This document shows, piece by piece, positions 1 through 64,000 of a stretch of DNA of 64,000 nt; within the stretch, counting starts at the first letter, position 1, and each line of letters starts with the position of its first letter. The notes beneath the pieces are model-generated. The model was given only the letters and a program-made list of their open reading frames with translations, had not been told where the DNA came from and did not search any database. Source of the DNA: Salana multivorans (GTDB lineage Bacteria; Actinomycetota; Actinomycetes; Actinomycetales; Beutenbergiaceae); the NCBI RefSeq assembly GCF_003751805.1, contig NZ_RKHQ01000001.1, positions 1,240,001 to 1,304,000 on the forward strand, read 5' to 3'. The position numbers and the translations under genes are program-made.

Positions 1-132
1 GTGTCGCACCTTCGGCTCGAGCTGCCGTACGAGCTCACCTATGAGGACTACGAGCAGATCCTCACCGACGTCGCCGACCACCTCGCCCCGGCCCTCGGCT
101 GGCGAGGCGACGCCGAGCACGTCGCGGCCTGA
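1..132 (+). CDS. C-terminal fragment of an unidentified protein (cut by window edge)
   Basis: The first reading frame is open from base 1 to a TGA at 130-132 and encodes 43 residues that are acidic and rich in Asp, Glu, Tyr and Leu, ending in HVAA. The gene starts before the window. It is followed after 64 bases by the RBS of the next gene on the same strand, so the two may be co-transcribed. I cannot name the family from so short a piece. A soluble enzyme tail is likely because there is no membrane segment or sorting signal. Confidence 0.5.
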   Translation: MSHLRLELPYELTYEDYEQILTDVADHLAPALGWRGDAEHVAA

Positions 133-196
133 TCGCCGCCCGGCCGGCACCCCAGCCCTGCCCGACCCCGTTCGCCACCCCCCAAGGAGATCCACC

Positions 197-1303
197 GTGA
201 GGTTCCAGGTCCTCGACATCGTCTTCAACCCGCCCCACCCGCTGACCGGCGAGACGCTGCCCGCCGACGAACGCCTCGCCCGCGTCGTCGAGAACGCCGT
301 GCTGGCCGAGGAGCTGGGCATCGACGCCTACGCGATCGGCGAGCGTCACGCCGGTCCGGTGCTGTCCTCCGCCCCGACCGTGATCCTCGCCGCGGTCGCG
401 CAGGCGACCGAGCGCATCCTGCTCAACACGGGCGTCACCGTGCTCTCGCTGCTCGACCCCGTCCGGGTGGCCGAGGACCTCGCGACGATCGACCAGCTCA
501 GCCGGGGCCGCCTGGAGATCACCATCGGCAAGGGGAACGAGGTCGCCCAGTACCCGCTGTTCGGCAAGGACCTCGCGCTGCAGTACGAGTACCTCACCGA
601 GAACTACGAGCTGCTGCGGCGCCTGCTGGCCGAGGAGGAGGTCACCTGGGAGGGCCGGTTCCGAGCACCGCTCGAGGGCGCGACGACACTGCCCCGTCCC
701 TACGACGGGCCCTTCCGGATCTGGCACGGCACCGCGAGCTCGAGCACCGCGGTGGAGCTCGCGGCCCGCTGGGGCGACCCGATCTTCACGGCGAACGCGC
801 TGCAGCCACGCGAGAACTACCTGCGGCACATCGAGCACTACCGCGAGGAGTACGCCCGGCACGGGTGGGACCCCGGCCGCACCTACCTCGGCTCCGGCTC
901 GGGCGGCCTGTTCCTCGCCGCGACGACCGAGCGGGCCGTCGAGCAGTACCGCCCCCTCTACGAGGGCCAGATCGCCCAGTCGGACGCGCGCGGTCACAAG
1001 GACGTGCTCGGCAAGGGCACGTCGTTCCGGTCGATCGAGGAGGCCGTCGAGCGCGGCCCGGCCCTCGTCGGTTCGAGCGAGCGGGTGGCGGAGAAGATCC
1101 TCGACTACCACGCGACCTACGGCCACGACGTCCAGTCGATCTCGCTCAACCCCGCGCTGGAGCACGCCCAGCAGCAGGACCTCCTGCGTCAGTTCGCGGA
1201 GGAGGTCGTCCCGCTCGTGCGCCGGGAGGTCAGCACGACGCTGTGGGGTCCGCAGGACTCACGCCGACCCGCGTCCCTGCGCCGCGAGCAGCTCGTGGCG
1301 TGA
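197..1303 (+). CDS. LLM-class flavin-dependent oxidoreductase (luciferase-like monooxygenase)
   Basis: This 368-residue protein has the luciferase-like monooxygenase fold: an N-terminal VRFQVLDIVFNP strand, an AEELGIDAYAIGERH segment, then TERILLNTGVTVLSLLDPVRVAEDLATIDQLSRGRLEITIGKG, the typical flavin/F420-binding barrel region. Such enzymes use FMNH2 or F420 for monooxygenation or hydride transfer; the substrate cannot be read from sequence. The GTG at 197 was chosen because AAGGAG lies 7 bases upstream. An upstream ATG in the same frame (41) would overlap the preceding gene. It converges on the heme oxygenase gene. The role is probably oxidative metabolism unrelated to heme. Confidence 0.85.
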   Translation: MRFQVLDIVFNPPHPLTGETLPADERLARVVENAVLAEELGIDAYAIGERHAGPVLSSAPTVILAAVAQATERILLNTGVTVLSLLDPVRVAEDLATIDQLSRGRLEITIGKGNEVAQYPLFGKDLALQYEYLTENYELLRRLLAEEEVTWEGRFRAPLEGATTLPRPYDGPFRIWHGTASSSTAVELAARWGDPIFTANALQPRENYLRHIEHYREEYARHGWDPGRTYLGSGSGGLFLAATTERAVEQYRPLYEGQIAQSDARGHKDVLGKGTSFRSIEEAVERGPALVGSSERVAEKILDYHATYGHDVQSISLNPALEHAQQQDLLRQFAEEVVPLVRREVSTTLWGPQDSRRPASLRREQLVA

Positions 1304-1306
1304 CGG

Positions 1307-1330
1307 GCGGCGGCGCGGCGCGGCCGCCGC
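1307..1330. terminator. Possible bidirectional terminator between LLM gene and hmuO
   Basis: GCGGCGGC at 1307-1314 pairs with GCCGCCGC at 1323-1330 across an 8-base loop, in the 39 bases separating two convergent stop codons. There is no U-tract, and the GC bias of the genome makes such pairs common, so this is only moderately supported. Confidence 0.35.
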
Positions 1331-1342
1331 GGCGCCGGTGCC

Positions 1343-2053
1343 TCAGTCGCCGAGGCCGTGCCGCTCGCCGAGCGTCACGAACAGCGCCGCGTTGAGGTCG
1401 AACGCCACCTGGGCCTCGGCGACCGCGCGGGCCTGCCGCTCGGGCGAGAGGTCGGCGGCGTCGAGCAGCTCGCGGTAGGTGTCCTTGAAGACCTTCGGCT
1501 TCGGGATGCCGTCGAAGCGGTAGAACGTCAGCTCCTCCGGCGCCAGGCCGTAGTGCCGCTGGAGCATGACGGCGATCGCCTGGCCGCCCGAGAGGTCGCC
1601 GAGGTAGCGGGTGTAGGCGTGCGCGACGTAGCTCTCCGCGTCCTCAATCCCGTCGAGCCGCGCGACGTACGCCGCGGTCGTCTCGTGCACGGGCAGGTCG
1701 CGCCAGTCGGCGCCAGCGAGCAGCTCGAGGTCGGCGACCAGCGAGGCCTCGCGCAGCAGGTCGGCGATGAGGAAGTCGGCGACGACGGGGTCGGCCGCCA
1801 GCCGCTCACCCGCCGCCTCCAGGGCGCGGTAGATCGCATAGTGCTGGCGCGCCAGGTCGATGTACGCCTCCCGGCCGCGCTCGCCGAGGCCGCCGCCCAT
1901 GAGCGCCGTGACGAACGAGCGGGTCTCGGCGTGCTCGTGCTGGGACCGCGTCGAGGAGCGGAGCTGGAGCGAGAGCGGCTGCGCGGCGCTCTCGGGCACG
2001 TCCTGGGAGTGCGGCTGGGTCTCGGGCTGGCTCGGCGCGTCGAGCAGGGTCAT
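1343..2053 (-). CDS. hmuO: Heme oxygenase (biliverdin-producing)
   Basis: This 236-residue cytoplasmic enzyme would open imported heme to biliverdin, CO and free iron. The proximal heme ligand is His39 in QHEHAE, and the distal-helix glycine motif YLGDLSGGQ is present, followed by QRHYG and the FYRFDGI and PKVFKDTYRE segments seen in actinobacterial HmuO. HmuO of Corynebacterium is about 215 residues, so this copy has a longer N terminus. The ATG at 2053 has GGAGGA five bases upstream; an in-frame ATG at 2077 has no RBS and lies inside a palindrome. It sits directly downstream of the heme importer operon on the same strand but has its own promoter region (2054-2160). Confidence 0.93.
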   Translation of the reverse strand: MTLLDAPSQPETQPHSQDVPESAAQPLSLQLRSSTRSQHEHAETRSFVTALMGGGLGERGREAYIDLARQHYAIYRALEAAGERLAADPVVADFLIADLLREASLVADLELLAGADWRDLPVHETTAAYVARLDGIEDAESYVAHAYTRYLGDLSGGQAIAVMLQRHYGLAPEELTFYRFDGIPKPKVFKDTYRELLDAADLSPERQARAVAEAQVAFDLNAALFVTLGERHGLGD

Positions 2054-2075
2054 CGGTTCCTCCGGGCGGATCGTC

Positions 2076-2103
2076 ATGACGCGGTGTCATGACACGGCGT
2101 CAT
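2076..2103. promoter_or_regulatory. Operator-like 28-bp palindrome upstream of hmuO
   Basis: ATGACGC-G-GTGTCATGACAC-G-GCGTCAT is a 28-bp palindrome with only the central-flank G/G pair (2083/2096) unmatched. It can also be read as two overlapping 15-mers ATGACRCGGYGTCAT. On the minus strand TTAACG and TAATCG, 17 bases apart at about 2119-2147, are a plausible promoter just upstream, which would put the palindrome over the start of transcription. A related element, CTGACAC-G-GTGTTAG, is at 6364-6378 upstream of hmuT, suggesting one shared regulator. The regulator is not identified. Confidence 0.65.
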
Positions 2104-2162
2104 CTTGCCCGGGGCGCGCGATTAATGCAACCCCATCATCACGTTAATGGGACGGCGCGGGG

Positions 2163-2281
2163 GTCCGCTCTCCGCGGATCGACGGCGCGGTCACGGACCG
2201 GATCGCGTCGGGCGGCGCTCCGACCTGCGCGAACGCGTCGAGCGAGCGGGAGGAGCTGCGCTCGATCCGCGCGGAGCGGAC
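2163..2281. repeat. 20-bp imperfect inverted repeat, 79-base loop
   Basis: The arms 2163-2182 and 2262-2281 match in 18 of 20 positions (GTCCGCTC...GGATCGA and its complement). The element sits just after the stop of the small heme-surface gene (2297) and before the hmuO promoter. It may terminate the importer operon or attenuate read-through. No other gene is visible in 2104-2296. Confidence 0.5.
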
Positions 2282-2296
2282 GGCCAGCCGGCTGCG

Positions 2297-3204
2297 TCAG
2301 CCGGCCGAACCGCCGGAACCGTCCGACCCCGCGGAACCGGCGGAGCCACCGGAGCCGTCCTTGGGCTTGCGCAGGGCACCCGCCACCGCGGCGGCGACTG
2401 CGAGGAGCGCGACCGCGCCACCGATGAGCCACGGGACCGCCGAGCTGCCGCCCTCCCCCTCGACGGCCGCGCCCGAGGCGCTCGCGTCGTCGCTGGCCTG
2501 CTCGGTCGCGTCGGGCGCCTCGGTCGCGTCGGACGCGCTCGGCTCCTCGCTCGGGGCGGCCGACTCGCTCGCCTCCGCCGACGCCTCGTCGGACGGCTCC
2601 GGCGAGGCGTCCCCGCCCCCGGCGCCCGGCTCGACGAACGTGATCGGCAGGAAGGTCTCGTTGTTGGCGTTCTTGACGCCGTGCGCCCCGAACGTCATGA
2701 CGCCGCACTGCTCGACCCGGCAGTCGACCTCGCGCGTGCTGCCGCCGGAGTCCGACAGGGTGAGCACGGGGCCGGCGACCTCGAGCGTCGTCGACCACGA
2801 GCCGTCCTCGCCCATCGTCCCCTGCGCCTCCTCGGCGGTCGAGGAACCCGGGAACGCGATGAACCGCAGGGCTCCCGTGTTGGACTCGGCCGTCATGCCG
2901 TCGGCGACGTACAGGTAGTCGACGCCGCTCTGACCGCCGGCGCTCGGCTGCCAGCCGTCGCCGGACACCCAGCCGAACGCGACGTAGATGCCGCCGAAGC
3001 CGCCCTGCACGGACTGGAACCCGGTGCCGGAGATCTCCAGCGTCGTCGGGCCGGCGTCGCTCGCCGCCGCGTCGCCAGCCGGGGACGTCGACGTGACCTG
3101 GGCGCCGGTCGGGCCGGTCCCCGCCGTCGCCGGCGCCGCCGCGCCGAGCAGGCCGAGCGCCAGGGCGAGCCCGGTCGCCGCCGTCGTCAGGATCCGCGTG
3201 CTCC

Positions 3205-3208
<4 letters not shown>
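2297..3208 (-). CDS. Secreted, membrane-anchored protein with HtaA-associated Ig-like module
   Basis: This 303-residue protein starts with a signal peptide (MRSTRILTTAATGLALALGLL, then an APATA cleavage region). One Ig-like module covers about residues 33-180 (LEISGTGF ... GIYVAFGWV ... DGSWSTTLEV ... CGVMTFGAHG ... NANNETF). It is followed by a Ser/Glu/Ala/Asp linker, a transmembrane segment (VPWLIGGAVALLAVAAAVAGAL) and a low-complexity GSGGSAG tail. The module resembles those in the large HtaA protein at 6498-10781. It lacks the HtaA heme domain itself, so it is probably a surface partner in heme relay rather than a receptor. Its ATG overlaps the hmuV stop (ATGA), and AAGGAG lies upstream. 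Confidence 0.8.
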
Positions 3209-4082
<874 letters not shown>

Positions 4083-4086
<4 letters not shown>

Positions 4087-5159
4087 GACCAGCCCCCGCT
4101 CCGGTTGCGCGTCGAGCGCAGGAGCCAGAAGAAGAACGGGCCGCCGATGAGCGCGGTGAGCATGCCGATCGGCAGCTCCGCGTACGGGACCAGCGTCCGG
4201 GCCGCGAGGTCGGCGGCGAGCAGCACGACGGAGCCGGCCAGCACCGACGCCGGCACGAGCACCCGGTGACCCGGCCCGACGAGCATCCGCACGACGTGCG
4301 GGACGACGAGCCCGACGAACCCGATGATCCCGCAGAACGCGACCGCGGCGGACGTCGTGACGGCGACGAGGACGATGACCACGAGGCGCAGGCTCTCGAC
4401 GTCGACGCCGACGTGCCGGGCCGAGCGCTCGCCGAGCGCGAGCAGGTCGAGCTGGCGGGCGACGACGAGGGCGCCGACGATCCCGAGGACGATGAGCGGC
4501 AGCGCGACCCACACCTGGGCCCACCGCGTGCCGTTGAACGAGCCGAGCTGCCAGAAGACGATCTGCTCGCGCGCCGCGGTGTCGCCGAGGAAGGACATGA
4601 ACGCGACGATCGCCCCGGCGACGGCGTTGACCGCGATGCCCGTGAGCACGAGCGTCACCACCTCGGTCCGGCCGGCGGAGCGCGCCGTCGTGTAGGCGAT
4701 GATCGTCGCGACGAGTCCGCCCACGAAGGCGCCGGTCGCGATGCCCCACTCGCCGAGCGCCTGCCAGCCGAGCACGATGACGAGGACGGCCCCGGCCGCG
4801 GCGCCCGAGGAGACGCCGACGACGGAGGGGTCCGCGAGCGGGTTGCCGAAGACGCCCTGCATGAGGACGCCGCCAACGGCGAGCCCCGCCCCGACGACGG
4901 CGACGAGGACGACCCGCGGGAACCGCACGTTCCACAGCGCGATCTCGCCGTTCGGCGCGGTCACCGGCACCCCGGTCTCGATCCCGATCCGGCGCAGCAC
5001 CGAGCTGAGGACCTCGTTCGCCGGGATGGCGAGCTGCCCCGTGCCGGCGGAGACGACGAGCAGCACCACGAGGGCGAGCGCGAGCACGAGGAACAGCATC
5101 GTGACGCCGCCGGCGGAGTGGCGTCGTCGCTCGACCGGGGGCAGCTGGACCTGCGTCAT
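4083..5159 (-). CDS. hmuU: Heme ABC importer permease (FecCD family)
   Basis: This 358-residue FecCD/BtuC-type permease has about ten hydrophobic segments, starting with a membrane helix at residues 20-42. Family hallmarks include LWNVRFPRVVLVAVVGAGLAVGGVLMQGVFGNPLADPSVVGVSSGAA, GIAVNAVAGAIVAFMSF, and the C-terminal IGFVGLVVPHVVRMLVGPGHR coupling region followed by PIGMLTALIGGPFFFWLL. The family is shared by heme, siderophore and cobalamin importers; heme is inferred from context. The ATG at 5159 overlaps the hmuT stop (ATGA). Confidence 0.92.
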
Positions 5160-6292
5160 GCGCCCGGCCCGGGCGCGTAGATCGCGACGGCGAGCGCCTC
5201 GAGGACGTCGGCGCTGGTCGGACCGAAGCTGAGGATCGTCGCGTCGTCCATGTCGACGATCCGGCGGTGCTCGCCCGCCGGCGTCTGCGCGATCGCCGGG
5301 ACGGCGTTGAGCAGCCCGTCGACGCCGCCCGCCGACTCCAGGCCCTTCGTCATGACGAGGAGGACGTCGGGCTGCATGGCGATGAGTCCCTCGTCCGTCA
5401 CGGGCTTCATGCCGGTGAGCCCGACCTCGGTCGCGATGTCGACCCCCCCGAGCGCGGTGATGAGCGAGCCAGCACCGGACCCGTCGCCGAACAGGTAGTA
5501 GATGCCCGTGCCGCCGCGCACGTAGAGGAAGGCCATCCGCAGGGGGTCGCCGCCCGTCGCCTCGTCCGCGACCGTGGCGATCTGCTCGGTGATCGAGTCG
5601 ATGGCGGTCTCGGTGCGCTCCGCGAGCCGCTCGCCCTCCTCGGGCACGCCGAGCGCGTCGGCGAGGAAGCGGATGTCGTCGGCGGCCGTGTCGAGGGAGC
5701 GCTCGGAGGAGGTGATGACGACGGGGATGCCCGCCTCCCGGAGCTGGAGGATGACGTCCCACGGGCCCTGCGTCGTGTCCGCGACGACGACGGTCGGCTC
5801 GAGCGCGAGGATCGCCTCCGCGTTGAGCTCGTGCCCGCCGGGCGTGACGTTGGGCAGGTCGATCGCCTCGGGGAAGGCCGTCGAGGTGTCACGGCCGACG
5901 AGGTTGCCGAGCAGACCGAGCTCGGCGACCGTGCGGGCGTTCGTCCCGTAGATGTCGAGCGCGATGATCCGGCTGACGTCGGTGACGGTGACCTCGGTGC
6001 CCTGGGCGTCGGTGACGGTGACCGGGAGCCGGGGCTGCGGGTCCTCGGCGACGGGGTGCAGACCCGGGGCCGTGAGGAGCGCCGTCGACGGGCCCTCGTA
6101 GGCCCGCGCGTCGGAGACGACGGTGGCGTCGGCGAGCGCGACGCCGGGTGTGGCATCGGTCACATCGGTCGAGGAGCCGCCGTGGGTGGCACAGCCGGCG
6201 AGCGCGAGGACGGCCCCGAGGAGGGCGGAGGCGACGAGCCGGGCACGGGTCCGGGCGAGGCTCCGCGAGGCCGGGGATCGCAACGAAGCCAC
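5156..6292 (-). CDS. hmuT: Heme-binding lipoprotein, ABC importer substrate-binding protein
   Basis: This 378-residue periplasmic-binding-type protein (class III, BtuF/HmuT) has a lipoprotein signal LVASALLGAVLALAGC. The mature part begins a PLP-type fold with VTVTDAQGTEVTVTDVSRIIALDIYGTNARTVAELGLLGNLVGRD, contains NAEAILALEPTVVVAD, and ends PTSADVLEALAVAIYAPGPGA. It receives heme from surface HtaA-type proteins and delivers it to HmuUV. The start is uncertain. The GTG at 6292 gives the expected short signal peptide and lies 5 bases after a TATCCT -10-like box, so the transcript may be leaderless; an ATG at 6412 would place operator-like sequences inside the gene. Confidence 0.88.
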   Translation of the reverse strand: MASLRSPASRSLARTRARLVASALLGAVLALAGCATHGGSSTDVTDATPGVALADATVVSDARAYEGPSTALLTAPGLHPVAEDPQPRLPVTVTDAQGTEVTVTDVSRIIALDIYGTNARTVAELGLLGNLVGRDTSTAFPEAIDLPNVTPGGHELNAEAILALEPTVVVADTTQGPWDVILQLREAGIPVVITSSERSLDTAADDIRFLADALGVPEEGERLAERTETAIDSITEQIATVADEATGGDPLRMAFLYVRGGTGIYYLFGDGSGAGSLITALGGVDIATEVGLTGMKPVTDEGLIAMQPDVLLVMTKGLESAGGVDGLLNAVPAIAQTPAGEHRRIVDMDDATILSFGPTSADVLEALAVAIYAPGPGA

Positions 6293-6363
6293 GCGGGAGG
6301 ATACGTCGTGGGGCAGGCGCGAGCGAGGACCAAGGTCCTGAGCCCCCTGAGGGCGCCGGTTTT

Positions 6364-6378
6364 CTGACACGGTGTTAG
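6364..6378. promoter_or_regulatory. Palindrome shared with the hmuO operator
   Basis: CTGACAC-G-GTGTTAG is a 15-bp palindrome with one mismatched pair. Its core TGACACGGTGT also occurs in the 28-bp palindrome upstream of hmuO. It lies in the divergent region between hmuT and htaA, so a single regulator could control heme uptake and heme degradation together. Confidence 0.55.
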
Positions 6379-6430
6379 GTCCCGCTAACTCTTCCACAGG
6401 CTGGACTACCACTAGGTAAGTCCGCCCTCA
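6375..6430. promoter_or_regulatory. Two degenerate DtxR/IdeR-like boxes in the hmuT-htaA intergenic region
   Basis: Compared with the known IdeR/DtxR 19-bp consensus (TWAGGTWAGSCTWACCTWA), 6375-6393 keeps TTAGGT and GCTAAC (about 12 of 19) and 6412-6430 keeps TAGGTAAG plus part of the right arm (about 13 of 19). Weak boxes of this kind are common at iron-controlled actinobacterial promoters, and the position between divergent heme genes is right. The matches are partial, so regulation by iron is plausible but unproven. Confidence 0.45.
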
Positions 6431-6449
6431 CTACGATATACACGAGAGC

Positions 6450-6466
6450 GGTGTTGCCAAAACACC
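6450..6466. promoter_or_regulatory. Small inverted repeat in the htaA leader
   Basis: GGTGTT (6450-6455) and AACACC (6461-6466) form a 6-bp inverted repeat with a 5-base spacer, just after an A+T-rich ACGATATACAC segment that could be the htaA -10 region and 17 bases before the GGAGGA ribosome site. It may be an operator or a leader hairpin. Confidence 0.35.
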
Positions 6467-6497
6467 CACCAACGCACCGTACCGGAGGACCTGAGTC

Positions 6498-9400
6498 GTG
6501 TCCCGAATGCTCCACCCCGCCCCACGCCTACGACCAGACGGCAAGGCGGGTGCGGCGACCCGCTGGCTCGCCGCCCTGGTGACCTCCGCCCTCGTCGCGC
6601 TCGGCGCGATCGTCGGGATCGCGGTCCCGGCCAGCGCCGCCGGCCCCGAGATCACCGTGACGGAGGCGCCGCGCGACGGCGGGAACGTCACCGTGAGCGG
6701 GACCGGGTTCAACGCCGACCCCGCCGCCAACGGCATCTACCTCGGCCTCCGGGTGGCCGGCACCGGCTCCGATGTCGCCAACACGACGTTCTGGATCGCG
6801 GTGACCAACGACGTCGGCTCGATCCCCGGCCTCGGCGGCACGGCGCCGATGAACCCGGACGGCTCGTTCTCCATCACGATGCCCGTCCCAGCCTTCGACG
6901 GCACGGACTACGTGATCGCCACGCGGCAGGCGCACGGCGGCGGCGACGCGACGCAGGTCGTGAACCGACCAGTGGTCTACGCGGCCCCGCCGGTCGTGCC
7001 CCCGACGACCACGACGACCGCGCTCTCCCTGTCCGAGGCCACGGTGGTCGAGGGAACCGACGTCACGGCGACGGCGACGGTCTCGCCCGCCGCCGCCGGC
7101 ACGGTGACCTTCACGCCGGGCGGCTCCGCCACCGTCAGCGAGGGCGTCGCCTCCGTCACGCTCTCCGACCTCCCGGTCGGCACCACGACGGTCGAGGCCT
7201 CCTTCGTCCCGGCCGACCCCGACGCCTACGCGGGCTCGAGCGCCGAGCCGAGGTCCGTCGTCGTGACCGCGAAGCCGACCGAGCCGGAGGAGCCCGTCTG
7301 GGAGCCGGCGATCGAGGTGTTCCTGAACGACTCGACGACGCCCTACGCGGGTGAGCCGGTCTACGACGGTGACGTCCTCACGGTCAAGGGCACCGGGTTC
7401 GACCCGAACGCCAACGTCGGCGGACGCGGGATCCCGATCCCCAACACCCTCCCCCAGGGCGACTACGTCGTCCTCGGCTCGTTCCTCCCGACCTGGAAGC
7501 CGTCCGAGGGCGTGGCCGGCACCGCCCGCAAGACCGTCGACACGAAGTGGGCCGTGACCGACGCGACGTTCGCGGGGATCCCGCCCCAGTACCAGGGCAC
7601 CGTGGCGGCGCAGCGGGCCGTCCTCGGCGCCGACGGCACCTTCACCACGACCCTCGAGGCGAAGAGCTTCTCCAGCGGCCTCGCGGGCGGCGTCTGGGGC
7701 GTCTACACGTACGGCGCCGGTGGCGTGAACAACGCGTCGCAGGAGCTGACGGTCCCCGTCGACTACCGCGGCGAGCGTCCGACCGAGCCCGTCTTCGAGC
7801 CGGCCATCCAGGTCTTCCTCGAGGACGGCACCACGCCGTACACAGGGGAGCCCGTCTACGACGGTGACAAGCTCGTCGTCAAGGGCACCGGCTTCGACCC
7901 GAGCGTCAACATCTCCACGCGTCCGCCGGTCACGGTCGGCGACGCCGCCGGGAACTACGTCGTCCTCGGCTCGTTCCTGCCGGCCTGGAAGCCGTCGGAG
8001 GGCGCGCAGAGCACCGCCCGCAAGATCGTCGACCAGCGCTGGGCGATGACCGACGCGACCTTCGACAACCTCAGCTCGGCCTACGTCAACGCCGTTCGCG
8101 GACAGCGCGTCGTGCTCGGCACGGACGGCACGTTCAGCGCCACCCTCGAGGCGAAGAGCTTCTCCACCGGCCTCGCGGGCGGCGTCTGGGGCGTCTACAC
8201 CTACCCGGCGGGTGGGCCAACCAACGCGGTCCAGGAGCTGACGGTCCCCGTCGACTACCGCGGCGAGCGCCCGACCGAGCCCGTCTTCGAGCCGGCCATC
8301 CAGGTCTTCCTGGCGGACGGCACCACGCCGTACACCGGTCAGTCGATGGAGCCCGGCGACACGCTCGTCGTCAAGGGCACCGGGTTCGACCCGGCGGCGA
8401 ACGTCGGCGGCATGGGTCAGCCCATCCCGGCGAACCTCCCCCAGGGCACGTTCGTCGTCTTCGGCAACTTCTCCCCGACCTGGAAGCCGTCCGAGAGCGC
8501 GGCGTCGTCCGCGCGCCAGTCGACCACCGCCTCCCGGGTGTGGGCGCTCGCCGAGAGCGTCCTCGACCAGGTCCCGACCGCGTTCCAGCCGGCCATTCGC
8601 GCCTCGTGGGCCGACATCGCCGAGGACGGCTCGTTCACCGCGACCGTCACGCTGCAGAACCCGACCACGCTCGCGACCGACGGCGCCTGGGGCATCTACA
8701 CCTACCCCGGCGGCGTCGGCACCCCGGCCAACCCGGCCCAGGAGCTGTCCGTCCCGGTGACCTACGAGCCGGCCGGCAGCACGGACCCCGAGCCCCAGCC
8801 CGGCCCGAGGGTCACGGTGACGCCGCGCACGCTCGACGTCACCGTCGAGAACGTCGTGACCGTCTCGGGCACCGGGTTCACCGGCCCGGGTGCGGCCAAC
8901 GGTGCCTACGTCGTCCTCGGCGAGACCTCCCTCTGGTCCGGCAACGGCCCGCTCCCGGGCGCCGGCTGGGACGTGCTCGCCTGGGTCATGCCGACGCAGA
9001 TCACCGACGGCGCGTTCAGCGTCACGCTCACCGTTCCCGCCGGGAAGCTCGACCCGACGAAGGCCTACCAGGTCGCGACGTCGGCCGCGCACGCCCTGTC
9101 CGCCACGAACCGCTCGCTCGACACGTTCACGAGCCTCGTCGTGCACGGGACGCCCGTCGAGACGCCGGACCTCGCCCTCGCGATCACCCAGGACGGCGCG
9201 CCCGTCACGTCGGTGGTCCAGGGCAGCACGGTGTCCATCACGGGCACCGGCTTCGCCGCGGGCGAGCAGGTCTCCGCCGTCGTCACCTCCGACCCGGTCG
9301 CCCTCGGGGAGCGGACGGCCGACGCGAACGGGACGGTCACCTTCGAGTGGACCGTCCCCGCCGACTTCGAGGCGACCGCGCACACCGTGACGCTCACGGG

Positions 9401-10781
9401 CGCCACGAGCGGCTCCGTCGAGGGGTCGCTCACGGTCACCGAGGCGTCAGGTGAGCCCCAGGAGCCCGCCGTCTGCGACGCCACGTTCGCGTGGGGCATC
9501 AAGTCCTCGTTCCGCACCTACCTCGCGCGGGACTTCGTCAACGGCAGCATCACGACCTCCGGCGGCGTCACGCAGCGGGCCGACAACGGGATCTTCGACT
9601 GGTCGGCCCAGGCCGGCGACCTCGACCTCGACGCGGGCACCGGCTCGGTGACCTTCCCGGGCTCCGTCCGCTTCACCGGTCACGAGGGGGCGCTCGACCT
9701 CACCTTCACCAACGTGACGTTCCGGCTCACCTCGCCGACCACGGCGCAGATCGTCGTCGACTACACCGGTCGCGAGTTCGTCGGCATGAACCCGGGCGAC
9801 CTCGGGTCGGAGATCTCGGGCACGGGCATCGTCCTCGCCGACGTCACGTTCGAGAAGAGCTCGACGGCCGAGGCCGTCACGATCACCGGCCCGGCGACGC
9901 TGGCCGCCTCGGGCGCCGAGGCGTTCGGCGGCTTCTACACCGCCGGCGAGGAGCTCGACGCGTTCGCCCTCGTGGTGCCGCTGACGAACGAGTGCGGTGA
10001 GACGCCGAACCCCGGCACGCCGGGCGGCAACGAGCCGACGCCGACGCCGACGGAGGACACCCCGGCACCCACGACGCCGGCGACCCCGGCGCAGTGCGTC
10101 CCGGTCCCGGCATCGGCGGTCAAGGCCGGCGCGCCCGGCACCGCGTCGCTGTCGTGGGGCGTCAAGACCTCGTTCCGCAACTACGTGACGGGGCCGATCG
10201 CGAACGGCAGCATCTCCGGCAGCACGACGTTCTACGGGTCGCCGGGATCGATCACGACGACGAACCGCACCGGCACCGCCTCCTTCGGCGGGTCGGTCTC
10301 GTTCAGCGGCCACGACGGCGCGCTCTCGCTCCACATCTCCAACCCGAGCGTCAAGATCACCTCGGCCACGTCGGCGCAGCTCGTGGCGTCGGTCAGCTCC
10401 AAGGGCTACAACGGCTCGGGCGGGCTCAACGGCACCGTCGTCCTGGCGACCGTGTCGCTGCCGTCGCCGTCCGCCTCCGGTGACTCGATCACCTGGCGCG
10501 GAGCGGGCGTCACGCTCACGGCCGAGGGCGCGAAGGCGTTCGGCGGGTTCTACTCCGCTGGCGAGTCGATGGACTCGCTCACCCTGACGGTGACGCCGGC
10601 GGTGGCGGGCTCGATCGACACGGCCGGTCTCCCGGCCCTGGCCGACGGCGCCGTGTACTGCGACGACCTCGCCTCGACGGGTGCGGGCTCGACGGACGGC
10701 CTCGGCCTCGCGGCCGTCGCGCTCCTCGCGCTCGGCGTGGTGCTCGTGGCCACGCGTCGCCGGAGCCTGATCGGCGGCTGA
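6498..10781 (+). CDS. htaA: HtaA-type heme-binding cell-surface protein with five Ig-like modules
   Basis: This 1427-residue wall protein would capture heme and pass it to HmuT. Layout: signal peptide to about residue 45 (VPASAA); an Ig-like SGTGF module (about 48-165); a Big-type Ig domain with TTTTALSLSEATVVEG (about 172-260); three near-identical 164-165-residue modules starting at 268, 433 and 597; another SGTGF module (about 770-900); an Ig-like domain (about 903-985); and two HtaA domains (about 990-1165 and 1215-1370). Both keep the heme-ligand set known from Corynebacterium HtaA: Tyr1008, His1062, Tyr1147 and Tyr1229, His1272, Tyr1352. The C terminus is LASTG, a hydrophobic stretch and ATRRRS, a sortase-like signal. 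GTG 6498 has GGAGGA 8 bases upstream. It is divergent from hmuT. Confidence 0.92.
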   Translation: MSRMLHPAPRLRPDGKAGAATRWLAALVTSALVALGAIVGIAVPASAAGPEITVTEAPRDGGNVTVSGTGFNADPAANGIYLGLRVAGTGSDVANTTFWIAVTNDVGSIPGLGGTAPMNPDGSFSITMPVPAFDGTDYVIATRQAHGGGDATQVVNRPVVYAAPPVVPPTTTTTALSLSEATVVEGTDVTATATVSPAAAGTVTFTPGGSATVSEGVASVTLSDLPVGTTTVEASFVPADPDAYAGSSAEPRSVVVTAKPTEPEEPVWEPAIEVFLNDSTTPYAGEPVYDGDVLTVKGTGFDPNANVGGRGIPIPNTLPQGDYVVLGSFLPTWKPSEGVAGTARKTVDTKWAVTDATFAGIPPQYQGTVAAQRAVLGADGTFTTTLEAKSFSSGLAGGVWGVYTYGAGGVNNASQELTVPVDYRGERPTEPVFEPAIQVFLEDGTTPYTGEPVYDGDKLVVKGTGFDPSVNISTRPPVTVGDAAGNYVVLGSFLPAWKPSEGAQSTARKIVDQRWAMTDATFDNLSSAYVNAVRGQRVVLGTDGTFSATLEAKSFSTGLAGGVWGVYTYPAGGPTNAVQELTVPVDYRGERPTEPVFEPAIQVFLADGTTPYTGQSMEPGDTLVVKGTGFDPAANVGGMGQPIPANLPQGTFVVFGNFSPTWKPSESAASSARQSTTASRVWALAESVLDQVPTAFQPAIRASWADIAEDGSFTATVTLQNPTTLATDGAWGIYTYPGGVGTPANPAQELSVPVTYEPAGSTDPEPQPGPRVTVTPRTLDVTVENVVTVSGTGFTGPGAANGAYVVLGETSLWSGNGPLPGAGWDVLAWVMPTQITDGAFSVTLTVPAGKLDPTKAYQVATSAAHALSATNRSLDTFTSLVVHGTPVETPDLALAITQDGAPVTSVVQGSTVSITGTGFAAGEQVSAVVTSDPVALGERTADANGTVTFEWTVPADFEATAHTVTLTGATSGSVEGSLTVTEASGEPQEPAVCDATFAWGIKSSFRTYLARDFVNGSITTSGGVTQRADNGIFDWSAQAGDLDLDAGTGSVTFPGSVRFTGHEGALDLTFTNVTFRLTSPTTAQIVVDYTGREFVGMNPGDLGSEISGTGIVLADVTFEKSSTAEAVTITGPATLAASGAEAFGGFYTAGEELDAFALVVPLTNECGETPNPGTPGGNEPTPTPTEDTPAPTTPATPAQCVPVPASAVKAGAPGTASLSWGVKTSFRNYVTGPIANGSISGSTTFYGSPGSITTTNRTGTASFGGSVSFSGHDGALSLHISNPSVKITSATSAQLVASVSSKGYNGSGGLNGTVVLATVSLPSPSASGDSITWRGAGVTLTAEGAKAFGGFYSAGESMDSLTLTVTPAVAGSIDTAGLPALADGAVYCDDLASTGAGSTDGLGLAAVALLALGVVLVATRRRSLIGG
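7299..8768 (+). repeat. Three tandem ~490-bp direct repeats inside htaA
   Basis: Units begin at 7299, 7794 and 8286, each at the codon before EPAI(E/Q)VFL. The junctions before units 2 and 3 agree at about 105 of 111 bases, while unit centres have diverged. This suggests recent duplication or gene conversion, and the copy number may vary between strains by recombination. Confidence 0.85.
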
Positions 10782-10795
10782 TCGGTCACCGACCG

Positions 10796-10843
10796 GCACG
10801 CGAACGGCCCGCTCTCCCTCGGGAGGGCGGGCCGTTCGCGTGC
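10796..10843. terminator. Strong bidirectional terminator after htaA
   Basis: A perfect 17-bp stem pairs 10796-10812 with 10827-10843 around a 14-base loop that itself can pair (CTCCC/GGGAG). It lies 15 bases past the htaA stop and before the convergent pentapeptide-repeat gene. Confidence 0.85.
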
Positions 10844-10881
10844 GCGCCGGCGGGCGGGTCGGCGCTCGGTTGGCCGGCGGG

Positions 10882-11571
10882 CTACTCGACGACGCTGAGG
10901 CCGAGCGCGGCCGCCAGCAGCGGTGCCAGCTCGACCACCTGGATCGCGTCGACGACGGCGCCCGCGAGGTCGCGCGCGCCGACGATGACGCCGAGCGTGC
11001 AGCCCCGCAGGTCGAACGCATCGAGCCGCACGCCGGTCGCCTCGAGCCGCCCCACCCGCGTGCCGGGCAGCGCGACGCGGGTCAGCTCGGCTCCACCGAG
11101 GTCGAGCTCGTCGACGACGCAGTCCTCGAGCACGAGGTCGGTCACGCGGGCCGAGCGCAGGTTGAGGTAGCGGATCCTGACGCCGCGCAGCGCGACGCGG
11201 GTCCACTCCACGTCGTAGGCCTCGGCCGTCCCCAGGCGTCCGCCCTGGACGACGACGTCGCGCCACTGCCCGTACGGGGCGCGCAGGACGGCGACGTCGG
11301 GTGCCGTCAGCACCACCTCGGACAGCCGCGCCGCCCGGAGGACCGCCTCCTCCTGACCCGCGAGCGCGAGCCGGGAGCCGAGCACGCGGCAGCCGGACAG
11401 GTCGACCGGGCCGTCACCGGCCAGCTCGACGTCCTCCAGCAGATCTCCCGGCGTCACGTCCCGCGGGGTCGCGGGCGTCAGGCCCGAGGGGGCCCGAGGA
11501 TCGCTCGGACCGGTCGGGAGGGCGAGGTCCGGCGGCTGCGGGGCCGGTGGTCCGGCGGGCGTTCGACGCAT
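10882..11571 (-). CDS. Pentapeptide-repeat protein
   Basis: The 229-residue product opens with a Pro/Ala-rich 45-residue tail. From about residue 55 it consists of degenerate A(D/N)LxX-type pentapeptides, for example VDLSGCRVLG, LNLRSARVTDLVLEDCVVDELDLGGAELTRVAL and AFDLRGCTLGVIVGARDLAGAVVD. Such repeats fold as a right-handed quadrilateral beta-helix. Members of the family range from DNA-gyrase mimics to proteins of unknown role, and I see nothing here to choose between them. No signal peptide or membrane segment is present, so it should be cytoplasmic. It is transcribed alone, divergent from tag. Confidence 0.75.
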   Translation of the reverse strand: MRRTPAGPPAPQPPDLALPTGPSDPRAPSGLTPATPRDVTPGDLLEDVELAGDGPVDLSGCRVLGSRLALAGQEEAVLRAARLSEVVLTAPDVAVLRAPYGQWRDVVVQGGRLGTAEAYDVEWTRVALRGVRIRYLNLRSARVTDLVLEDCVVDELDLGGAELTRVALPGTRVGRLEATGVRLDAFDLRGCTLGVIVGARDLAGAVVDAIQVVELAPLLAAALGLSVVE

Positions 11572-11648
11572 CCGCCCACGCTATCCACACCCCGGACCGA
11601 GATGTCGGTCCGCGCGACTAGCGTCACCAGGGACGCGAAGGAGACGCG

Positions 11649-12251
11649 ATGACGACGAGCGCGACGGACACCACGGACACGACGACGGGCCGGCGGTGCT
11701 TCGGCGACGGCGACCGGCTCTACGAGACCTACCACGACGAGGAGTGGGGCGTCCCACCCGTCCCCAGCGAGGACGAGCGGGAGCTGCTCGAGCGGCTGAG
11801 CCTCGAGGCCTTCCAGTCCGGGCTGTCGTGGATCACGGTGCTGCGCAAGCGGGAGTCGTTCCGACGCGCGTTCGCCGACTTCGCGCCCGCCGTCGTCGCG
11901 GAGTTCGACGACGAGGACGTCGCCCGCCTCCTGGCGGATCCCGGGATCGTGCGCAACCGGGCCAAGGTGCTGGCGGCGATCGGGAACGCGCGGGCGCTCC
12001 TCGCGCTGCACGCGCAGGGCCGACGCCTCACGGACGTGCTCGAGGCGTACCGGGAGGCCCCGGGGACGCCGCGACGGGCGACGATCGCGGAGGTCCCGGC
12101 GTCGACCCCGGGGTCGGCCGCCCTCGCGAAGGAGCTCAAGGGTCTCGGGTTCCGGTTCCTCGGCCCGACGACCGTGTACGCGACGATGCAGGCGCTCGGT
12201 CTCGTCGACGACCACCTCGCGGGCTGCCCGGTCGTCACCGCCCGGTCGTGA
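11649..12251 (+). CDS. tag: DNA-3-methyladenine glycosylase I
   Basis: This 200-residue base-excision repair enzyme removes 3-methyladenine from alkylated DNA. Family marks are the N-terminal zinc-site Cys in RRCFGDGD, then YHDEEWGVP, FQSGLSWITVLRKRESFRRAFADF (helix-hairpin-helix region with the catalytic-pocket Glu), IVRNRAKVLAAIGNA, and the C-terminal LGFRFLGPTTVYATMQALGLVDDHLAGC carrying the second zinc-ligand His/Cys set. AAGGAG lies 7 bases before the ATG. It has a short promoter region shared with the divergent pentapeptide gene and converges on the phosphatase gene. Confidence 0.95.
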   Translation: MTTSATDTTDTTTGRRCFGDGDRLYETYHDEEWGVPPVPSEDERELLERLSLEAFQSGLSWITVLRKRESFRRAFADFAPAVVAEFDDEDVARLLADPGIVRNRAKVLAAIGNARALLALHAQGRRLTDVLEAYREAPGTPRRATIAEVPASTPGSAALAKELKGLGFRFLGPTTVYATMQALGLVDDHLAGCPVVTARS

Positions 12252-12288
12252 CCGCCGGGGCCGCCGTCGCTCGCGGCGCGGCGCCCGG

Positions 12289-12792
12289 TCAGGAGGCGGC
12301 GTCGAGCCGGCGGCGGACGTACTCGACCACGCCCGGCGCGCACGCCTCGACGGTCTCCAGGCACTCCGCGAAGTCCTCGGGGCCGCCGTACCAGGGGTCG
12401 GGGGTGTCCGCGGCGTCGATCGCCGCGGGGTCGCCGTCGGGCGCGCCGTCCTCGAACGCGCGGAACAGCACGACCTCGTCCGCGGGGAAGCCGAGCCGGC
12501 GCAGCTCCCGCGCGTGGTGGCGGGTCATGGCGAGGGTGAGGTCCGTGCGCGCGGCGTCGTCGGACCGGACGCGGACCGCCTCCCGACGCGGGACGTCGTA
12601 GCCCGCCTCGCGCAGCACGCGCTGGGCCCGGGAGTCGATCGGGTTGCCGATCTCCTCGCTCGTCACGGCCGTCGACCGGACGGTCACGCGGTCGCCCAGC
12701 CCGGCGCGCTCGAAGGCGTCCCGCAGGACGACCTCGGCCATCGGCGAGCGGCAGATGTTCCCGGTGCACACGGTCATGACGGTGAACGTCAC
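12289..12792 (-). CDS. Low-molecular-weight protein-tyrosine phosphatase
   Basis: This 167-residue cytoplasmic phosphatase has the P-loop CTGNICRSPMAE (catalytic Cys9 and the Arg of the CX5R motif) near its N terminus and the acid loop DTPDPWYGG near its C terminus, both in the expected places for LMW-PTPs (about 150-170 residues). The GTG start at 12792 is preceded by AAGGAG. It lies 43 bases downstream of the polysaccharide deacetylase gene on the same strand, so the two may be co-transcribed. A link to envelope polysaccharide control is possible but speculative. Confidence 0.93.
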   Translation of the reverse strand: MTFTVMTVCTGNICRSPMAEVVLRDAFERAGLGDRVTVRSTAVTSEEIGNPIDSRAQRVLREAGYDVPRREAVRVRSDDAARTDLTLAMTRHHARELRRLGFPADEVVLFRAFEDGAPDGDPAAIDAADTPDPWYGGPEDFAECLETVEACAPGVVEYVRRRLDAAS

Positions 12793-12835
12793 GGCTGCTC
12801 CTTCGATGCGGGACCGGGGGCGGAGCCCCGGCGGC

Positions 12836-14146
12836 TCACTTGGCGCTGAAGTACTTGGTGCCCGGCGTCGTCTCGCCGAGCAGGTTGCCCACCGTGACGA
12901 GCGTGTAGCCCTGCGACTGGAGCGCGTCGATGATCCCGGGCGCCGCGTCCACCGTCGAGGGGTGGATGTCGTGGAACAGGATGATCGCGCCCTGGTGCGC
13001 CCCGGACAGCGCCCGCGACGTCGTCTCGGCGACGTTCCGGTTCTTCCAGTCCTCGGTGTCGACGTCCCAGTTGATGACCGCGAGCCCCTGGTCCCGCAGG
13101 ACGGACAGCACGGTGTCGTTCGTGGCGCCGTAGGGCGGGCGCATGAGGTCGGGCCGCACGCCGGAGGCCGCCTCGATCGCGTCCTGCGTCCGGCTCATCT
13201 GGCTCGCGACGCCGGCGGCGTCGAGCGTGCGCAGGTCGGGGTGGTTCCAGGAGTGGTTCGCGACCTCGTGCCCCTCGTCGACCATGCGCTTGACCGTGTC
13301 CGGGCGTCCGCCGACGAGCGAGCCGAGCATGAAGAACGTCGCCTTGGCGTCGCGCGCGGCGAGGATGTCGAGCAGCTTCTCGGTGTAGGGGCCGGGGCCG
13401 TCGTCGAACGTGATGGCGAGGCACTTGAGCACCGAGCAGTCGACGTCGCCGCCACCGCCGCCGGTCCCCCTCGGCTTGGCGGCCGGGGGCGGGAGCTGGA
13501 GGCTCGCCGCGGCGACCACGGGAGCACCGGCCGGCGCCTGGGCCGAGGACCCGGTGAAGTCGCCGCCCGCCCGCACGGCTCCGCGCACGACGCGCCCGCC
13601 GTCGGAGAGCAGCTCCCCGGCCTCGGTCGCCGGCACCTGCCACGTCGTCCCGTCGCCCATCACGACGAGGAGGTTACCCGCGGCGTCGAAGCGAAGGTCG
13701 TCGAGCAGGCCGGGGGCGTCGGCCGACGCCGCGGCGCCCGCCGCGACGAGGGAGTCCGCGAGCCGGGTCCGCCCGTCCTCGACGACGAGATCGGCGGCCG
13801 ACCACACCTGGTCGGACGTGGTGTCGGAGTACAGGACGCTGGCACCCGCGTCGGAGCTGCACCGCACGCCGAGCACCTGGCGCGCCGCCGCGACGACCTC
13901 GACGCCGCAGTCGCCCGCCAGCTCCGCGAGCGCGGGGTAGGCCGCGAGCGCCGACGCGTCGGCGCTCTCCCAGCCGAGCGAGGCCGGATCGACGAGGGCC
14001 GGCGCGGTCGCCGAGGTCACGTCGACGGGTTCGACCTCGTCGTCGCCCGACCCGCTGGGCGACGAGCAGCCGACGAGGAGGAGCGCCGAGCCAGCGGCGA
14101 GCGCCAGTGCTCGCGTCAGCCACGTGCGCCTGGTCCGTACCGTCAT
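12836..14146 (-). CDS. Polysaccharide deacetylase lipoprotein (NodB domain, CE4)
   Basis: The 436-residue product has a lipoprotein signal ending LLLVGC (Cys27), a unique N-terminal region of about 190 residues with a Cys pair, then a NodB domain from about residue 230. Catalytic motifs are ITFDDGPGPY (base and metal Asp), HSWNHPD (zinc His pair), RPPYG, DVDTEDWKN and IILFHDIH. CE4 enzymes N-deacetylate peptidoglycan or chitin-type sugars outside the membrane. The ATG at 14146 has GAGG seven bases upstream; a GTG immediately before it (14149) is an alternative start. The N-terminal region may be a wall-binding or regulatory domain. Confidence 0.9.
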   Translation of the reverse strand: MTVRTRRTWLTRALALAAGSALLLVGCSSPSGSGDDEVEPVDVTSATAPALVDPASLGWESADASALAAYPALAELAGDCGVEVVAAARQVLGVRCSSDAGASVLYSDTTSDQVWSAADLVVEDGRTRLADSLVAAGAAASADAPGLLDDLRFDAAGNLLVVMGDGTTWQVPATEAGELLSDGGRVVRGAVRAGGDFTGSSAQAPAGAPVVAAASLQLPPPAAKPRGTGGGGGDVDCSVLKCLAITFDDGPGPYTEKLLDILAARDAKATFFMLGSLVGGRPDTVKRMVDEGHEVANHSWNHPDLRTLDAAGVASQMSRTQDAIEAASGVRPDLMRPPYGATNDTVLSVLRDQGLAVINWDVDTEDWKNRNVAETTSRALSGAHQGAIILFHDIHPSTVDAAPGIIDALQSQGYTLVTVGNLLGETTPGTKYFSAK

Positions 14147-14358
14147 CACTCGTCCTCATCTCGGGCGGTGCGCTCCTCGCGCGCTGGCGCCCGGCCTCAT
14201 CGACCCGCTGGTCCCGGCCGTCTCGGCCACGATCCGCTCCATCGTCACATACGGCGCACAGGAAACCGGACCGAACCGCCGGTCCGCGCTCGCCGGGGGC
14301 GACTCCCCCGGCGTCATGCCCGCGTCCTCCCGTCCCGCGCGGGTGGCAGGCTGGGGTC

Positions 14359-15279
14359 ATGGACCTTCGCATCTTCACCGAGCCCCAGCAGGGCGCCTCC
14401 TACGCCGACCAGCTCCGCGTCGCCCAGGCGGCGGAACGCCTCGGCTACGACGCGTTCTTCCGCTCCGACCACTTCCTGCGGATGGGCGACGGCTCGCCGC
14501 TGCCCGGCCCGACCGACTCCTGGGTCACCCTCGGCGCCATCGCCCGGGAGACCTCGACGATCCGGCTCGGCACCCTCGTCACGTCGGCGACGTTCCGGCA
14601 GCCCGGCCTGCTCGCGATCCAGGTGGCGCAGGTCGACGACATGTCGAACGCGCGCGTCGAGCTCGGCCTCGGCGCGGGCTGGTTCGAGCGCGAGCACGCG
14701 GCGTACGGCTTCCCGTTCCCGCCGAAGCGGTTCGGCCTGCTCACCGAGCAGCTCGAGATCATCACGGGCCTGTGGTCGACGCCCGCCGGCGAGACCTACT
14801 CCTTCGAGGGCGAGCACTACACGCTCACCGACTCCCCCGCGCTGCCGAAGCCGGTCCAGTCGCCGCTCCCCGTCATCGTCGGCGGCAACGGCCCGGCCAG
14901 GACGCCGGCTCTCGCGGCCCGGTTCGCGGCCGAGTACAACACGAGCTTCCCCGAGATCGCCGACATCCCCGAGCGGTTCGCCCGCGTCCGCGAGGCGTGC
15001 GAGGCCATCGACCGCGACCCCGACTCGCTCGTCTACTCGGCCGCGCTCGTCCTGTGCGTCGGCGCGGACGAGGCCGAGCTCGCACGCCGCGCGGCGGCGA
15101 TCGGACGCGAGGCGTCGGAGCTGCGCGAGCACGGGGTGGCCGGCACGCCGGCCGAGGCGGTCGAGCTGCTCCAGCGACTCAAGGGGTGGGGCGCCTCGCG
15201 GGTCTACCTCCAGGTGCTCGACCTGTCCGACCTCGACCACCTCGAGCTGGTCGCCGCCGAGGTCATGCCGCACGTCTGA
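14359..15279 (+). CDS. LLM-class F420-dependent oxidoreductase
   Basis: This 306-residue luciferase-like protein begins MDLRIFTEPQ, then AERLGYDAFFRSDHFLRMG, TSTIRLGTLVTSATFRQPGLLAIQVAQVDDMSNARVELGLGAGWFEREHAAYGFPFPP and PLPVIVGGNG, a pattern characteristic of F420-dependent LLM enzymes in actinobacteria. It would use F420H2 or FMNH2 for reduction or monooxygenation; the substrate is unknown. It starts at the first ATG after the 209-bp region shared with the divergent deacetylase gene. No clear RBS is present (GGGGTC before the ATG). A strong terminator follows. Confidence 0.87.
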   Translation: MDLRIFTEPQQGASYADQLRVAQAAERLGYDAFFRSDHFLRMGDGSPLPGPTDSWVTLGAIARETSTIRLGTLVTSATFRQPGLLAIQVAQVDDMSNARVELGLGAGWFEREHAAYGFPFPPKRFGLLTEQLEIITGLWSTPAGETYSFEGEHYTLTDSPALPKPVQSPLPVIVGGNGPARTPALAARFAAEYNTSFPEIADIPERFARVREACEAIDRDPDSLVYSAALVLCVGADEAELARRAAAIGREASELREHGVAGTPAEAVELLQRLKGWGASRVYLQVLDLSDLDHLELVAAEVMPHV

Positions 15280-15332
15280 GGCGGCCGGCCCCCGGTGCGG
15301 CCGGCACCCGAGCGGTGCCCGCCGGGACGAGA

Positions 15333-15364
15333 TCCGGCCGCACCCCGCGCGGGGTGCGGCCGGA
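15333..15364. terminator. Perfect 32-bp palindrome, bidirectional terminator
   Basis: TCCGGCCGCACCCCGC is followed immediately by its exact complement, giving a 16-bp stem with effectively no loop. It lies between two convergent genes (stops at 15279 and 15396). Confidence 0.8.
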
Positions 15365-15395
15365 CGTCGTCGGTGTCGAGACGGCGGAACGCCGG

Positions 15396-16340
15396 TCAGG
15401 GCACGATGTGCCCGGCCGCGCGGAACAGCTCGTACCACTCGGCGCGAGTGAGCGGGATGTCCGACCCGTCGGCGGCGGCGCGCACCCGGTCCGGGTTGGT
15501 CGTGCCGAGGATCACCTGGATGCCGGCGGGGTGACGCGTGATCCACGCGGTCGCGATGGCGATCGGGTCGACCCCGTAGGCACCGGCCAGCCGGTCGACG
15601 ACGGCGTTGAGCTCCGCGTAGTCGGGGTTGCCGAGGAACACGCCGTTGAAGAAGCCCGCCTGGAACGGCGACCACGCCTGCAGCGTGATGTCGTGCAGCC
15701 GGCAGTAGTCGACGAGCCCGCCGCCGTCGCGCACGATCGACTGGTCCTCGCCCGCCATGTTGGCGGCGACCCCCTGCGCGATGAGCGGCGAGTGGGTGAT
15801 CGAGAGCTGCACCTGGTTGGCCACGATCGGCTGACGGACCGAGCGGCGCAGCAGCTCGATCTGGCCCGGCGTGTGGTTGGAGACGCCGAACGCGCGGACC
15901 TTGCCCGTCGACTCCAGGTGGTCGAACGCCCGCGCCACCTCGTCGGGCTCGACGAGGGCGTCCGGGCGGTGCAGGAGCAGGACGTCGAGGTAGTCGGTCC
16001 GCAGCGCGCGCAGCGACGCCTCGACCGATGACACGAGGTGGTCGTAGGAGAAGTCGAAGTACGGCCCGTCCTTGACGATGCCGGCCTTGCTCTGGATGGT
16101 CAGCTCCTCGCGCTGCGCCGGGGTGAGCTGCATGGCCTCGGCGAACCTCGCCTCGCAGGCGTGCAGCTCGCTGCCGTAGATGTCGGCGTGGTCGACCATG
16201 TCGATGCCGGCCTCCAGGCCGGTCTCGACGAGCTCGCGCACGGCCTCGTCGCTCATCGACTCGATGCGCATGAGCCCGAGCACCACGTTGGGCACCCGGA
16301 TGCCGGTGGTGCCGAGGGGGACGGTCGTGACGGTCGTCAT
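15396..16340 (-). CDS. Aldo/keto reductase (YdhF-type)
   Basis: This 314-residue NADPH-dependent reductase has the AKR tetrad: Asp and Tyr in HADIYG, Lys in IQSKAGI and His in LLLHRPD. It also has GVSNHTPGQ and the C-terminal VILGTTNPDRVRAAA cofactor region. The TSKAGI..PYFDFSYDHL section is typical of the YdhF branch, whose substrates are poorly defined. The ATG at 16340 is preceded by GAGGAGCC. It is monocistronic, between terminators at 15333-15364 and 16404-16440. Confidence 0.9.
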   Translation of the reverse strand: MTTVTTVPLGTTGIRVPNVVLGLMRIESMSDEAVRELVETGLEAGIDMVDHADIYGSELHACEARFAEAMQLTPAQREELTIQSKAGIVKDGPYFDFSYDHLVSSVEASLRALRTDYLDVLLLHRPDALVEPDEVARAFDHLESTGKVRAFGVSNHTPGQIELLRRSVRQPIVANQVQLSITHSPLIAQGVAANMAGEDQSIVRDGGGLVDYCRLHDITLQAWSPFQAGFFNGVFLGNPDYAELNAVVDRLAGAYGVDPIAIATAWITRHPAGIQVILGTTNPDRVRAAADGSDIPLTRAEWYELFRAAGHIVP

Positions 16341-16403
16341 GGGGGCTCCTCAGGGGTGGTGGTGACGTCCATCCCCCATCCTGCCGGACCCGGGACGCCG
16401 AAC

Positions 16404-16440
16404 GCGGGGTCGGGCGCACGGCTCGTGCACCCGACCCCGC
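16404..16440. terminator. Terminator after the anchored endo-D-arabinanase gene
   Basis: 17-base arms 16404-16420 and 16424-16440 pair with a single G-T mismatch around a 3-base loop. The hairpin lies 26 bases past the stop at 16466 on the minus strand. Confidence 0.8.
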
Positions 16441-16465
16441 GCTGGAGACCGGAACGGTCGGCCGG

Positions 16466-18595
16466 TCAGGCCGTCATCGACCGCCGGCGCAGCCAGAGGC
16501 CGGTCCCGGCCGCGGCGAGCGCGAGGACCGCGACCACCGAGACGCCGGCCGCGCCGGTCCCGGCCAGCCCGCCACCGGACCCGCCGGACCCGCCGCTCCG
16601 GCTCGGGGTGGAGCCGGGGGACGTGGTCGTCCCGGTCGGCCCGCCCGTCGACCCGGTGGGGTCGGGGTCGGTCGGGCCACCGGTCGGCTCGTCCGTCGGG
16701 TCGTCGCTGGGCGTCGGAGACGGGCAGACCGCGGCCGCCACGTCGAACGTCCAGGTCGACGTCGCCCCGTCGGCGATGACGTACCCCTCGGCGGCGGTGG
16801 CCGTCACCGTGACGACCGTCCCCTCCCGCGACGTCGCGTACGCGACGCCCTCGACGTCCTCGGGCAGGACGACGGTGGCCTCGACCCCGCACTCGTCCGA
16901 GACCACGAGCTGCGGTGCCGGCGGCACGACCGCGACCGGCGGCTGCTCTCCCTCGCCGACCTTGACGAGGGAGAAGCTCGTGGTCTGGACCCAGCGGTCG
17001 CCCTGGAGGTTCGTCCCGACGTAGGCCTCGACGGAGGTGTACGGGCCGGAGTCGAACTCGACCTGGAAGCGCTTGTAGCCGTTGACGTTGGTGAACTCCG
17101 CCGTGCCGAGCGGGCTCGCGCCCGGTCCGGTCGGGCGGACCCCGAGCTCACCCGTGACGGTGACGGGCGGGTTCGCCGGACCGGTCGTGACGAACGACGT
17201 CAGCAGGTACCTCGTGTTCGGCTCGACCGTGACCTCCTGGTGGACGTCGATCCACCCGGCGTTCCACCGCATCCACGCCTGCTTCTCCGAGCCGTATCCC
17301 CACGAGGGGTTGTGGTCGATGCCGCACTGGCCGGTGCAGGACCAGGCCGGGGACATGGCGCCCGGAGCGGAGCGCGAGAACGTCGGGTCCTCGATGAGGT
17401 TGGGGTTGATGAGGTTGCCGTCCTCGTCCAGCGTGAACGCGTACTGGAAGACGTTGTACGGGCCCCACAGCGAGAGCGTGAAGTGGACCTCCGGGCCCTC
17501 GTTCCACGGGTGGAGGAACGGGGCGTAGAGCCCCGGCAGGTCGAGCGACGTTCCGACGACGGTGACGTCGGACCACGGACCCTCCGGCCGGTCGGCCGTG
17601 CGGAAGACCAGGTCGAAGATGCCCTCGTCCTCGGAGTCGGTCGTGTACATCATCATCCACTTGCCGATGTAGTCGTTGTACTGCACCGACAGCTCCGTCA
17701 CCGGGGCGGGCGCGAGCGGCGCCGCGTCGGCGTCGTCCTCGACCCACGCCGCGCCGTCCCAGTAGGTGTAGGCGTCCTTCTCGAGGATCTGCCCCTCCGG
17801 GACGCGGCCAACGTGGACCGGTCCGAACCGGCCGTTCTCCGTGCCGAACATGTAGACGAAGCCGTCGCCCTGCCCGTGCGTGAACGCGACCATCTGGAAC
17901 TTGTTCTTCCACTCGGCGTCGTTGTCCCACTGCGGGCCGTCGACCGAGTTCCACGTCTCGCCGTTGTCGGAGGAGTACGCGATCCGCGAGTAGTTCGTGA
18001 ACCACTGACCCGGGTCGCCCCAGCGGTTGACCGACATGAACGAGAGGTACTGCACGCCGTCGACGGCGATGCCGCCGGTCGGGATGGTCGTGTGCTCGAC
18101 GCCGGGCTGCTTGAGCGACGGGATGATCTCCTTCGCCTTGCCGTCGGGGAGGCTGGCCGCGGAGGAGAACGTCATCCCCGTGTCCTGCCAGTCGGCGTTG
18201 GAGGAGCGCAGGAGGGCGTTCGAGCGCCAGTCGGACCCACCGCCGCCGCTGCCGCTCCAGTTGCCGAAGGTGTCGCCGACCGCGAACAGGACCTCGCCGG
18301 CGCCGTTGTCCCACATGGTGCCGAGGTCGGTGCCGCCGATGCGGTATGGGGTGACCGTCGGGGTCAGGCCCTTCGCACCCGTGAGCTGGCTGACCAGCCG
18401 CACGGCGCTCGGGTGCTCGTACCCCTCGGAGTAGTAGGACCCCAGGTCGGCCGGGGCGGCCGCGGGGTCGGACACGGGTTCGGCGGTGGCGGGGCCGGCA
18501 GCCAGAGCCGCCCCGCTCAGCACGAGCCCGGAGCCGAGGCCGGCGGCGAGCAGTCGCCGCCATCGGCCGGTCGTGTGGGTGCGTCGGATCGTCAT
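16466..18595 (-). CDS. Wall-anchored DUF4185 (GH183) glycosidase, probable endo-D-arabinanase
   Basis: This 709-residue secreted protein has a signal peptide (to about residue 39, ATAEP), a DUF4185 domain (about 55-390), a beta-sandwich/CBM-like domain (about 395-545, NLIEDPTFSRS ... WAWNAGWIDVHQEVTV-like), an Ig-like region, a Pro/Thr/Gly linker and a sortase-like LAGTG-hydrophobic-RRRS tail. DUF4185 was reclassified as GH183, endo-D-arabinanases cutting mycobacterial arabinan. The two N-terminal carboxylates, Asp90 (GGTDLG) and Asp108 (VGDTFG), are 18 residues apart, as I recall for the characterised catalytic pair. It would make the first cut at the cell surface. ATG 18595 has GAGGAG upstream; a GTG at 18634 has none. 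Two GAAATCGATTTC-like operators control it. Confidence 0.85.
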   Translation of the reverse strand: MTIRRTHTTGRWRRLLAAGLGSGLVLSGAALAAGPATAEPVSDPAAAPADLGSYYSEGYEHPSAVRLVSQLTGAKGLTPTVTPYRIGGTDLGTMWDNGAGEVLFAVGDTFGNWSGSGGGGSDWRSNALLRSSNADWQDTGMTFSSAASLPDGKAKEIIPSLKQPGVEHTTIPTGGIAVDGVQYLSFMSVNRWGDPGQWFTNYSRIAYSSDNGETWNSVDGPQWDNDAEWKNKFQMVAFTHGQGDGFVYMFGTENGRFGPVHVGRVPEGQILEKDAYTYWDGAAWVEDDADAAPLAPAPVTELSVQYNDYIGKWMMMYTTDSEDEGIFDLVFRTADRPEGPWSDVTVVGTSLDLPGLYAPFLHPWNEGPEVHFTLSLWGPYNVFQYAFTLDEDGNLINPNLIEDPTFSRSAPGAMSPAWSCTGQCGIDHNPSWGYGSEKQAWMRWNAGWIDVHQEVTVEPNTRYLLTSFVTTGPANPPVTVTGELGVRPTGPGASPLGTAEFTNVNGYKRFQVEFDSGPYTSVEAYVGTNLQGDRWVQTTSFSLVKVGEGEQPPVAVVPPAPQLVVSDECGVEATVVLPEDVEGVAYATSREGTVVTVTATAAEGYVIADGATSTWTFDVAAAVCPSPTPSDDPTDEPTGGPTDPDPTGSTGGPTGTTTSPGSTPSRSGGSGGSGGGLAGTGAAGVSVVAVLALAAAGTGLWLRRRSMTA

Positions 18596-18669
18596 ACGGC
18601 GTTCTCCTCGTCGAGCGTGACACGTCGTCGGCACGCATCGGTGCGCGCCCGGGATACCCCCTCCGCGGG

Positions 18670-18706
18670 AGCGTAATCGATTTCAGACAAATCTGCAATC
18701 GATTTC
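18670..18706 (-). promoter_or_regulatory. Promoter with tandem LacI-type operators for the anchored endo-D-arabinanase
   Basis: On the minus strand TTGCAG (18693-18698) and TACGCT (18670-18675) are 17 bases apart. GTAATCGATTTC (18673-18684) and GCAATCGATTTC (18695-18706) each match the palindrome GAAATCGATTTC at 11 or 10 of 12 positions. Their centres are 22 bp apart, two helical turns, overlapping both promoter boxes. Confidence 0.8.
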
Positions 18707-18763
18707 AGATAGAGACGCGCGGGCCCGTCGGACACGAGGGACGGACCCGTCACGGAGAAACGA

Positions 18764-18812
18764 CCGTGGGCCGCGAGCCGGACCTGCGGGAGGTCTGGCT
18801 CGCGGCCCACGG
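18764..18812. terminator. Terminator after the arabinan ABC importer operon
   Basis: A perfect 16-bp stem pairs 18764-18779 with 18797-18812, and the loop contains a further GACCT/AGGTC pairing. It lies between the last permease stop (18856) and the next promoter on the same strand. Confidence 0.85.
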
Positions 18813-18855
18813 GTCGTCCTCGGCGGCGCGAGGACGGGGTGGCCGGCGCGACGGG

Positions 18856-19764
18856 CTACTTCAGCCCGGCGAGCTTGATGTTGCCGATGATCTGGCGCTG
18901 GAAGATGAGGAACAGCACGATGACCGGCGCGGCGGCGAGCACCGAGCCCGCCATGAGCAGGCCGAGCTCGCTCGACCGCTCCGACCGGAACGTCGCGAGG
19001 TACTGCTGGACCACGAACCGCTCCGGCGTCGTGATCGTCATGATCGGCCAGACGTAGGAGTTCCAGTAGGCGAGGAACGCGCCGATCCCCATGACGACGA
19101 ACGGCGGCTTCGACAGCGGGAGGAAGAGCTGGACGAAGATCTTCAGCCGCCCGCACCCGTCGAGCTGGGCCGCCTCCTCGAGGCTGCTCGGCACGCTCAG
19201 GTAGTACTGCCGGATGAAGAAGATCGCGCCGGCGGCGGCGGCGCCCGGGACCACGAGGACCGCGAGCGTGTCGAGCATCGCGAGGTTGGTCACGACGATG
19301 AAGCTCGTGAGGAGGATCGTCATGCCGGGGATGAACATCGTCGTGATGACCATGACCCAGATCGCGGTCTTGAACCGGAAGTTCAGCCGCGCGAAGGCGT
19401 AGGCGGCCATCGAGTTGACGGCCAGGCCGAGCACCGTGAACAGGACGGCGCCGAGGAAGGTCCAGCCCAGCGTCCGCAGGAAGGTCGGGTCGGCGAGGAT
19501 CTTCGTGTAGTTCTCGATCTGCCAGACCTCGGGGAAGAACTGGAACGGCGTGGCCACCACCTCGGTGCGGGACTTGAAGCCCGCCACGACCAGCCACGCG
19601 AGGGGGAACAGCGCCGCGAGGAGGAACAGCAGTCCCACCGCGATCTTGCCCGCCGCGTACCAGTACCAGGACGCGGACCGCGTGCGGCGTCGCTCCTCGT
19701 GGACGCCCGGCGCCGTCGGGCGGCCGGGCTGCGCCGGCGCGTCGGAGTCGGTGAGGACCGTCAT
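18856..19764 (-). CDS. ABC sugar importer permease, MalG type (arabinan locus)
   Basis: This 302-residue inner-membrane protein has six hydrophobic segments, the first at about 40-62 (GKIAVGLLFLLAALFPLAWLVVAGFKS). The coupling motif is SLEEAAQLDGCGRLKIFVQLFLPLSKP (EAA loop). The C terminus is QRQIIGNIKLAGLK, typical of CUT1 permeases. With the MalF partner (19764-20702) it would import oligosaccharides delivered by the binding protein at 20816. The ATG at 19764 overlaps the upstream stop by one base (TGATG). No ATPase gene is present, so a shared MsiK-like ATPase is expected. Confidence 0.93.
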   Translation of the reverse strand: MTVLTDSDAPAQPGRPTAPGVHEERRRTRSASWYWYAAGKIAVGLLFLLAALFPLAWLVVAGFKSRTEVVATPFQFFPEVWQIENYTKILADPTFLRTLGWTFLGAVLFTVLGLAVNSMAAYAFARLNFRFKTAIWVMVITTMFIPGMTILLTSFIVVTNLAMLDTLAVLVVPGAAAAGAIFFIRQYYLSVPSSLEEAAQLDGCGRLKIFVQLFLPLSKPPFVVMGIGAFLAYWNSYVWPIMTITTPERFVVQQYLATFRSERSSELGLLMAGSVLAAAPVIVLFLIFQRQIIGNIKLAGLK

Positions 19765-20702
19765 CAGTCGACCAGCCTCTCGGAGTTGATGAACCGGAAG
19801 ACCAGCGCCGAGATCGACCCGAGGACGAGGAAGAGCAGGAGCGCCGCCGCGATCGAGTAGCCGACGTTGAGGTCGTTGCGGAAGTGGTTGAAGATGAACA
19901 GGTTCGGCAGCGTCGTGGAGTTGAGCGGGCCGCCACCGGTCATGACGAGCGGGAGCTCGAACTGCTGGATCGCCCCGACGATCCCCGTCACGATGAGGTA
20001 GAGCGAGACGTTCTTCATCTGCGGCAGCGTGATGAAGAACGTCTTCTGCCACCAGTTGGCGCCCTCCATCGCGGCCGCCTCGTAGTACTCGTTCGGGACG
20101 TCGAGCATGGCCGCGACCATGATGAGCGACGGGATGCCGAGCCCCAGCCAGATGGCGGGGACCGCGATCGCCGGCAGCGCCGTCGACGGGTCACCGAGCC
20201 AGGCGATGGCGTCGACGCCGAACCACCCGAGGACCCAGTTGAGCAGACCGCCGGAGTAGTCGTAGATCATGACGAACAGGATCGAGGCGATGACGCCCGA
20301 GATGATCGTCGGGATGTAGATGCTGACCTTGAGGACGTCGGCCGCCTTGCGCCCGACGCTCACCACGAGGCTGGCGAAGAAGAACGCGAGCAGCAGGATC
20401 GCCGGGACGGTCATCGCGACGAACTTGAGGCCGCGCACGATCGCCTGCCCGAACAGCGGGTCCGTGAGCACGTAGTAGTAGTTGCGCCAGCCGACCCACT
20501 CGGCCGGCTGGTAGAAGCTCCAGTCCTGGAAGGACAGGACGCCGGCCCACACCGCGGGCCAGACCACGAACACCCCCAGCAGCGCCACCGCGGGCAGCAG
20601 CATCAGGTAGGCGACCTTGTTGTCGCGGTACTCGTACCGCGCCCGGTCCCTCCCCCGCACCGCGCCCGACGCCTTCGCGCCGCGTCTCACCTCTGTACTC
20701 AT
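19764..20702 (-). CDS. ABC sugar importer permease, MalF type (arabinan locus)
   Basis: This 312-residue permease has six hydrophobic segments, the first VAYLMLLPAVALLGVFVVWPAVWAG at about 30-54, the WVGWRNYYYVLTDPLF periplasmic start, and an EAA loop VPNEYYEAAAMEGANWWQKTFFITLPQM. It is the second subunit of the CUT1 importer. The ATG at 20702 has GGAGGA four bases upstream. A hairpin at 20780-20808 separates it from the binding-protein gene. Confidence 0.93.
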   Translation of the reverse strand: MSTEVRRGAKASGAVRGRDRARYEYRDNKVAYLMLLPAVALLGVFVVWPAVWAGVLSFQDWSFYQPAEWVGWRNYYYVLTDPLFGQAIVRGLKFVAMTVPAILLLAFFFASLVVSVGRKAADVLKVSIYIPTIISGVIASILFVMIYDYSGGLLNWVLGWFGVDAIAWLGDPSTALPAIAVPAIWLGLGIPSLIMVAAMLDVPNEYYEAAAMEGANWWQKTFFITLPQMKNVSLYLIVTGIVGAIQQFELPLVMTGGGPLNSTTLPNLFIFNHFRNDLNVGYSIAAALLLFLVLGSISALVFRFINSERLVD

Positions 20703-20779
20703 CGCTTCCTCCGCTGCCTTCCGACGCCACCGCTCGACCGGGCGGCCGGGCCGCCGCGACGAGCGGCGGACCCGGCCGG

Positions 20780-20808
20780 GCCGGTGGGGACACCAGGTCC
20801 CCACCGGC
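20780..20808 (-). promoter_or_regulatory. Hairpin between binding-protein and permease genes
   Basis: GCCGGTGGGGAC (20780-20791) and its complement (20797-20808) form a perfect 12-bp stem with a 5-base loop, just past the binding-protein stop (20816). It may stabilise or partly terminate the message so that the binding protein is made in excess. Hairpins also lie at 44324-44358 and 51142-51171 in the other two importer operons. Confidence 0.7.
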
Positions 20809-20815
20809 GCTCCGG

Positions 20816-22207
20816 TCAGCTCGCCGGCGCCTTCGAGGGCAGGTCGTCCTTCTCGATGATCGTCTGGATCGCCTTCGCGGCGGTGTCGAGCGCGCCGTCG
20901 ATGGACTCGGCGCCCTTCATGCCGCTCTCCATCGCGGTGCCGACCGCGAGGGAGACGTCCCACGGGTAGGTGACGCCGGGGTGGGCGTCGGGAGCGATGT
21001 CGTTCATGATGATGCCCGACCACGGGGCGTCGGCGGCCGCCTGGTCGGCGGCGACGGCGTCCTGCACGGCCTGACGGACCGGGACCTTCGTGAACTGCGT
21101 GTCGACGAAGAACGGGACGAGCACCTCGGGGTCACCCGCGAGGACCCACTCCATGAACGCGGCCGCGGCCTCGGGGTTCTTGGCCTTGCCGTCGATGACC
21201 CACTGGAAGTTGCCGAGCGTGGTCGTCGTGCGACCGTCGCCGTCGGGCGAGCTCGGGAACTTGCCGATGCCGGTCGTGTGCAGCAGGTCGGAGTAGTCGG
21301 AGCCGACCTCGGACATCATCCAGGAGCCGGAGACCTTGTACGCGACCTTGCCCTCGCCGTAGTCCTTGGCCGTGAGGTAGCCGCCGAGGTCCTGCTTGGG
21401 CATGTAGCCCTTGTCGTACAGGTCCTTGTAGAACTGGATGAGCGAGCGGTAGGCGTCGTTCTGGATGTTCGGCGCGGACCAGTCGTCCGTGAGCGCCGTG
21501 TGGCCGGACGCGTTGTACTGCTGGCCGACCGTCGACCAGGCCATCGTGACCGCGTCGGCCGCGGGGGAGATGCAGAACTGGCCGTCCGACAGCGTCGGCT
21601 GGATCTTCTCGCAGGCCGCCATGAGGTCGTCCCACGTCGCGGGCGCGTTCTCCGTGTCGACGCCGGCCTTCTCGAGCATGTCCGTGTTCCAGAACAGCAC
21701 GGTCTGGGGCTCGAGCAGGAGCGGGTAGGCGTAGAAGGTGCCGTCGTACTCGGCCATCGGGACGGCCGCGTCGATGAGCTGGTCGAGGGCGTCGGACGAC
21801 AGGAGGCTGTCGAGCTCGTGGAACTGCCCGGCCTGGGCCGCCTCGTCGACGTCGCCGGCGAACGTGTAGATGTCCGGGGCCTTGCCAGCCGCCTGCGCGG
21901 CCTTCATCTTCTGGTCCCACGCGTCGGCGGGGACCTCGGTGTCCTTGACGACGACCTTGTCCTGCGCCGCGTTGAACTCCTTGACGACGTTCGCGTACCA
22001 CTCGTTCTCCACCGGGGTGAACGTGCGGTGCCAGAACTCGATCGTCACGGCGTCGCCGCTGCCGGCGTCCGACGACGATCCTCCGTCGCCCGTGGTCTCC
22101 CCGGCCGACTCACCCGGCGTGCTGGAGCCGCAGGCTCCGAGTGCCAGAGCGCCGGCCAGCCCGAGCGCGACGAGCGGGGCTCGCCTCATGCGGGTGCTGC
22201 TCTTCAT
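20816..22207 (-). CDS. Sugar-binding lipoprotein of ABC importer (arabinan locus)
   Basis: This 463-residue class I/CUT1 binding protein has a lipobox LALGAC (Cys26) after MKSSTRMRRAPLVALGLAGA, a Gly/Ser/Asp linker, then the mature fold from VTIEFWHRTFTPVENEWYANVVKEFNAA, with FYAYPLLLEPQTVLFWNTDMLEKAGV and a C-terminal domain rich in Trp and Tyr. The likely ligand is D-arabino-oligosaccharides released by the surface GH183, inferred from the shared operator and neighbouring enzymes. The ATG at 22207 has GAAGGAGG upstream. It is first in the operon with two permeases. Confidence 0.9.
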   Translation of the reverse strand: MKSSTRMRRAPLVALGLAGALALGACGSSTPGESAGETTGDGGSSSDAGSGDAVTIEFWHRTFTPVENEWYANVVKEFNAAQDKVVVKDTEVPADAWDQKMKAAQAAGKAPDIYTFAGDVDEAAQAGQFHELDSLLSSDALDQLIDAAVPMAEYDGTFYAYPLLLEPQTVLFWNTDMLEKAGVDTENAPATWDDLMAACEKIQPTLSDGQFCISPAADAVTMAWSTVGQQYNASGHTALTDDWSAPNIQNDAYRSLIQFYKDLYDKGYMPKQDLGGYLTAKDYGEGKVAYKVSGSWMMSEVGSDYSDLLHTTGIGKFPSSPDGDGRTTTTLGNFQWVIDGKAKNPEAAAAFMEWVLAGDPEVLVPFFVDTQFTKVPVRQAVQDAVAADQAAADAPWSGIIMNDIAPDAHPGVTYPWDVSLAVGTAMESGMKGAESIDGALDTAAKAIQTIIEKDDLPSKAPAS

Positions 22208-22321
22208 TGTCCCTCCTTCAGGAACCGACTCATCTGCGAGCCGTGAACGTGACCGGTCTGCCCCGGTCGCGGTGTTCGGTGCCCACGGCCTCGTGAACCA
22301 CCGGTGATCGCCTCACGTCGA

Positions 22322-22350
22322 GAGTAGGCGAAATCGATTTCATGCGCAAC
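22322..22350 (-). promoter_or_regulatory. Promoter and LacI-type operator of the arabinan importer operon
   Basis: On the minus strand TTGCGC (22345-22350) and TACTCT (22322-22327) are 17 bases apart. The perfect palindrome GAAATCGATTTC fills 22331-22342, two bases after the -35 and three before the -10. The kinase promoter at 31502-31530 has exactly the same geometry. Confidence 0.88.
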
Positions 22351-22385
22351 CCCGAGACGCGTCGATGCCGCATCGTTACCGATCT

Positions 22386-22397
22386 GATATCGATTCC
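22386..22397. promoter_or_regulatory. Auxiliary LacI-type operator
   Basis: GATATCGATTCC matches GAAATCGATTTC in 10 of 12 positions. Its centre is 55 bp upstream of the main operator of the importer operon, a spacing compatible with DNA looping. Confidence 0.5.
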
Positions 22398-22439
22398 GGC
22401 CGGACGGCCGAGCTGCCCGTCGTCGTCCCCTGGACGCGG

Positions 22440-23060
22440 GCGCCGCCCTGCCGCCCAGCCGCACCGGAGCGCCCTGTGCCTCGCCGTGGCCACCGTGGCG
22501 CCGGGTCCGGCCGCCGTCCCGACTCCGTGGGGGCCACGGCCGCCGCGCCGACCCGCCCGGCGCCGGGTTCATCCACACCAGCTCCCTCCCCGCCTCCCCG
22601 CCGAGCCGGAGCGCTCTGCACCTCGCCGTGGCCACCGCCACCGCCACCGCGCCGACCCACCCAGCACCGGGTCCGCCGACGCGAGCTCCGCCCCGATACA
22701 CCTCGTCGCACCGCTGCGCCCTGTGCCTCGCCGTGGCCACCGTTGCGCCGGGTTCGGCCGACGTCCCGAGGCCGTGGTGGCCACGGCCGCCGCGCTGACC
22801 CTCCAGGCACCGGGTTCGACCGACGCCCCGGGGCCATGGTGGCCACGGCCACCGCGCCGACCCCACGGCGCCGGGTTCATCCACGCCAGCTCCACCCTCC
22901 CCGCCTCCCCGCCGAGCCGGAGCGCCCGGTGTCTCGCCATGGCCACCGTCGCGCCGGGTCCGACCGACGTCCCGGCTCCACCGTGGCAACCGCCACTGCG
23001 CCGACCCTCCAGGCACCGGGTCCGACCGCCCTCCCGGCTCCACCGTGGCCACGGCGGCCG
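22440..23060. repeat. Complex GC-rich repeat region with GTGGCCAC palindromes; no gene supported
   Basis: This fills most of the 1018-bp gap 22208-23225. GTGGCCAC occurs at 22486, 22628, 22733, 22777, 22839 and 23045. A longer phrase, starting GGGTTCATCCAC and ending GAGCCGGAGCGC, occurs at about 22565-22614 and again at about 22874-22925, which makes a higher-order period of about 309 bp. Both strands have long open frames, but the translations are low-complexity (Arg/Gly/Pro/Ala), have no RBS and match no family I know. Function unknown: perhaps a repetitive element, a structured RNA or a protein-binding array. Confidence 0.7.
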
Positions 23061-23211
23061 CGCGGCCGCGAAGCACGTCCACGACGAGCACTCCTCCACG
23101 TCCGGGCGCCCACCCCCAGCGCACCGGGACGAGCAACGCGTGGATGAGCGCCGCCCGCAACCACGTCCGAGCACCCGCGGCACACCCGGGAACACACACC
23201 CGGGTGCCCAC

Positions 23212-23234
23212 GCGTACTAGCACGACTAGTACGC
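23212..23234 (-). terminator. Terminator-like hairpin at the end of the GH172 operon
   Basis: GCGTACTAG (23212-23220) pairs with CTAGTACGC (23226-23234) across a 5-base loop. The stem includes the TAG stop codon of the oxidoreductase gene, the last gene of the operon. Confidence 0.55.
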
Positions 23235-24350
23235 CGGGACCTCGAGCCGCTCGCCGCCCCGCAGCGCGGAGGCGTGCGCGACGATGCCGGGCGCCGTGAT
23301 CGTCGCGGCGACGGCCGGACCGATCGCCGACTCCCGGCCGGAGACCACGGCGTCGACGAGCTCGTGCACCAGGTGCGGGTGGGAGCCGCCGTGCCAGGCG
23401 TGGGTCTCGATCGCCGGCCGGTCACCGGGCGGCTGGTACCGCCCGGGCCGGGTGAACGGGCGCAGCTCCCGCGGCAACGTCTCGACGCGGTCCGGGACGT
23501 CGAGCTCCACGCGCTCGATCGGGCGGCCGCGCCGCGCACCGTCGGGCGGGCCGGCCGCGTACACGACGGCGGCGCCACCCTCCTGCGATGGCCACTCGAG
23601 CGCGCCCTGGTCGCCGTAGACGTTGAAGCCCTCCGTGTACGCGCGGGCGTTCTCGAAGAACGACAGCGTCACCTGGGCGACCAGCGGCTCCTCCCCCGCG
23701 AGCGTCAGGAGCGCCGACTCGATCGGGAACGGGTTGCTCCCGTCACCGGTGTGCGCGGGCAGGTGCGTGCCACTGCCGACGCAGACGACGGACTCGGCCC
23801 GCCGCCCGGCCAGTCCCAGCAGCGGTGCGACCACGTGCGTCGCGTAGCACATCGGCGGATAGCCCATCCAGTACCAGGGGAAGCCGTCGAGGTCCTGCAT
23901 GTGGGCGCCGGACAGGTACCCGATCCGGCCCAGGGCGCCGGTGTCGCGCAGGTGCAGCGCGTGCAGGTACTCGCGCTGGTAGAGCGAGGTCTCCATCATC
24001 ATGTACCGCCCGGAGGCGGCCGCGGTGGCCTGCAGCACCCGGTCGATGTCGTCCAGCGTCGTCGCCATCGGCACGGCGCTCGCGCACGCGCGCCCGCTGG
24101 CGAGCACCTGGAGCGTCTGGTCCACGTGGAACCGGACCGGCGAGCAGAGGTGGACGGCGTCCCAGCCGCCGGAGGCCAGCGCGTCGTCGAGCGACGCGTA
24201 GGTGGCGTCGAGGCCGAGCCGGTCCCCCAGCTCCCCGCGCACCGCGGCGTCGGGCTCGGCGAGCGCGACCCGGCCGACGTCCGGGTGGAGCTGGTAGAGG
24301 TAGAGGAAGTCGCGGCCGAAGCCGCCGCCCACGACGAGGACGTCGATCAC
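23226..24350 (-). CDS. Gfo/Idh/MocA-family oxidoreductase
   Basis: This 374-residue protein has an N-terminal Rossmann fold starting MIDVLVVGGGFGRDFLYLYQLHP, then the two-domain Gfo/Idh/MocA layout with CYATHVVAPLLGL (the usual catalytic-region His) and a C-terminal alpha/beta half. The family normally has a conserved EKP motif before the catalytic region; here the place reads CASAVPMATT, so the Lys is missing and activity may be altered or non-redox. It is the last gene of the operon that starts with GH172, 10 bases after the preceding stop, so a role in modifying an arabinan-derived sugar is likely. GTG 24350 has AAGGGAG upstream. Confidence 0.82.
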   Translation of the reverse strand: MIDVLVVGGGFGRDFLYLYQLHPDVGRVALAEPDAAVRGELGDRLGLDATYASLDDALASGGWDAVHLCSPVRFHVDQTLQVLASGRACASAVPMATTLDDIDRVLQATAAASGRYMMMETSLYQREYLHALHLRDTGALGRIGYLSGAHMQDLDGFPWYWMGYPPMCYATHVVAPLLGLAGRRAESVVCVGSGTHLPAHTGDGSNPFPIESALLTLAGEEPLVAQVTLSFFENARAYTEGFNVYGDQGALEWPSQEGGAAVVYAAGPPDGARRGRPIERVELDVPDRVETLPRELRPFTRPGRYQPPGDRPAIETHAWHGGSHPHLVHELVDAVVSGRESAIGPAVAATITAPGIVAHASALRGGERLEVPAY

Positions 24351-24360
24351 GGGACTCCCT

Positions 24361-25518
24361 TCAGAGACGGTCGAGGTCGACCGAGAACCAGAAGACGTTG
24401 TACGGCCCCCACAGCGAGAGCGTGAAGTACAGCGTCCGTCCGTCGGCCGAGGTGTAGCGCGGACTGAGGTAGGGCGAGTAGAGGCCCGGGTAGTCCGCGC
24501 CCGAGACCAGCTCGATCGGCTCGCCCCACGGCCCCCACGGCGTGAGCCCCTCGCGGATGTAGGCGTTGCCGAGGTCGGAGTAGGTCATGACCCACCGCTC
24601 GAGGTAGGTCGACCACATGACGGAGAGCTCGCCGACCGTCGGGTCGACGACGAGCACGGCGTCCGTCAGGTCGCTGCTCCACCGCGGTGACCCGTCGTCG
24701 TCGGTGCCGACGAAGTAGGAGTAGGCGGCCTCGTCCTCGACCGCGGCCCGCGTGGCTGGCACCCGCATGAGCGAGACCCCGCCGAACCGGCCGGCCGGGA
24801 TGGTCCAGAAGTAGACGTACTCCTCGCCGTCCTCGACGACGTGGGCGGTGGCGACCTGGATCACGCCGGAGTCACCGGGCCAGCGCGGCGCGTCCAGCGT
24901 CTCCCACGTCGCCCCGTCGTCGGTCGACCGGGCGAGCGCGGCGTAGTTCGCGTCCCAGGCGCCGGGCTCGTTCCAGCTCTCGACGGACATGAACAGGACG
25001 TAGATCGCGTCCTCGACGGCGAACCCGTAGGTCGGGATCTTCGTCACCTCGGCACCGATCCCGCCGGGATCGTGGTCGCCCTCGACGATCGGCGCGGCCA
25101 GCCCGACGTCGTCGACGAGCCAGCCGTCGAACGTGAGGCCGTCGCTGGGGTCGTCGTCGGTCGTCCACGCCACCACGTTCGAGCGCCAGAACTCGCCCTG
25201 GCCGCCGTAGGAGTCCGGGTCCCGGACACCGAACGTGTCCCCGAACAGGAGGTACGTCCGGTCCCCCACGGTGACCATCGAGCCCAGGTCGGTGCCGGCG
25301 ACGGCGACCGACTCGGTGTCGTTGATCGCCCCCGGACCGGTGAGCTGGGCGATCTCGGTCAGGTTGCTCACGCCGCGCAGGACGAACGGGCGGTCGGTGT
25401 CGTGGTCCACGACGACGGGTCCCTCCGGTGCTGGGGCGCCGCCGCAGGCCGCGAGCGTCGCCGTGGTGGTGAGGAGCAGCGCGAGCGCCGCGGCCACGCC
25501 GCGGGTCACCCGGGTCAT
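24361..25518 (-). CDS. DUF4185 (GH183) lipoprotein, probable D-arabinanase
   Basis: This 385-residue lipoprotein has the lipobox TLAAC (Cys25) and then a single DUF4185 domain to the C terminus. It shares AGTDLGSM (Asp77), YLLFGDTFG (Asp94), GEFWRSNVVAW, the FMSVESWNEPGAWDANYAALARSTDDGATWE blade and the C-terminal YFTLSLWGPYNVF with the anchored enzyme at 16466, so both belong to one subfamily. It would act on arabinan at the outer face of the membrane, probably shortening fragments before import. It lies in the GH172 operon with ATGA overlap to the preceding gene. The endo or exo mode is not decided by sequence. Confidence 0.82.
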   Translation of the reverse strand: MTRVTRGVAAALALLLTTTATLAACGGAPAPEGPVVVDHDTDRPFVLRGVSNLTEIAQLTGPGAINDTESVAVAGTDLGSMVTVGDRTYLLFGDTFGVRDPDSYGGQGEFWRSNVVAWTTDDDPSDGLTFDGWLVDDVGLAAPIVEGDHDPGGIGAEVTKIPTYGFAVEDAIYVLFMSVESWNEPGAWDANYAALARSTDDGATWETLDAPRWPGDSGVIQVATAHVVEDGEEYVYFWTIPAGRFGGVSLMRVPATRAAVEDEAAYSYFVGTDDDGSPRWSSDLTDAVLVVDPTVGELSVMWSTYLERWVMTYSDLGNAYIREGLTPWGPWGEPIELVSGADYPGLYSPYLSPRYTSADGRTLYFTLSLWGPYNVFWFSVDLDRL

Positions 25519-27158
25519 GACGCCCCCCGGAACCAGACCTCGAGCTCGCGGATCGACGTGTAGCGCATCCCGCCCCCGGGCTCCCCGGCGATCCGCACCG
25601 CGTCGGCGCACTGGGCGTCGAGGTCGAACACGTACTCGTCCTCCTCCAGCGCGGTCCAGTCGGTCGGGTAGGGCGGCGTCACCGTCGCCGCCACCTCGTG
25701 CCAGACGCCGTCCCGCCGGACCTCGACGCGCGGGCTCGACGCGAACCAGCCGCCGAGGGAGTCCTGCGGCCCCGGGACGTAGACGACCCGGTCGAACCAG
25801 CGGGGCGATGGCCACTCGATGCCCCAGACGTCCTCGCCGGAGCCCGGCCCGTAGGCGGAGTCCTCCGCGACGTCGCGCCGGCCGTCGTTGAGCACGTGCT
25901 CGCCGCCCTCGCGGACGCGCGGGACGAGGACGGACGCGTCGGCGGAGCGGGCCAGGTTCTCCGACGGCGCGGTCGGCCGCGGCGGCTCCTGCCCCGTCCC
26001 CGGGTCGAACCGCACGCGGCGCAGGCCGAAGCAGTAGGCGCGCCCGCCACGCGAGGACGCCGGGACGAACCAGTTGCTCTGCAGCCACATCTCGCGCCCG
26101 TCGTCGGAGATGAACCGCGAGGGCATCGTCGGCGCGTAGCCGCCGTGCTTGGCCAGCGGCGAGCGCGGGCCGTGCCACGGGAAGTGGCCGAAGTCGTGGG
26201 AGTGCAGCAGCCGCCACGGCCCCCAGGGAGCTGGGGCCTCGAAGAACTCGAAGGTGTACTCGCTCCAGGTGGAGTAGAGGTAGCGCCCGAGCCCGGCGTT
26301 CCACACCACGCCGCCCTGCGCGATGCAGGTGAAGTCGCAGGCGGAGAAGCCGAGCGCGGGCGTCGGGTAGAACCGCCGGGTGTCCTCCAGCACGGGCACC
26401 CTGCGCGCGACGTCCGACGACCAGACCGGACGGAGCCCACCGTCCGCGCCGTCAGGCTCGGTCCCCGCGACGAACTCCCAGGCCGCCCGGTCCTGGATCG
26501 CGTCGGCGCGCACACGCGCGAGGAAGAGCTGCGTCGGGTCGGGCACGACGTGGGAGAACGACGTGCGCCAGTTGCCGTCGATCCCGTAGGCGTAGACCCA
26601 CTCGGAGCCGCCGTTGGAGCGGCCGAGGTCGAGGAACATGACGGTCGTGAAGACGTGGTCGGTGAACAGCGGCTGCGCCGGCCAGGTCCACGTGAGCCCG
26701 CGGTCGTCGCTGCGGCACACGGTCGCGGTCGGGGCCTCGTTGAACGTGTCGGGGCCGGCGCCGCAGCGCAGGTCCTGCACGGCGAGGTAGAGCTCGTCGC
26801 GGCCGTCGCCGTCGCCGTCGACCGCCACCATCCCGGTCGGCTTGCGGTTGAACCGCTCCGGGTCCCAGGCCGGCGCGACCGCGTCGCCCGCCGACAGCCG
26901 TTCGCCGCGCAGCCCCTCCCGAGGCGTGCCGGTCACCCGGTTGACGACGATGTCGCGCCAGTCGTGCCGCGCGAACCCGGTGCCGTCGCCGCACGCCGTG
27001 TAGAGCGCGTCGTCGTCGGCCCAGGCGGCCGGCCACAGGTCGCCGTCGCTCTCGGTCAGGACGCTCGCGGCCTGGTCGACGTGCGCGACGCGCAGCAGCA
27101 GCGGCGAGCGGTCGCGCGCGACGGGGACGCCGTCGACGACGGAGACGTCGGGGGTCAT
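25515..27158 (-). CDS. DUF4185-like protein fused to an F5/8-type C domain, no signal peptide
   Basis: The 547-residue product begins MTPDVSVVDGVPV with no signal sequence. A DUF4185-like five-bladed-propeller domain covers about 25-410 (SDGDLWPAAWADDDALYTACGDG carries Asp40 and Asp58 at the 18-residue spacing of the family; later SDDRGLTWTWP, WNAGLGRYLYSTWSEY, FEAPAPWGPWRLLHS). A discoidin-like F5/8C domain covers about 430-547 (NLARSADASVLVPRVREGGEHVLNDGRRDV ... SIRELEVWFRG). The next upstream gene (27155-28261) is its close paralogue with a lipoprotein signal. It could be an intracellular arabinan-oligosaccharide hydrolase. ATG 27158 overlaps the upstream stop. The GH183 assignment is by resemblance only. 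Confidence 0.72.
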   Translation of the reverse strand: MTPDVSVVDGVPVARDRSPLLLRVAHVDQAASVLTESDGDLWPAAWADDDALYTACGDGTGFARHDWRDIVVNRVTGTPREGLRGERLSAGDAVAPAWDPERFNRKPTGMVAVDGDGDGRDELYLAVQDLRCGAGPDTFNEAPTATVCRSDDRGLTWTWPAQPLFTDHVFTTVMFLDLGRSNGGSEWVYAYGIDGNWRTSFSHVVPDPTQLFLARVRADAIQDRAAWEFVAGTEPDGADGGLRPVWSSDVARRVPVLEDTRRFYPTPALGFSACDFTCIAQGGVVWNAGLGRYLYSTWSEYTFEFFEAPAPWGPWRLLHSHDFGHFPWHGPRSPLAKHGGYAPTMPSRFISDDGREMWLQSNWFVPASSRGGRAYCFGLRRVRFDPGTGQEPPRPTAPSENLARSADASVLVPRVREGGEHVLNDGRRDVAEDSAYGPGSGEDVWGIEWPSPRWFDRVVYVPGPQDSLGGWFASSPRVEVRRDGVWHEVAATVTPPYPTDWTALEEDEYVFDLDAQCADAVRIAGEPGGGMRYTSIRELEVWFRGAS

Positions 27159-28261
27159 CCGAGCCTCACCTCGCGCAGCCCGAACCAGTAGGAGGTCACG
27201 CCGGCCGGCGCGCACGGGCAGACGTTCGACTGCATCCACATCGTCCTCTCGTCATCGGAGACGAACTTCGACGGCACGGTCGTGGCGTAGCCGCCGATCC
27301 GGTCCGCGGTCCACGGGTACTCCCCGAAGTCCTCGGACAGGACCGACGTCCACGGACCCCAGGGCTCGGGCGCCTCGTACAGCTCGACCGTGTACTCGGT
27401 CCACGAGGAGTACAGGTAGCGCTCGTGCCGCGGCAGGTAGGTCACCCCGCCCTGCGACAGCACGGTCATGCCGTGCACGCGCCGCTCGTCCACGAGGACG
27501 GGGCGCTTCGCCGCGACGTCGCTCGTCCACGTCGGCTCGTCGTCGCCGGGCTCGCCGGCGTAGAACTCCCAGCTCGACGCGTCCTGCACCGACGCCACGG
27601 GCACCCGGGCGAGGAAGAGCTCGGTCGGGTCGGCCACCGCGTCGGTGAACGAGTCGCGCCAGCTTCCGTCGAGCCCGTAGGCGTAGACGTGCTCCGCGTC
27701 CGGTCGCCGCTCGGCGTCGCGGCCGTAGTCGGCGAACCAGATCGTCGTGAGGACGCCGTCGTCGAACATCGGGGCGCTCCGGTCCCACGTCCAGGTCGCG
27801 CCGTGGTCGTCGCTCCGCGCGATCGTCGCGTTCGGGGCCCGGTCGAAGTCCGGCGCGAGATCCTGGACGGCCAGGTAGAGGACGCCGTCGACGCAGAGCA
27901 TGCCGGTCGGCTTGCGGGTGTAGCCGGCCTCCGTCGTCCACACCTGCCCGAGGTCGTCGCCGACGCCGAGCGCCTCCCCGGCCAGGTCGTCGGACGCGGG
28001 CGACCCGGTGATCCGGTTCATGACGATGTCGCTCGTGACGGAGCCGAACCCGGCCCCGTCGCCGTTCGCCGCGTACAGCGCGTCGTCGTCGGACCAGCAG
28101 CTCGGCCACAGGTCGCCGTCGGACACCCCGATCGCGGTCGGGGTGTCCGCGATGCTCACGGCGGTGATCGGCGACGAGCCGCCGGCGCCGCACGCGGGGA
28201 GCAGCAGGACGCCGGCGGTCAGCGCGGCGAGGCTCGATGCGGCGCGTCGACGGACCCTCAT
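27155..28261 (-). CDS. DUF4185-like lipoprotein
   Basis: This 368-residue lipoprotein has lipobox LLLPAC (Cys24) and one DUF4185-like domain. GVSDGDLWPSCWSDDDALYAANGDG keeps Asp50 and Asp68, 18 residues apart. SDIVMNRITGSPA, RKPTGMLCVDGVLYLAVQDL, ARSDDHGATWTW, PRHERYLYSSWTEYTVELYEAPEPWGPW and WMQSNVCPCAPAGVTSYWFGLREVRL are shared with the 25515 protein. These two form a second subfamily distinct from the FGDTFG type. They probably attack a different linkage or branch of the same polymer (inference). The ATG overlaps the stop of the P-loop kinase gene (ATGA). Confidence 0.75.
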   Translation of the reverse strand: MRVRRRAASSLAALTAGVLLLPACGAGGSSPITAVSIADTPTAIGVSDGDLWPSCWSDDDALYAANGDGAGFGSVTSDIVMNRITGSPASDDLAGEALGVGDDLGQVWTTEAGYTRKPTGMLCVDGVLYLAVQDLAPDFDRAPNATIARSDDHGATWTWDRSAPMFDDGVLTTIWFADYGRDAERRPDAEHVYAYGLDGSWRDSFTDAVADPTELFLARVPVASVQDASSWEFYAGEPGDDEPTWTSDVAAKRPVLVDERRVHGMTVLSQGGVTYLPRHERYLYSSWTEYTVELYEAPEPWGPWTSVLSEDFGEYPWTADRIGGYATTVPSKFVSDDERTMWMQSNVCPCAPAGVTSYWFGLREVRLG

Positions 28262-28857
28262 GCGTCCACCCGCGCGCCCTCGGTGCGCTGCAGGGTCTCG
28301 CGCGCCCAGGCCCACACGCGTCGAGCTGTGTCCGCCGGCGCCACCCCGGTGGTCTCGAGGATCGCGACCGGGACCGGCCACGCGCTCGCCCCGTCCCACC
28401 GCTCCCAGCGCATCGTCCCGGGGACGCGGATCACCTCGGGCCGGTGGCGCGGGTCGCGCGCGTGGTCGAGGAACCACGCGCCGAACCGGTCGTGGTGGGC
28501 GATGCTCTCCTCCGGCTCGCCGCGGGCGCGCAGCCGCGCGGCGCGCTCCTGCGGCGAGCAGTGCAGGACGCAGGCGGCGACGCCGTCGAGCCGGTCGGCC
28601 GACGGCGCGGCGAGCAGCTCGCCGATCGGCACCTGGCCGCAGAGCAGCAGGTGGACGCCGTCGGCCTGGAGGTCAAGGGCGTGCCGGACCCAGCGCTCGA
28701 CCGCGCCGTGGCGCCAGGCCGTGTCCGCGTCGAGCGGCACGCCGATGGAGTCGAACTCGGCGCACCGCACGTCCCACGGAGCCCAGTCCGCCGCCGAGAG
28801 CGCCGGGAGCACGGTCGACTTGCCGGCGCAGCTCGCGCCGGTCAGGGACAGCAGCAT
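28258..28857 (-). CDS. P-loop kinase / ATPase-like protein
   Basis: The 199-residue protein begins MLLSLTGASCAGKSTVLPAL, a perfect Walker A (GASCAGKST) at residues 7-15. It continues with VHLLLCGQVPIGELL and CVLHCSPQERAARLRARGEPEESIAHHDRFGAWFLDHA, the LID-like Arg/Glu-rich section of small AAA_33/nucleoside-kinase-like proteins. The substrate is unknown. It lies between GH172 and a DUF4185 gene in a tightly coupled operon, so phosphorylation of a sugar or nucleotide-like intermediate is possible. I know of no D-arabinan locus with such a gene described. Confidence 0.7.
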   Translation of the reverse strand: MLLSLTGASCAGKSTVLPALSAADWAPWDVRCAEFDSIGVPLDADTAWRHGAVERWVRHALDLQADGVHLLLCGQVPIGELLAAPSADRLDGVAACVLHCSPQERAARLRARGEPEESIAHHDRFGAWFLDHARDPRHRPEVIRVPGTMRWERWDGASAWPVPVAILETTGVAPADTARRVWAWARETLQRTEGARVDA

Positions 28858-28876
28858 GGCTCGGGTGCCGCGCGGG

Positions 28877-30019
28877 TCAGGCCAGCGGGGCCCGCGGGGG
28901 CGTCGCGCCGATGTCGGGAACCGGGGCGGTCCCTAGGTGAACCTCCAGGTCGTCGGCGCTGGGCGTCCGGGGTCGACGGGCCGTCGGTCGGTCGAGGTAG
29001 AAGATCGCCGTCGACGCGATGTCGTCCCGCAGCGGCAGGTAGCGCCACCCGCTGCGCCAGCCGAGCGCCTGGATGTCGACGCGGCGCAGGCCGCGCTCGA
29101 ACCGGATCGGGTCGGCGACGTGCCAGCGGTACATCCCGAACCGCTGCTGGCTGACGTAGAGGCCGTCCGGCCGGATCACCTGCGGCATGCCGAGGTAGGG
29201 CGTCGAGAACTCGGTGTACCCCTGACCCGGGATGTCGAAGTTCCACGCGCCGCCGAAGTAGTCCTCGGTGCCCGTCCCGCAGATGGTCGGGTAGTCGGTG
29301 TCGTCGTCGAGGTAGAACTTGATCTCCCCCTCGCCCCACCAGCCGTTGGAGTTGACGCCCCAGGCGATGTAGGTGCCGACGTAGTGACCCTGGCCCTCGA
29401 CGTCCTCGACCAGGACGTGGGGCACGCGGTCCTCCAGCGGGTTCGAGCGGTGCCACTGGGCGTGGAAGTAGCCCTCCCCGCCGACGTCCTCGCCGACCTC
29501 GTACGTCACCTGGTAGTAGACGCGGACGTCGACGGTCGAGGTGTTCTCGAGCGTGAGGTGGGCGCCGGTGCGGAACGGCATCGGCCAGTAGGAGTTGAAG
29601 CCGCCGTGCGGGTTGGCCGCGATCATCTGCGAGCTGACCTGCGAGAAGACGCCCCAGCCGTTGCAGAAGAAGTCGCCGTAGGGGACCTCGACCGCCGGCT
29701 CCTGCGCGCCGTCCCAGTAGGCGCGCAGCAGGAGGGTGCGCCAGTTGTCGGTGTGCGTCGTGATCCAGATGTGCGTGATCCGACCGGCGCCGTCGATCCG
29801 GGCCAGGTCGAGCGTCTCGCCGGCCTTGATGTCGACGCTCGGGGAGATCTTCCAGCCGGGGCCGAGGTCGCGCGCGTTCCAGGCACCCGTGCCCTCGGTC
29901 GCGCGCCCGCCACCACCGACGGCACCGTCGAAGTTCTCCGGGGAGATCGAGCGCGTGCGAGAGGCGCGCAGCCGGGAGATCCCGGCCAGCTCGGAGTGTG
30001 GGTGGGCGGGGGCGCTCAT
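28877..30019 (-). CDS. DUF2961 (GH172) glycosidase, probable exo-alpha-D-arabinofuranosidase
   Basis: This 380-residue cytoplasmic protein (no signal peptide) has one DUF2961 domain: RTRSISPENFDGAVGGGGRAT, GPGWKISPSVDIKAGETLDLARIDGAGRITHIWIT, VEVPYGDFFCNGWGVFSQVSSQMI, GGFNSYWPMPFRTGAHLTLEN, and the acidic motifs WWGEGEIKFYLDDD (Glu230/Glu232) and GTGTEDYFGGAWNF (Glu252) that carry the catalytic Glu pair of GH172. Characterised members act on D-fructofuranose or D-arabinofuranose ends, including exo-alpha-D-arabinofuranosidases active on mycobacterial arabinan. It would release D-arabinose from imported oligomers. It is the first gene of a six-gene operon, with an operator 51 bases upstream. 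ATG 30019 has GAGGAAG upstream. Confidence 0.88.
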   Translation of the reverse strand: MSAPAHPHSELAGISRLRASRTRSISPENFDGAVGGGGRATEGTGAWNARDLGPGWKISPSVDIKAGETLDLARIDGAGRITHIWITTHTDNWRTLLLRAYWDGAQEPAVEVPYGDFFCNGWGVFSQVSSQMIAANPHGGFNSYWPMPFRTGAHLTLENTSTVDVRVYYQVTYEVGEDVGGEGYFHAQWHRSNPLEDRVPHVLVEDVEGQGHYVGTYIAWGVNSNGWWGEGEIKFYLDDDTDYPTICGTGTEDYFGGAWNFDIPGQGYTEFSTPYLGMPQVIRPDGLYVSQQRFGMYRWHVADPIRFERGLRRVDIQALGWRSGWRYLPLRDDIASTAIFYLDRPTARRPRTPSADDLEVHLGTAPVPDIGATPPRAPLA

Positions 30020-30069
30020 GGCGGCACTTCCTCGTCGTCGGGGGTATCGAGCGATCGACCGTGTAGTCT

Positions 30070-30081
30070 GAAATCGATTTC
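30070..30081. promoter_or_regulatory. LacI-type operator between GH172 operon and LacI gene
   Basis: A perfect GAAATCGATTTC palindrome lies between the divergent start codons at 30019 and 30185. It would control the GH172 operon and allow autoregulation of the LacI-type gene. Confidence 0.85.
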
Positions 30082-30184
30082 GTCATCGTAGGGTGGCCCC
30101 CGACGGATGTCAACGCCGTCGAGACGGTCGGTGACGCGATCACCGACCATCGATACGTCCAGCCGACACCCCGAGGGGAGCGAT

Positions 30185-31171
30185 GTGGCCACCATCTACG
30201 ACGTCGCGCGACTGGCCGGGGTGTCCCCCGCCACGGTCTCGCGTGTCTTCAACGGCGTCGGCGTGTCGCCGCAGAAGACGCAGGCCGTCCGCGACGCCGC
30301 CGACGAGCTGCGCTACACCCCCAGCCGCGCGGCGCGGACGCTGCGCAAGCAGAGCGCCGAGGTCATCGCCCTCATCATCCCCGACATCGAGAACCCCTAC
30401 TTCACGGAGCTCGCACGCGGCGTCGAGGACGTCGCCCAGCGCGCCGGGTTCTCCGTCGTCCTGTGCAACAGCGACTCGGAGACCGAGAAGGAGGCCACCT
30501 ACCTCGAGATCGCCCTGTCGGCGAACATGGCGGGCGTCATCGTCGCGCCGGCCTCCGCCGACACCGACCTCGGTCCGACGCTCGCGATGGGCCGACCCGT
30601 CGTCGCCGTCGACCGCGGGACCCACGACCGGATCGACCGCGTCGTCATGGCGAACCTGCAGGCCGGCCGCGCCGCGACCGAGGCGCTGCTCGCCGCCGGA
30701 TACCGCCGGGTCGCCTGCCTCACGGGGCCGCGGGAGATCGAGACGGCGCACGAGCGCGCGCTCGGCTGGCGCGCCGCCATGGCGACCCACCTGCCCGACG
30801 CCGAGCTCGACTCCCTGCTGCGCTACTCGACGTTCCGCGTCGGCGGCGGCCGCGACGGCATGACGGAGCTGCTCGCGCTCCCCGAGCCCCCCGACGCCAT
30901 CGTCGCCGGGAACAACCTCCTCGGCGTCGGCGCCCTCCAGGTGCTCACCGAGCGCGGCCTCACCCCGCCGGAGGTCGGCGTGTCCGTCGTCGGCTCGCTG
31001 CCGTTCACCACGCTGAGCCCGCAGGCGGTCACGATCGTGCGGCTGCCGGCGCGCGAGATGGGCGTCCAGGCGGCGGAGATGCTGCTCGAGCGGATCGCCG
31101 GCGACGACGAGCCGGCGCGCACCGTCGTGCTGCCGGGCGCGGTCCAGGCCGCGACGCTGCTGCGCGCCTGA
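30185..31171 (+). CDS. LacI-family regulator of the D-arabinan locus
   Basis: This 328-residue regulator begins directly with the LacI DNA-binding helix-turn-helix VATIYDVARLAGVSPATVSRVFNGVG and hinge YTPSRAARTLRKQSA, followed by a periplasmic-binding-type effector domain (IALIIPDIENPYFTELARGVE ... PPDAIVAGNNLLGVGALQVL). The GTG at 30185 has AGGGGAG upstream and places the HTH at the N terminus, as usual; the ATG at 30107 would add 26 unrelated residues. The palindrome GAAATCGATTTC or close variants occur at 18673, 18695, 22331, 22386, 30070 and 31510. The inducer is probably a D-arabinose-containing sugar or an intermediate such as D-ribulose (inference). Confidence 0.92.
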   Translation: MATIYDVARLAGVSPATVSRVFNGVGVSPQKTQAVRDAADELRYTPSRAARTLRKQSAEVIALIIPDIENPYFTELARGVEDVAQRAGFSVVLCNSDSETEKEATYLEIALSANMAGVIVAPASADTDLGPTLAMGRPVVAVDRGTHDRIDRVVMANLQAGRAATEALLAAGYRRVACLTGPREIETAHERALGWRAAMATHLPDAELDSLLRYSTFRVGGGRDGMTELLALPEPPDAIVAGNNLLGVGALQVLTERGLTPPEVGVSVVGSLPFTTLSPQAVTIVRLPAREMGVQAAEMLLERIAGDDEPARTVVLPGAVQAATLLRA

Positions 31172-31501
31172 CCCGCCGTCGGCCAGCCGCTGGCCGTCTC
31201 GCCGCACACCACGACCCGGTCTCGCCTGCGCGGCGCTCCGCCGCCGCGCCCGCGGCGCACCCGGCTCGCCTTCCCGCGCACCGGCGCCCGACCCGGGCAC
31301 CCGCCGGCCCTAGCACCCACCGGCCCCAGCCCCGCCGTAGACCCCGCCGCACCCCGCAACGGGGTCGCCGTCGCCGACCGGACGGACCAGGCTCGGCTCC
31401 GGCCGGGTCGAGCCCGAGGCGCCGTCGGGTCGGGCACGGCACCCGAACGGGTCGACCTCGGCGTTCCCGCCCCGGCTCCCGCCCGTCGCCACCCGTCCCG
31501 G
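31172..31501. other. 330-bp intergenic region, no gene seen
   Basis: The stretch between the LacI gene and the kinase promoter is very GC-rich and proline-codon-like. The only structures I see are short, weak hairpins such as CCCCG/CGGGG near 31350-31365. No RBS-linked reading frame of convincing composition is present on either strand. Confidence 0.6.
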
Positions 31502-31530
31502 TTGTGGGTGAAATCGATTTCGCCTATGCT
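31502..31530 (+). promoter_or_regulatory. Promoter and LacI-type operator of the kinase-GH116-isomerase operon
   Basis: TTGTGG (31502-31507) and TATGCT (31525-31530) are 17 bases apart. GAAATCGATTTC (31510-31521) lies two bases after the -35 and three before the -10, the same geometry as at 22322-22350. A bound repressor would block RNA polymerase directly. Confidence 0.9.
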
Positions 31531-31566
31531 CGGCTGAGGTTCTGTGGCGCGATCGAGGAGGATGCC

Positions 31567-33114
31567 ATGCGCACACGCTGCACGCTCGGGGTCGATATCG
31601 GCACCTCCAGCTCCAAGGGCGTCCTCGTCGACGAGTCCGGCACCGTCCTGCGGACCGCGACCATCGCCCACGACGTCGCCCGCCCCCACCCCGGCTGGGT
31701 CGAGATGGACGGTCGCGTCTGGTGGGACGAGCTCGTCGCGCTGAGCCGCGAGCTGCTCGTCGAGGACGTCGACGTCGTCGCGGTCGGGGTGAGCGGGATG
31801 GGCCCCTGCGTCCTGCTCGTCGACGACCACGGCGTCCCGGTGCGCCCCGCGATCCTCTACGGCGTCGACACGCGCGCCGTCGAGGAGATCGCGGAGATGA
31901 CCGACGAGCTCGGCGTCGACGCCATCACCGCCGTCGGCGGCTCGCGCCTCACCTCCCAGGCCGGCGGGCCGAAGATCCACTGGGTCCACCGCCACGAGCC
32001 CGAGGCGTACGCGCGCGCCCGGCGGCTGTTCATGCCCGCGTCGTGGCTCGCCCACCAGCTCACCGGCGCCTACGTGCTCGACCACCAGTCCGCCAGCCAG
32101 CTCTCCCCGCTCTACGACATCCAGGACGGGTCGTGGCACACGCCGTGGTGGGAGCGCTACGCCCCCGGCCTCGAACGGCCGGAGCTGCGCTGGCCCGGCG
32201 ACGTCGCCGGCCACGTGACGCCCGAGGCCGCCGCCCTCACCAACCTCCCGGTCGGCATCCCGGTCATCACCGGCACGATCGACGCCTGGACGGAGGCGGT
32301 GAGCGTCGGCGCGCAGAACGACGGCGACCTCATGCTCATGTACGGCACGACGATGTTCCTCGTCGCCACCGGGACGCAGACCCTGCGCACGCCGTCGATG
32401 TGGACGACGGTCGGCGCCTTCCCCGGCACCCGCAACCTCGCGGGCGGCCTCGCGACGTCGGGCGCGCTCACGGCGTGGCTGCGCGACCTCACCGGGAGCG
32501 ACTACCCGAACCTGCTCGCCGACGCCGAGTCCTCCCCGCCCGGCGCGAACGGCCTCGTCGTGCTCCCCTACTTCGCCGGCGAGCGCACCCCGATCCTCGA
32601 CCCGGACGCCCGCGGCGTCGTCGCTGGGCTCACGCTCTCGCACACCCGCGGCGACCTGTACCGCGCGGCCCTCGAGGCAACGGCGATGGGCGTGCGGCAC
32701 AACGTCGAGACGATGCGCGCCGCCGGCGCCGACGTGCGCCGGATCGTCGCGGTCGGCGGCGGGACGCAGGGCGCGCTGTGGCTGCAGATCGTCTCCGACG
32801 TGACGGGGCTGGTCCAGGAGGTCCCGCGCACGACGATCGGCGCGAGCTACGGCGCCGCGTTCCTCGCCGCCTGCGCCGCACCGACGGTTGACGCGGACGA
32901 CGCCGACGCGACCGGTGACGGCGCGACCGCCGCGCCCCGGATCGAGGACTGGAACCCCGTCGCCACCCGGATCACTCCCGACGAGACCACCGCGGCGACC
33001 TACGACTGGCTGTTCGGCCGGTACCTCGAGCTGTACGCCGCGACCCGCGACATCGTCCACGACCTCGCTCGCCACCAGCGCGACACCAGCATCACGATCA
33101 CGGAGACCTCATGA
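31567..33114 (+). CDS. FGGY-family sugar kinase, probable D-ribulokinase
   Basis: This 515-residue kinase has the N-terminal phosphate-binding LGVDIGTSSSKGVLVDE, GMGPCVLLVD, and the FGGY catalytic-base motif GTIDAWTEA (Asp239). The C-terminal half has the adenosine-site motif IVAVGGGTQGALWLQIVSDVTG and GASYGAAFLAA. The family phosphorylates ketoses and polyols. Because it is translationally coupled to GH116 and a FucI-type isomerase, the likely substrate is D-ribulose formed from D-arabinose, giving D-ribulose 5-phosphate for the pentose phosphate pathway. GAGGAGG precedes ATG 31567. Its stop overlaps the GH116 start. An acidic insertion (DADDADATGDG) lies near residue 445. Confidence 0.88.
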   Translation: MRTRCTLGVDIGTSSSKGVLVDESGTVLRTATIAHDVARPHPGWVEMDGRVWWDELVALSRELLVEDVDVVAVGVSGMGPCVLLVDDHGVPVRPAILYGVDTRAVEEIAEMTDELGVDAITAVGGSRLTSQAGGPKIHWVHRHEPEAYARARRLFMPASWLAHQLTGAYVLDHQSASQLSPLYDIQDGSWHTPWWERYAPGLERPELRWPGDVAGHVTPEAAALTNLPVGIPVITGTIDAWTEAVSVGAQNDGDLMLMYGTTMFLVATGTQTLRTPSMWTTVGAFPGTRNLAGGLATSGALTAWLRDLTGSDYPNLLADAESSPPGANGLVVLPYFAGERTPILDPDARGVVAGLTLSHTRGDLYRAALEATAMGVRHNVETMRAAGADVRRIVAVGGGTQGALWLQIVSDVTGLVQEVPRTTIGASYGAAFLAACAAPTVDADDADATGDGATAAPRIEDWNPVATRITPDETTAATYDWLFGRYLELYAATRDIVHDLARHQRDTSITITETS

Positions 33115-35678
33115 CGCGCCGCCTCCCCCACACCGCCGAGCGCGCCGCCTTCCCGCTCGGCGGCATCGGCACGGGCAACGTGTCGCTCGGCGCCCGCGGC
33201 GAGCTGCGCGACTGGGAGCTGGAGAACGGCCCCGACAAGGGTCGCGTCAACCCCTACTCGTTCTTCGCGATCCACGCCGCGCCCCTCGCCCGGCCCGACG
33301 CGGCGTCCCGCCCGGCCGTCACGCGCATCGTCGAGGCGCCCCTGACCGGCCGGCACGACCTCGACGCCGGCTACGCGTTCGACCGGCTCGCCGGCCTGCC
33401 GCGGCTCGCCGGCGCGACGATGACGGGGCGCTACCCCGTCGTCGACATCGAGTTCACCGACGACGATCTGCCGGTCGAGGTCAGCCTCCACGCGTTCACC
33501 CCGCTCGTCCCGCTGGACGCCGACGCGTCGGGGATCCCCGGCGCCGTCCTGCGCTACGACGTCACCAACCCGGGGCCGGACCCCGTCCGCGTGACGGTCG
33601 CCGGCAGCATGAGCCACACGGCCGGGCGCGGCGAGGGCCCCTACGGCATGCGCGCGCGGCAGAGCGTCGCGTGGCGCGAGGACGGCGGCGTGCGCGGGCT
33701 CGACTTCGGCGTCGAGCTGCCCGAGGACGACCCCGGTCACGGGACGCTCAGCCTCACCACGACGGACCCGAGCGTCACGGTCAAGCCGCAGTGGTCGGTC
33801 GGCTTCTGGCCCGACGGCTCGCGCCTGTTCTGGAACGACTTCGCCTCCGACGGCCTGCTGGAGCCGGAGGCCCGCGCCACCCTCGAGGACCGCCCGCGCG
33901 GCGTGTTCGCGGAGGGTGACGACGGCCGGGAGAGCTTCACCGAGGAGGAGCTGCTCGAGCTGCTGCCGCGGGTGCGGACCGGCTCGCTCGGCATCGTGCA
34001 CACGCTCGCGCCGGGCGAGACGCGCTCGTTCGAGTTCGTGCTCGCCTGGAGCTTCCCGAACCGCCACCGCGGCTGGGGCGGGCACATCGTGTTCCGCGAC
34101 CCGAACTGGGGCGACGTCGTGCGCAACCACTACGCGACGCTCTGGCCCACCGCGTGGGACGCCGCCCGCCACCTGCACGCCGAGCTCCCGCGGCTCGAGG
34201 CCGCGACGGACGCGTTCGTCGAGGCGCTGTACGGCGGGACGCTCGACCCGGTGGTCGCCGACGCGGTCGGCGCCAACATCGCGGCGGCGCGCTCGACGAC
34301 GGCCTTCGTCGTCGAGACCCCCAACCCCGACCTGGGCGAGGGCCCCGTGCTCACGGCGTGGGAGGGCTCCTTCGACCACGGCGGCTCGTGCGAGGGGACG
34401 TGCACGCACGTGTGGTCCTACGCCCAGACGCTCGCCTGGCTCTTCCCGAGCCTCGAGCGCAGCGCGCGCCGCGTCGAGTACCTGCTCGAGACGGACGAGG
34501 AGGGCGCGCAGAAGTTCCGCTCCAACCGCGTGTTCGGCGGCCCGGCCTGGTTCATGACGCCGGCCGTCGACGGCCAGCTCGGCACGTTCCTGCGACTGCA
34601 CCGCGAGTGGCGGTTCAGCGGCGACGACGCGTTCCTGCGCGAGCTGTGGCCGGCGGCCCGGAGCACCCTCGACCACGCCGCCACCCACTGGGACCGCGAC
34701 GGCGACGGCCTCCTCGACGGCGAGCTGCACAACACCTACGACATCGAGTTCCACGGCATCGAGCCGCTCGCCAACTCGATGTACCTCGCGGCGCTGCGGG
34801 CGGGCGTCGTCATGGCCGAGCACCTCGGCGAGCCCGAGACCGCGGTGCGGTGGCGCGGGCTGGCCGACACGGTGGCGCGCGGGATGGACGACGTGCTGTG
34901 GAACGGGGAGTTCTACCGCCAGGTCATCGAGGACGCGGACGCCTACCGCTACCAGTACGGCGACGGGGTCCTGTCCGACCAGCTCCTCGGCCAGTTCCAC
35001 GCCTACCTCGCGGGCCTCGGCGACCTGCTCCCGCGCGAGCACGTGCGCAGCGCGCTGCACGCCGTCGTCGAGCACAACCTGCGCGAGGACCTCACGCGGC
35101 ACGAGAGCACCCAGCGCGTCTACGCGATCGGCGACGAGGGCGGACTGCTGCTCGCGTCCTGGCCGCGCGGCGGGCGCCCCGCGATCCCGTTCGTCTACAG
35201 CGACGAGGTCTGGACCGGCATCGAGCACCAGGTCGCGACGACGCTCGCGTACGCCGGGCTGCCGCGGGAGGCGCTGCGCGTCGAGCGGCTGCTGCGGTCG
35301 CGGTACGACGGCGTCGTCCGCAACCCGTGGAACGAGATCGAGTGCGGCAACCACTACGCGCGCTCGCTCGCGTCGTGGGGGCTGCTGCTCGCGTTCTCGG
35401 GCGCGCAGTGGGACGCACCGACCGGGACGCTCGCGTTCGCCCCGATCGAGCTCCCGTTCCGGGGGCTCTTCACCACCGGGTCCGCCTGGGGCGTCGTCGA
35501 GGTCGACGACACCACCACCCGGATCCGGGTGCACGGGGGCGTCCTCGACGTCGACCGTCTCGTCGTGGGAGGCCGCGAGGTCGCCCGCTCGATCACCCTT
35601 CCGGCGGGTCGGAGCCAGCTCTGGACCGCCCGGAACCACACCGCCGACCAGGCGGCCACCACCCAGGAGTCAGCATGA
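33111..35678 (+). CDS. GH116 glycosidase, probable exo-beta-D-arabinofuranosidase
   Basis: This 855-residue cytoplasmic protein has the GH116 layout: an N-terminal beta-sandwich starting FPLGGIGTGNVSLGARGELRDWELEN (the GBA2 N-domain signature) and a C-terminal (alpha/alpha)6 barrel from about residue 390. The probable nucleophile is Glu428 in SCEGTCTHVW, where other members have EGxEYRMY, and the probable acid/base is Asp623 in LSDQLLGQF. Most GH116 are beta-glucosidases, but one branch was shown to be exo-beta-D-arabinofuranosidase acting on the beta-linked ends of mycobacterial arabinan. The altered nucleophile motif and the neighbours favour that role here. ATGA overlaps couple it to the kinase and the isomerase. 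Confidence 0.86.
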   Translation: MTRRLPHTAERAAFPLGGIGTGNVSLGARGELRDWELENGPDKGRVNPYSFFAIHAAPLARPDAASRPAVTRIVEAPLTGRHDLDAGYAFDRLAGLPRLAGATMTGRYPVVDIEFTDDDLPVEVSLHAFTPLVPLDADASGIPGAVLRYDVTNPGPDPVRVTVAGSMSHTAGRGEGPYGMRARQSVAWREDGGVRGLDFGVELPEDDPGHGTLSLTTTDPSVTVKPQWSVGFWPDGSRLFWNDFASDGLLEPEARATLEDRPRGVFAEGDDGRESFTEEELLELLPRVRTGSLGIVHTLAPGETRSFEFVLAWSFPNRHRGWGGHIVFRDPNWGDVVRNHYATLWPTAWDAARHLHAELPRLEAATDAFVEALYGGTLDPVVADAVGANIAAARSTTAFVVETPNPDLGEGPVLTAWEGSFDHGGSCEGTCTHVWSYAQTLAWLFPSLERSARRVEYLLETDEEGAQKFRSNRVFGGPAWFMTPAVDGQLGTFLRLHREWRFSGDDAFLRELWPAARSTLDHAATHWDRDGDGLLDGELHNTYDIEFHGIEPLANSMYLAALRAGVVMAEHLGEPETAVRWRGLADTVARGMDDVLWNGEFYRQVIEDADAYRYQYGDGVLSDQLLGQFHAYLAGLGDLLPREHVRSALHAVVEHNLREDLTRHESTQRVYAIGDEGGLLLASWPRGGRPAIPFVYSDEVWTGIEHQVATTLAYAGLPREALRVERLLRSRYDGVVRNPWNEIECGNHYARSLASWGLLLAFSGAQWDAPTGTLAFAPIELPFRGLFTTGSAWGVVEVDDTTTRIRVHGGVLDVDRLVVGGREVARSITLPAGRSQLWTARNHTADQAATTQESA

Positions 35679-37327
35679 GCACCTATCACCTGCCGACGGT
35701 CGCCGAGCGGCCGCAGGCGACCCCCCGCACCGCCTACCTCGTCGCCAGCGGCGACCTTCGCGAGTCCGCCAACGTCGCGGGGTGGCCGACGCAGGCCGCG
35801 ATGGAGGCGGACGTCACCGCCGCCCTCGGCGAGCTCGGCTGGGACGTGGTCCGCGCGCACGACGTCGACCCGGAGACGGGGCACGGCTTCGTCTCCAGCC
35901 AGCGGATGGGTCTCGAGGTGTTCAAGAACGTCCCGTCCGACGCACCGCTGGTCGTCGCGATCGCGAACTGGCAGTACTCCCACCACCTCCTGGCCGGGCT
36001 GCGCACGCACCGCGGCCCGATCCTCACGGTCGCGAACTTCGCGGGCGACTGGCCGGGGCTCGTCGGCCTGCTCGGCCTCAACGCGGGCCTGACGAAGATG
36101 GGCAAGGACTACGCGACCATCTGGTCGGTCGACTTCACCGACGACTGGTTCAAGGCCGGTCTGCGCGAGTGGACCGAGACGGGCCGCATCACGCACGACG
36201 CCTCGCACGTGCGCGAGCTGTCCGGGCTCGACGCGCTGCCGGACGGCCCGGAGAAGGAGCTCGGCGTCGCGCTCGCCGATGAGCTGCTCACGGACAAGGC
36301 CATCATCGGCGTGTTCGACGAGGGCTGCATGGGCATGTACAACGCGATCTTCGACGACGAGCTGCTCAACCCGACCGGCATCTACAAGGAGCGCCTGTCG
36401 CAGTCCGCGCTCTACGCCGAGATGCTCCGGGTGTCGGAGGAGGAGGCGAACGAGGCGTACGACTGGCTCGTCGATCACGGCATGACCTTCCGGTACGGCG
36501 AGGACGCCACGACCGAGCTCACCCGCGAGCAGGTCCAGTGGCAGATGAAGATGTACATCGCCGCGCTGCGCATCGCCGACGACTTCGGGCTGGACGCCGT
36601 CGGCATCCAGTACCAGCAGGGCCTCAAGGACCTCGTCCCGGCCTCCGACCTGGCCGAGGGCATCCTCAACTCGACGCAGCGCCCGCCGGTGCGCTCGCGC
36701 GACGGCTCGCGCGTCCTGCACGAGGGCCACGCCTTCCCGCACTTCAACGAGGCGGACGAGGGCGTCGCGGTCGACGCGCTCGTGACCGACCGGGTGTTCC
36801 GCGCCATGGGCCTCGTGCCCGACAACACGCTGCACGACGTGCGGTGGGGCGAGGACTACGACGGCGAGTTCGTCTGGGTCTACGAGATCTCCGGCTCGGT
36901 CCCGGCCTCGCACCTCGGCGGGTGGGACAAGGCCGAGGGCTGGCGCCAGGGTCACGTGTTCTTCCCCGCGGGCGGCGCGACGATCAACGGCGTGAGCCGG
37001 CCGGGGGAGGTCGTGCTCTCCCGCGTCTACATCGCCGACGGCGTCCTGCAGGCCGACCTGTTCCGCGCGAGCGTCGTCGAGCTGCCCGAGGAGGAGACGC
37101 GGCGACGCAAGGACGCGACGAACCCCGAGTGGCCGATCGCCAACGTCGTGCTGCACGGCCAGACCCGCGACCAGTTCATGGCGCGGCACAAGGCCAACCA
37201 CGCGCAGCTCGTCTACGCGCCCGACGCGGAGACCGCCGACCGCGCGCTCGTCGCGAAGGCCGCGATGTTCGCGCGGATGGGCATCCGGATCAACCTGGTC
37301 GGCGACGTCCCGTCCGTCCCGGCCTGA
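35675..37327 (+). CDS. L-fucose/D-arabinose isomerase-family protein
   Basis: This 550-residue protein belongs to the FucI/AraA-like isomerases: APLVVAIANWQYSHHLLAGLRTHRGPILTVANFAGDWPGLVGLLGLNAGLTKMGKDYATIWS, a VFDEGCMGMYNA motif with a metal-region Glu/Asp, IQYQQGLKDLVPASDLAEG, and a long C-terminal domain. L-fucose isomerase also acts as D-arabinose isomerase, because the two sugars share their stereochemistry at the relevant carbons. Here, with D-arabinofuranosidases and an FGGY kinase, conversion of D-arabinose to D-ribulose is the expected step. No fuculose-phosphate aldolase is present, which argues against fucose. The start overlaps the GH116 stop (ATGA). A strong terminator follows. 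Confidence 0.85.
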   Translation: MSTYHLPTVAERPQATPRTAYLVASGDLRESANVAGWPTQAAMEADVTAALGELGWDVVRAHDVDPETGHGFVSSQRMGLEVFKNVPSDAPLVVAIANWQYSHHLLAGLRTHRGPILTVANFAGDWPGLVGLLGLNAGLTKMGKDYATIWSVDFTDDWFKAGLREWTETGRITHDASHVRELSGLDALPDGPEKELGVALADELLTDKAIIGVFDEGCMGMYNAIFDDELLNPTGIYKERLSQSALYAEMLRVSEEEANEAYDWLVDHGMTFRYGEDATTELTREQVQWQMKMYIAALRIADDFGLDAVGIQYQQGLKDLVPASDLAEGILNSTQRPPVRSRDGSRVLHEGHAFPHFNEADEGVAVDALVTDRVFRAMGLVPDNTLHDVRWGEDYDGEFVWVYEISGSVPASHLGGWDKAEGWRQGHVFFPAGGATINGVSRPGEVVLSRVYIADGVLQADLFRASVVELPEEETRRRKDATNPEWPIANVVLHGQTRDQFMARHKANHAQLVYAPDAETADRALVAKAAMFARMGIRINLVGDVPSVPA

Positions 37328-37346
37328 GCCGACCGACCCGTCGGTC

Positions 37347-37385
37347 GCGGGGTCCGGCGCACGTCCACCGTGCGCCGGACCCCGC
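37347..37385 (+). terminator. Strong terminator ending the kinase-GH116-isomerase operon
   Basis: A perfect 17-bp stem pairs 37347-37363 with 37369-37385 around the loop TCCAC, 20 bases after the isomerase stop. Confidence 0.88.
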
Positions 37386-37443
37386 TCCGGTGCGGGAGCG
37401 TGACGCCGGTGCGGTCGGTGGGCGCGGGCGGTAGCGTGCGGCC

Positions 37444-38526
37444 ATGACGAGCCAGAAGCTTCGCCTCGGGCTTCACACCGGCTACTGGAGCTCGGGCCCG
37501 CCGGCCGGCGCCGCCGACGCGGTGCGCTGGGCCGACGCGCACGGGCTCGACTCCGTCTGGACGGCCGAGGCGTACGGGTCGGACGCGTTCACGCCGCTCG
37601 CGTGGTGGGGATCGGGCACGACGCGGGTGCGTCTGGCCACGGGCGTCGCGCAGCTCTCGGCCCGCACGCCGACGGCCACGGCGATGGCCGCGCTCACGCT
37701 CGACCACCTGTCCGGGGGGCGGTTCGTCCTCGGCCTCGGGGCGTCCGGGCCGCAGGTCGTCGAGGGCTGGTACGGCCAGCCGTACGCCCGGCCGCTGGCC
37801 CGCACGCGCGAGTACGTCGCGATCGTGCGCGACGTCCTGCGCCGCGAGGCGCCCGTGACGGCTCCGGGCCCGGCCTACCGGCTGCCGCTGCCGGCGTCGT
37901 CACCGGGGGCGACGGGCGAGGGGCGCGCGCTGCGTTCCACCGTGCACCCGCTGCGCGCCGACCTGCCGATCCACCTCGCGGCGCAGGGCCCGCGCAACAC
38001 GGAGCTGGCCGCCGAGATCGCCGACGGCTGGCTGCCGGCGTTCCTCTCCCCCGCGCTCGACGACGAGGCGCGGGGACTCCTCGCCGCGGGGTTCGCCCGC
38101 CGCTCCGAACGGCTGCGGCCGGCCGAGAAGTTCGAGGTGTGCGCGACCGTCCCGCTCGCGCTCGCCGAGTCCGTCGAGGCCGGCATCGACCTGCTGCGCG
38201 GACACGTCGCGCTCTACGCCGGCGGCATGGGATCGGCGACGACCAACTTCCACCACGAGGCGCTGCGCCGCGTCGGCGCGCGGGTGGGCCCGGGTGTCGA
38301 CGACGCGCTGGCGGAGGTGGCGGAGCGCTACCGCTCGGGGGACCGCGCGGGAGCCGCCGCCGCGGTGCCGGCGGACCTCGTGCGCGAGATCGCGCTCGTC
38401 GGGACGCCGGCCGACGTCGTCGCGCAGCTCGATCGCTGGCGGGACACGTGCGTCACGACGCTCGTGCTCCAGACCGACCCCCGCGTCGTCCCGCTGCTGG
38501 AGCCGGTGCTCGCGGCGCCGCGCTGA
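37444..38526 (+). CDS. LLM-class F420-dependent oxidoreductase
   Basis: This 360-residue luciferase-like protein begins LRLGLHTGYWSSGPP and has the segments AHGLDSVWTAEAYGSDAFTPLAWW, RVRLATGVAQLSARTPTATAMAALTLDHLSGGRFVLGLGASGPQVVEGWYG and LPIHLAAQGPRNTELAAEIADGWLP, typical of mycobacterial F420-dependent LLM enzymes. The substrate is unknown. It follows the terminator of the D-arabinan operon, so it is likely an independent unit. It is one of three LLM genes in the window (also 197 and 14359), which suggests that the host makes F420. Confidence 0.87.
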   Translation: MTSQKLRLGLHTGYWSSGPPAGAADAVRWADAHGLDSVWTAEAYGSDAFTPLAWWGSGTTRVRLATGVAQLSARTPTATAMAALTLDHLSGGRFVLGLGASGPQVVEGWYGQPYARPLARTREYVAIVRDVLRREAPVTAPGPAYRLPLPASSPGATGEGRALRSTVHPLRADLPIHLAAQGPRNTELAAEIADGWLPAFLSPALDDEARGLLAAGFARRSERLRPAEKFEVCATVPLALAESVEAGIDLLRGHVALYAGGMGSATTNFHHEALRRVGARVGPGVDDALAEVAERYRSGDRAGAAAAVPADLVREIALVGTPADVVAQLDRWRDTCVTTLVLQTDPRVVPLLEPVLAAPR

Positions 38527-38574
38527 GGCCGCCGCGCTGGCCGACCGGGGTGTGAGCGACCCCGGGAGCCGTGG

Positions 38575-39276
38575 TCAGGCGGGGAGCGGAGCCCGGTGGT
38601 GGGCGCGACCGACCCACACCGTGTGGCCGACGCCGAACGGCACGGCGTCGACGCGGCGGAAGCCGGCGGCCTCGAGCAGGGAGGCCCGGGCCGGGTCGAG
38701 CGCGAGGGCGTAGGCCGACTCGCCCGCGTCGTCCAGCTCCGCCACGACGGGGGCGACCAGCTCGCGGGCGAGCGCGACCACGTCGACGTCGTCGACGACC
38801 GCCGGGTCGACCACGACGCCGTACAGGACGAGCCGCGCGCTCTCGACGGCGCCGAACGCCGCCGCCATCGCGTCCTCCAGGAACGGCCGCACGCGCTCGT
38901 CCGGTCCGACCAGGGCCGCGACATCGCTCACCGAGTCGACCTGGAGCTCGCGGCGCAGGATCCCGCCGAGGTCGTCGGAGCCGGGGCCGACGCCCGTCTC
39001 CCCCGGTACCCAGATCGCCGCGGCGACGGGGCGGCCGTCGCGCTCGGCCACCCACAGCCGACCGTGCTCCAGCACCGAGTGGAGCAGGAGCAGCCGGGCG
39101 GCGACGTCGGCCGCGTTCGTGTCGGCGGGGCCGTCGGGGATCCCGTCGCCGTCGATGTCGAGGGGCTGCATGGCTGAGCGCAGGAGCCGGGCGACGGCGT
39201 TGACGTCGAGCAGCGAGCCCGGTCGGGTGAGCCAGGAACCGGGTCGTGAACCGGGAGCGTCCTTGGTCGAGGTCAT
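38575..39276 (-). CDS. GNAT-like N-acetyltransferase
   Basis: The 233-residue product has RLWVAERDGRPVAAAIWVPGE, resembling a GNAT beta2-beta4 region, a weak central part, and a C-terminal ASLLEAAGFRRVDAVPFG, the usual AAGF end of GNAT folds. The acetyl-CoA P-loop (Q/RxxGxG/A) is not obvious, so activity is uncertain. The ATG at 39276 is six bases after a TAAAGT -10-like box and has no RBS, which suggests a leaderless transcript. A CebR-like palindrome at 39299-39314 lies immediately upstream of that box. Confidence 0.6.
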   Translation of the reverse strand: MTSTKDAPGSRPGSWLTRPGSLLDVNAVARLLRSAMQPLDIDGDGIPDGPADTNAADVAARLLLLHSVLEHGRLWVAERDGRPVAAAIWVPGETGVGPGSDDLGGILRRELQVDSVSDVAALVGPDERVRPFLEDAMAAAFGAVESARLVLYGVVVDPAVVDDVDVVALARELVAPVVAELDDAGESAYALALDPARASLLEAAGFRRVDAVPFGVGHTVWVGRAHHRAPLPA

Positions 39277-39298
39277 ACCGCCACTTTACGAAGCGATC

Positions 39299-39314
39299 CT
39301 GGGAGCACTCCCAG
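39299..39314. promoter_or_regulatory. CebR-like operator upstream of the GNAT gene
   Basis: CTGGGAGCACTCCCAG contains TGGGAGCACTCCCA (39300-39313), which differs at one position from the known CebR box TGGGAGCGCTCCCA of cellulose/cello-oligosaccharide regulons in actinobacteria. It overlaps the expected -35 region of the minus-strand gene. A single half-site TGGGAG recurs about 30 bases away. Confidence 0.65.
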
Positions 39315-39421
39315 AATCGGGTCCGTGTTCGCTGGGAGCCGAGACGAGTTTCCCGGGGGGACTCGCCGGGCCTCGGCCGGTGGTGGCTCCCGCCGACGGG
39401 ATCCCCGCCCACGCGGGCGAA

Positions 39422-39462
39422 CGTGCGGGTCGGGCCGCCCCCTGACCGGCCCGACCCGCACG
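39422..39462 (-). terminator. Terminator after the GH38 operon
   Basis: 16-base arms 39422-39437 and 39447-39462 pair perfectly around a 9-base loop, three bases past the GH38 stop codon. Confidence 0.85.
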
Positions 39463-39464
39463 GC

Positions 39465-42400
39465 TCAGGAGCGGCGGACCCGCAGCGTGACCACCTGGAA
39501 CGGACGCAGCTCCAGCTCGACGCCGTCCTCCCCCTCGGCGGCCTCGCCCAGCGGCCGCTCGAGCAGGTCGGTGAGCACGACGCCGGTGTGCGCGAAGCCG
39601 AGGCCCACCCGCACGGCGGCGCGCGCGCCGTGGGACTCGTACAGCCGGACGACGACGTCGCCCGAGCGGTCCTGGGCGAGCTTGACCGCCTCGACCACGA
39701 CGGCCGGCGAGGACACCGTGACGAGCGGCGCCACCTCCCCGGTGCCACCGGCGTCGGTGCCGCCGGCGCCACCGGCCACGGTCCGCAGCGGCAGGTTGAG
39801 CCCGTACCCGCTCCGGATCGCGTCCGCCACGCCGGCACCGAACGTCACGGCGTTGTGGAACGTGTGCTCCCCCTGGTCGGCGACCGGGTCGGGGAACAGG
39901 GGTGCCCGCAGCAGCGTCACGCGGACCACCGACACGGACCGCCCGTCAGCGTCCGGCGCCCGCGTGATGTCGTGCCCGTAGCTCGCGTCGTTCGCGACGG
40001 CGACGCCGAACCCCGGCTCGCCGACGTGCACCCACCGGTGCGCGACGGTCTCGAACCGTGCCGCGTCCCACGAGGTATTCGCGTGCGTCGGCCGCGTCAC
40101 GTGACCGAACTGGATCTCCGAGGTCGCCTCGTGGGAGTGGACGTCGACCGGGAAGGCGAGCTTGAGCAGCTTCTGCCTCTCGTGCCAGTCGACGTGCGTG
40201 CGCACGTGCAGGGTCGGGTCGTCGCCGCCGGCGAGCCAGAGGAGCTGCTCGACGGAGCTGCCGGAGAAGGTGCGGACGATCCGCAGGGCCGGGCCGCCGT
40301 CCGGCGCCGCCGCCGGCTCGAGGACGTCCGCGACGTCGAGGTCGGTGACGAGCCTGCGGTAGTGCCGGTCGATGTCCCACGCCTCCCACGTGTTGGGGAT
40401 GTCCTGGTGGAACTGCAGCAGGTTCCCGACGTGGCCGGCGGGGATCGCCTCGCGCCGGGACCCGTCGGGTCGTCCGACGACGGCGGAGACCACGAGGCCG
40501 CGCGCGTCGAGCCGCACGGTCACCCCCGCGTTCGTCAGCACCCAGTCGTCGCCGTCCCGGGTCAGCTCGGCCGGCGTCGCCGGCGAGGGCGCGGCGATGG
40601 CGAGCGGGGCGACGCCGTCGCGCTCGAACGGGGCGGCGTTCGCGACGGCGCCCGGGGCGACGCCGAGGGCCCGGAGGGCCGCCGGGACGAGACCGGCTGG
40701 ACCGACGAGCGCCTCGGCGACCTCCTCGTAGGAGCGCTCCGCCTCGCGGTGCACCCAGGCGATCGAGCTGCCCGGCAGGATGTCGTGGAACTGGTTGAGC
40801 AGCACGACCCGCCACAGCCGCTGCAGCTCCTCGTACGGGTAGTCGGCCCCCGCGCGCACGGCGGCGGTCGCGGCCCACAGCTCGGCCTCGCGCAGGAGGT
40901 GCTCGCTGCGCCGGTTGCCGCGCTTGGTGCGCGACTGCGAGGTGTACGTTCCGCGGTGGTACTCCAGGTACAGCTCGCCGACCCACGACGGGGCGAGCTC
41001 CCCGTACTCGGCCTTGGCGGCGGCGAAGAAGTCGTCGGGCGAGTCGATCACGACGCGGGGCGAGCCCTCGAGCGACGCCGACCGGTGACCCTGGGCGACC
41101 ATCTCGCGCGTCGGGCCGCCGCCGCCGTCGCCGTAGCCGAACGGCGCGAGCGAGTGCGTGGCGTGCGCCTTCTCCCGGAACTCCACCTCGGCGTGCACGA
41201 GCTCGCGCGCCGAGAGGTCGGAGTTGTAGGTGTCGACGGGCGGGAAGTGCGTGAACACGCGGGTCCCGTCGATCCCCTCCCACCAGAACGTGTGGTGCGG
41301 GATGCGGTTGGTGTCGTTCCACGACAGCTTCTGGGTGAGGAAGTCCGGGCAGCCCGCGAGGCGCGCCACCTGCGGGAACGCGCCGGTGTAGCCGAAGGAG
41401 TCGGGCAGCCAGACGCTCGTCGGCTCGACGCCGAACGCCCGCTCGAAGTAGCCCTTGCCCTCGAGGAACTGGCGGACCAGCGCCTCCGAGCCGACCATGT
41501 TGGTGTCGGACTCGACCCACATCCCGCCGACCGGGACGATCCGGCCCTCCGCGACCCGGGCCCGCAGCCGCTCGAACAGCTCGGGGTAGTGCTCCTCGAG
41601 CCACGCGTACTGCTGCGCCGACGACATCGCGAACGTGACGTCCGGGTCGGCGTCCATGAGCGCGAGGACGTTCGCGACGGTCCGGCTGACCTTGCGCACC
41701 GTCTCGCGCACCGGCCACAGCCAGGCCGAGTCGATGTGCGCGTGCCCGACGGCGTGCACCGTGTGGGCGCCAGCGGGAGCGGGGGCCGCGAGCGCCGCCG
41801 CGACGACCTCGCGACCGCGCGCCGCGGTCCCCGCGACGTCCTCGGGGTCGACGACGTCGCACAGCTCCTCGAGCACCGCGACCACCTGGGCCCGGCGGGT
41901 CGAGCCGGCCGGCAGGACGTCGACGAGACCGCGCAGGGCGCGCGCGTCGGCCACGAGCTCCGCGACGGTCTCGTCGATCAGGACGACGTCGATCGCCCGC
42001 AGCGTGTACTGCGGGTCCTTCGGCGCCGTCGCCCGGTCGCCCATCGGCGTCGGCTTGGTCCAGGCGTCCTGCGGCACGTCCGGGTTGGCGGCCGCCTCGA
42101 TGTAGAGGTCGACGGCGGCGCCGCCCTCCTGCGGCAGCGGCACCCAGGCGTTGCGCGGGGAGATGCCCTTGACCAGCACGCCGTCCGGGGACCACGCGGC
42201 CCCCTCGGCCTGGAACCCGGGCTGCTGGGCCATCCAGCCGAGGTCGACGGCCAGCTCCACCCGGGTGCCGTCCTGCGGCCAGTCCGCCGGAACGGCGCCC
42301 GTGACGTGGAACCACACCGTCCCCCACGGCAGCCCCCACGGGGTGCCGACGGCGAACGGCGCGTACTGCGCGCCGCGCGCGTGCGCGAACGGCACCGGCT

Positions 42401-42521
42401 CGTCCGGCACCTCCCAGCTCTCGACGGCCAGCCGGTGGCGCGCCCGCACGACGGCGGGCTCGATCCACTCGGCCAGGTACCGGTCGATGCGCAGGAGGCT
42501 GAGGGGGGTGGTGTCGTGCAT
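39465..42521 (-). CDS. GH38 alpha-mannosidase
   Basis: This 1018-residue cytoplasmic retaining enzyme cleaves alpha-mannosides, with a zinc ion in the active site. It has an N-terminal domain to about residue 235, the GH38 catalytic domain opening HAVGHAHIDSAWLWPVRETVRK (zinc His/Asp), WLPDSFGYTGAFPQ with the nucleophile at about Asp374, LNQFHDILPGSSIAW (zinc His/Asp), then the middle and C-terminal beta domains. There is no signal peptide, so it acts on imported mannosides. It is the last gene of an operon with a complete ABC sugar importer. ATG 42521 was chosen; an in-frame GTG at 42563 has no RBS. Mannan of lipoarabinomannan is a possible source (inference). Confidence 0.95.
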   Translation of the reverse strand: MHDTTPLSLLRIDRYLAEWIEPAVVRARHRLAVESWEVPDEPVPFAHARGAQYAPFAVGTPWGLPWGTVWFHVTGAVPADWPQDGTRVELAVDLGWMAQQPGFQAEGAAWSPDGVLVKGISPRNAWVPLPQEGGAAVDLYIEAAANPDVPQDAWTKPTPMGDRATAPKDPQYTLRAIDVVLIDETVAELVADARALRGLVDVLPAGSTRRAQVVAVLEELCDVVDPEDVAGTAARGREVVAAALAAPAPAGAHTVHAVGHAHIDSAWLWPVRETVRKVSRTVANVLALMDADPDVTFAMSSAQQYAWLEEHYPELFERLRARVAEGRIVPVGGMWVESDTNMVGSEALVRQFLEGKGYFERAFGVEPTSVWLPDSFGYTGAFPQVARLAGCPDFLTQKLSWNDTNRIPHHTFWWEGIDGTRVFTHFPPVDTYNSDLSARELVHAEVEFREKAHATHSLAPFGYGDGGGGPTREMVAQGHRSASLEGSPRVVIDSPDDFFAAAKAEYGELAPSWVGELYLEYHRGTYTSQSRTKRGNRRSEHLLREAELWAATAAVRAGADYPYEELQRLWRVVLLNQFHDILPGSSIAWVHREAERSYEEVAEALVGPAGLVPAALRALGVAPGAVANAAPFERDGVAPLAIAAPSPATPAELTRDGDDWVLTNAGVTVRLDARGLVVSAVVGRPDGSRREAIPAGHVGNLLQFHQDIPNTWEAWDIDRHYRRLVTDLDVADVLEPAAAPDGGPALRIVRTFSGSSVEQLLWLAGGDDPTLHVRTHVDWHERQKLLKLAFPVDVHSHEATSEIQFGHVTRPTHANTSWDAARFETVAHRWVHVGEPGFGVAVANDASYGHDITRAPDADGRSVSVVRVTLLRAPLFPDPVADQGEHTFHNAVTFGAGVADAIRSGYGLNLPLRTVAGGAGGTDAGGTGEVAPLVTVSSPAVVVEAVKLAQDRSGDVVVRLYESHGARAAVRVGLGFAHTGVVLTDLLERPLGEAAEGEDGVELELRPFQVVTLRVRRS

Positions 42522-42597
42522 GGCTGGCCTTTCTGGCAGGTCGGCGGCCCGGGAGCCGGGCACCCGGGAAGGAGCAGGTGAGAGGACGGTCGGCCGG

Positions 42598-43449
42598 TCA
42601 GCCCTTGACGGCGCCGGACATCGCGAACGAGCCGCCCGAGACCTTCTGCGTCACCAGGTAGAGGACGAGGACGGGCATCGCGTACATGATCGAGAAGGCG
42701 GCGAGCTGTCCGTACGCGACCGTCCCGTAGGTCCCGAAGAACCCGAAGATGGCGACGGCGGCCGGCATGTTCTCCCGCGAGAACAGGAGGACGAACGGGA
42801 CGAAGAAGTTCCCCCACGCCATCGTGAACACGAAGATGAAGACGACGGAGATGCCGTTGCGCATGAGCGGCACGACGATCCGCCGCAGCGCCGTCATGGC
42901 GCTGGCGCCGTCGACCCAGGCCGCCTCCTCCAGGGACACCGGGATCGAGTCCATGAAGTTCTTCGTCATCCAGATCGCCATCGGCAGGCTCGTGGCCGCG
43001 AGGAACAGGACCGTCCCCCACAGGGTGTTGAGCAGGTTGAGCGAGACGAACAGGGCGTAGACGGGGACCATCATCGCGGTGATCGGGAGGCAGGTCCCGA
43101 ACAGGATGACGTACATGAGCGACCGGTTGAACCGCATCTGGTAGCGGGACAGCGGGTACGCGGCGAGCACCGAGCAGACGACCGTGATGACGGCGCAGCC
43201 GAAGGACAGGATCGCCGAGTTGACCAGCGGCCGGAACGTCGTGTCCCACGTGCTGATCGTGATGAAGTTGTCCAGCGTCCACGAGGACGGCCAGGTGATC
43301 GAGACCTTCGCCTCCGTGTTGAACGAGCCGAGCACGATCCACGCGAGGGGGATGACGAACGCCAGGCCGACGAGCACGAGGATGACGTTGGAGATGACGC
43401 GGCTCGGCCGACGGCGGGGCGAGGCGAGCTGGACGGCGGGTGCGGTCAT
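42598..43449 (-). CDS. ABC sugar importer permease, MalG type (GH38 operon)
   Basis: This 283-residue permease has six hydrophobic segments, the first VISNVILVLVGLAFVIPLAWIVLGSF. The EAA loop is VSLEEAAWVDGASAMTALRRIVVPLM, and the C-terminal part has GTYGTVAYGQLAAFSIMYAMPVLVLYLVTQKV. It pairs with the MalF-type subunit encoded directly upstream; start and stop codons overlap by one base at 43449. The expected cargo is alpha-mannosides for the GH38 enzyme. Confidence 0.92.
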   Translation of the reverse strand: MTAPAVQLASPRRRPSRVISNVILVLVGLAFVIPLAWIVLGSFNTEAKVSITWPSSWTLDNFITISTWDTTFRPLVNSAILSFGCAVITVVCSVLAAYPLSRYQMRFNRSLMYVILFGTCLPITAMMVPVYALFVSLNLLNTLWGTVLFLAATSLPMAIWMTKNFMDSIPVSLEEAAWVDGASAMTALRRIVVPLMRNGISVVFIFVFTMAWGNFFVPFVLLFSRENMPAAVAIFGFFGTYGTVAYGQLAAFSIMYAMPVLVLYLVTQKVSGGSFAMSGAVKG

Positions 43450-44390
43450 CAGTCCACCTCCGGCTTGAGGACCTTGATGTAGACCATCGCGAAGATGGCG
43501 CCGATCAGGAGGGTGATGACGGCGATCGCCGTCCCGTACCCGATCTGGGCGAAGTTGAACGCCTGCTGGTAGGCGAGGATCGGCAGCGTCGCGCTCTTGA
43601 ACCCGGGACCGCCGCCCGTCATCACCCAGATGAGGGTGAACACGCCGAGGGTCTGCAGCGTCGTGAGCATGAGGTTCGTCGAGATCGAGCGACGGATCAT
43701 CGGCAGCGTGATCCGGAAGAACCGCTGGGCGGCGCTCGCGCCGTCGATCTCCGCGGCCTCGTTGATCTCCGGCGGCACCTCGGACAGCGCGGCCGAGTAG
43801 ACCATCATCGAGAACGCCGTCCCGCGCCAGACGTTCGCGAGGATCACCGCGAGCATCGGGAACGCGATGAGCCACGCCGGACCGGTGAGCCCGATCGCGT
43901 CGAGCATGAGGTTGAGCGTGCCCTCGGAGGCGAAGAACGCGTACAGCGCGAACGCCGCGACGATCTCCGGCAGCACCCACGCGACGACGACGAGGGCGGC
44001 GATCGTGCGCGACAGCGTCGGCGTGCCGTTCTTCATCAGGACGGCGAGCAGGAGGCCGAGGACGTTCTGGCCGATGATCGCCGAGGCGACGAGGAAGACG
44101 ACGGTGAGGACGACCGAGGTCCAGAAGTCGCTGCTGGCGAACAGCCGCGTGTAGTTGTCGAACCCGACGAAGCTGGGGTTCGCGGCGTTCGGCCCGGTGA
44201 GCGTCCGGTTCGTCAGCGACCCGTAGATCGCGTAGACGATCGGCCCGAGCAGGAACAGGGCGAGCAGGGCGAGCGACGGCAGGAGCGGCACCGAGCGGAC
44301 GAGCCCCAGCCGCACCTCCCGGGCGCGCCGGCCCCGGGGTGACCCCGGGGCCGGCGCGACGCGCTCACCCGCCGTGGCGAGCGACGTCAT
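43449..44390 (-). CDS. ABC sugar importer permease, MalF type (GH38 operon)
   Basis: This 313-residue permease has six hydrophobic segments, the first LLPSLALLALFLLGPIVYAIYGSL, an EAA loop VPPEINEAAEIDGASAAQRFFRITLPMI and VMTGGGPGFKSATLPILAYQQAF. The binding-protein stop lies 3 bases before its ATG. Its first 30 codons contain a perfect hairpin (44324-44358), unusual for a coding region, which encodes the Arg/Gly/Pro-rich N-terminal tail GSPRGRRAREVR. No ATPase gene is nearby. Confidence 0.92.
   Translation of the reverse strand: MTSLATAGERVAPAPGSPRGRRAREVRLGLVRSVPLLPSLALLALFLLGPIVYAIYGSLTNRTLTGPNAANPSFVGFDNYTRLFASSDFWTSVVLTVVFLVASAIIGQNVLGLLLAVLMKNGTPTLSRTIAALVVVAWVLPEIVAAFALYAFFASEGTLNLMLDAIGLTGPAWLIAFPMLAVILANVWRGTAFSMMVYSAALSEVPPEINEAAEIDGASAAQRFFRITLPMIRRSISTNLMLTTLQTLGVFTLIWVMTGGGPGFKSATLPILAYQQAFNFAQIGYGTAIAVITLLIGAIFAMVYIKVLKPEVD
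44324..44358 (-). promoter_or_regulatory. 35-bp palindrome inside the 5' end of a permease gene
   Basis: CGCGCCGGCCCCGGGGT (44324-44340) and its exact complement (44342-44358) are separated by one base. On the message this is a 17-bp GC stem 32-66 bases after the permease start codon, just downstream of the binding-protein gene. It could attenuate permease expression relative to the binding protein. Confidence 0.75.
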
Positions 44391-44393
44391 GGA

Positions 44394-45791
44394 CTAGCCG
44401 GCGTTCTGCGTCTTGTCGGCGCCGACGAGGGCGGTCACCGCGTCGTCGTACGCCTTGGCGGCCGCCTCGGGCGAGGCCTGGCCCGTGAGGACGGACTCCG
44501 CCGCGACCTGGATCTGGCTCGAGATCTGCGAGTAGTCCGGGGTGGCGGGACGGAAGTGCGTCACCGGGACGAGCGAGGAGAAGAACTCGAAGCTCGGGTT
44601 GTAGTCGAGGTAGACCGGGTCGCTCGCGACGTCGTCGCGGACGGCGATCTGGCTGTTCTCGGTGTCGTACTTGAGGCTGTTCTCCTGGGAGAGGCAGCCG
44701 GCGATGAGGTCGAACGCCAGCTCCGGGTTCTTGCTCTGCGAGCCGATGCTGAACAGCCAGCCGCCCGACATCGAGACCGCGCCCGGCTCCTGCCCCGTCG
44801 ACGTCGGCATCTTCGCCATGCCGGCGACCTCCTGCCACTCCGGCCAGGAGTTGGAGCCGTCGCTCATCCAGCCGCCCGGGACCCAGGAGCCGTCGACGAT
44901 GATCGCGACCTTGCCCTGCGGGAAGAGCTCGCCCGAGATCCGGTTGGGCAGGTTGGTGTCGAGCGCGTCCTCGAGACCCGGCAGGAGGCCGTCCTGCTGC
45001 GCCGTCTGGATGAACGTGAGGGCCTCGACGAAGCCGGGGGCGCCGACGTTCCACTTCTGCGTGTCGTAGTCGTAGAGCTCGTCGCCCGTCCCGTACAGGA
45101 GCATCTCGAAGCCCTGCATCGACGCGGCCTCGCCCTGGGACTTGGAGGAGTAGAGGTTGAACGGGATGACGTCCGGCACCTTCTCCTTGATGGTCCGGGC
45201 CGCGTCGAGGATGTCGTCCCAGCTCTCGGGCTGCCAGTCGGCCGGCAGGCCCGCCTGCTCGAAGATCTGCTTGTTGAAGTAGATCCCGCGGGTGTCGGTG
45301 CCCATCGAGACGCCGTAGGTCGAGCCGTCGTCGCCCGCGCCGGCCTGCTTGGCGGCGTCCGAGAACTGGTCCCAGCCGTCCCAGTCGGCGAGGTAGTCGT
45401 CCATCGGGGCGAGGTAGCCGGCCGCGGCGTCCGAGCGGACCTGGAACGTGTCCTCGTAGATGACGTCGGGGGCCGTGGCCGCCGAGCCGTGCATGAGGGC
45501 GAGCTTGGTGAAGTACTCGGTCTCCTGCGCGGCGATCGGCTCGAGCTGGACGGTCACGCCGTCGTTGGCCGCCTCGAACTCGCCGACGCACTTCTGCAGG
45601 AGGTCGTCGAGCTGCGTGAACGCATCCGTCTTCTGGTAGGCGACCTTGATCGTGGCCGAGCCGGACCCGGCGTCCGAGCCCGTCGACTCGCCGTCCGCGC
45701 CGGACGAGCCGGAGTCGTTCCCACCTCCGCAGGCGGTCAGCACCAGCGCGAGGGCGGCGCCTGCGGCGAGGGTGGTGAGGGTCTTGCGCAT
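44394..45791 (-). CDS. Sugar-binding lipoprotein of ABC importer (GH38 operon)
   Basis: This 465-residue CUT1 binding protein has the lipobox VLTAC (Cys21) and a Ser/Gly/Asp linker. The mature fold begins ATIKVAYQKTDAFTQLDDLLQKCVGEFEAANDGVTVQLEP, with YGVSMGTDTRGIYFNKQIFEQAGLPADWQPESWDDILDAARTIKE. The probable ligand is an alpha-manno-oligosaccharide, inferred from the GH38 gene at the end of the operon. AAAGGAG precedes ATG 45791. The promoter carries a ROK-type palindrome. Confidence 0.9.
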   Translation of the reverse strand: MRKTLTTLAAGAALALVLTACGGGNDSGSSGADGESTGSDAGSGSATIKVAYQKTDAFTQLDDLLQKCVGEFEAANDGVTVQLEPIAAQETEYFTKLALMHGSAATAPDVIYEDTFQVRSDAAAGYLAPMDDYLADWDGWDQFSDAAKQAGAGDDGSTYGVSMGTDTRGIYFNKQIFEQAGLPADWQPESWDDILDAARTIKEKVPDVIPFNLYSSKSQGEAASMQGFEMLLYGTGDELYDYDTQKWNVGAPGFVEALTFIQTAQQDGLLPGLEDALDTNLPNRISGELFPQGKVAIIVDGSWVPGGWMSDGSNSWPEWQEVAGMAKMPTSTGQEPGAVSMSGGWLFSIGSQSKNPELAFDLIAGCLSQENSLKYDTENSQIAVRDDVASDPVYLDYNPSFEFFSSLVPVTHFRPATPDYSQISSQIQVAAESVLTGQASPEAAAKAYDDAVTALVGADKTQNAG

Positions 45792-45837
45792 GAAGTGCTC
45801 CTTTGCCCAATCGACGCCCTCCGCGATGAGGGCGATC

Positions 45838-45868
45838 GTTACTCTATCGATTTGAGTAACTAGCGCAA
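45838..45868 (-). promoter_or_regulatory. Promoter and ROK-type operator of the GH38 operon
   Basis: GTTACTC (45838-45844) and GAGTAAC (45854-45860) flank TATCGATTT, a 23-bp palindrome. On the minus strand TTGCGC (45863-45868) and TAGAGT (45841-45846) are 16 bases apart, so the operator covers the promoter. The ROK regulator is encoded divergently further on; the ATCGAT centre recalls the arabinan operators but the arms differ. Confidence 0.75.
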
Positions 45869-45971
45869 TGAGGGCGACCGCATCGTTACCCGATCGTGAC
45901 CGGCTGGCGCCCGAGGGGCGATCGGGCCGCCGGCCGGGCGTCGTCGCAGGGGTCGGCGCCGGCCGACGGTG

Positions 45972-47204
45972 TCACTCGGCCGCGGACAGCAGCGCCGTCG
46001 CGTGGGGCGACAGGGCGCGGTCGAGGACGAGACTCGCGGCGCCGACGGCGCCGACCCAGATGCCGAGGTCCGTCCCCTCGACCTCGACCGCGTGCAGGTC
46101 CCGCATCGTGCCGAACCGGCCGAGCTCCTCGGTGGCGGCGGGGACGACGTACGGACGCATCCGCTCCCAGTTGGCGCCGCCGACGACGACCCGGTCGGCG
46201 TCGAGCAGGTCGGCGACGAGGACGATCCCGTGGGCGATCCGGCGCCCGCACACCTCGAGCAGGTCACGGGCGCGCGCGTCGCCGTCGGCGGCCAGCGCCG
46301 CGAGCCGCTCCATGCGGACCTCGATCCGCCACGGCGGGAGGCTCGGGTCCCACGGCTCGAGGAGGCCGAGGTCGCCGCCCTGCTCGACGAGGTAGTCCAT
46401 GGACGACGCGATCCCGATGCAGCCGCGGTTGCCGCACCAGCAGGGCGGCCCGTCCGCGTCGACGATGATGTGGCCGGTCTCCCCCGCGTTGCCGGACGCG
46501 CCGGTGAGCAGCTCGCCGTCGCGGGCGAAGGCGAAGCCGATGCCGTAGCCGAGGTAGGTGAACAGCGTCGTGCCGCGCAGGGTGTGGTGGCGCTGCCAGA
46601 TCTCGGCGGCCATCGCGGCGGTGACGTCCTTCTCCAGGACCGTGGCGAGGCCGGTGGCGCTCCGGATGAGGTCGCGCAGGGGCACGTCGCCCCAGGCCAG
46701 GAGCGGTGGTCGGACCATCCGGCCGGCGTCGAGGTCGATCGGGCCAGGGGCGGCGACGCCGAGGCCGTGGAGGTGCTCGAGCTCGTGCGACTCCCGCACG
46801 TGCCGCACCTCGGCGGCGATGAGGTCGACGGTCTCGGCGGCGGTCGGGGGCAGGGGCTGGACGCGGCGGTCCACCACCGCGCCCGACAGGTCGACGAGGG
46901 CGACGGTGAGCGCGAGCGGATCGATGTGGACGCCGATCGCGTGGCCGGACTCGGGCCGCACGTGCAGCATGGTGCGCGGCTTGCCGGGCCCGGAGACGTG
47001 CCGGGCCCCCTCGACGACGCGCCGGTCGGCGATCAGCCGCGTCACGAGGTTGGTGATCGTCTGGGCCGACAGGCCGGTCAGCTCGGACAGCTCGATCCGG
47101 CTGACGCCGGTGCGGGAGCGGCGGATCTGGTCGAGGACGACCCGGAGGTTGTAGTCGCCCATCCGGGGCAGATTGGTCCCCCGTCGGCCCGACACGCTCG
47201 TCAT
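45972..47204 (-). CDS. ROK-family transcriptional regulator of the GH38 operon
   Basis: The roughly 410-residue product has an N-terminal winged HTH (NLRVVLDQIRRSRTGVSRIELSELTGLSAQTITNLVTRLIADRRVVEGAR) and a ROK sugar-kinase-like domain with GHIIVDADGPPCWCGNRGCIG, the zinc-binding CXCGXXGC motif. ROK repressors bind sugars and release operators. It lies upstream of the binding-protein gene on the same strand, with its stop 112 bases before the importer promoter. The start is uncertain: ATG 47204 is used, with ATG 47162 (just before the HTH) and a GTG at 47195 as alternatives; none has a good RBS. Confidence 0.88.
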   Translation of the reverse strand: MTSVSGRRGTNLPRMGDYNLRVVLDQIRRSRTGVSRIELSELTGLSAQTITNLVTRLIADRRVVEGARHVSGPGKPRTMLHVRPESGHAIGVHIDPLALTVALVDLSGAVVDRRVQPLPPTAAETVDLIAAEVRHVRESHELEHLHGLGVAAPGPIDLDAGRMVRPPLLAWGDVPLRDLIRSATGLATVLEKDVTAAMAAEIWQRHHTLRGTTLFTYLGYGIGFAFARDGELLTGASGNAGETGHIIVDADGPPCWCGNRGCIGIASSMDYLVEQGGDLGLLEPWDPSLPPWRIEVRMERLAALAADGDARARDLLEVCGRRIAHGIVLVADLLDADRVVVGGANWERMRPYVVPAATEELGRFGTMRDLHAVEVEGTDLGIWVGAVGAASLVLDRALSPHATALLSAAE

Positions 47205-47328
47205 CCTAGCCGCGGCCCCGCGGCCCCGCCCCTGGACCGAGCCGCGGCGGTGCTGGCGGTCCGGCAGCACCCGGCAGCCCCGTCCAGCACGCGGCGGCGC
47301 GGTCCCGGCGGCTCGGTCTCCGCAGCTC

Positions 47329-47378
47329 GACCCGGGGGAAGGCCGGCCGGCGCGACGCCCGCCGACCTTCCCCGGGTC
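47329..47378 (-). terminator. Terminator after the first GH2 gene
   Basis: GACCCGGGGGAAGG at 47329-47342 pairs with CCTTCCCCGGGTC at 47366-47378 with one bulged G, and the intervening sequence holds a second GGCCGGC palindrome. It lies 18 bases past the GH2 stop at 47397. Confidence 0.7.
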
Positions 47379-47396
47379 CCGCCCGGCGGCTGCGCC

Positions 47397-49217
47397 TCAG
47401 CCCTCGTAGGCCGCCCGCGAGCGCTGCACGGCGCGGACCAGCTCGATGTCGACCTTCGGCCGGCGGTGGAAGTCGTACAGGCCGTTCTCCTCCTGGAACG
47501 TGTCCGTGAGCTGGGTGTAGCAGTAGCCGAACATGAGGGGGTCCTCGAGCAGGACGCGGGTCAGCCCCTCGAACCGCGCGTGCCACTCCTCCAGCGTCGC
47601 GACCCGCTCGCCGTAGCCCCAGGACTCCGACCGCTCCGGGTCGTCCGAGGACTCGCGCTGCGGCTGCCCCGCGAGCTCGGCGTTCCACCAGATGCCGCCG
47701 TACTCCGAGACGAAGTAGGGCTGGCGCCCGTAGGGCACCGAGATCGGGTGGCCGTCGTGCTCGTTGACGAACGGCCGCCCCTGCGCGAGGCCCGCCTGCT
47801 CGCGCCGGAACGCCGCGGGGTCCTGCTCGTAGGAGTGGCTGTCGTAGACGTCGGCCCCGCGCACCCGGTGGGAGTACCCCGAGGCGTCGACGACGGGCCG
47901 CGTCGGGTCGGCCGCCTTCGTCGCCAGGTACATGCCGGTCGTGACGTCGTCGAGCTGGGTGATCCGGTCGTGCAGCCACTGGTAGGTCTCGTTGAGCGGG
48001 CACCAGCCGATGATCGACGGGTGCGAGCGGTCGCGCCGCACCGCCTCGACCCACTGCGTCACGTACGACGCCGTCGGCTGCTGGTTGTCGCCCTGGGGAC
48101 CGCCGCCCGAGCCCCAGTCGCCGAACTCGCCCCAGACGAGGAAGCCGAGCCGGTCCGCGTGGTAGAGGTAGCGCTCCTCGAACACCTTCTGGTGCAGCCG
48201 GGCGCCGTTGAAGCCCGCCGCCATGGCGAGCTCGATGTCCCGTCGCAGGTCCGCGTCGCTCGGCGCCGTCATGAGCGTGTCGGGCCAGTAGCCCTGGTCG
48301 AGGACGAGGCGCTGGAACACCGGCTCGCCGTTGAGGAGGATCCGGTGGCCGTCGATGGCGACGGAGCGCAGCCCGGCGTAGGACGTCACCTCGTCGACGA
48401 CGGTGCCGTCCCCGTCGACCAGCCGGAGCACGAGGTCGTACAGGTGCGGGTCGTCCGGCGACCAGGTCCGCACCCGGTCCGCGGGGATCGCGAGGCGGAG
48501 CCGGGGGCCGAGGTCGTCCGCCGCGATGCTGGAGCGCGACACCTCGCCCGCGTCGTCGCTCAGGACGGCCTCGAGGACGAGCCCCCGGGTGTGCGTCGAG
48601 AGCTCGGCGGTGACGGAGAGGCTCGCGTCGGCGAGCTGCGGGACCACGTTGATCGACGCGATGTGAGCGGCCGGGACGGCCTCGAGCCACACCGTCTGCC
48701 AGATGCCGGTCGTCCGGGTGTAGAAGCAGGCGCTGTTGCCGTACGCGATCGCCTGCTTCCCGCGCGCCTGCGGCTCCCGCGGGGTGTCCCGGGCGCGGAC
48801 GACGATCGTGACGTCCTCACCGGGCCGCGCGACGCCGTCGAGGTTCGCCGTGAACGGCGTGAACCCTCCCCGGTGCCGGGCGACCTCGACGCCGTTGGCC
48901 CACACGGTCGCGTCGTGGTCGACGGCACCGAGGTGCAGCAGGACGGTCCGGCCGGCCCAGTCGGCGGGGACGCGGACGGTGCGGCGGTACCAGACGGCGT
49001 GCAGGAAGTCGACGGTGCCGATGCCGGACGCCTCCGACTCGGGCGCGAACGGGACGAGGATCTCGCCCGTCAGGTCGCGGTCGCGCAGGCCGCGCTCGAG
49101 GCCCGAGTCGCCCGGGTCGACCTCGAACTGCCAGGTGCCGTTGAGGGTCAGCCAGTCGGGTCGGACGAGCTGGGGACGCGGGTGCTCGGGGCGCGGGACG
49201 TCGGGGGTGGGGGTCAT
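47397..49217 (-). CDS. GH2 beta-glycosidase (first of two)
   Basis: This 606-residue enzyme without signal peptide has the three-part GH2 architecture: sugar-binding jelly roll (LTLNGTWQFEVDPGDSGLERG ... AVWYRRTVRVPADW ... WANGVEVARHRGGFTPFTANL), immunoglobulin-like domain, and TIM barrel with acid/base Glu410 (CPLNETYQW) and nucleophile Glu505 (YFVSEYGGIWW). GH2 specificity ranges over galactosides, glucuronides, mannosides and galactofuranosides, and it cannot be assigned from sequence. It is last in the operon of the third ABC importer. A beta-D-galactofuranosidase role would fit degradation of arabinogalactan but is speculative. GGAGGA precedes ATG 49217. It is about one third identical by eye to the GH2 at 53820. 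Confidence 0.88.
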   Translation of the reverse strand: MTPTPDVPRPEHPRPQLVRPDWLTLNGTWQFEVDPGDSGLERGLRDRDLTGEILVPFAPESEASGIGTVDFLHAVWYRRTVRVPADWAGRTVLLHLGAVDHDATVWANGVEVARHRGGFTPFTANLDGVARPGEDVTIVVRARDTPREPQARGKQAIAYGNSACFYTRTTGIWQTVWLEAVPAAHIASINVVPQLADASLSVTAELSTHTRGLVLEAVLSDDAGEVSRSSIAADDLGPRLRLAIPADRVRTWSPDDPHLYDLVLRLVDGDGTVVDEVTSYAGLRSVAIDGHRILLNGEPVFQRLVLDQGYWPDTLMTAPSDADLRRDIELAMAAGFNGARLHQKVFEERYLYHADRLGFLVWGEFGDWGSGGGPQGDNQQPTASYVTQWVEAVRRDRSHPSIIGWCPLNETYQWLHDRITQLDDVTTGMYLATKAADPTRPVVDASGYSHRVRGADVYDSHSYEQDPAAFRREQAGLAQGRPFVNEHDGHPISVPYGRQPYFVSEYGGIWWNAELAGQPQRESSDDPERSESWGYGERVATLEEWHARFEGLTRVLLEDPLMFGYCYTQLTDTFQEENGLYDFHRRPKVDIELVRAVQRSRAAYEG

Positions 49218-49366
49218 GGTGTCCTCCGGTCGAGGGGTCGAGGGGTCGAGGAGCTGAGGGCTGAGGTGGCCGGGCGCGGCAGGACGCCGGGGTCGAGCGG
49301 TGTCTCGGGTGGATTCGCCGGAGCGGAGGGCGCGCCCATGCCGCGCTGCCCCCCGTCCGGTGCGGC

Positions 49367-50206
49367 TCAGCCCTTGAGGCCCACGTTCGCGACGCTCTCG
49401 ACGATCTTGCGCTGCGCGAGGACGAACACGACGAGCGTCGGCACCGCCGAGATGACCGAGCCGGCCATCGCCAGCGGCAGGTTCGACGCGTTGGCGCTCT
49501 GCAGCAGCGGGAGCCCGGCCGTCAGCGTGAGGTTCTCCTGGCTGAACAGCACGTACGTCGGCCACAGCAGATCGTTCCAGGCCCCCAGGAAGGTCAGCAC
49601 GCAGAGCGTCGAGATCGCGCCCTGCGCCTGGGGGAGCATCACCGAGGCGAAGATCCGCCACTGGTTGGCGCCGTCGATCGACGCCGCCTCCTCCAGCTCC
49701 CTCGGCAGCCCGAGGAAGAAGCCGGCGAGGAAGAACACCCCGAACGCGCCGCCGAGACCCGGCAGGATGAGGGCGAACAGGGTGTCGAGCAGCCCCAGGC
49801 TGTCGACGGTGATGTAGTTCGGGATGAGGAAGACGAACCCGGGGACGAACAGCGTCGCCACCAGGCAGCCGAAGACGATCTTGCGGCCCGGGAAGCTGAA
49901 CCGGGCCAGCGCGAACGCCGCCATCGCCGCGAACGAGACCCCCAGCGCCGTCGCCGTCGTCGACACGACGACGCTGTTGAAGAACCACCGCATGACCGGG
50001 CTGGAGCCCGTCCACGTGAACAGCGGGAGGTAGTTCTCCAGCGTCGGGTTCTCCGGCAGGAGCGAGGCGCTGGTCTGCGACTCGTAGACCGTCTTGAACG
50101 ACGTCGACACCATCGACAGCAGGGGCAGGACGAACACGAGCGCGAGCAGGGTCATGCCAGCGTAGAAGAAGGTCCTGCTCCCGAGCGATCCCTTGAGCGC
50201 GTTCAC
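49367..50206 (-). CDS. ABC sugar importer permease, MalG type (GH2 operon)
   Basis: This 279-residue permease has six hydrophobic segments, the first FFYAGMTLLALVFVLPLLSMVSTSFK. The EAA loop is LPRELEEAASIDGANQWRIFASVMLPQA, and the C terminus is AQRKIVESVANVGLKG. It forms the importer with the MalF subunit encoded upstream. The GTG at 50206 overlaps the upstream stop (GTGA), with AGGAAGGGG as RBS. A 149-bp gap to the GH2 gene holds only the GH2 ribosome site and a short GGTCGAG direct repeat. Confidence 0.92.
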   Translation of the reverse strand: MNALKGSLGSRTFFYAGMTLLALVFVLPLLSMVSTSFKTVYESQTSASLLPENPTLENYLPLFTWTGSSPVMRWFFNSVVVSTTATALGVSFAAMAAFALARFSFPGRKIVFGCLVATLFVPGFVFLIPNYITVDSLGLLDTLFALILPGLGGAFGVFFLAGFFLGLPRELEEAASIDGANQWRIFASVMLPQAQGAISTLCVLTFLGAWNDLLWPTYVLFSQENLTLTAGLPLLQSANASNLPLAMAGSVISAVPTLVVFVLAQRKIVESVANVGLKG

Positions 50207-51195
50207 CGGGACCCCTTCCTCTTCCAGCCACCGCTGGTGAGCCAGAAGTTGACGATGCTCACGATGACGAGGATGAGTCCGAGCAGGTAGCCCATCGCGG
50301 CCGCCATCCCCATCCGGGACTGCTTGAGGCCGGACTCGGCGATGTACATGATCGCCGTCCTGGTGCTGTTCGCCGGGCCGCCCGTCGTCATGATGTACGG
50401 CTGGCCGAACAGGTTCGCCGACGCGAGCACCGTCGTGATGACGATGAAGATGATGACGGGCCGCAGGCCGGGCACCGTGATGTGCCAGAACTGCTGCCAG
50501 CGGTCGGCCCCGTCGAGCGACGCCGCCTCGTAGTGCTCGGACGGCACGTTCTGCAGGCCGGCGAGGAACACGATCGTGTTGAAGCCGATCGTCCACCAGA
50601 CCGTCGCCACGAGGATCGAGACCCACGCCGCCGGCTGCGTCTGCAGCCACGAGATCGGCGCGAGGCCGATCCCCTTGAGGATGGCGTTGACCGGGCCGGC
50701 CTGGGCGTCGAGCAGGTAGCGCCACAGCAGACCGATGACCGAGACGGACAGCACGTAGGGCATGAAGAAGATCGCCCGGAACACCGTCCGACCGGGGAAC
50801 CGTCGGTTGAGCGCGAGCGCCATCGTCATCGGGATCACGATGAGCGGAACCACCGAGATGAGCACGAAGACGCCCGTGTTGCCAAGCGACTGCCACCACA
50901 GCGAGAAGTCGCGCGAGCCCGGGGTGAACAGGTCGATGTAGTTCTGCAGCCCGACCCAGGGGCGGTAGTCGAAGTTGTAGTCGTAGTTGTGGAGGCTGAT
51001 CCACACGCCGTTGATCGCCGGGTAGATGACGAACGTGACGAAGAAGACGAGGAACGGCCCGAGGAACAGCCACGGCGTGTACCAGCCGAACCGCCGGACC
51101 GGGCGGTCGACGTGGTCCGGCCTCGCCTGCCCTCCCGGGCGGGCGGCCCCGAGTCGAGCCTCGGGGCCGCCGACGTTGGACGTTGCGGTGGACAT
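50203..51195 (-). CDS. ABC sugar importer permease, MalF type (GH2 operon)
   Basis: This 330-residue permease has a Gly/Arg/Pro-rich N-terminal tail, six hydrophobic segments (first WYTPWLFLGPFLVFFVTFVIYPAINGVW) and an EAA loop VPSEHYEAASLDGADRWQQFWHITVPGL. The start ATG (51195) is five bases past the binding-protein stop. Codons 9-18 contain a perfect 12-bp hairpin (51142-51171). Confidence 0.92.
   Translation of the reverse strand: MSTATSNVGGPEARLGAARPGGQARPDHVDRPVRRFGWYTPWLFLGPFLVFFVTFVIYPAINGVWISLHNYDYNFDYRPWVGLQNYIDLFTPGSRDFSLWWQSLGNTGVFVLISVVPLIVIPMTMALALNRRFPGRTVFRAIFFMPYVLSVSVIGLLWRYLLDAQAGPVNAILKGIGLAPISWLQTQPAAWVSILVATVWWTIGFNTIVFLAGLQNVPSEHYEAASLDGADRWQQFWHITVPGLRPVIIFIVITTVLASANLFGQPYIMTTGGPANSTRTAIMYIAESGLKQSRMGMAAAMGYLLGLILVIVSIVNFWLTSGGWKRKGSR
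51142..51171 (-). promoter_or_regulatory. Hairpin inside the 5' end of a permease gene
   Basis: GGCGGCCCCGAG (51142-51153) and its complement (51160-51171) form a perfect 12-bp stem with a 6-base loop, 25-54 bases into the permease gene. This is the third such hairpin at a binding-protein/permease junction in the window. Confidence 0.7.
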
Positions 51196-51200
51196 GGCGG

Positions 51201-52517
51201 TCAGGACCCGGAGCCGTACTTCGCCGCGTTGTCCTTGAGGATGTTGTTCGTCAGCTCGACGGCCTCGTCGAGGGCCTGCTGCGGGTCGGCACCCGAGCCG
51301 ATCACCTTGACGATCGCCTGGTTGAGCGGGTCGAGCGAGTTCTCCAGACCGGGGACGCTCGGGTTGAACACCACCGTGTCGAGCTGCGCGATGAACGGCT
51401 GGAGGTTGGTGACCGCCTGGACCTCGGCGCTCTCGCGGACCGTCTTGCGGGCCGGCACCTGGTAGGCGTTGGCCCAGGTCGCCGACATCTGCGAGAGCTG
51501 GTTGACGGCGTAGGCCGCAGCCGCCTGGCGGTCGGTGTCGCCCTCGACCTGCGTCGTGATGACGAGCTGGTGCGAGCTGCCCCACACGGCCGGCTGGTCG
51601 CCGATGACGGGGAACTCGGCGGTGCCCCAGTTCAGCTCGTCGAGCGCCTCGTTGCCGGCGAACCACTCGCCGAAGAAGCCCATCGCGTTGGTACCGGCGA
51701 TGAACGCCTTCTCGGCGTCGTCGACGTTCGCCGGGCTGTGGCCGTCCTCGACGAGCGAGCGCAGCCAGGTGAGGGCCTCCACGCCGGCCGGGGAGTTGAA
51801 GGTCGCCTCGGTCCCGTCCTCGTTGAACTCGGAGCCGCCGAACTGCGCGATGAGGCCGCGGAACTGCCACTCGGCGTTCGGCTGCTGCCAGTGGCCCTGG
51901 ATCCCGGCGGCCTTGAGCGCGTCGAGCGCCGCGTCGTACTCCTCGCGGGTGTGCGGCGGCTTCTCGGGGTCGAGGCCGGCCTTCTCGAACAGGTCCTTGT
52001 TGTAGAACAGGCCGAGCATGTGCTGGTCGAACGGGATCGAGTACCGCACGCCGTTGACCTCGCCTGCCCGCCACACCACCTGGGCGAAGTCGTCCTCGGT
52101 CAGGCCGAGGTCCGCCACGATCGCGTCGAGCCCGAGCAGCGTGCCCTGGACCGCCTGGGTCGGGATGCTCTGGACGTGGAAGACCGCGAGGTCCGGGCCC
52201 TTGTTGGAGCGGATGGCGGCCGGCGCCTTGCCGTACATGTCGGCGGCGTCCATCGACGTGACCTTGATCTGGACGTTCTCGTTGGCGGCGTTGAACTCGT
52301 CGACGATGCTGTTGAAGTACGGGCCGTCGCCGCCGGTGAACGGGTTCCAGAGCTGGAGCTCGACCTTCGGCCCGTCGTAGGAGTCCCCGGACACCTCGAG
52401 GTTGGCGCCGGGCGTCGCCGCCCCGCCGCCGCCGGAGCCTCCGCCGCAGGCGGCGAGCGCGATCGTGAGCGCTGAGGCCGTGGCGATCCCCGCCACGGTC
52501 GTGAATCGGTTCTTCAT
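51201..52517 (-). CDS. Sugar-binding lipoprotein of ABC importer (GH2 operon)
   Basis: This 438-residue CUT1 binding protein has the lipobox LAAC (Cys24) and a Gly-rich linker. The mature fold begins KVELQLWNPFTGGDGPYFNSIVDEFNAANENVQIKV, with VRYSIPFDQHMLGLFYNKDLFEKAGLDPEKPPHTREEYDAAL and a Trp-rich ligand half (GHWQQPNAEWQFRG, GFFGEWFAGN). The ligand is unknown; the operon ends in a GH2 enzyme. AAGGGAGAA precedes ATG 52517. It has a consensus-like promoter with LacI-type operators. Confidence 0.9.
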   Translation of the reverse strand: MKNRFTTVAGIATASALTIALAACGGGSGGGGAATPGANLEVSGDSYDGPKVELQLWNPFTGGDGPYFNSIVDEFNAANENVQIKVTSMDAADMYGKAPAAIRSNKGPDLAVFHVQSIPTQAVQGTLLGLDAIVADLGLTEDDFAQVVWRAGEVNGVRYSIPFDQHMLGLFYNKDLFEKAGLDPEKPPHTREEYDAALDALKAAGIQGHWQQPNAEWQFRGLIAQFGGSEFNEDGTEATFNSPAGVEALTWLRSLVEDGHSPANVDDAEKAFIAGTNAMGFFGEWFAGNEALDELNWGTAEFPVIGDQPAVWGSSHQLVITTQVEGDTDRQAAAAYAVNQLSQMSATWANAYQVPARKTVRESAEVQAVTNLQPFIAQLDTVVFNPSVPGLENSLDPLNQAIVKVIGSGADPQQALDEAVELTNNILKDNAAKYGSGS

Positions 52518-52577
52518 GCCTTCTCCCTTGAAGTCGTCCCGGCGGCGGGACCACCCCGGAGCCGGACGTGCGATTCA

Positions 52578-52654
52578 GTATTACAGCGCTGGAAGAGAGT
52601 GTCAACGATGTTTCCAGCGCTAGATTCCGTCGTCTCGGACCGTGTTCTAGCGCT
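52578..52654. promoter_or_regulatory. Promoter and three AGCGCT operators between GH2-operon importer and its LacI gene
   Basis: On the minus strand TTGACA (52600-52605) and TAATAC (52578-52583) are 16 bases apart, a near-consensus promoter. Three palindromes with AGCGCT cores lie at 52585-52590 (TTACAGCGCTGGAA), 52616-52621 (TTCCAGCGCTAGA) and 52649-52654 (TTCTAGCGCTGCAG). Core spacings are 31 and 33 bp, about three helical turns. The first lies between the promoter boxes. A fourth copy is upstream of the GH2 at 53820-55616. Confidence 0.88.
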
Positions 52655-52737
52655 GCAGTACACTGTTTGTTTCACGACGCCGGCGCCCTGACGAGGTCTG
52701 ACAGACTGGTGTGCGGGTCATCGGAGGAGGGAGACAG

Positions 52738-53796
52738 GTGGCGCGGGTCCGACTGCAGGACGTCGCCGATCACGCGGGCGTCTCCATGAAGACCGTCTCC
52801 AACGTCGTGCGCGACCAGCCCTACGTCTCCGAGGCGATGCGCGCCCGCGTCCAGCGCTCGATCGACGCCCTCGGCTACCGGCCCAACCTCGTCGGACGTC
52901 AGCTCGCGACGGGACGGACGGGCTCCATCGCCCTTGGCATCCCGCGGCTCGCCCAGCCCTACTTCGCACGGCTCGCCAGCCTGGTCTCCGACCGCGCGCG
53001 GGAGCTCGGGTACCGCGTGCTCATCGTCGAGACCAACAGCCAGCTCGACGCCGAGCGCGCGCTCGCGCAGCGTCTCGACGCCGGGTTCGCCGACGGCGTC
53101 CTGTTCCAGCCGAGCCGGATGACGACGGAGGAGCTCGCGGGGCGCGACGACCTCCCGATGGTGCTGCTGGGCGAGAGCACCCCGCCGGCGTCGATGGACC
53201 GGGTCTGCATCGACAACGTCGCCGCCGCCCACGACGTGACCGAGCACCTCATCGCGGCCGGCCGGCGCCGCATCGCGTTCGTCGGCCACGAGGTCGAGGA
53301 GCTCTCCGACACGTCGATGCTGCGGATCGCCGGCTACGAGCGCGCCCTCGCGGCGCACGGCATCGCCGTGGACCCGGAGCTGCTCATCGCCACCGGCGGC
53401 GGCGCCGAGGGCGCCGTCCGCGAGGTCGGCGCCGCGCTCGCCGCCGGCCTCGAGATCGACGCGATCGCGTGCCGCGACGACCTGGCGGCGCTCGGGGCGC
53501 TGCGCGCGGCCCAGCGGCACGGCCTGCGGGTGCCCGACGACATCATGATCACCGGCTGGGACGACATCTTCATGACGGAGGTGTCCTACCCCAGCCTCAC
53601 GACCATCTCACCGAACCTCGACGAGCTGGTCGGCACGGCGCTCGGGTTCCTGACCGAGCGCATCGACGGCCTCGACCAGCCCGGGCGGCACGTCGTGGTG
53701 CCGTACGAGCTGGTCGCGCGCGAGAGCGCGCCGGCCGGCGGGGGTGGCGGCACGGGTGCCGGTGCGGGCACGAGTGCCGCCACGGGCACGGCCTAG
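52738..53796 (+). CDS. LacI-family regulator of the GH2 genes
   Basis: This 352-residue regulator has the N-terminal HTH VARVRLQDVADHAGVSMKTVSNVVRDQ, hinge YRPNLVGRQLATGRTGSIALGIP and a LacI effector domain ending ISPNLDELVGTALGFLTERIDG, followed by a Gly/Ala-rich tail of about 25 residues. GTG 52738 has GGAGGAGGGAG upstream; an ATG-like in-frame alternative at 52711 is less well placed. It is divergent from the importer operon and converges with the second GH2 gene. It probably represses through the TTNCAGCGCTGNAA operators. Confidence 0.92.
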   Translation: MARVRLQDVADHAGVSMKTVSNVVRDQPYVSEAMRARVQRSIDALGYRPNLVGRQLATGRTGSIALGIPRLAQPYFARLASLVSDRARELGYRVLIVETNSQLDAERALAQRLDAGFADGVLFQPSRMTTEELAGRDDLPMVLLGESTPPASMDRVCIDNVAAAHDVTEHLIAAGRRRIAFVGHEVEELSDTSMLRIAGYERALAAHGIAVDPELLIATGGGAEGAVREVGAALAAGLEIDAIACRDDLAALGALRAAQRHGLRVPDDIMITGWDDIFMTEVSYPSLTTISPNLDELVGTALGFLTERIDGLDQPGRHVVVPYELVARESAPAGGGGGTGAGAGTSAATGTA

Positions 53797-53819
53797 GGCG
53801 GCAGCCACCCCGCGACCGC

Positions 53820-55616
53820 CTACCGCCCGGTGATGATGCCGCGGAGCTGCTCGACGGGCAGCTTCGGCGTCCGGTCGGCGTTGAGCAGCCCGTTCGTCTC
53901 CTGCAGCGTGTCGGTGAGCTGGGTGTAGCAGTAGCCGGCCAGCACCCGGCTGGCGCGCACCCCGTCCAGGATCGCGCCGACGCGCGTCGCGAAGTCCTCG
54001 GGCGAGGTCGCGACGGAGTAGCCCCAGGCGTCCCGCCGCTGCGAGGTGTCGAAGGAGACGCCGCCGAACTCGGTGAGCATGACCGGCTTGCCGGTGACGT
54101 CGCCCGCGAGCACGAGCGGCCGGCCCGCCGGCCCGACGGTGTCGAGCATGTGGTCGATCGCGACCTGGTCGCGGTACCGCTCGGCGATGACGCCGCCGTC
54201 CCACTCGTAGTCGTGGATCGCGACGACGTCGGTGTCCACCTGCTCCCAGCCGTCGTTGCAGACCACCGGCCGGGTCGCGTCGACCGCGCGCGTGAGCGCC
54301 GTGATGGCGCGGGCGAACTCGACCATCCGGTGGTCGTAGCGGATGTACTGGACGCCCCAGCTCTCGTTCAGCGGCACCCACGCGACGATCGACGGGTGGG
54401 AGTAGTCCCGCTCGACGACGCGGAGCCACTCGGCGATCGTGCGCTCGACGGCCGTCGGTCCGAACGCGAGCGCGGCCGGCGCCTCGCCCCAGAGCAGCAG
54501 GCCCAGGCGGTCGGCCCAGAACAGCAGCCGGGGGTCCTCGTACTTCTGGTGCAGCCGGGCCGCGTTGAAGCCGAGCTCCTTGATCAGCTCGACCTCGCGG
54601 CGCAGCGCCTCCGCGCTGGGCGCCGCCAGGTGGCTGTCGGGCCAGTAGCCCTGGCTGAGCACCGAGCGCAGGTAGTACGGCTCGCCGTTGAGCGCGAACC
54701 GGCCGCCCTCGACGCCGGCCGTCCGCAGGCCCAGGTAGGACGCGACGACGTCGTCGCCCACCCGCACGACGGCGTCGACGAGCCTCGGCCGGTCCGGGTG
54801 CCACACCATCGCGTGGTAGCCCTGGCCGTTGACGACGTCCGGGAGCTGGAGGGTCACCTCGAGCTCGGGCTCGGTGGTCTGGGTCGCCACCCGCGCGATC
54901 CGTCGGCCGTCGAAGGACAGCTCGACCTCGACCGGCGTCTCGCCGCTCGGCCGCTCGCCGAGCACGATCCGCGCGACGACGCTCGCCCGCGGCACGTCGA
55001 CCGTCCAGTGCAGGACGCCGACGGCGACGGGCGGGACCGACTCGAGCCACACGGGCTGCCAGATGCCGGAGGTCCGGTGGTACCAGATGGCGTGCGGCTC
55101 GTCCTGCCAGTCCTGCTTCCCGCGGGGCTGGGCGGCGTCGCGCGGGTCGTCGTACGCCCGCACGACGACCGAGTGGGTCGCCGTGTCGGCCAGGGCGTCG
55201 GTGACGTCGAACGAGAACGGCGTCTGGCCGCCGACGTGCCCGCCGACGCACGTGCCGTCGACCCAGACCTCGCACCGGTAGTCGACGGCGCCGAAGTTGA
55301 GCCGCAGCCGGCGGCCGGGCGCGTGGCCCGCGGCGGCCAGCTCGTCCGCCGTCACCTCGCGCTGGTACCAGAAGACGCTGCGGGGGGTCGGGTCGCCGAT
55401 GCCGGACGCGGCCGACTCGGGCGGGAACGGCACCTGGATCGTCCGGTCGAAGCCGCGGCTGGTGTGCCAGCCGGCCGCGCGGCCGGCGTCCTCGTCGTCG
55501 AAGGCGAACGTCCACGGTCCGCTGAGGTCGGCCCAGCTCTCGCGCAGGAGCTGGGGGCGGGGGTACGTGCCGTCCTGGAGGCTGGCGCGGACGTCGGCAT
55601 GATCGACAGTGGTCAT
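53820..55616 (-). CDS. GH2 beta-glycosidase (second of two)
   Basis: This 598-residue enzyme without signal peptide has the GH2 jelly roll (LSGPWTFAFDDEDAGRAAGW ... SVFWYQREVT ... WVDGTCVGGHVGGQTPFSFDV), Ig-like domain and TIM barrel with acid/base Glu418 (VPLNESWG) and nucleophile Glu516 (MLTEFGGVSFD). It shares its motifs and C-terminal GYCYTQLTDT(F/L)QE with the GH2 at 47397. The ATG has no RBS and lies 6 bases after a TACGGT -10 box, so the message is probably leaderless. The operator at its promoter ties it to the LacI at 52738. The substrate is unknown. Confidence 0.88.
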   Translation of the reverse strand: MTTVDHADVRASLQDGTYPRPQLLRESWADLSGPWTFAFDDEDAGRAAGWHTSRGFDRTIQVPFPPESAASGIGDPTPRSVFWYQREVTADELAAAGHAPGRRLRLNFGAVDYRCEVWVDGTCVGGHVGGQTPFSFDVTDALADTATHSVVVRAYDDPRDAAQPRGKQDWQDEPHAIWYHRTSGIWQPVWLESVPPVAVGVLHWTVDVPRASVVARIVLGERPSGETPVEVELSFDGRRIARVATQTTEPELEVTLQLPDVVNGQGYHAMVWHPDRPRLVDAVVRVGDDVVASYLGLRTAGVEGGRFALNGEPYYLRSVLSQGYWPDSHLAAPSAEALRREVELIKELGFNAARLHQKYEDPRLLFWADRLGLLLWGEAPAALAFGPTAVERTIAEWLRVVERDYSHPSIVAWVPLNESWGVQYIRYDHRMVEFARAITALTRAVDATRPVVCNDGWEQVDTDVVAIHDYEWDGGVIAERYRDQVAIDHMLDTVGPAGRPLVLAGDVTGKPVMLTEFGGVSFDTSQRRDAWGYSVATSPEDFATRVGAILDGVRASRVLAGYCYTQLTDTLQETNGLLNADRTPKLPVEQLRGIITGR

Positions 55617-55622
55617 GCGGCG

Positions 55623-55651
55623 ACCGTAGTCAACTCTTTCAGCGCTGTAAA
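55623..55651 (-). promoter_or_regulatory. Leaderless promoter and operator of the second GH2 gene
   Basis: On the minus strand TTTACA (55646-55651) and TACGGT (55623-55628) are 17 bases apart, and the ATG follows 6 bases after the -10, so transcription should start at or next to the A of the ATG. TTTCAGCGCTGTAAA (core 55641-55646) overlaps the -35 and matches the three operators at 52578-52654. Confidence 0.8.
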
Positions 55652-55703
55652 GCGGACGCAGCGAATGATCCCGACCGAGGATGCCGCGGACCGCGATGCG
55701 CGG

Positions 55704-56441
55704 TCAGAACTCCGGCCAGTCGTCCGCGAGCCCGCGGAGGATGAACTCGACCTTCGCGTCCATGACGCGACGCCCGGTCCACGACTCCTCCGGGCGCAGG
55801 ATCACGTCGGCGTCGCCGACCGCGTCCCGGACCGTCGCCAGCCCGGTCCGGCCGTCCTCGCGCACCGTGCGCATGGACTCGACGCCGAGGTGGGAGGCGA
55901 ACACCGTGTCGCCGATGAAGTCGAGCGCGAACATGACCTGTCCCGGCGTCCTCCCCTGCGCGCCGAGGTGCTCGGCGTAGGCGCGCAGGGCCGGCTCGAT
56001 CCGGGTGGGCGCCGCCGGGTAGGAGTAGACGAGCCGGCTCAGGCCCGGGAACTGCTCGCACAGACGCCAGCACTCGTCGGCCCAGAGGCGGAGCACCTCG
56101 CGCCACGACGCGCCCGGCTCCGGGAGCGCGAGCGTCGCCCCGGCGGCGTCGAGGCACGCGATCACGAGGTCGTCCCGGGAGGGGAAGAGCCGGTAGATCG
56201 CCGGGGTGACGACGCCGAGCCGGTCGGCGACCGCGGCGAGCGTGAAGCGGTCGACGCCCTCGGCGATCGCCGCGGCGACGACGTCGGCCGCGGTGAACGC
56301 CGGCTTCCGGCCGACCTTCCGGCCGCCGGGCGGGGACCCCCGGCGCGGCACGAGCTGCGTCGTCGGCTGGGAGCGCCGCACGGTGCCGGGCGGCGGCGGG
56401 CTCACCGGCGGCAGCGCGCGGTCCGGGGTCGTCTCAGGCAT
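55704..56441 (-). CDS. TetR-family regulator of the siderophore-importer genes
   Basis: This 245-residue protein has a Pro-rich N-terminal tail, a TetR HTH (FTAADVVAAAIAEGVDRFTLAAVADRLGVVTPAIYRLFPSRDDLVIACLDAAG) and a C-terminal ligand domain (WREVLRLWADECWRLCEQFPGLSRLVYSYP ... DWPEF). The ATG at 56441 overlaps the end of the ABC gene by 8 bases, so it is the last gene of the IrtAB-like operon and may sense a siderophore or a related small molecule. Alternative starts inside the Pro-rich tail are possible. Confidence 0.82.
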   Translation of the reverse strand: MPETTPDRALPPVSPPPPGTVRRSQPTTQLVPRRGSPPGGRKVGRKPAFTAADVVAAAIAEGVDRFTLAAVADRLGVVTPAIYRLFPSRDDLVIACLDAAGATLALPEPGASWREVLRLWADECWRLCEQFPGLSRLVYSYPAAPTRIEPALRAYAEHLGAQGRTPGQVMFALDFIGDTVFASHLGVESMRTVREDGRTGLATVRDAVGDADVILRPEESWTGRRVMDAKVEFILRGLADDWPEF

Positions 56442-58218
56442 CACCGTCGATCCTGGTCCCCGACGCCTCGAGGCGCCACCCCTGCGCCCGGTGCAGCCGG
56501 TCCCAGAATCGCGCGTACGTGCCGCCGGCGGCCAGCAGCTCCTCGTGCGTCCCCTGCGCCTCCACCGTTCCGTCGTCGTCGAGCGCGACGATCCGGTCCG
56601 CGGCGGCGATGGTGTCGAGCCGGTGCGCGATGACGAGGATCGTGGCCTGCGCGCGCAGGCGCTCGATGGCCGCGATGACGTTCGCCTCGTTCTCGACGTC
56701 GAGCGCCGACGTGGCCTCGTCGAGCAGCACGATCGGCGACCGCTTGAGCAGCGCGCGGGCGATCGCGACGCGCTGCCGCTCGCCGCCGGACAGCGCCCGG
56801 CCGCCCTCACCGACGCGCGAGGCCCAGCCGTCCGGCAGCCGCTCGGCGATCTCGGTGACGCCGGCGAGGTCGGCGGCCTCGCGGACCTCCCCGGGGCTCG
56901 CGTCCTCGCGCCCGACGGCGACGTTCGCCTCCAGGCTGTCGTCGAAGAGGTACACGTCCTGGAAGACCATCGAGAGCTGCGCCATGAGCTGCTCGCCCGT
57001 CTGCTCCGTCACGGGCAGACCGCCGACGCGGACGGTGCCGCCGTCGGCGTCGTAGAAGCGGCTGACGAGCCGGGCGATCGTGGTCTTGCCGCTGCCGGAC
57101 GGGCCGACGAGGGCCACCATCGACCCGGCGGGCACGGACAGCGACACGTCGCGCAGCACCGGCTCGCCGCCCGGGGCGTAGGCGAAGGTGACGCGGTCGA
57201 GCGCGATGGAACCGGGCTCGCTGAGCGTGCCGGGCGACGCGGGCTCGGGTAGCGGGGCGGCCGTGAGGACCTCGTCGATCGCGTCGAGGAGGGGGCGGCG
57301 CGACTCGAGGCTCATCGCGCTCTCGGTGATGGTCGAGAGGGTGGAGGTGAACCGCAGCGCCAGGCCGATGAAGGCGAGCGCCGGGATCGGCTGGAGCGAG
57401 CCGGTGACCGCCAGCGTCCCCGTGACCGCGATGAGCGCGACGATCACGCCCTGGGTCACCATGCCGCTGAGCAGCATGCCGACCGACTCGATCCACTGCG
57501 CCCGCCGCTGTGCCCGCAGCGTGCGCCCGAGGGCGTCGTGCAGCGGGACGAAGTCGTCGCTGCGCCCGCACGAGCGCAGGGCGCCCTGGCACTGCGCGTA
57601 CTCGACGATGCGGTTGGCCAGGTTGACCTCCTCCGGCTCGTGACCGGCCCGGCCGCGGCGCATGAACGCGGTGGAGATCAGCGTGATGACGACGAAGACG
57701 GGGGCGGCCAGCGTCAGGATCAGCCCGAGCAGCGGGCTCCAGAGCCAGGCCGCGACCACGACGACGACGGCGGCCGAGAGGTGCGAGATCATCGGCCCGA
57801 ACATGTGGGCGTAGATCTCGCCGGCCTGCATCAGCTCCGTCGAGACCATCCGGGACAGGCGCCCGGCCAGCGGGCGCGCGAACCAGCCGAGCGGCTGCCG
57901 CGCGACCTGGTCGCCGATCAGCCGGTGGATGCTGCGGAGGAAGTCGAGGGCGACGCCGTAGGCGCGCTGGCTCTGCCAGTAGTTGACCGCGAAGCTGACG
58001 ACGGCGAGGGCCGCGAACACCCACAGCCAGCCGTCGACCCCCAGACCCCAGACGGGCTCGCCGGAGGCGAGCGAGCTGATCGCGGGGAGCATGGCTGCCA
58101 GGGCGAGACCCTCGACGACGCCGCACAGGGCGGCGATCGCCATGACGGGCCGGATCGCCTCGGGCCGGGACACCATGCGCCTCATCCGCGGCACGATGTC
58201 GATCAGTGGGAGGTTCAT
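56434..58218 (-). CDS. ABC exporter-fold half-transporter, IrtB-like
   Basis: This 594-residue half-transporter has an exporter-type membrane domain (six helices, about residues 20-310) and a C-terminal ATPase: Walker A LVGPSGSGKTT, Q-loop VFQDVYLFDD, signature LSGGERQRVAIARALL, Walker B IVLLDEATSALD, H-loop VIAHRLDTI. Mycobacterial IrtAB has this fold but imports mycobactin-type ferric siderophores. The neighbouring siderophore-interacting protein and IdeR-like box suggest the same here. Start ATG overlaps the stop of its partner (ATGA). An exporter of siderophores cannot be excluded by sequence. Confidence 0.86.
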   Translation of the reverse strand: MNLPLIDIVPRMRRMVSRPEAIRPVMAIAALCGVVEGLALAAMLPAISSLASGEPVWGLGVDGWLWVFAALAVVSFAVNYWQSQRAYGVALDFLRSIHRLIGDQVARQPLGWFARPLAGRLSRMVSTELMQAGEIYAHMFGPMISHLSAAVVVVVAAWLWSPLLGLILTLAAPVFVVITLISTAFMRRGRAGHEPEEVNLANRIVEYAQCQGALRSCGRSDDFVPLHDALGRTLRAQRRAQWIESVGMLLSGMVTQGVIVALIAVTGTLAVTGSLQPIPALAFIGLALRFTSTLSTITESAMSLESRRPLLDAIDEVLTAAPLPEPASPGTLSEPGSIALDRVTFAYAPGGEPVLRDVSLSVPAGSMVALVGPSGSGKTTIARLVSRFYDADGGTVRVGGLPVTEQTGEQLMAQLSMVFQDVYLFDDSLEANVAVGREDASPGEVREAADLAGVTEIAERLPDGWASRVGEGGRALSGGERQRVAIARALLKRSPIVLLDEATSALDVENEANVIAAIERLRAQATILVIAHRLDTIAAADRIVALDDDGTVEAQGTHEELLAAGGTYARFWDRLHRAQGWRLEASGTRIDGDA

Positions 58219-60083
58219 CGCTCGTCCTCTCCGGTGGCGGTGGTGGTGGGGTTCGCCGCGGCTCGCGCCCACAGGCGGGCGTACCCCGGCTCGGACAGCA
58301 GCTCGTCGTGGGTCCCGGCGGCGAGCACCCGGCCGCGCTCCATCAGGACGATCTGGTCGACGCCCGCGATCACCTCCGGCCGGTGCGCGATGAGGAGGAC
58401 GGTCCTGCCGCGCGCCAGGTCGGAGAGTGCCTGCTGGATCTGGTGCTGCGACTCGGGGTCCGTGAGGGCGGTGGCCTCGTCGAGGACGAGGACGGGGGCG
58501 TCGACGAGGACGGCGCGCGCGATCGCGATGCGCTGCGCCTGCCCGCCGGACAGACCGCTGTCGGCGCCGTAGACGGTGTCGAACCCCTTCGGCAGCGCCT
58601 CGATCTCCTCCAGCACGCGCGCCACGCGAGCCGCCTCCCGGATCTCCTCGTCGGTGGCGTCCGGCCGACCGAGCGCGATGGTGGCGCGGAGCGAGATCGA
58701 GGGGAGCTGGGGGTCCTGCAGGACGAAGCCGACGTGGCGGTAGAGGTCGTCGATCTCGGCGACCGGGACGCCGCCGAGCCGGACCTCGCCGGACGCCGGG
58801 TCGTCGAACCGGGCGAGCAGCGTCGCGACCGTCGACTTGCCGGAGCCCGACGGTCCGACGAGCGCGGTGACCGTGCCCTCCCGCAGCTCGAACGAGACGT
58901 CCTCCAGCGCGAGCTGGCCGCGCGGGCCCTCGCGGTAGGAGTAGCTGACGCGGTCGAAGACCACGTCGTGGCCCGTCGGGTGGGCCCGCCGGCCGCTGTC
59001 GGCCAGGGTCGGCGTCTCGACCAGGTCGGTGAGCCTGCTCGCCGCCGCGCCGGCGAGCTGCGAGGACCACATCGAGCTCATCGCCACCTCGAGCCCGTAC
59101 GGCACGAGAAGCGCGATCAGCGAGGTGGCGAGCACGTCGGCGGCCGTCACCTCGCCGAGGCGGACGAGCGCCGCGCCACCGCCGATGTTGACGAGCAGGA
59201 CGAGCGGGACCGCGAGCAGCGAGGTGCCGAGCGAGCTGACCCGGATGAGCGGGCGCACCCAGTCGTAGTAGAACTCCTGGAACTCCTCCGCCGACTCCCG
59301 GTAGGCCCGGTGGGCCCGACCGACCCGGCCGAAGGCCTTCACGACGGTGATGCCGGTGACGAACTCGACCATCCGCGCCGAGACGACCGACAGCCTGCGG
59401 TCCATCTGGACCGTCTTCTCGCCCATCCCGCGCATGCTCATGCTCATCGCCGCCGCGTACAGCGGGACGGTCGCCACCGTGAGGAGCCCGAGGCGCCAGT
59501 CGATGGTGAAGGCGTAGGCCGTCAGGGCCAGGGGCATGACGACCGCGATCGTCCCGTCGACCGGTTGGTGCGCGATGAGGTGGTGGATCGTCCCGATGTC
59601 GTCCTGCAGGGCCTTGCGGACGCGTCCGGACGCGGTCGAGGTGAACCAGACGAGCGGCGTCCTGGCGAACCGGGCGATCATCCGCCGACGGATGAGGTCA
59701 CCCAGCCGGATGTCCGCCAGGTGGGTCACGAGCAGCGCGGCGAAGTAGACGACCAGTCGGAGCACGAAGGCGCCGAGCAGGATGCCCAGCCAGCGACCGA
59801 CCTCGTCGCCGTCGACGGCGACCTCGTCCCGGGCGGCATCGAGCAGGACGACGCCGATCCGCACGAGCGCGACGTACGGCACGACGGCGAGGATCCCCGA
59901 CACCACGGCGAGCGCCCGGCCGACGGCCAGGCTCCCCGCCACGGGACGCATGAGGTCCTTGAGGGCTCGGGCGTCGGCGCGCTGCTGGGCTCGGGCGTCG
60001 GCACCGGGAGCCGCATCGCTCGCCGGCTCCGCCGGAGGCTCCCCCGCGGGTGCCGAGGGCCTGGGGACATCGGTCGTGGTCAT
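58215..60083 (-). CDS. ABC exporter-fold half-transporter, IrtA-like without SIP domain
   Basis: This 622-residue half-transporter has a Pro/Ala/Asp-rich tail to about residue 35, a six-helix membrane domain, and a C-terminal ATPase with ALVGPSGSGKST, FVLQDPQLPSISL, LSGGQAQRIAIARAVL, VLVLDEATALTDPES and LIAHRPEVI. Mycobacterial IrtA carries a siderophore-interacting domain at its N terminus; here that domain is a separate divergent gene (60198). It would form a heterodimer with the 56434 protein. GGGGAAG precedes ATG 60083. Confidence 0.86.
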   Translation of the reverse strand: MTTTDVPRPSAPAGEPPAEPASDAAPGADARAQQRADARALKDLMRPVAGSLAVGRALAVVSGILAVVPYVALVRIGVVLLDAARDEVAVDGDEVGRWLGILLGAFVLRLVVYFAALLVTHLADIRLGDLIRRRMIARFARTPLVWFTSTASGRVRKALQDDIGTIHHLIAHQPVDGTIAVVMPLALTAYAFTIDWRLGLLTVATVPLYAAAMSMSMRGMGEKTVQMDRRLSVVSARMVEFVTGITVVKAFGRVGRAHRAYRESAEEFQEFYYDWVRPLIRVSSLGTSLLAVPLVLLVNIGGGAALVRLGEVTAADVLATSLIALLVPYGLEVAMSSMWSSQLAGAAASRLTDLVETPTLADSGRRAHPTGHDVVFDRVSYSYREGPRGQLALEDVSFELREGTVTALVGPSGSGKSTVATLLARFDDPASGEVRLGGVPVAEIDDLYRHVGFVLQDPQLPSISLRATIALGRPDATDEEIREAARVARVLEEIEALPKGFDTVYGADSGLSGGQAQRIAIARAVLVDAPVLVLDEATALTDPESQHQIQQALSDLARGRTVLLIAHRPEVIAGVDQIVLMERGRVLAAGTHDELLSEPGYARLWARAAANPTTTATGEDER

Positions 60084-60115
60084 GGATCTTCCCCGTCAGC
60101 TCGTCGAAGGGTACG

Positions 60116-60134
60116 TTAGGCGAGGCTTACCATA
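60116..60134. promoter_or_regulatory. IdeR/DmdR-like iron box between siderophore genes
   Basis: TTAGGCGAGGCTTACCATA matches the palindromic iron-box consensus TWAGGTWAGSCTWACCTWA in about 15 of 19 positions. It lies between the divergent start codons at 60083 and 60198, where an iron-dependent repressor would shut off both operons. Confidence 0.8.
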
Positions 60135-60197
60135 CCCATAGATGAACGTCATTCAGAAATAAGGTCGCACCGCGACCGCGCCCGGGAGGATCACGAG

Positions 60198-60998
60198 ATG
60201 GGTTTCGACGACGGCCGCAGGACCACCGGCATGTACACGGCGACGGTCCTGCGCACCGAGCGGATCACCCCGCACATGGTGCGGGTGACCTTCAGCGGCG
60301 ACGACCTCGCGCGGCTGCCGCAGCGCGGCTACGACCACTGGTTCCGCCTGTTCCTGCCCCGCAGCGACGGGAGGACCGACTTCGCGGCGGTCCCGGAAGG
60401 GTTCGGCGTCGGCGGGTACCTGCGGTACCTCACGGCCAGGTCGGGGACGCGACCACCGGTCCGCAACTACACGGTCCGCGCACATCGTCCCGAGGTCGGC
60501 GAGCTGGACGTCGACTTCGTCGCCCACGGGGACGAGGGGATCGCCGGGCCGTGGGCCCAGCGCGCCCAGCCGGGCGAGCGGATCGCCCTCATCGACCAGG
60601 GGCGCGGCTTCGACCCCGTCGAGGACGCCGACATGGTGCTGCTGGTCGGAGACGAGTCGGCCCTGCCCGCCGTCGCGGGCATCCTGCGGGACCTGCCGCG
60701 CGAGGCCGCCGGACTGGCGATCATCGAGATCCCCGACCCGGCGGACCGGCAGGACGTGGCGGCACCGGACGGTGTCGAGGTGCGCTGGCTGGCGCGGGCC
60801 GACCCGCACGACCGGCCGGGCCTGCTGGCGCTCGACGCGGTGCGCGCGTGGACGCCGGAGCACCCGGCGACGCTGCACGCCTATCTCGCCGGCGAGCAGC
60901 AGCTCGTCGCGGAGAGCCGCCGGCACCTCGTCGCGGCCGGCGTGCCGAAGGCACGCATCGCATTCACCGGCTACTGGCGGGTCGGCCGCGCCGGCTGA
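60198..60998 (+). CDS. Siderophore-interacting FAD protein (ferric-siderophore reductase)
   Basis: This 266-residue cytoplasmic flavoprotein has an N-terminal FAD-binding beta-barrel with VRNYTVRAHRPEVGELDVDFVAHGDEGIAGPWAQRAQPGERIALIDQGRGF, the SIP motif, and a C-terminal NAD(P)H-binding domain from about residue 145 (ADMVLLVGDESALPAVAGILRDL ... AFTGYWRVGRAG). It reduces ferric siderophores to release iron after import. GGGAGGATCACGAG precedes ATG 60198. It shares an iron-box region with the IrtAB-like genes, whose mycobacterial counterpart fuses this domain to IrtA. Confidence 0.93.
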   Translation: MGFDDGRRTTGMYTATVLRTERITPHMVRVTFSGDDLARLPQRGYDHWFRLFLPRSDGRTDFAAVPEGFGVGGYLRYLTARSGTRPPVRNYTVRAHRPEVGELDVDFVAHGDEGIAGPWAQRAQPGERIALIDQGRGFDPVEDADMVLLVGDESALPAVAGILRDLPREAAGLAIIEIPDPADRQDVAAPDGVEVRWLARADPHDRPGLLALDAVRAWTPEHPATLHAYLAGEQQLVAESRRHLVAAGVPKARIAFTGYWRVGRAG

Positions 60999-61029
60999 CC
61001 CGCCCGCGCGGCCGCCTCAGCCGTCCCGG

Positions 61030-61059
61030 GGTCCTGACGCCGCCGGCGGGGTCAGGACC
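61030..61059. terminator. Terminator between the SIP gene and nrdF
   Basis: GGTCCTGAC (61030-61038) pairs with GTCAGGACC (61051-61059), with CGCCGGCG able to form an inner stem. It lies between two convergent stop codons (60998 and 61072). Confidence 0.75.
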
Positions 61060-61071
61060 TCGGTCGGGACC

Positions 61072-62052
<981 letters not shown>

Positions 62053-62102
62053 TCACAACTTTCTCATCGAGCGCTCCGTGCCCTGCACGCAACGCGACCC
62101 AC

Positions 62103-62191
62103 GGGAGGGGCGTGGTGGCGACCCTCCGGTGCGGTGGGCGTAGCCGCGAGGAACGAGCGGCGGGGCAGAGGGTCGCCACCACGCCCCTCCC
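62103..62191. repeat. 24-bp perfect inverted repeat between nrdE and nrdF
   Basis: The arm 62103-62126 (starting GGGAGGGGCGTGG) is exactly complementary to 62168-62191, with a 41-base loop. It fills most of the 152-bp gap between nrdE stop (62202) and nrdF start (62049). It may attenuate transcription, process the message or be a repetitive element. Confidence 0.85.
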
Positions 62192-62201
62192 CCGAACAGC
62201 A

Positions 62202-64000
62202 CTACAGCGTGCAGGACACGCAGCCCTCGACCTCGGTCCCCTCGAGGGCCGCCTGGCGCAGGCGGATGTAGTACAGCGTCTTGATGCCCTTGCGCCAGGC
62301 GTAGATCTGGGCCTTGTTGACGTCGCGCGTCGTCGCCGTGTCCTTGAAGAACAGCGTCAGCGACAGCCCCTGGTCGACGTGCTGGGTCGCCGCCGCGTAG
62401 GTGTCGATGATCTTCTCGAACCCGATCTCGTACGCGTCCTTGTAGTACTCCATGTTGTCGTCCGACAGGTAGGGCGCCGGGTAGTAGACCCGGCCGATCT
62501 TGCCCTCCTTACGGATCTCGATCGGCGCGACGATCGGGTGGATCGAGCTCGTCGAGTGGTTGATGTAGGAGATCGAGCCGGTCGGCGGGACGGCCTGGAG
62601 GTAGGCGTTGTAGATGCCGCTGGCCATGACGGACGCCTTGAGCTCGCGCCAGTCCTCCTGCGTCGGGATCGCGATGCCGGCCGCGGCGAACAGGTCGCGC
62701 ACGCGCTCGGTCGCCGGCTCCCACGCCCGCTCGGTGTACTTGTCGAAGTACACGCCGCTGGCGTAGTCGGAGTCCTCGAACCCCTCGAAGGTCGTGCCGC
62801 GCTCGATGGCCAGCTCGTTGGAGGCCTTCAGGGCGTGGAACGCCACGGTGTAGAAGTACATGTTCGTGAAGTCGATGCCCTCCTCGCTGCCGTAGTGGAT
62901 GCGCTCCTTGGCGAGGTAGCCGTGCAGGTTCATCTGGCCGAGGCCGATCGAGTGGGACGCCTCGTTCCCGCGCTCGACCGACGGCACCGACGTGATGTGC
63001 GTCTGGTCGGACACGGAGGTGAGCGAGCGGATCGACGTCGCGATCGTGCGGCCGAAGTCCGGCGACTCCATGGCCTTGGCGATGTTGAGCGAGCCGAGGT
63101 TGCAGGAGATGTCCCGCCCGATGTGCTCGTAGCTGAGGTCGTCCTTGTAGGTCGACGCGGTCGAGACCTGGAGGATCTCCGAGCACAGGTTGGACATGGT
63201 GACGCGGCCGGCGATGGGGTTGGCCGCGTTCACCGTGTCCTCGAACACGATGTACGGGTAGCCCGACTCGAACTGGATCTCGGCGAGGATCTGGAAGAAC
63301 TCGCGCGCCTTGATCTTGGTCTTGTGGATGCGGCCGTCGTCGACCATCTCGCGGTACTTCTCCGTCACGGAGATCTCGGAGAACGGGACGCCGTAGATCC
63401 GCTCGACGTCGTACGGCGAGAACAGGTACATGTCCTCGTTGTTCTTGGCCAGCTCGAACGTGATGTCCGGGATGACGACGCCGAGGGACAGCGTCTTGAT
63501 GCGGATCTTCTCGTCCGCGTTCTCCCGCTTGGTGTCGAGGAAGCGGAGGATGTCCGGGTGGTGCGCGTTGAGGTACACCGCGCCGGCACCCTGGCGGGCG
63601 CCGAGCTGGTTGGCGTAGGAGAAGGAGTCCTCGAGGAGCTTCATCACGGGGATGACGCCGGAGGACTGGTTCTCGATCTTCTTGATCGGGGCGCCGTGCT
63701 CGCGCAGGTTCGACAGGAGCAGCGCGACGCCGCCGCCGCGCTTGGACAGCTGCAGCGCCGAGTTGATGCCGCGCGCGATCGACTCCATGTTGTCCTCGAT
63801 GCGCAGGAGGAAGCACGAGACGAGCTCGCCGCGCTGCTGCTTGCCGGCGTTGAGGAAGGTGGGCGTCGCCGGCTGGAACCGGCCGGAGATGACCTCGTCG
63901 ACGATGTCGAGCGCGAGCTGCTCCTCGCCGGCCGCGAGCGTGAGGGCGACCATGACGACGCGGTCCTCGAACCGCTCGAGGTAGCGCTTCCCGTCGAACG
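62202..64000 (-). CDS. nrdE: Class Ib ribonucleoside-diphosphate reductase, alpha subunit (partial, N terminus beyond window)
   Basis: About 600 residues of the catalytic subunit are present. The frame is open to base 64000 ([12 protein letters not shown] before the first in-window ATG at 63953), so the N-terminal part is missing. Visible motifs are [56 protein letters not shown] (active-site Cys and Glu), the [17 protein letters not shown] loop and the C-terminal redox-active CVSCTL end that NrdH reduces. It reduces nucleoside diphosphates with NrdF. Confidence 0.97.

Follow-up and report, generated by a model that had tools for sequence, protein, structure and literature searches.

A second, SDGDLWP-type DUF4185 subfamily related to GH183 in a D-arabinan locus of Salana multivorans

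The hallmark polymer of the mycobacterial wall is D-arabinan, and enzymes with new modes of cleavage on it are tools for the mapping of arabinogalactan and lipoarabinomannan. In Microbacterium arabinogalactanolyticum, Shimokawa et al. (2023; PMC10509167) report that four DUF4185 genes of a PUL are induced by D-arabinose and by mycobacterial cell wall. One of the products, MIAR_33220, was insoluble in E. coli, was termed 'elusive' and is uncharacterised, and the PULs of other Microbacterium species are stated there to lack a homolog. According to PMC10115798, Rv3707c of M. tuberculosis had no discernible signal until its start was shifted upstream. As regards catalysis, the EndoMA1 mutant E243Q is reported to have almost no activity left, and the E381A mutant of DgGH4185b, in which E381 may be the counterpart of Glu243, to be broadly active. 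The analysis presented here assigns to a defined subfamily the one DUF4185 protein, the fourth, left unexplained in this well-studied D-arabinan locus of a Gram-positive bacterium; the newer part is a signal-less sister, which the accessible parts of the two founding papers do not name.

The window analysed is a stretch of 64,000 nucleotides from Salana multivorans, and two of its genes, P0001 (25515..27158, minus strand, 547 aa) and P0002 (27155..28261, minus strand, 368 aa), sit in a complete D-arabinan locus. P0001 is a signal-less protein of SDGDLWP type with two predicted domains, a DUF4185-like five-bladed propeller and a C-terminal beta-sandwich; P0002 is a single-domain DUF4185 protein of the same type and a predicted surface lipoprotein. 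Both belong to a closely spaced, probably co-transcribed run on the minus strand with the order GH172-kinase-P0002-P0001-P0003-Gfo, in which three junctions are 4-bp overlaps by coordinates. The run comprises GH172 (DUF2961; 28877..30019; 84% to the GH172 of locus L031, whose place fits ExoMA1 / MIAR_33200), a P-loop (AAA_18-like) kinase between GH172 and P0002 (28258..28857), the classic GH183-type lipoprotein P0003 (24361..25518; DUF4185 E 8e-81; 69% to the L031 gene in place of MIAR_33320) and, at its end, a Gfo/Idh/MocA oxidoreductase (23226..24350). The same strand carries an ABC importer with a pair of permeases and an SBP_bac_8 solute-binding lipoprotein (18856..22207), and a classic GH183 protein with a C-terminal EndoMA1-like domain (16466..18634; 45% to EndoMA1), the second classic GH183 of this genome. 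On the plus strand there are a LacI-type regulator (30107..31171), an FGGY sugar kinase (31567..33114), a GH116 protein (33111..35678; 71% to GH116 of the M. arabinogalactanolyticum PUL) and a fucose-isomerase-like protein (35672..37327), which probably acts on D-arabinose.

A preliminary description of this DNA had reported both genes at these coordinates and had proposed that their products are kin. Both points hold: the genes are found there, on the minus strand, and 49% of 369 aligned positions in their products are identical (E 1e-101), far beyond chance. A recent tandem duplication is ruled out because each protein groups with its own Microbacterium orthologs in the careful tree (100/99 and 100/100). 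P0001 and its three full-length orthologs (Microbacterium, L033-L035; 69-70% identity) form a 100/100 clade there. With moderate confidence, which applies to the whole of the explanation favoured here, P0002 and P0001 are regarded as anciently diverged lineages within a single subfamily related to GH183.

In that explanation the two proteins would act on either side of the membrane. P0002, anchored outside, would cut D-arabinan of foreign actinobacterial arabinogalactan or lipoarabinomannan alongside the two classic GH183 proteins, and the ABC importer would take up the fragments. P0001, in the cytoplasm, would cut those imported oligosaccharides on which GH172 (exo-alpha) and GH116 (exo-beta) act slowly or not at all, and isomerase and kinase would then bring D-arabinose into metabolism. 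The chemistry would be retaining hydrolysis, with D40 (P0001) or D50 (P0002) as nucleophile and D58 or D68 as acid/base. This division, P0002 outside and P0001 inside on imported D-arabino-oligosaccharides, is rated somewhat better than evenly probable, with a putative substrate and linkage. Complete D-arabinan degradation in vitro by EndoMA1, GH172 and GH116 enzymes has been reported, which makes a need for P0001 less evident.

The comparison with characterised GH183 suggested in the preliminary description gave, for the predicted models, the GH183 fold and not a different one. P0002 exceeds the curated Pfam cut-off of 39.5 for DUF4185 (PF13810) with 51.4 bits, as does its L031 ortholog (51.0 bits); P0001 stays below it (31.6 bits, E 1.3e-7). 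In the AlphaFold models (pLDDT 87.0 for P0001 and 86.4 for P0002) both proteins have a predicted five-bladed propeller of the EndoMA1 kind, and EndoMA1 is the top structural match of both, about 9 Z units over the next best entry. Against 8ic1, VIA Z is 29.7 for P0001 (285 aligned, 2.7 Å) and 29.4 for P0002 (278 aligned, 2.8 Å). The hhalign comparison of the subfamily with classic GH183 (98.7%, E 2e-16) sets TDLG..GDT on GDLW..GDG without gaps; an earlier E value of 1.8e-29 was set aside because two rows, since removed, carry an EndoMA1-like extra domain. By sequence, phmmer of P0001 against PDB chains gave no match up to E 1, the A2 profile matched only two sialidase-type chains (E 0.12 and 0.16), and tblastn of P0001 against phage records gave no match.

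P0001 carries its Asp pair at D40/D58, P0002 at D50/D68. The distance of 18, proposed earlier as the family spacing, recurs in EndoMA1, EndoMA2 and the window GH183 at 16466-18634, but it is not strict in the family because P0003 has 17. In the ungapped profile alignment the pair falls on the GH183 catalytic nucleophile and acid/base, and both Asp are present in 48/48 subfamily rows (L090, L096 and L022 having been dropped as duplicates before row counts). The row filter forces the first Asp; D58 and the Arg equivalent to R198, likewise found in 48/48, are free of it. On the other hand, the column of EndoMA1 Glu243, which holds Glu in 53 of 54 classic rows, holds Gln in 46 of the 48 subfamily rows (Thr in one, a gap in one), a correspondence taken from two profile alignments in which aligned columns and not pocket geometry are compared. 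The sugar-stacking platforms Trp138 and Tyr293 are mostly lost, the latter being mostly His or Asn. A further acidic position, E300 (Glu in 43/48), lies just past the hairpin that starts beside Q281. These data support a DUF4185 subfamily of its own that retains the two catalytic Asp in an apparently altered sugar-binding pocket, and in this respect the proposal of a second subfamily in SDGDLWP context stands; P0001 and P0002 would both be catalytic. The Gln in the Glu243 column speaks against catalysis, given the nearly inactive E243Q mutant of EndoMA1, although E381A of DgGH4185b broadly kept its activity.

It is also plausible that they cut a different linkage, as had been suggested. In its full form, this would mean that the subfamily acts on D-arabinan-bearing glycans at another bond closed to classic GH183, GH172 and GH116, for example where arabinan joins galactan or mannan, at a branch point or at a capped end. 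The retained Asp and Arg beside the exchanged Glu243 and the lost platforms agree with it; besides, the subfamily is unlikely to be redundant because two classic GH183 coexist in the genome, and P0002-type lipoproteins accompany GH172 in 12/12 loci (leaving out two members that lack GH172, L065, cut near its contig end, and L050, whose single domain follows a membrane-type leader). However, the pocket argument compares columns and not geometry, and this reading is considered unlikely.

The two-sided explanation requires that P0001 lacks a signal, and the label was assigned by hand from a hydrophobicity listing. The open frame upstream of the P0001 ATG adds 31 residues, and hydrophobicity of the full frame reveals no signal-like stretch. 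GAGGTGAGG lies 5 bases upstream of the ATG as a putative ribosome-binding site graded strong, and the P0002 stop is overlapped by 4 bp. A wrong start hiding a signal peptide was rejected for P0001 on these three points. In the orthologs L033-L035 no signal follows the ATG either, and their N-terminus matches that of P0001, (V/A)DGxPV...L(L/R)LRVAHVxQA. We take the ATG as the likely start; no in-frame P0001 start gives an N-terminal signal, and the protein would be cytoplasmic. P0002, as anticipated, has a hydrophobic leader with a lipobox-like LPAC, and the idea of a cytoplasmic/exported pair gains support from the missing signal common to the three full-length P0001 orthologs found.

The C-terminal domain of P0001 (residues 398-547; 25518..25967, minus strand) is a predicted beta-sandwich, putatively galactose-binding-like or discoidin-like by its fold. 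The fusion to an F5/8C domain proposed earlier holds for the missing signal and the predicted sandwich, but sequence gives the F5/8C label little backing: PF00754 gives 13.5 bits against a cut-off of 28.2, and PF22633 is found in 2/13 members (best E 0.013). With the whole two-domain model as query, Foldseek finds a Micromonospora sialidase chain including its galactose-binding module (E 7e-13). Two PDB profile matches of this domain were dropped, BurrH because its score adds up over several repeats, and galactose oxidase, where the match is located in what we take to be the propeller and not the F5/8 domain of that structure.

F5/8C-like domains are usually extracellular, and this favours the view that both proteins are ordinary GH183 endo-alpha-D-arabinanases, P0001 being exported without a classical signal or starting elsewhere. 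Homology and predicted fold agree with it, as do the precedent of Rv3707c (PMC10115798) and the P0001-ortholog frames of L033 and L034, which run on without a stop well upstream, across the P0002 gene that overlaps them, and contain a hydrophobic stretch there (1.7 and 2.2). That stretch, however, is judged to be the conserved 3' end of P0002 read in the other frame, and in L035, where a different gene lies upstream, the upstream frame has no such stretch, nor has that of P0001. The ribosome-binding site, the 4-bp overlap, the N-terminus conserved after the ATG and the changed pocket (Glu to Gln, Tyr293 mostly to His or Asn) also oppose this view, which is given a small probability.

Placement of P0001 inside and P0002 outside also agrees with genomic surroundings. 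Among signal-less two-domain members with readable surroundings, 13/15 stand beside a GH172 at least 55% identical to the window's, against 2/13 of the signal-bearing two- or three-domain members, both in one locus (Fisher p 4e-4, relatedness ignored). This table leaves out L148 and L080/L150, which begin near the end of a contig, the single-domain members L151/L082 and L044, whose start is doubtful, and L154, L155, L048, L049 and L066 (distant, truncated or frame-broken). The order-sample genomes with the subfamily (P0001 as query, E <= 1e-30) contain GH172 in 19/19 cases, the other genomes in 50/377. A quick tree gave a signal-less clade for 17/19 rows (SH-aLRT 95); a single such clade is not claimed, the careful tree, with its bootstrap unsettled, not uniting all signal-less members. 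The scan of named genomes used two peptide patterns around SDGDLWP and misses members lacking both.

The subfamily is not tied to D-arabinan, because many relatives occur without nearby GH172. A different furanoside as true substrate, with D-arabinan loci as one setting among others, would fit the 11/13 signal-bearing two- or three-domain members whose fetched DNA shows no GH172 reaching 55% identity, and the members in Paenibacillus, Cohnella, Archangium and Thermomicrobiales. Nevertheless, the GH172 loci of Microbacterium and the window hold the D-arabinan gene set wholly or for the most part, and the secreted member L042 has an extra domain 33% identical to the EndoMA1 arabinan-binding domain (that of L045+ is similar by alignment), so this substrate seems highly improbable. 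GH183-derived non-catalytic proteins, binding oligosaccharides or regulatory, would suit the exchange of Glu243 and the nearly dead E243Q mutant of EndoMA1, but with D58 and Arg198 invariant unforced and E300 acidic their probability is close to negligible.

Tentatively, and with rather low confidence, the explanation with P0001 inside may be extended: P0001 might represent a cytoplasmic branch of the GH183 superfamily, the first to be recognised, with subsites rebuilt around Gln281 (possibly with Glu300) that open, in imported arabino-oligosaccharides, a bond no known D-arabinan enzyme opens (for example a junction, branch or cap), the C-terminal sandwich gripping a soluble fragment and not the cell wall.

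Compared with known systems, P0001 and P0002 share with EndoMA1 (GH183 endo-alpha-D-arabinanase, PDB 8hhv/8ic1) the five-bladed propeller, the Asp pair 18 apart and the Arg198 equivalent, yet identity is just 15-22% in structure alignments; EndoMA1 is secreted, has a different C-terminal domain and keeps the Glu243, Trp138 and Tyr293 that the subfamily has replaced or mostly lost. AraH2 / Rv3707c (PDB 8an0) has a DUF4185 propeller too (VIA Z 19.1 to P0001 and 20.0 to P0002), but its upstream start supplies a signal, according to PMC10115798, whereas none was found upstream of P0001. GH172 ExoMA1 and GH116 ExoMA2 of the same PUL type are signal-less like P0001 and have been proposed to be intracellular; their folds are unrelated and they are exo-acting. 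A P0001 ortholog was not found in the 21 kb of M. arabinogalactanolyticum examined, which counts against the explanation favoured here. P0002 is 77% identical to L031:9998-11098, a single-domain lipoprotein (366 aa, calculated pI 4.34) between GH172 and EndoMA1, which corresponds to MIAR_33220 by gene order (GH172, SDR, L031:9998-11098, EndoMA1), length and pI, not by locus tag. The P0003 ortholog in L031 is also compatible with MIAR_33220 in length and pI. The earlier statement that no activity is reported for this type is right for MIAR_33220 in the published account of the PUL, but P0002 is not an unreported type, because gene order pairs its ortholog with MIAR_33220. Contrary to the absence stated in PMC10509167, nine further Microbacterium loci carry a MIAR_33220-type gene (one split by a frame break). 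MIAR_33220 and P0002 share the same PUL-type position and single-domain lipoprotein form, and homologs from several genomes are alternatives to the insoluble protein.

The two neighbouring genes with the SDGDLWP-type motif, P0002 (27155-28261) and P0001 (25515-27158), are real and lie on the minus strand at the coordinates proposed in the preliminary description. P0002 encodes a 368-aa lipoprotein that matches DUF4185 with 51.4 bits (Pfam cut-off 39.5), whereas the match of P0001 (547 aa) is weaker (31.6 bits, E 1.3e-7). The proteins share 49% identity over 369 aligned positions, and all four DUF4185 matches of the S. multivorans genome (E <= 0.001) are found inside the window. Both genes belong to a closely spaced minus-strand run composed of GH172 (28877-30019), a P-loop kinase (28258-28857), P0002, P0001, the classic GH183-type lipoprotein P0003 (24361-25518) and Gfo/Idh (23226-24350), in which three junctions show 4-bp overlaps. 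Beyond Gfo/Idh, on the minus-strand side, there are an ABC importer (18856-22207) and then a classic GH183 (16466-18634), and the plus-strand genes of the locus encode LacI, an FGGY kinase, GH116 and a fucose-isomerase-like protein. The small P-loop kinase recurs in the Microbacterium D-arabinan loci L030, L031, L037 and L039.

A GH183-type fold is predicted for both proteins. The comparison of the subfamily with classic GH183 by hhalign, leaving out rows with an EndoMA1-like extra domain, gave 98.7% probability (E 2e-16), with TDLG..GDT aligned to GDLW..GDG without gaps. The AlphaFold models are good (P0001: pLDDT 87.0, pTM 0.88, 25 sequences; P0002: pLDDT 86.4, pTM 0.87, 23 sequences), and EndoMA1, the characterised endo-alpha-D-arabinanase, is the top VIA-align match for P0001 (Z 29.7, 285 aligned, 2.7 A; next-best entry Z 21.0) and for P0002 (Z 29.4, 278 aligned, 2.8 A; next-best entry Z 20.3). 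In the model the C-terminal part of P0001, proposed to be a discoidin-like (F5/8C) domain, is a beta-sandwich, but the F5/8C sequence match is sub-threshold (13.5 bits vs 28.2). The two-domain model also matches a Micromonospora sialidase whose chain includes a galactose-binding module.

The Asp pair aligned to the GH183 catalytic Asp is separated by 18 residues in P0001 (D40/D58), P0002 (D50/D68), EndoMA1 and EndoMA2; however, this spacing, proposed for the whole family, is 17 in the neighbouring P0003. In the subfamily set (48 rows, the window's two included, from 51 distinct frames minus 3 duplicates) D58 is Asp in 48/48, and the row pattern forces only the first Asp among the D40/D58, Arg198, Glu243 and E300 columns. 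Arg198 (EndoMA1 numbering) is also Arg in 48/48, and E300 of P0001 is Glu in 43/48. The Glu243 column contains Gln in 46 rows, Thr in one and a gap in another, that of Tyr293 is occupied by H (22), N (8), Y (5), I (4) or F (3), and the column set against Trp138 by hhalign varies, none of its listed residues being Trp. In the 54 classic cores, chosen by a pattern forcing both Asp, Glu243 and Arg198 are each kept in 53, Tyr293 in all and Trp138 in 46. The E243Q exchange is reported to nearly abolish EndoMA1 activity (PMC10509167), and DgGH4185b with E381A to retain its activity broadly. Since the Asp are kept and the Glu243, Tyr293 and Trp138 columns are changed, it seems from these alignments that the catalytic pair is conserved and the sugar-holding part of the pocket has been rebuilt.

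P0001 had been described as signal-less, and an upstream start does not alter this. GAGGTGAGG precedes its ATG, which has a 4-bp overlap with the stop of P0002; the frame upstream is open for 31 residues only, and the peak 12-residue hydrophobicity of this stretch plus the N-terminal segment is 0.74 (0.95 inside the first 45 residues), against 1.8-2.5 in signal-bearing controls (P0002, P0003, SBP, window GH183, EndoMA1 and EndoMA2). Hydrophobicity alone is no proof of signal state, because expected-cytoplasmic genes span 0.0-1.9, the top value being a Rossmann segment of Gfo. The Microbacterium orthologs of P0001 in L033, L034 and L035 (69-70% identity) have a post-ATG N-terminus of the same kind. 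As a counterpoint, the frame in L033 and L034 has no stop for a long way upstream, where it runs through the overlapping P0002 gene and includes a hydrophobic stretch (1.74 and 2.16); in L035, with a different gene upstream, no such stretch was found in the upstream frame.

The pattern-based scan of named genomes found the subfamily in 21 loci, ten of them from Microbacterium, with additional ones in other Actinomycetota and in Bacillota, Myxococcota, Thermomicrobiota and Acidobacteriota. In the order sample it is present in 19/396 genomes (14 from the window's own family), and GH172 accompanies it in 19/19 vs 50/377 others (Fisher 4e-16, relatedness ignored); five of the seven GH172-bearing genomes of the family taken as Microbacteriaceae gave no subfamily match at E 1e-30. 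Among signal-less two-domain members with readable surroundings, 13/15 have a GH172 at least 55% identical to the window's and the remaining two a 33% GH172; for signal-bearing two- or three-domain members the former figure is 2/13, both in L045. P0002-type single-domain lipoproteins have GH172 alongside in 12/12 loci (window, L030-L039, L152), and lie downstream of it in all ten Microbacterium loci, that of M. arabinogalactanolyticum included. P0001 (4 rows; support 100/100) and P0002 (10 rows; 100/99) each fall with their orthologs into a well-supported clade of the careful tree, and both are therefore old branches; the signal-less members as a whole did not come out there as one supported clade.

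In Microbacterium sp. Root180 (L036:12709-13185, same place in L153) the P0001 ortholog joins its N-terminal segment in frame to the C-terminal sandwich with no propeller between them, so that a small sandwich protein on its own remains. The P0002 ortholog L039:10001-11211 is split into two frames (break near 11050), and an EndoMA1-type gene beside that of L038 (11278-11955) is matched over residues 284-509 only. A secreted Archangium member carries past the sandwich a third domain (L042:11630-12082), 33% identical to the putative D-arabinan-binding domain of EndoMA1, and by alignment the Actinotalea member L045:9815-11911 has a similar one. Some signal-bearing two-domain members outside GH172 loci (L041:2791-4308, L046:5207-6661, L058:6390-7754) lie near sulfatase-like genes (motif by eye), hinting at a different substrate; L041 and L058 contain ABC permease genes too. 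In L051-L055, L062 and L067 a GH172-like gene only distantly related to that of the window (31-33%) adjoins a P0003-type GH183, possibly pointing to another specificity; the fetched DNA of L051-L054 also contains a close GH172, and that of L055, L062 and L067 none.

The best-supported reading makes P0002 and P0001 an exported/cytoplasmic pair of putative hydrolases, related to GH183 and encoded in a D-arabinan locus. What we observed is their homology, the predicted fold, the residue columns, the locus and, as far as sequence tells, the signal state; catalysis, location, substrate and linkage are what we infer. P0002 would act outside the cell and P0001 inside, beside GH172 and GH116. Since EndoMA1, GH172 and GH116, combined in vitro, are reported to break down D-arabinan completely (PMC10509167), P0001 would either speed this breakdown intracellularly or open a bond absent from the in vitro substrates.

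Judging by titles and abstracts in the open PMC literature, two 2023 papers (PMC10509167, PMC10115798) are the only studies of enzymes in the DUF4185/GH183 family, and their accessible text describes neither a signal-less GH183, the re-annotated Rv3707c aside, nor a Glu-to-Gln subfamily. For Rv3707c of M. tuberculosis the signal is reported to be supplied by an upstream start (PMC10115798), whereas the upstream frame of P0001 supplies none. The spread of the P0002 type across ten Microbacterium loci is wider than the discussion in PMC10509167 allows, but most of the GH172-bearing order-sample genomes taken as Microbacteriaceae (five of seven) gave no subfamily match. L031 (record JCM9171) is the M. 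arabinogalactanolyticum D-arabinan locus itself, its gene 11152-12687 being EndoMA1 (near-identical to PDB 8hhv). No ortholog of P0001 itself was found in 21 kb of L031; that of P0002 (9998-11098, 77% identity, 366 aa, calculated pI 4.34) lies two genes past GH172, directly ahead of EndoMA1. Its place, length and pI fit MIAR_33220, the starting candidate in PMC10509167 (300-400 aa, pI 4.3-4.6), which is reported not to have been soluble in E. coli and is called 'elusive' there. As a whole, the window locus has the genes described in the same paper for the D-arabinan utilisation locus of M. arabinogalactanolyticum.
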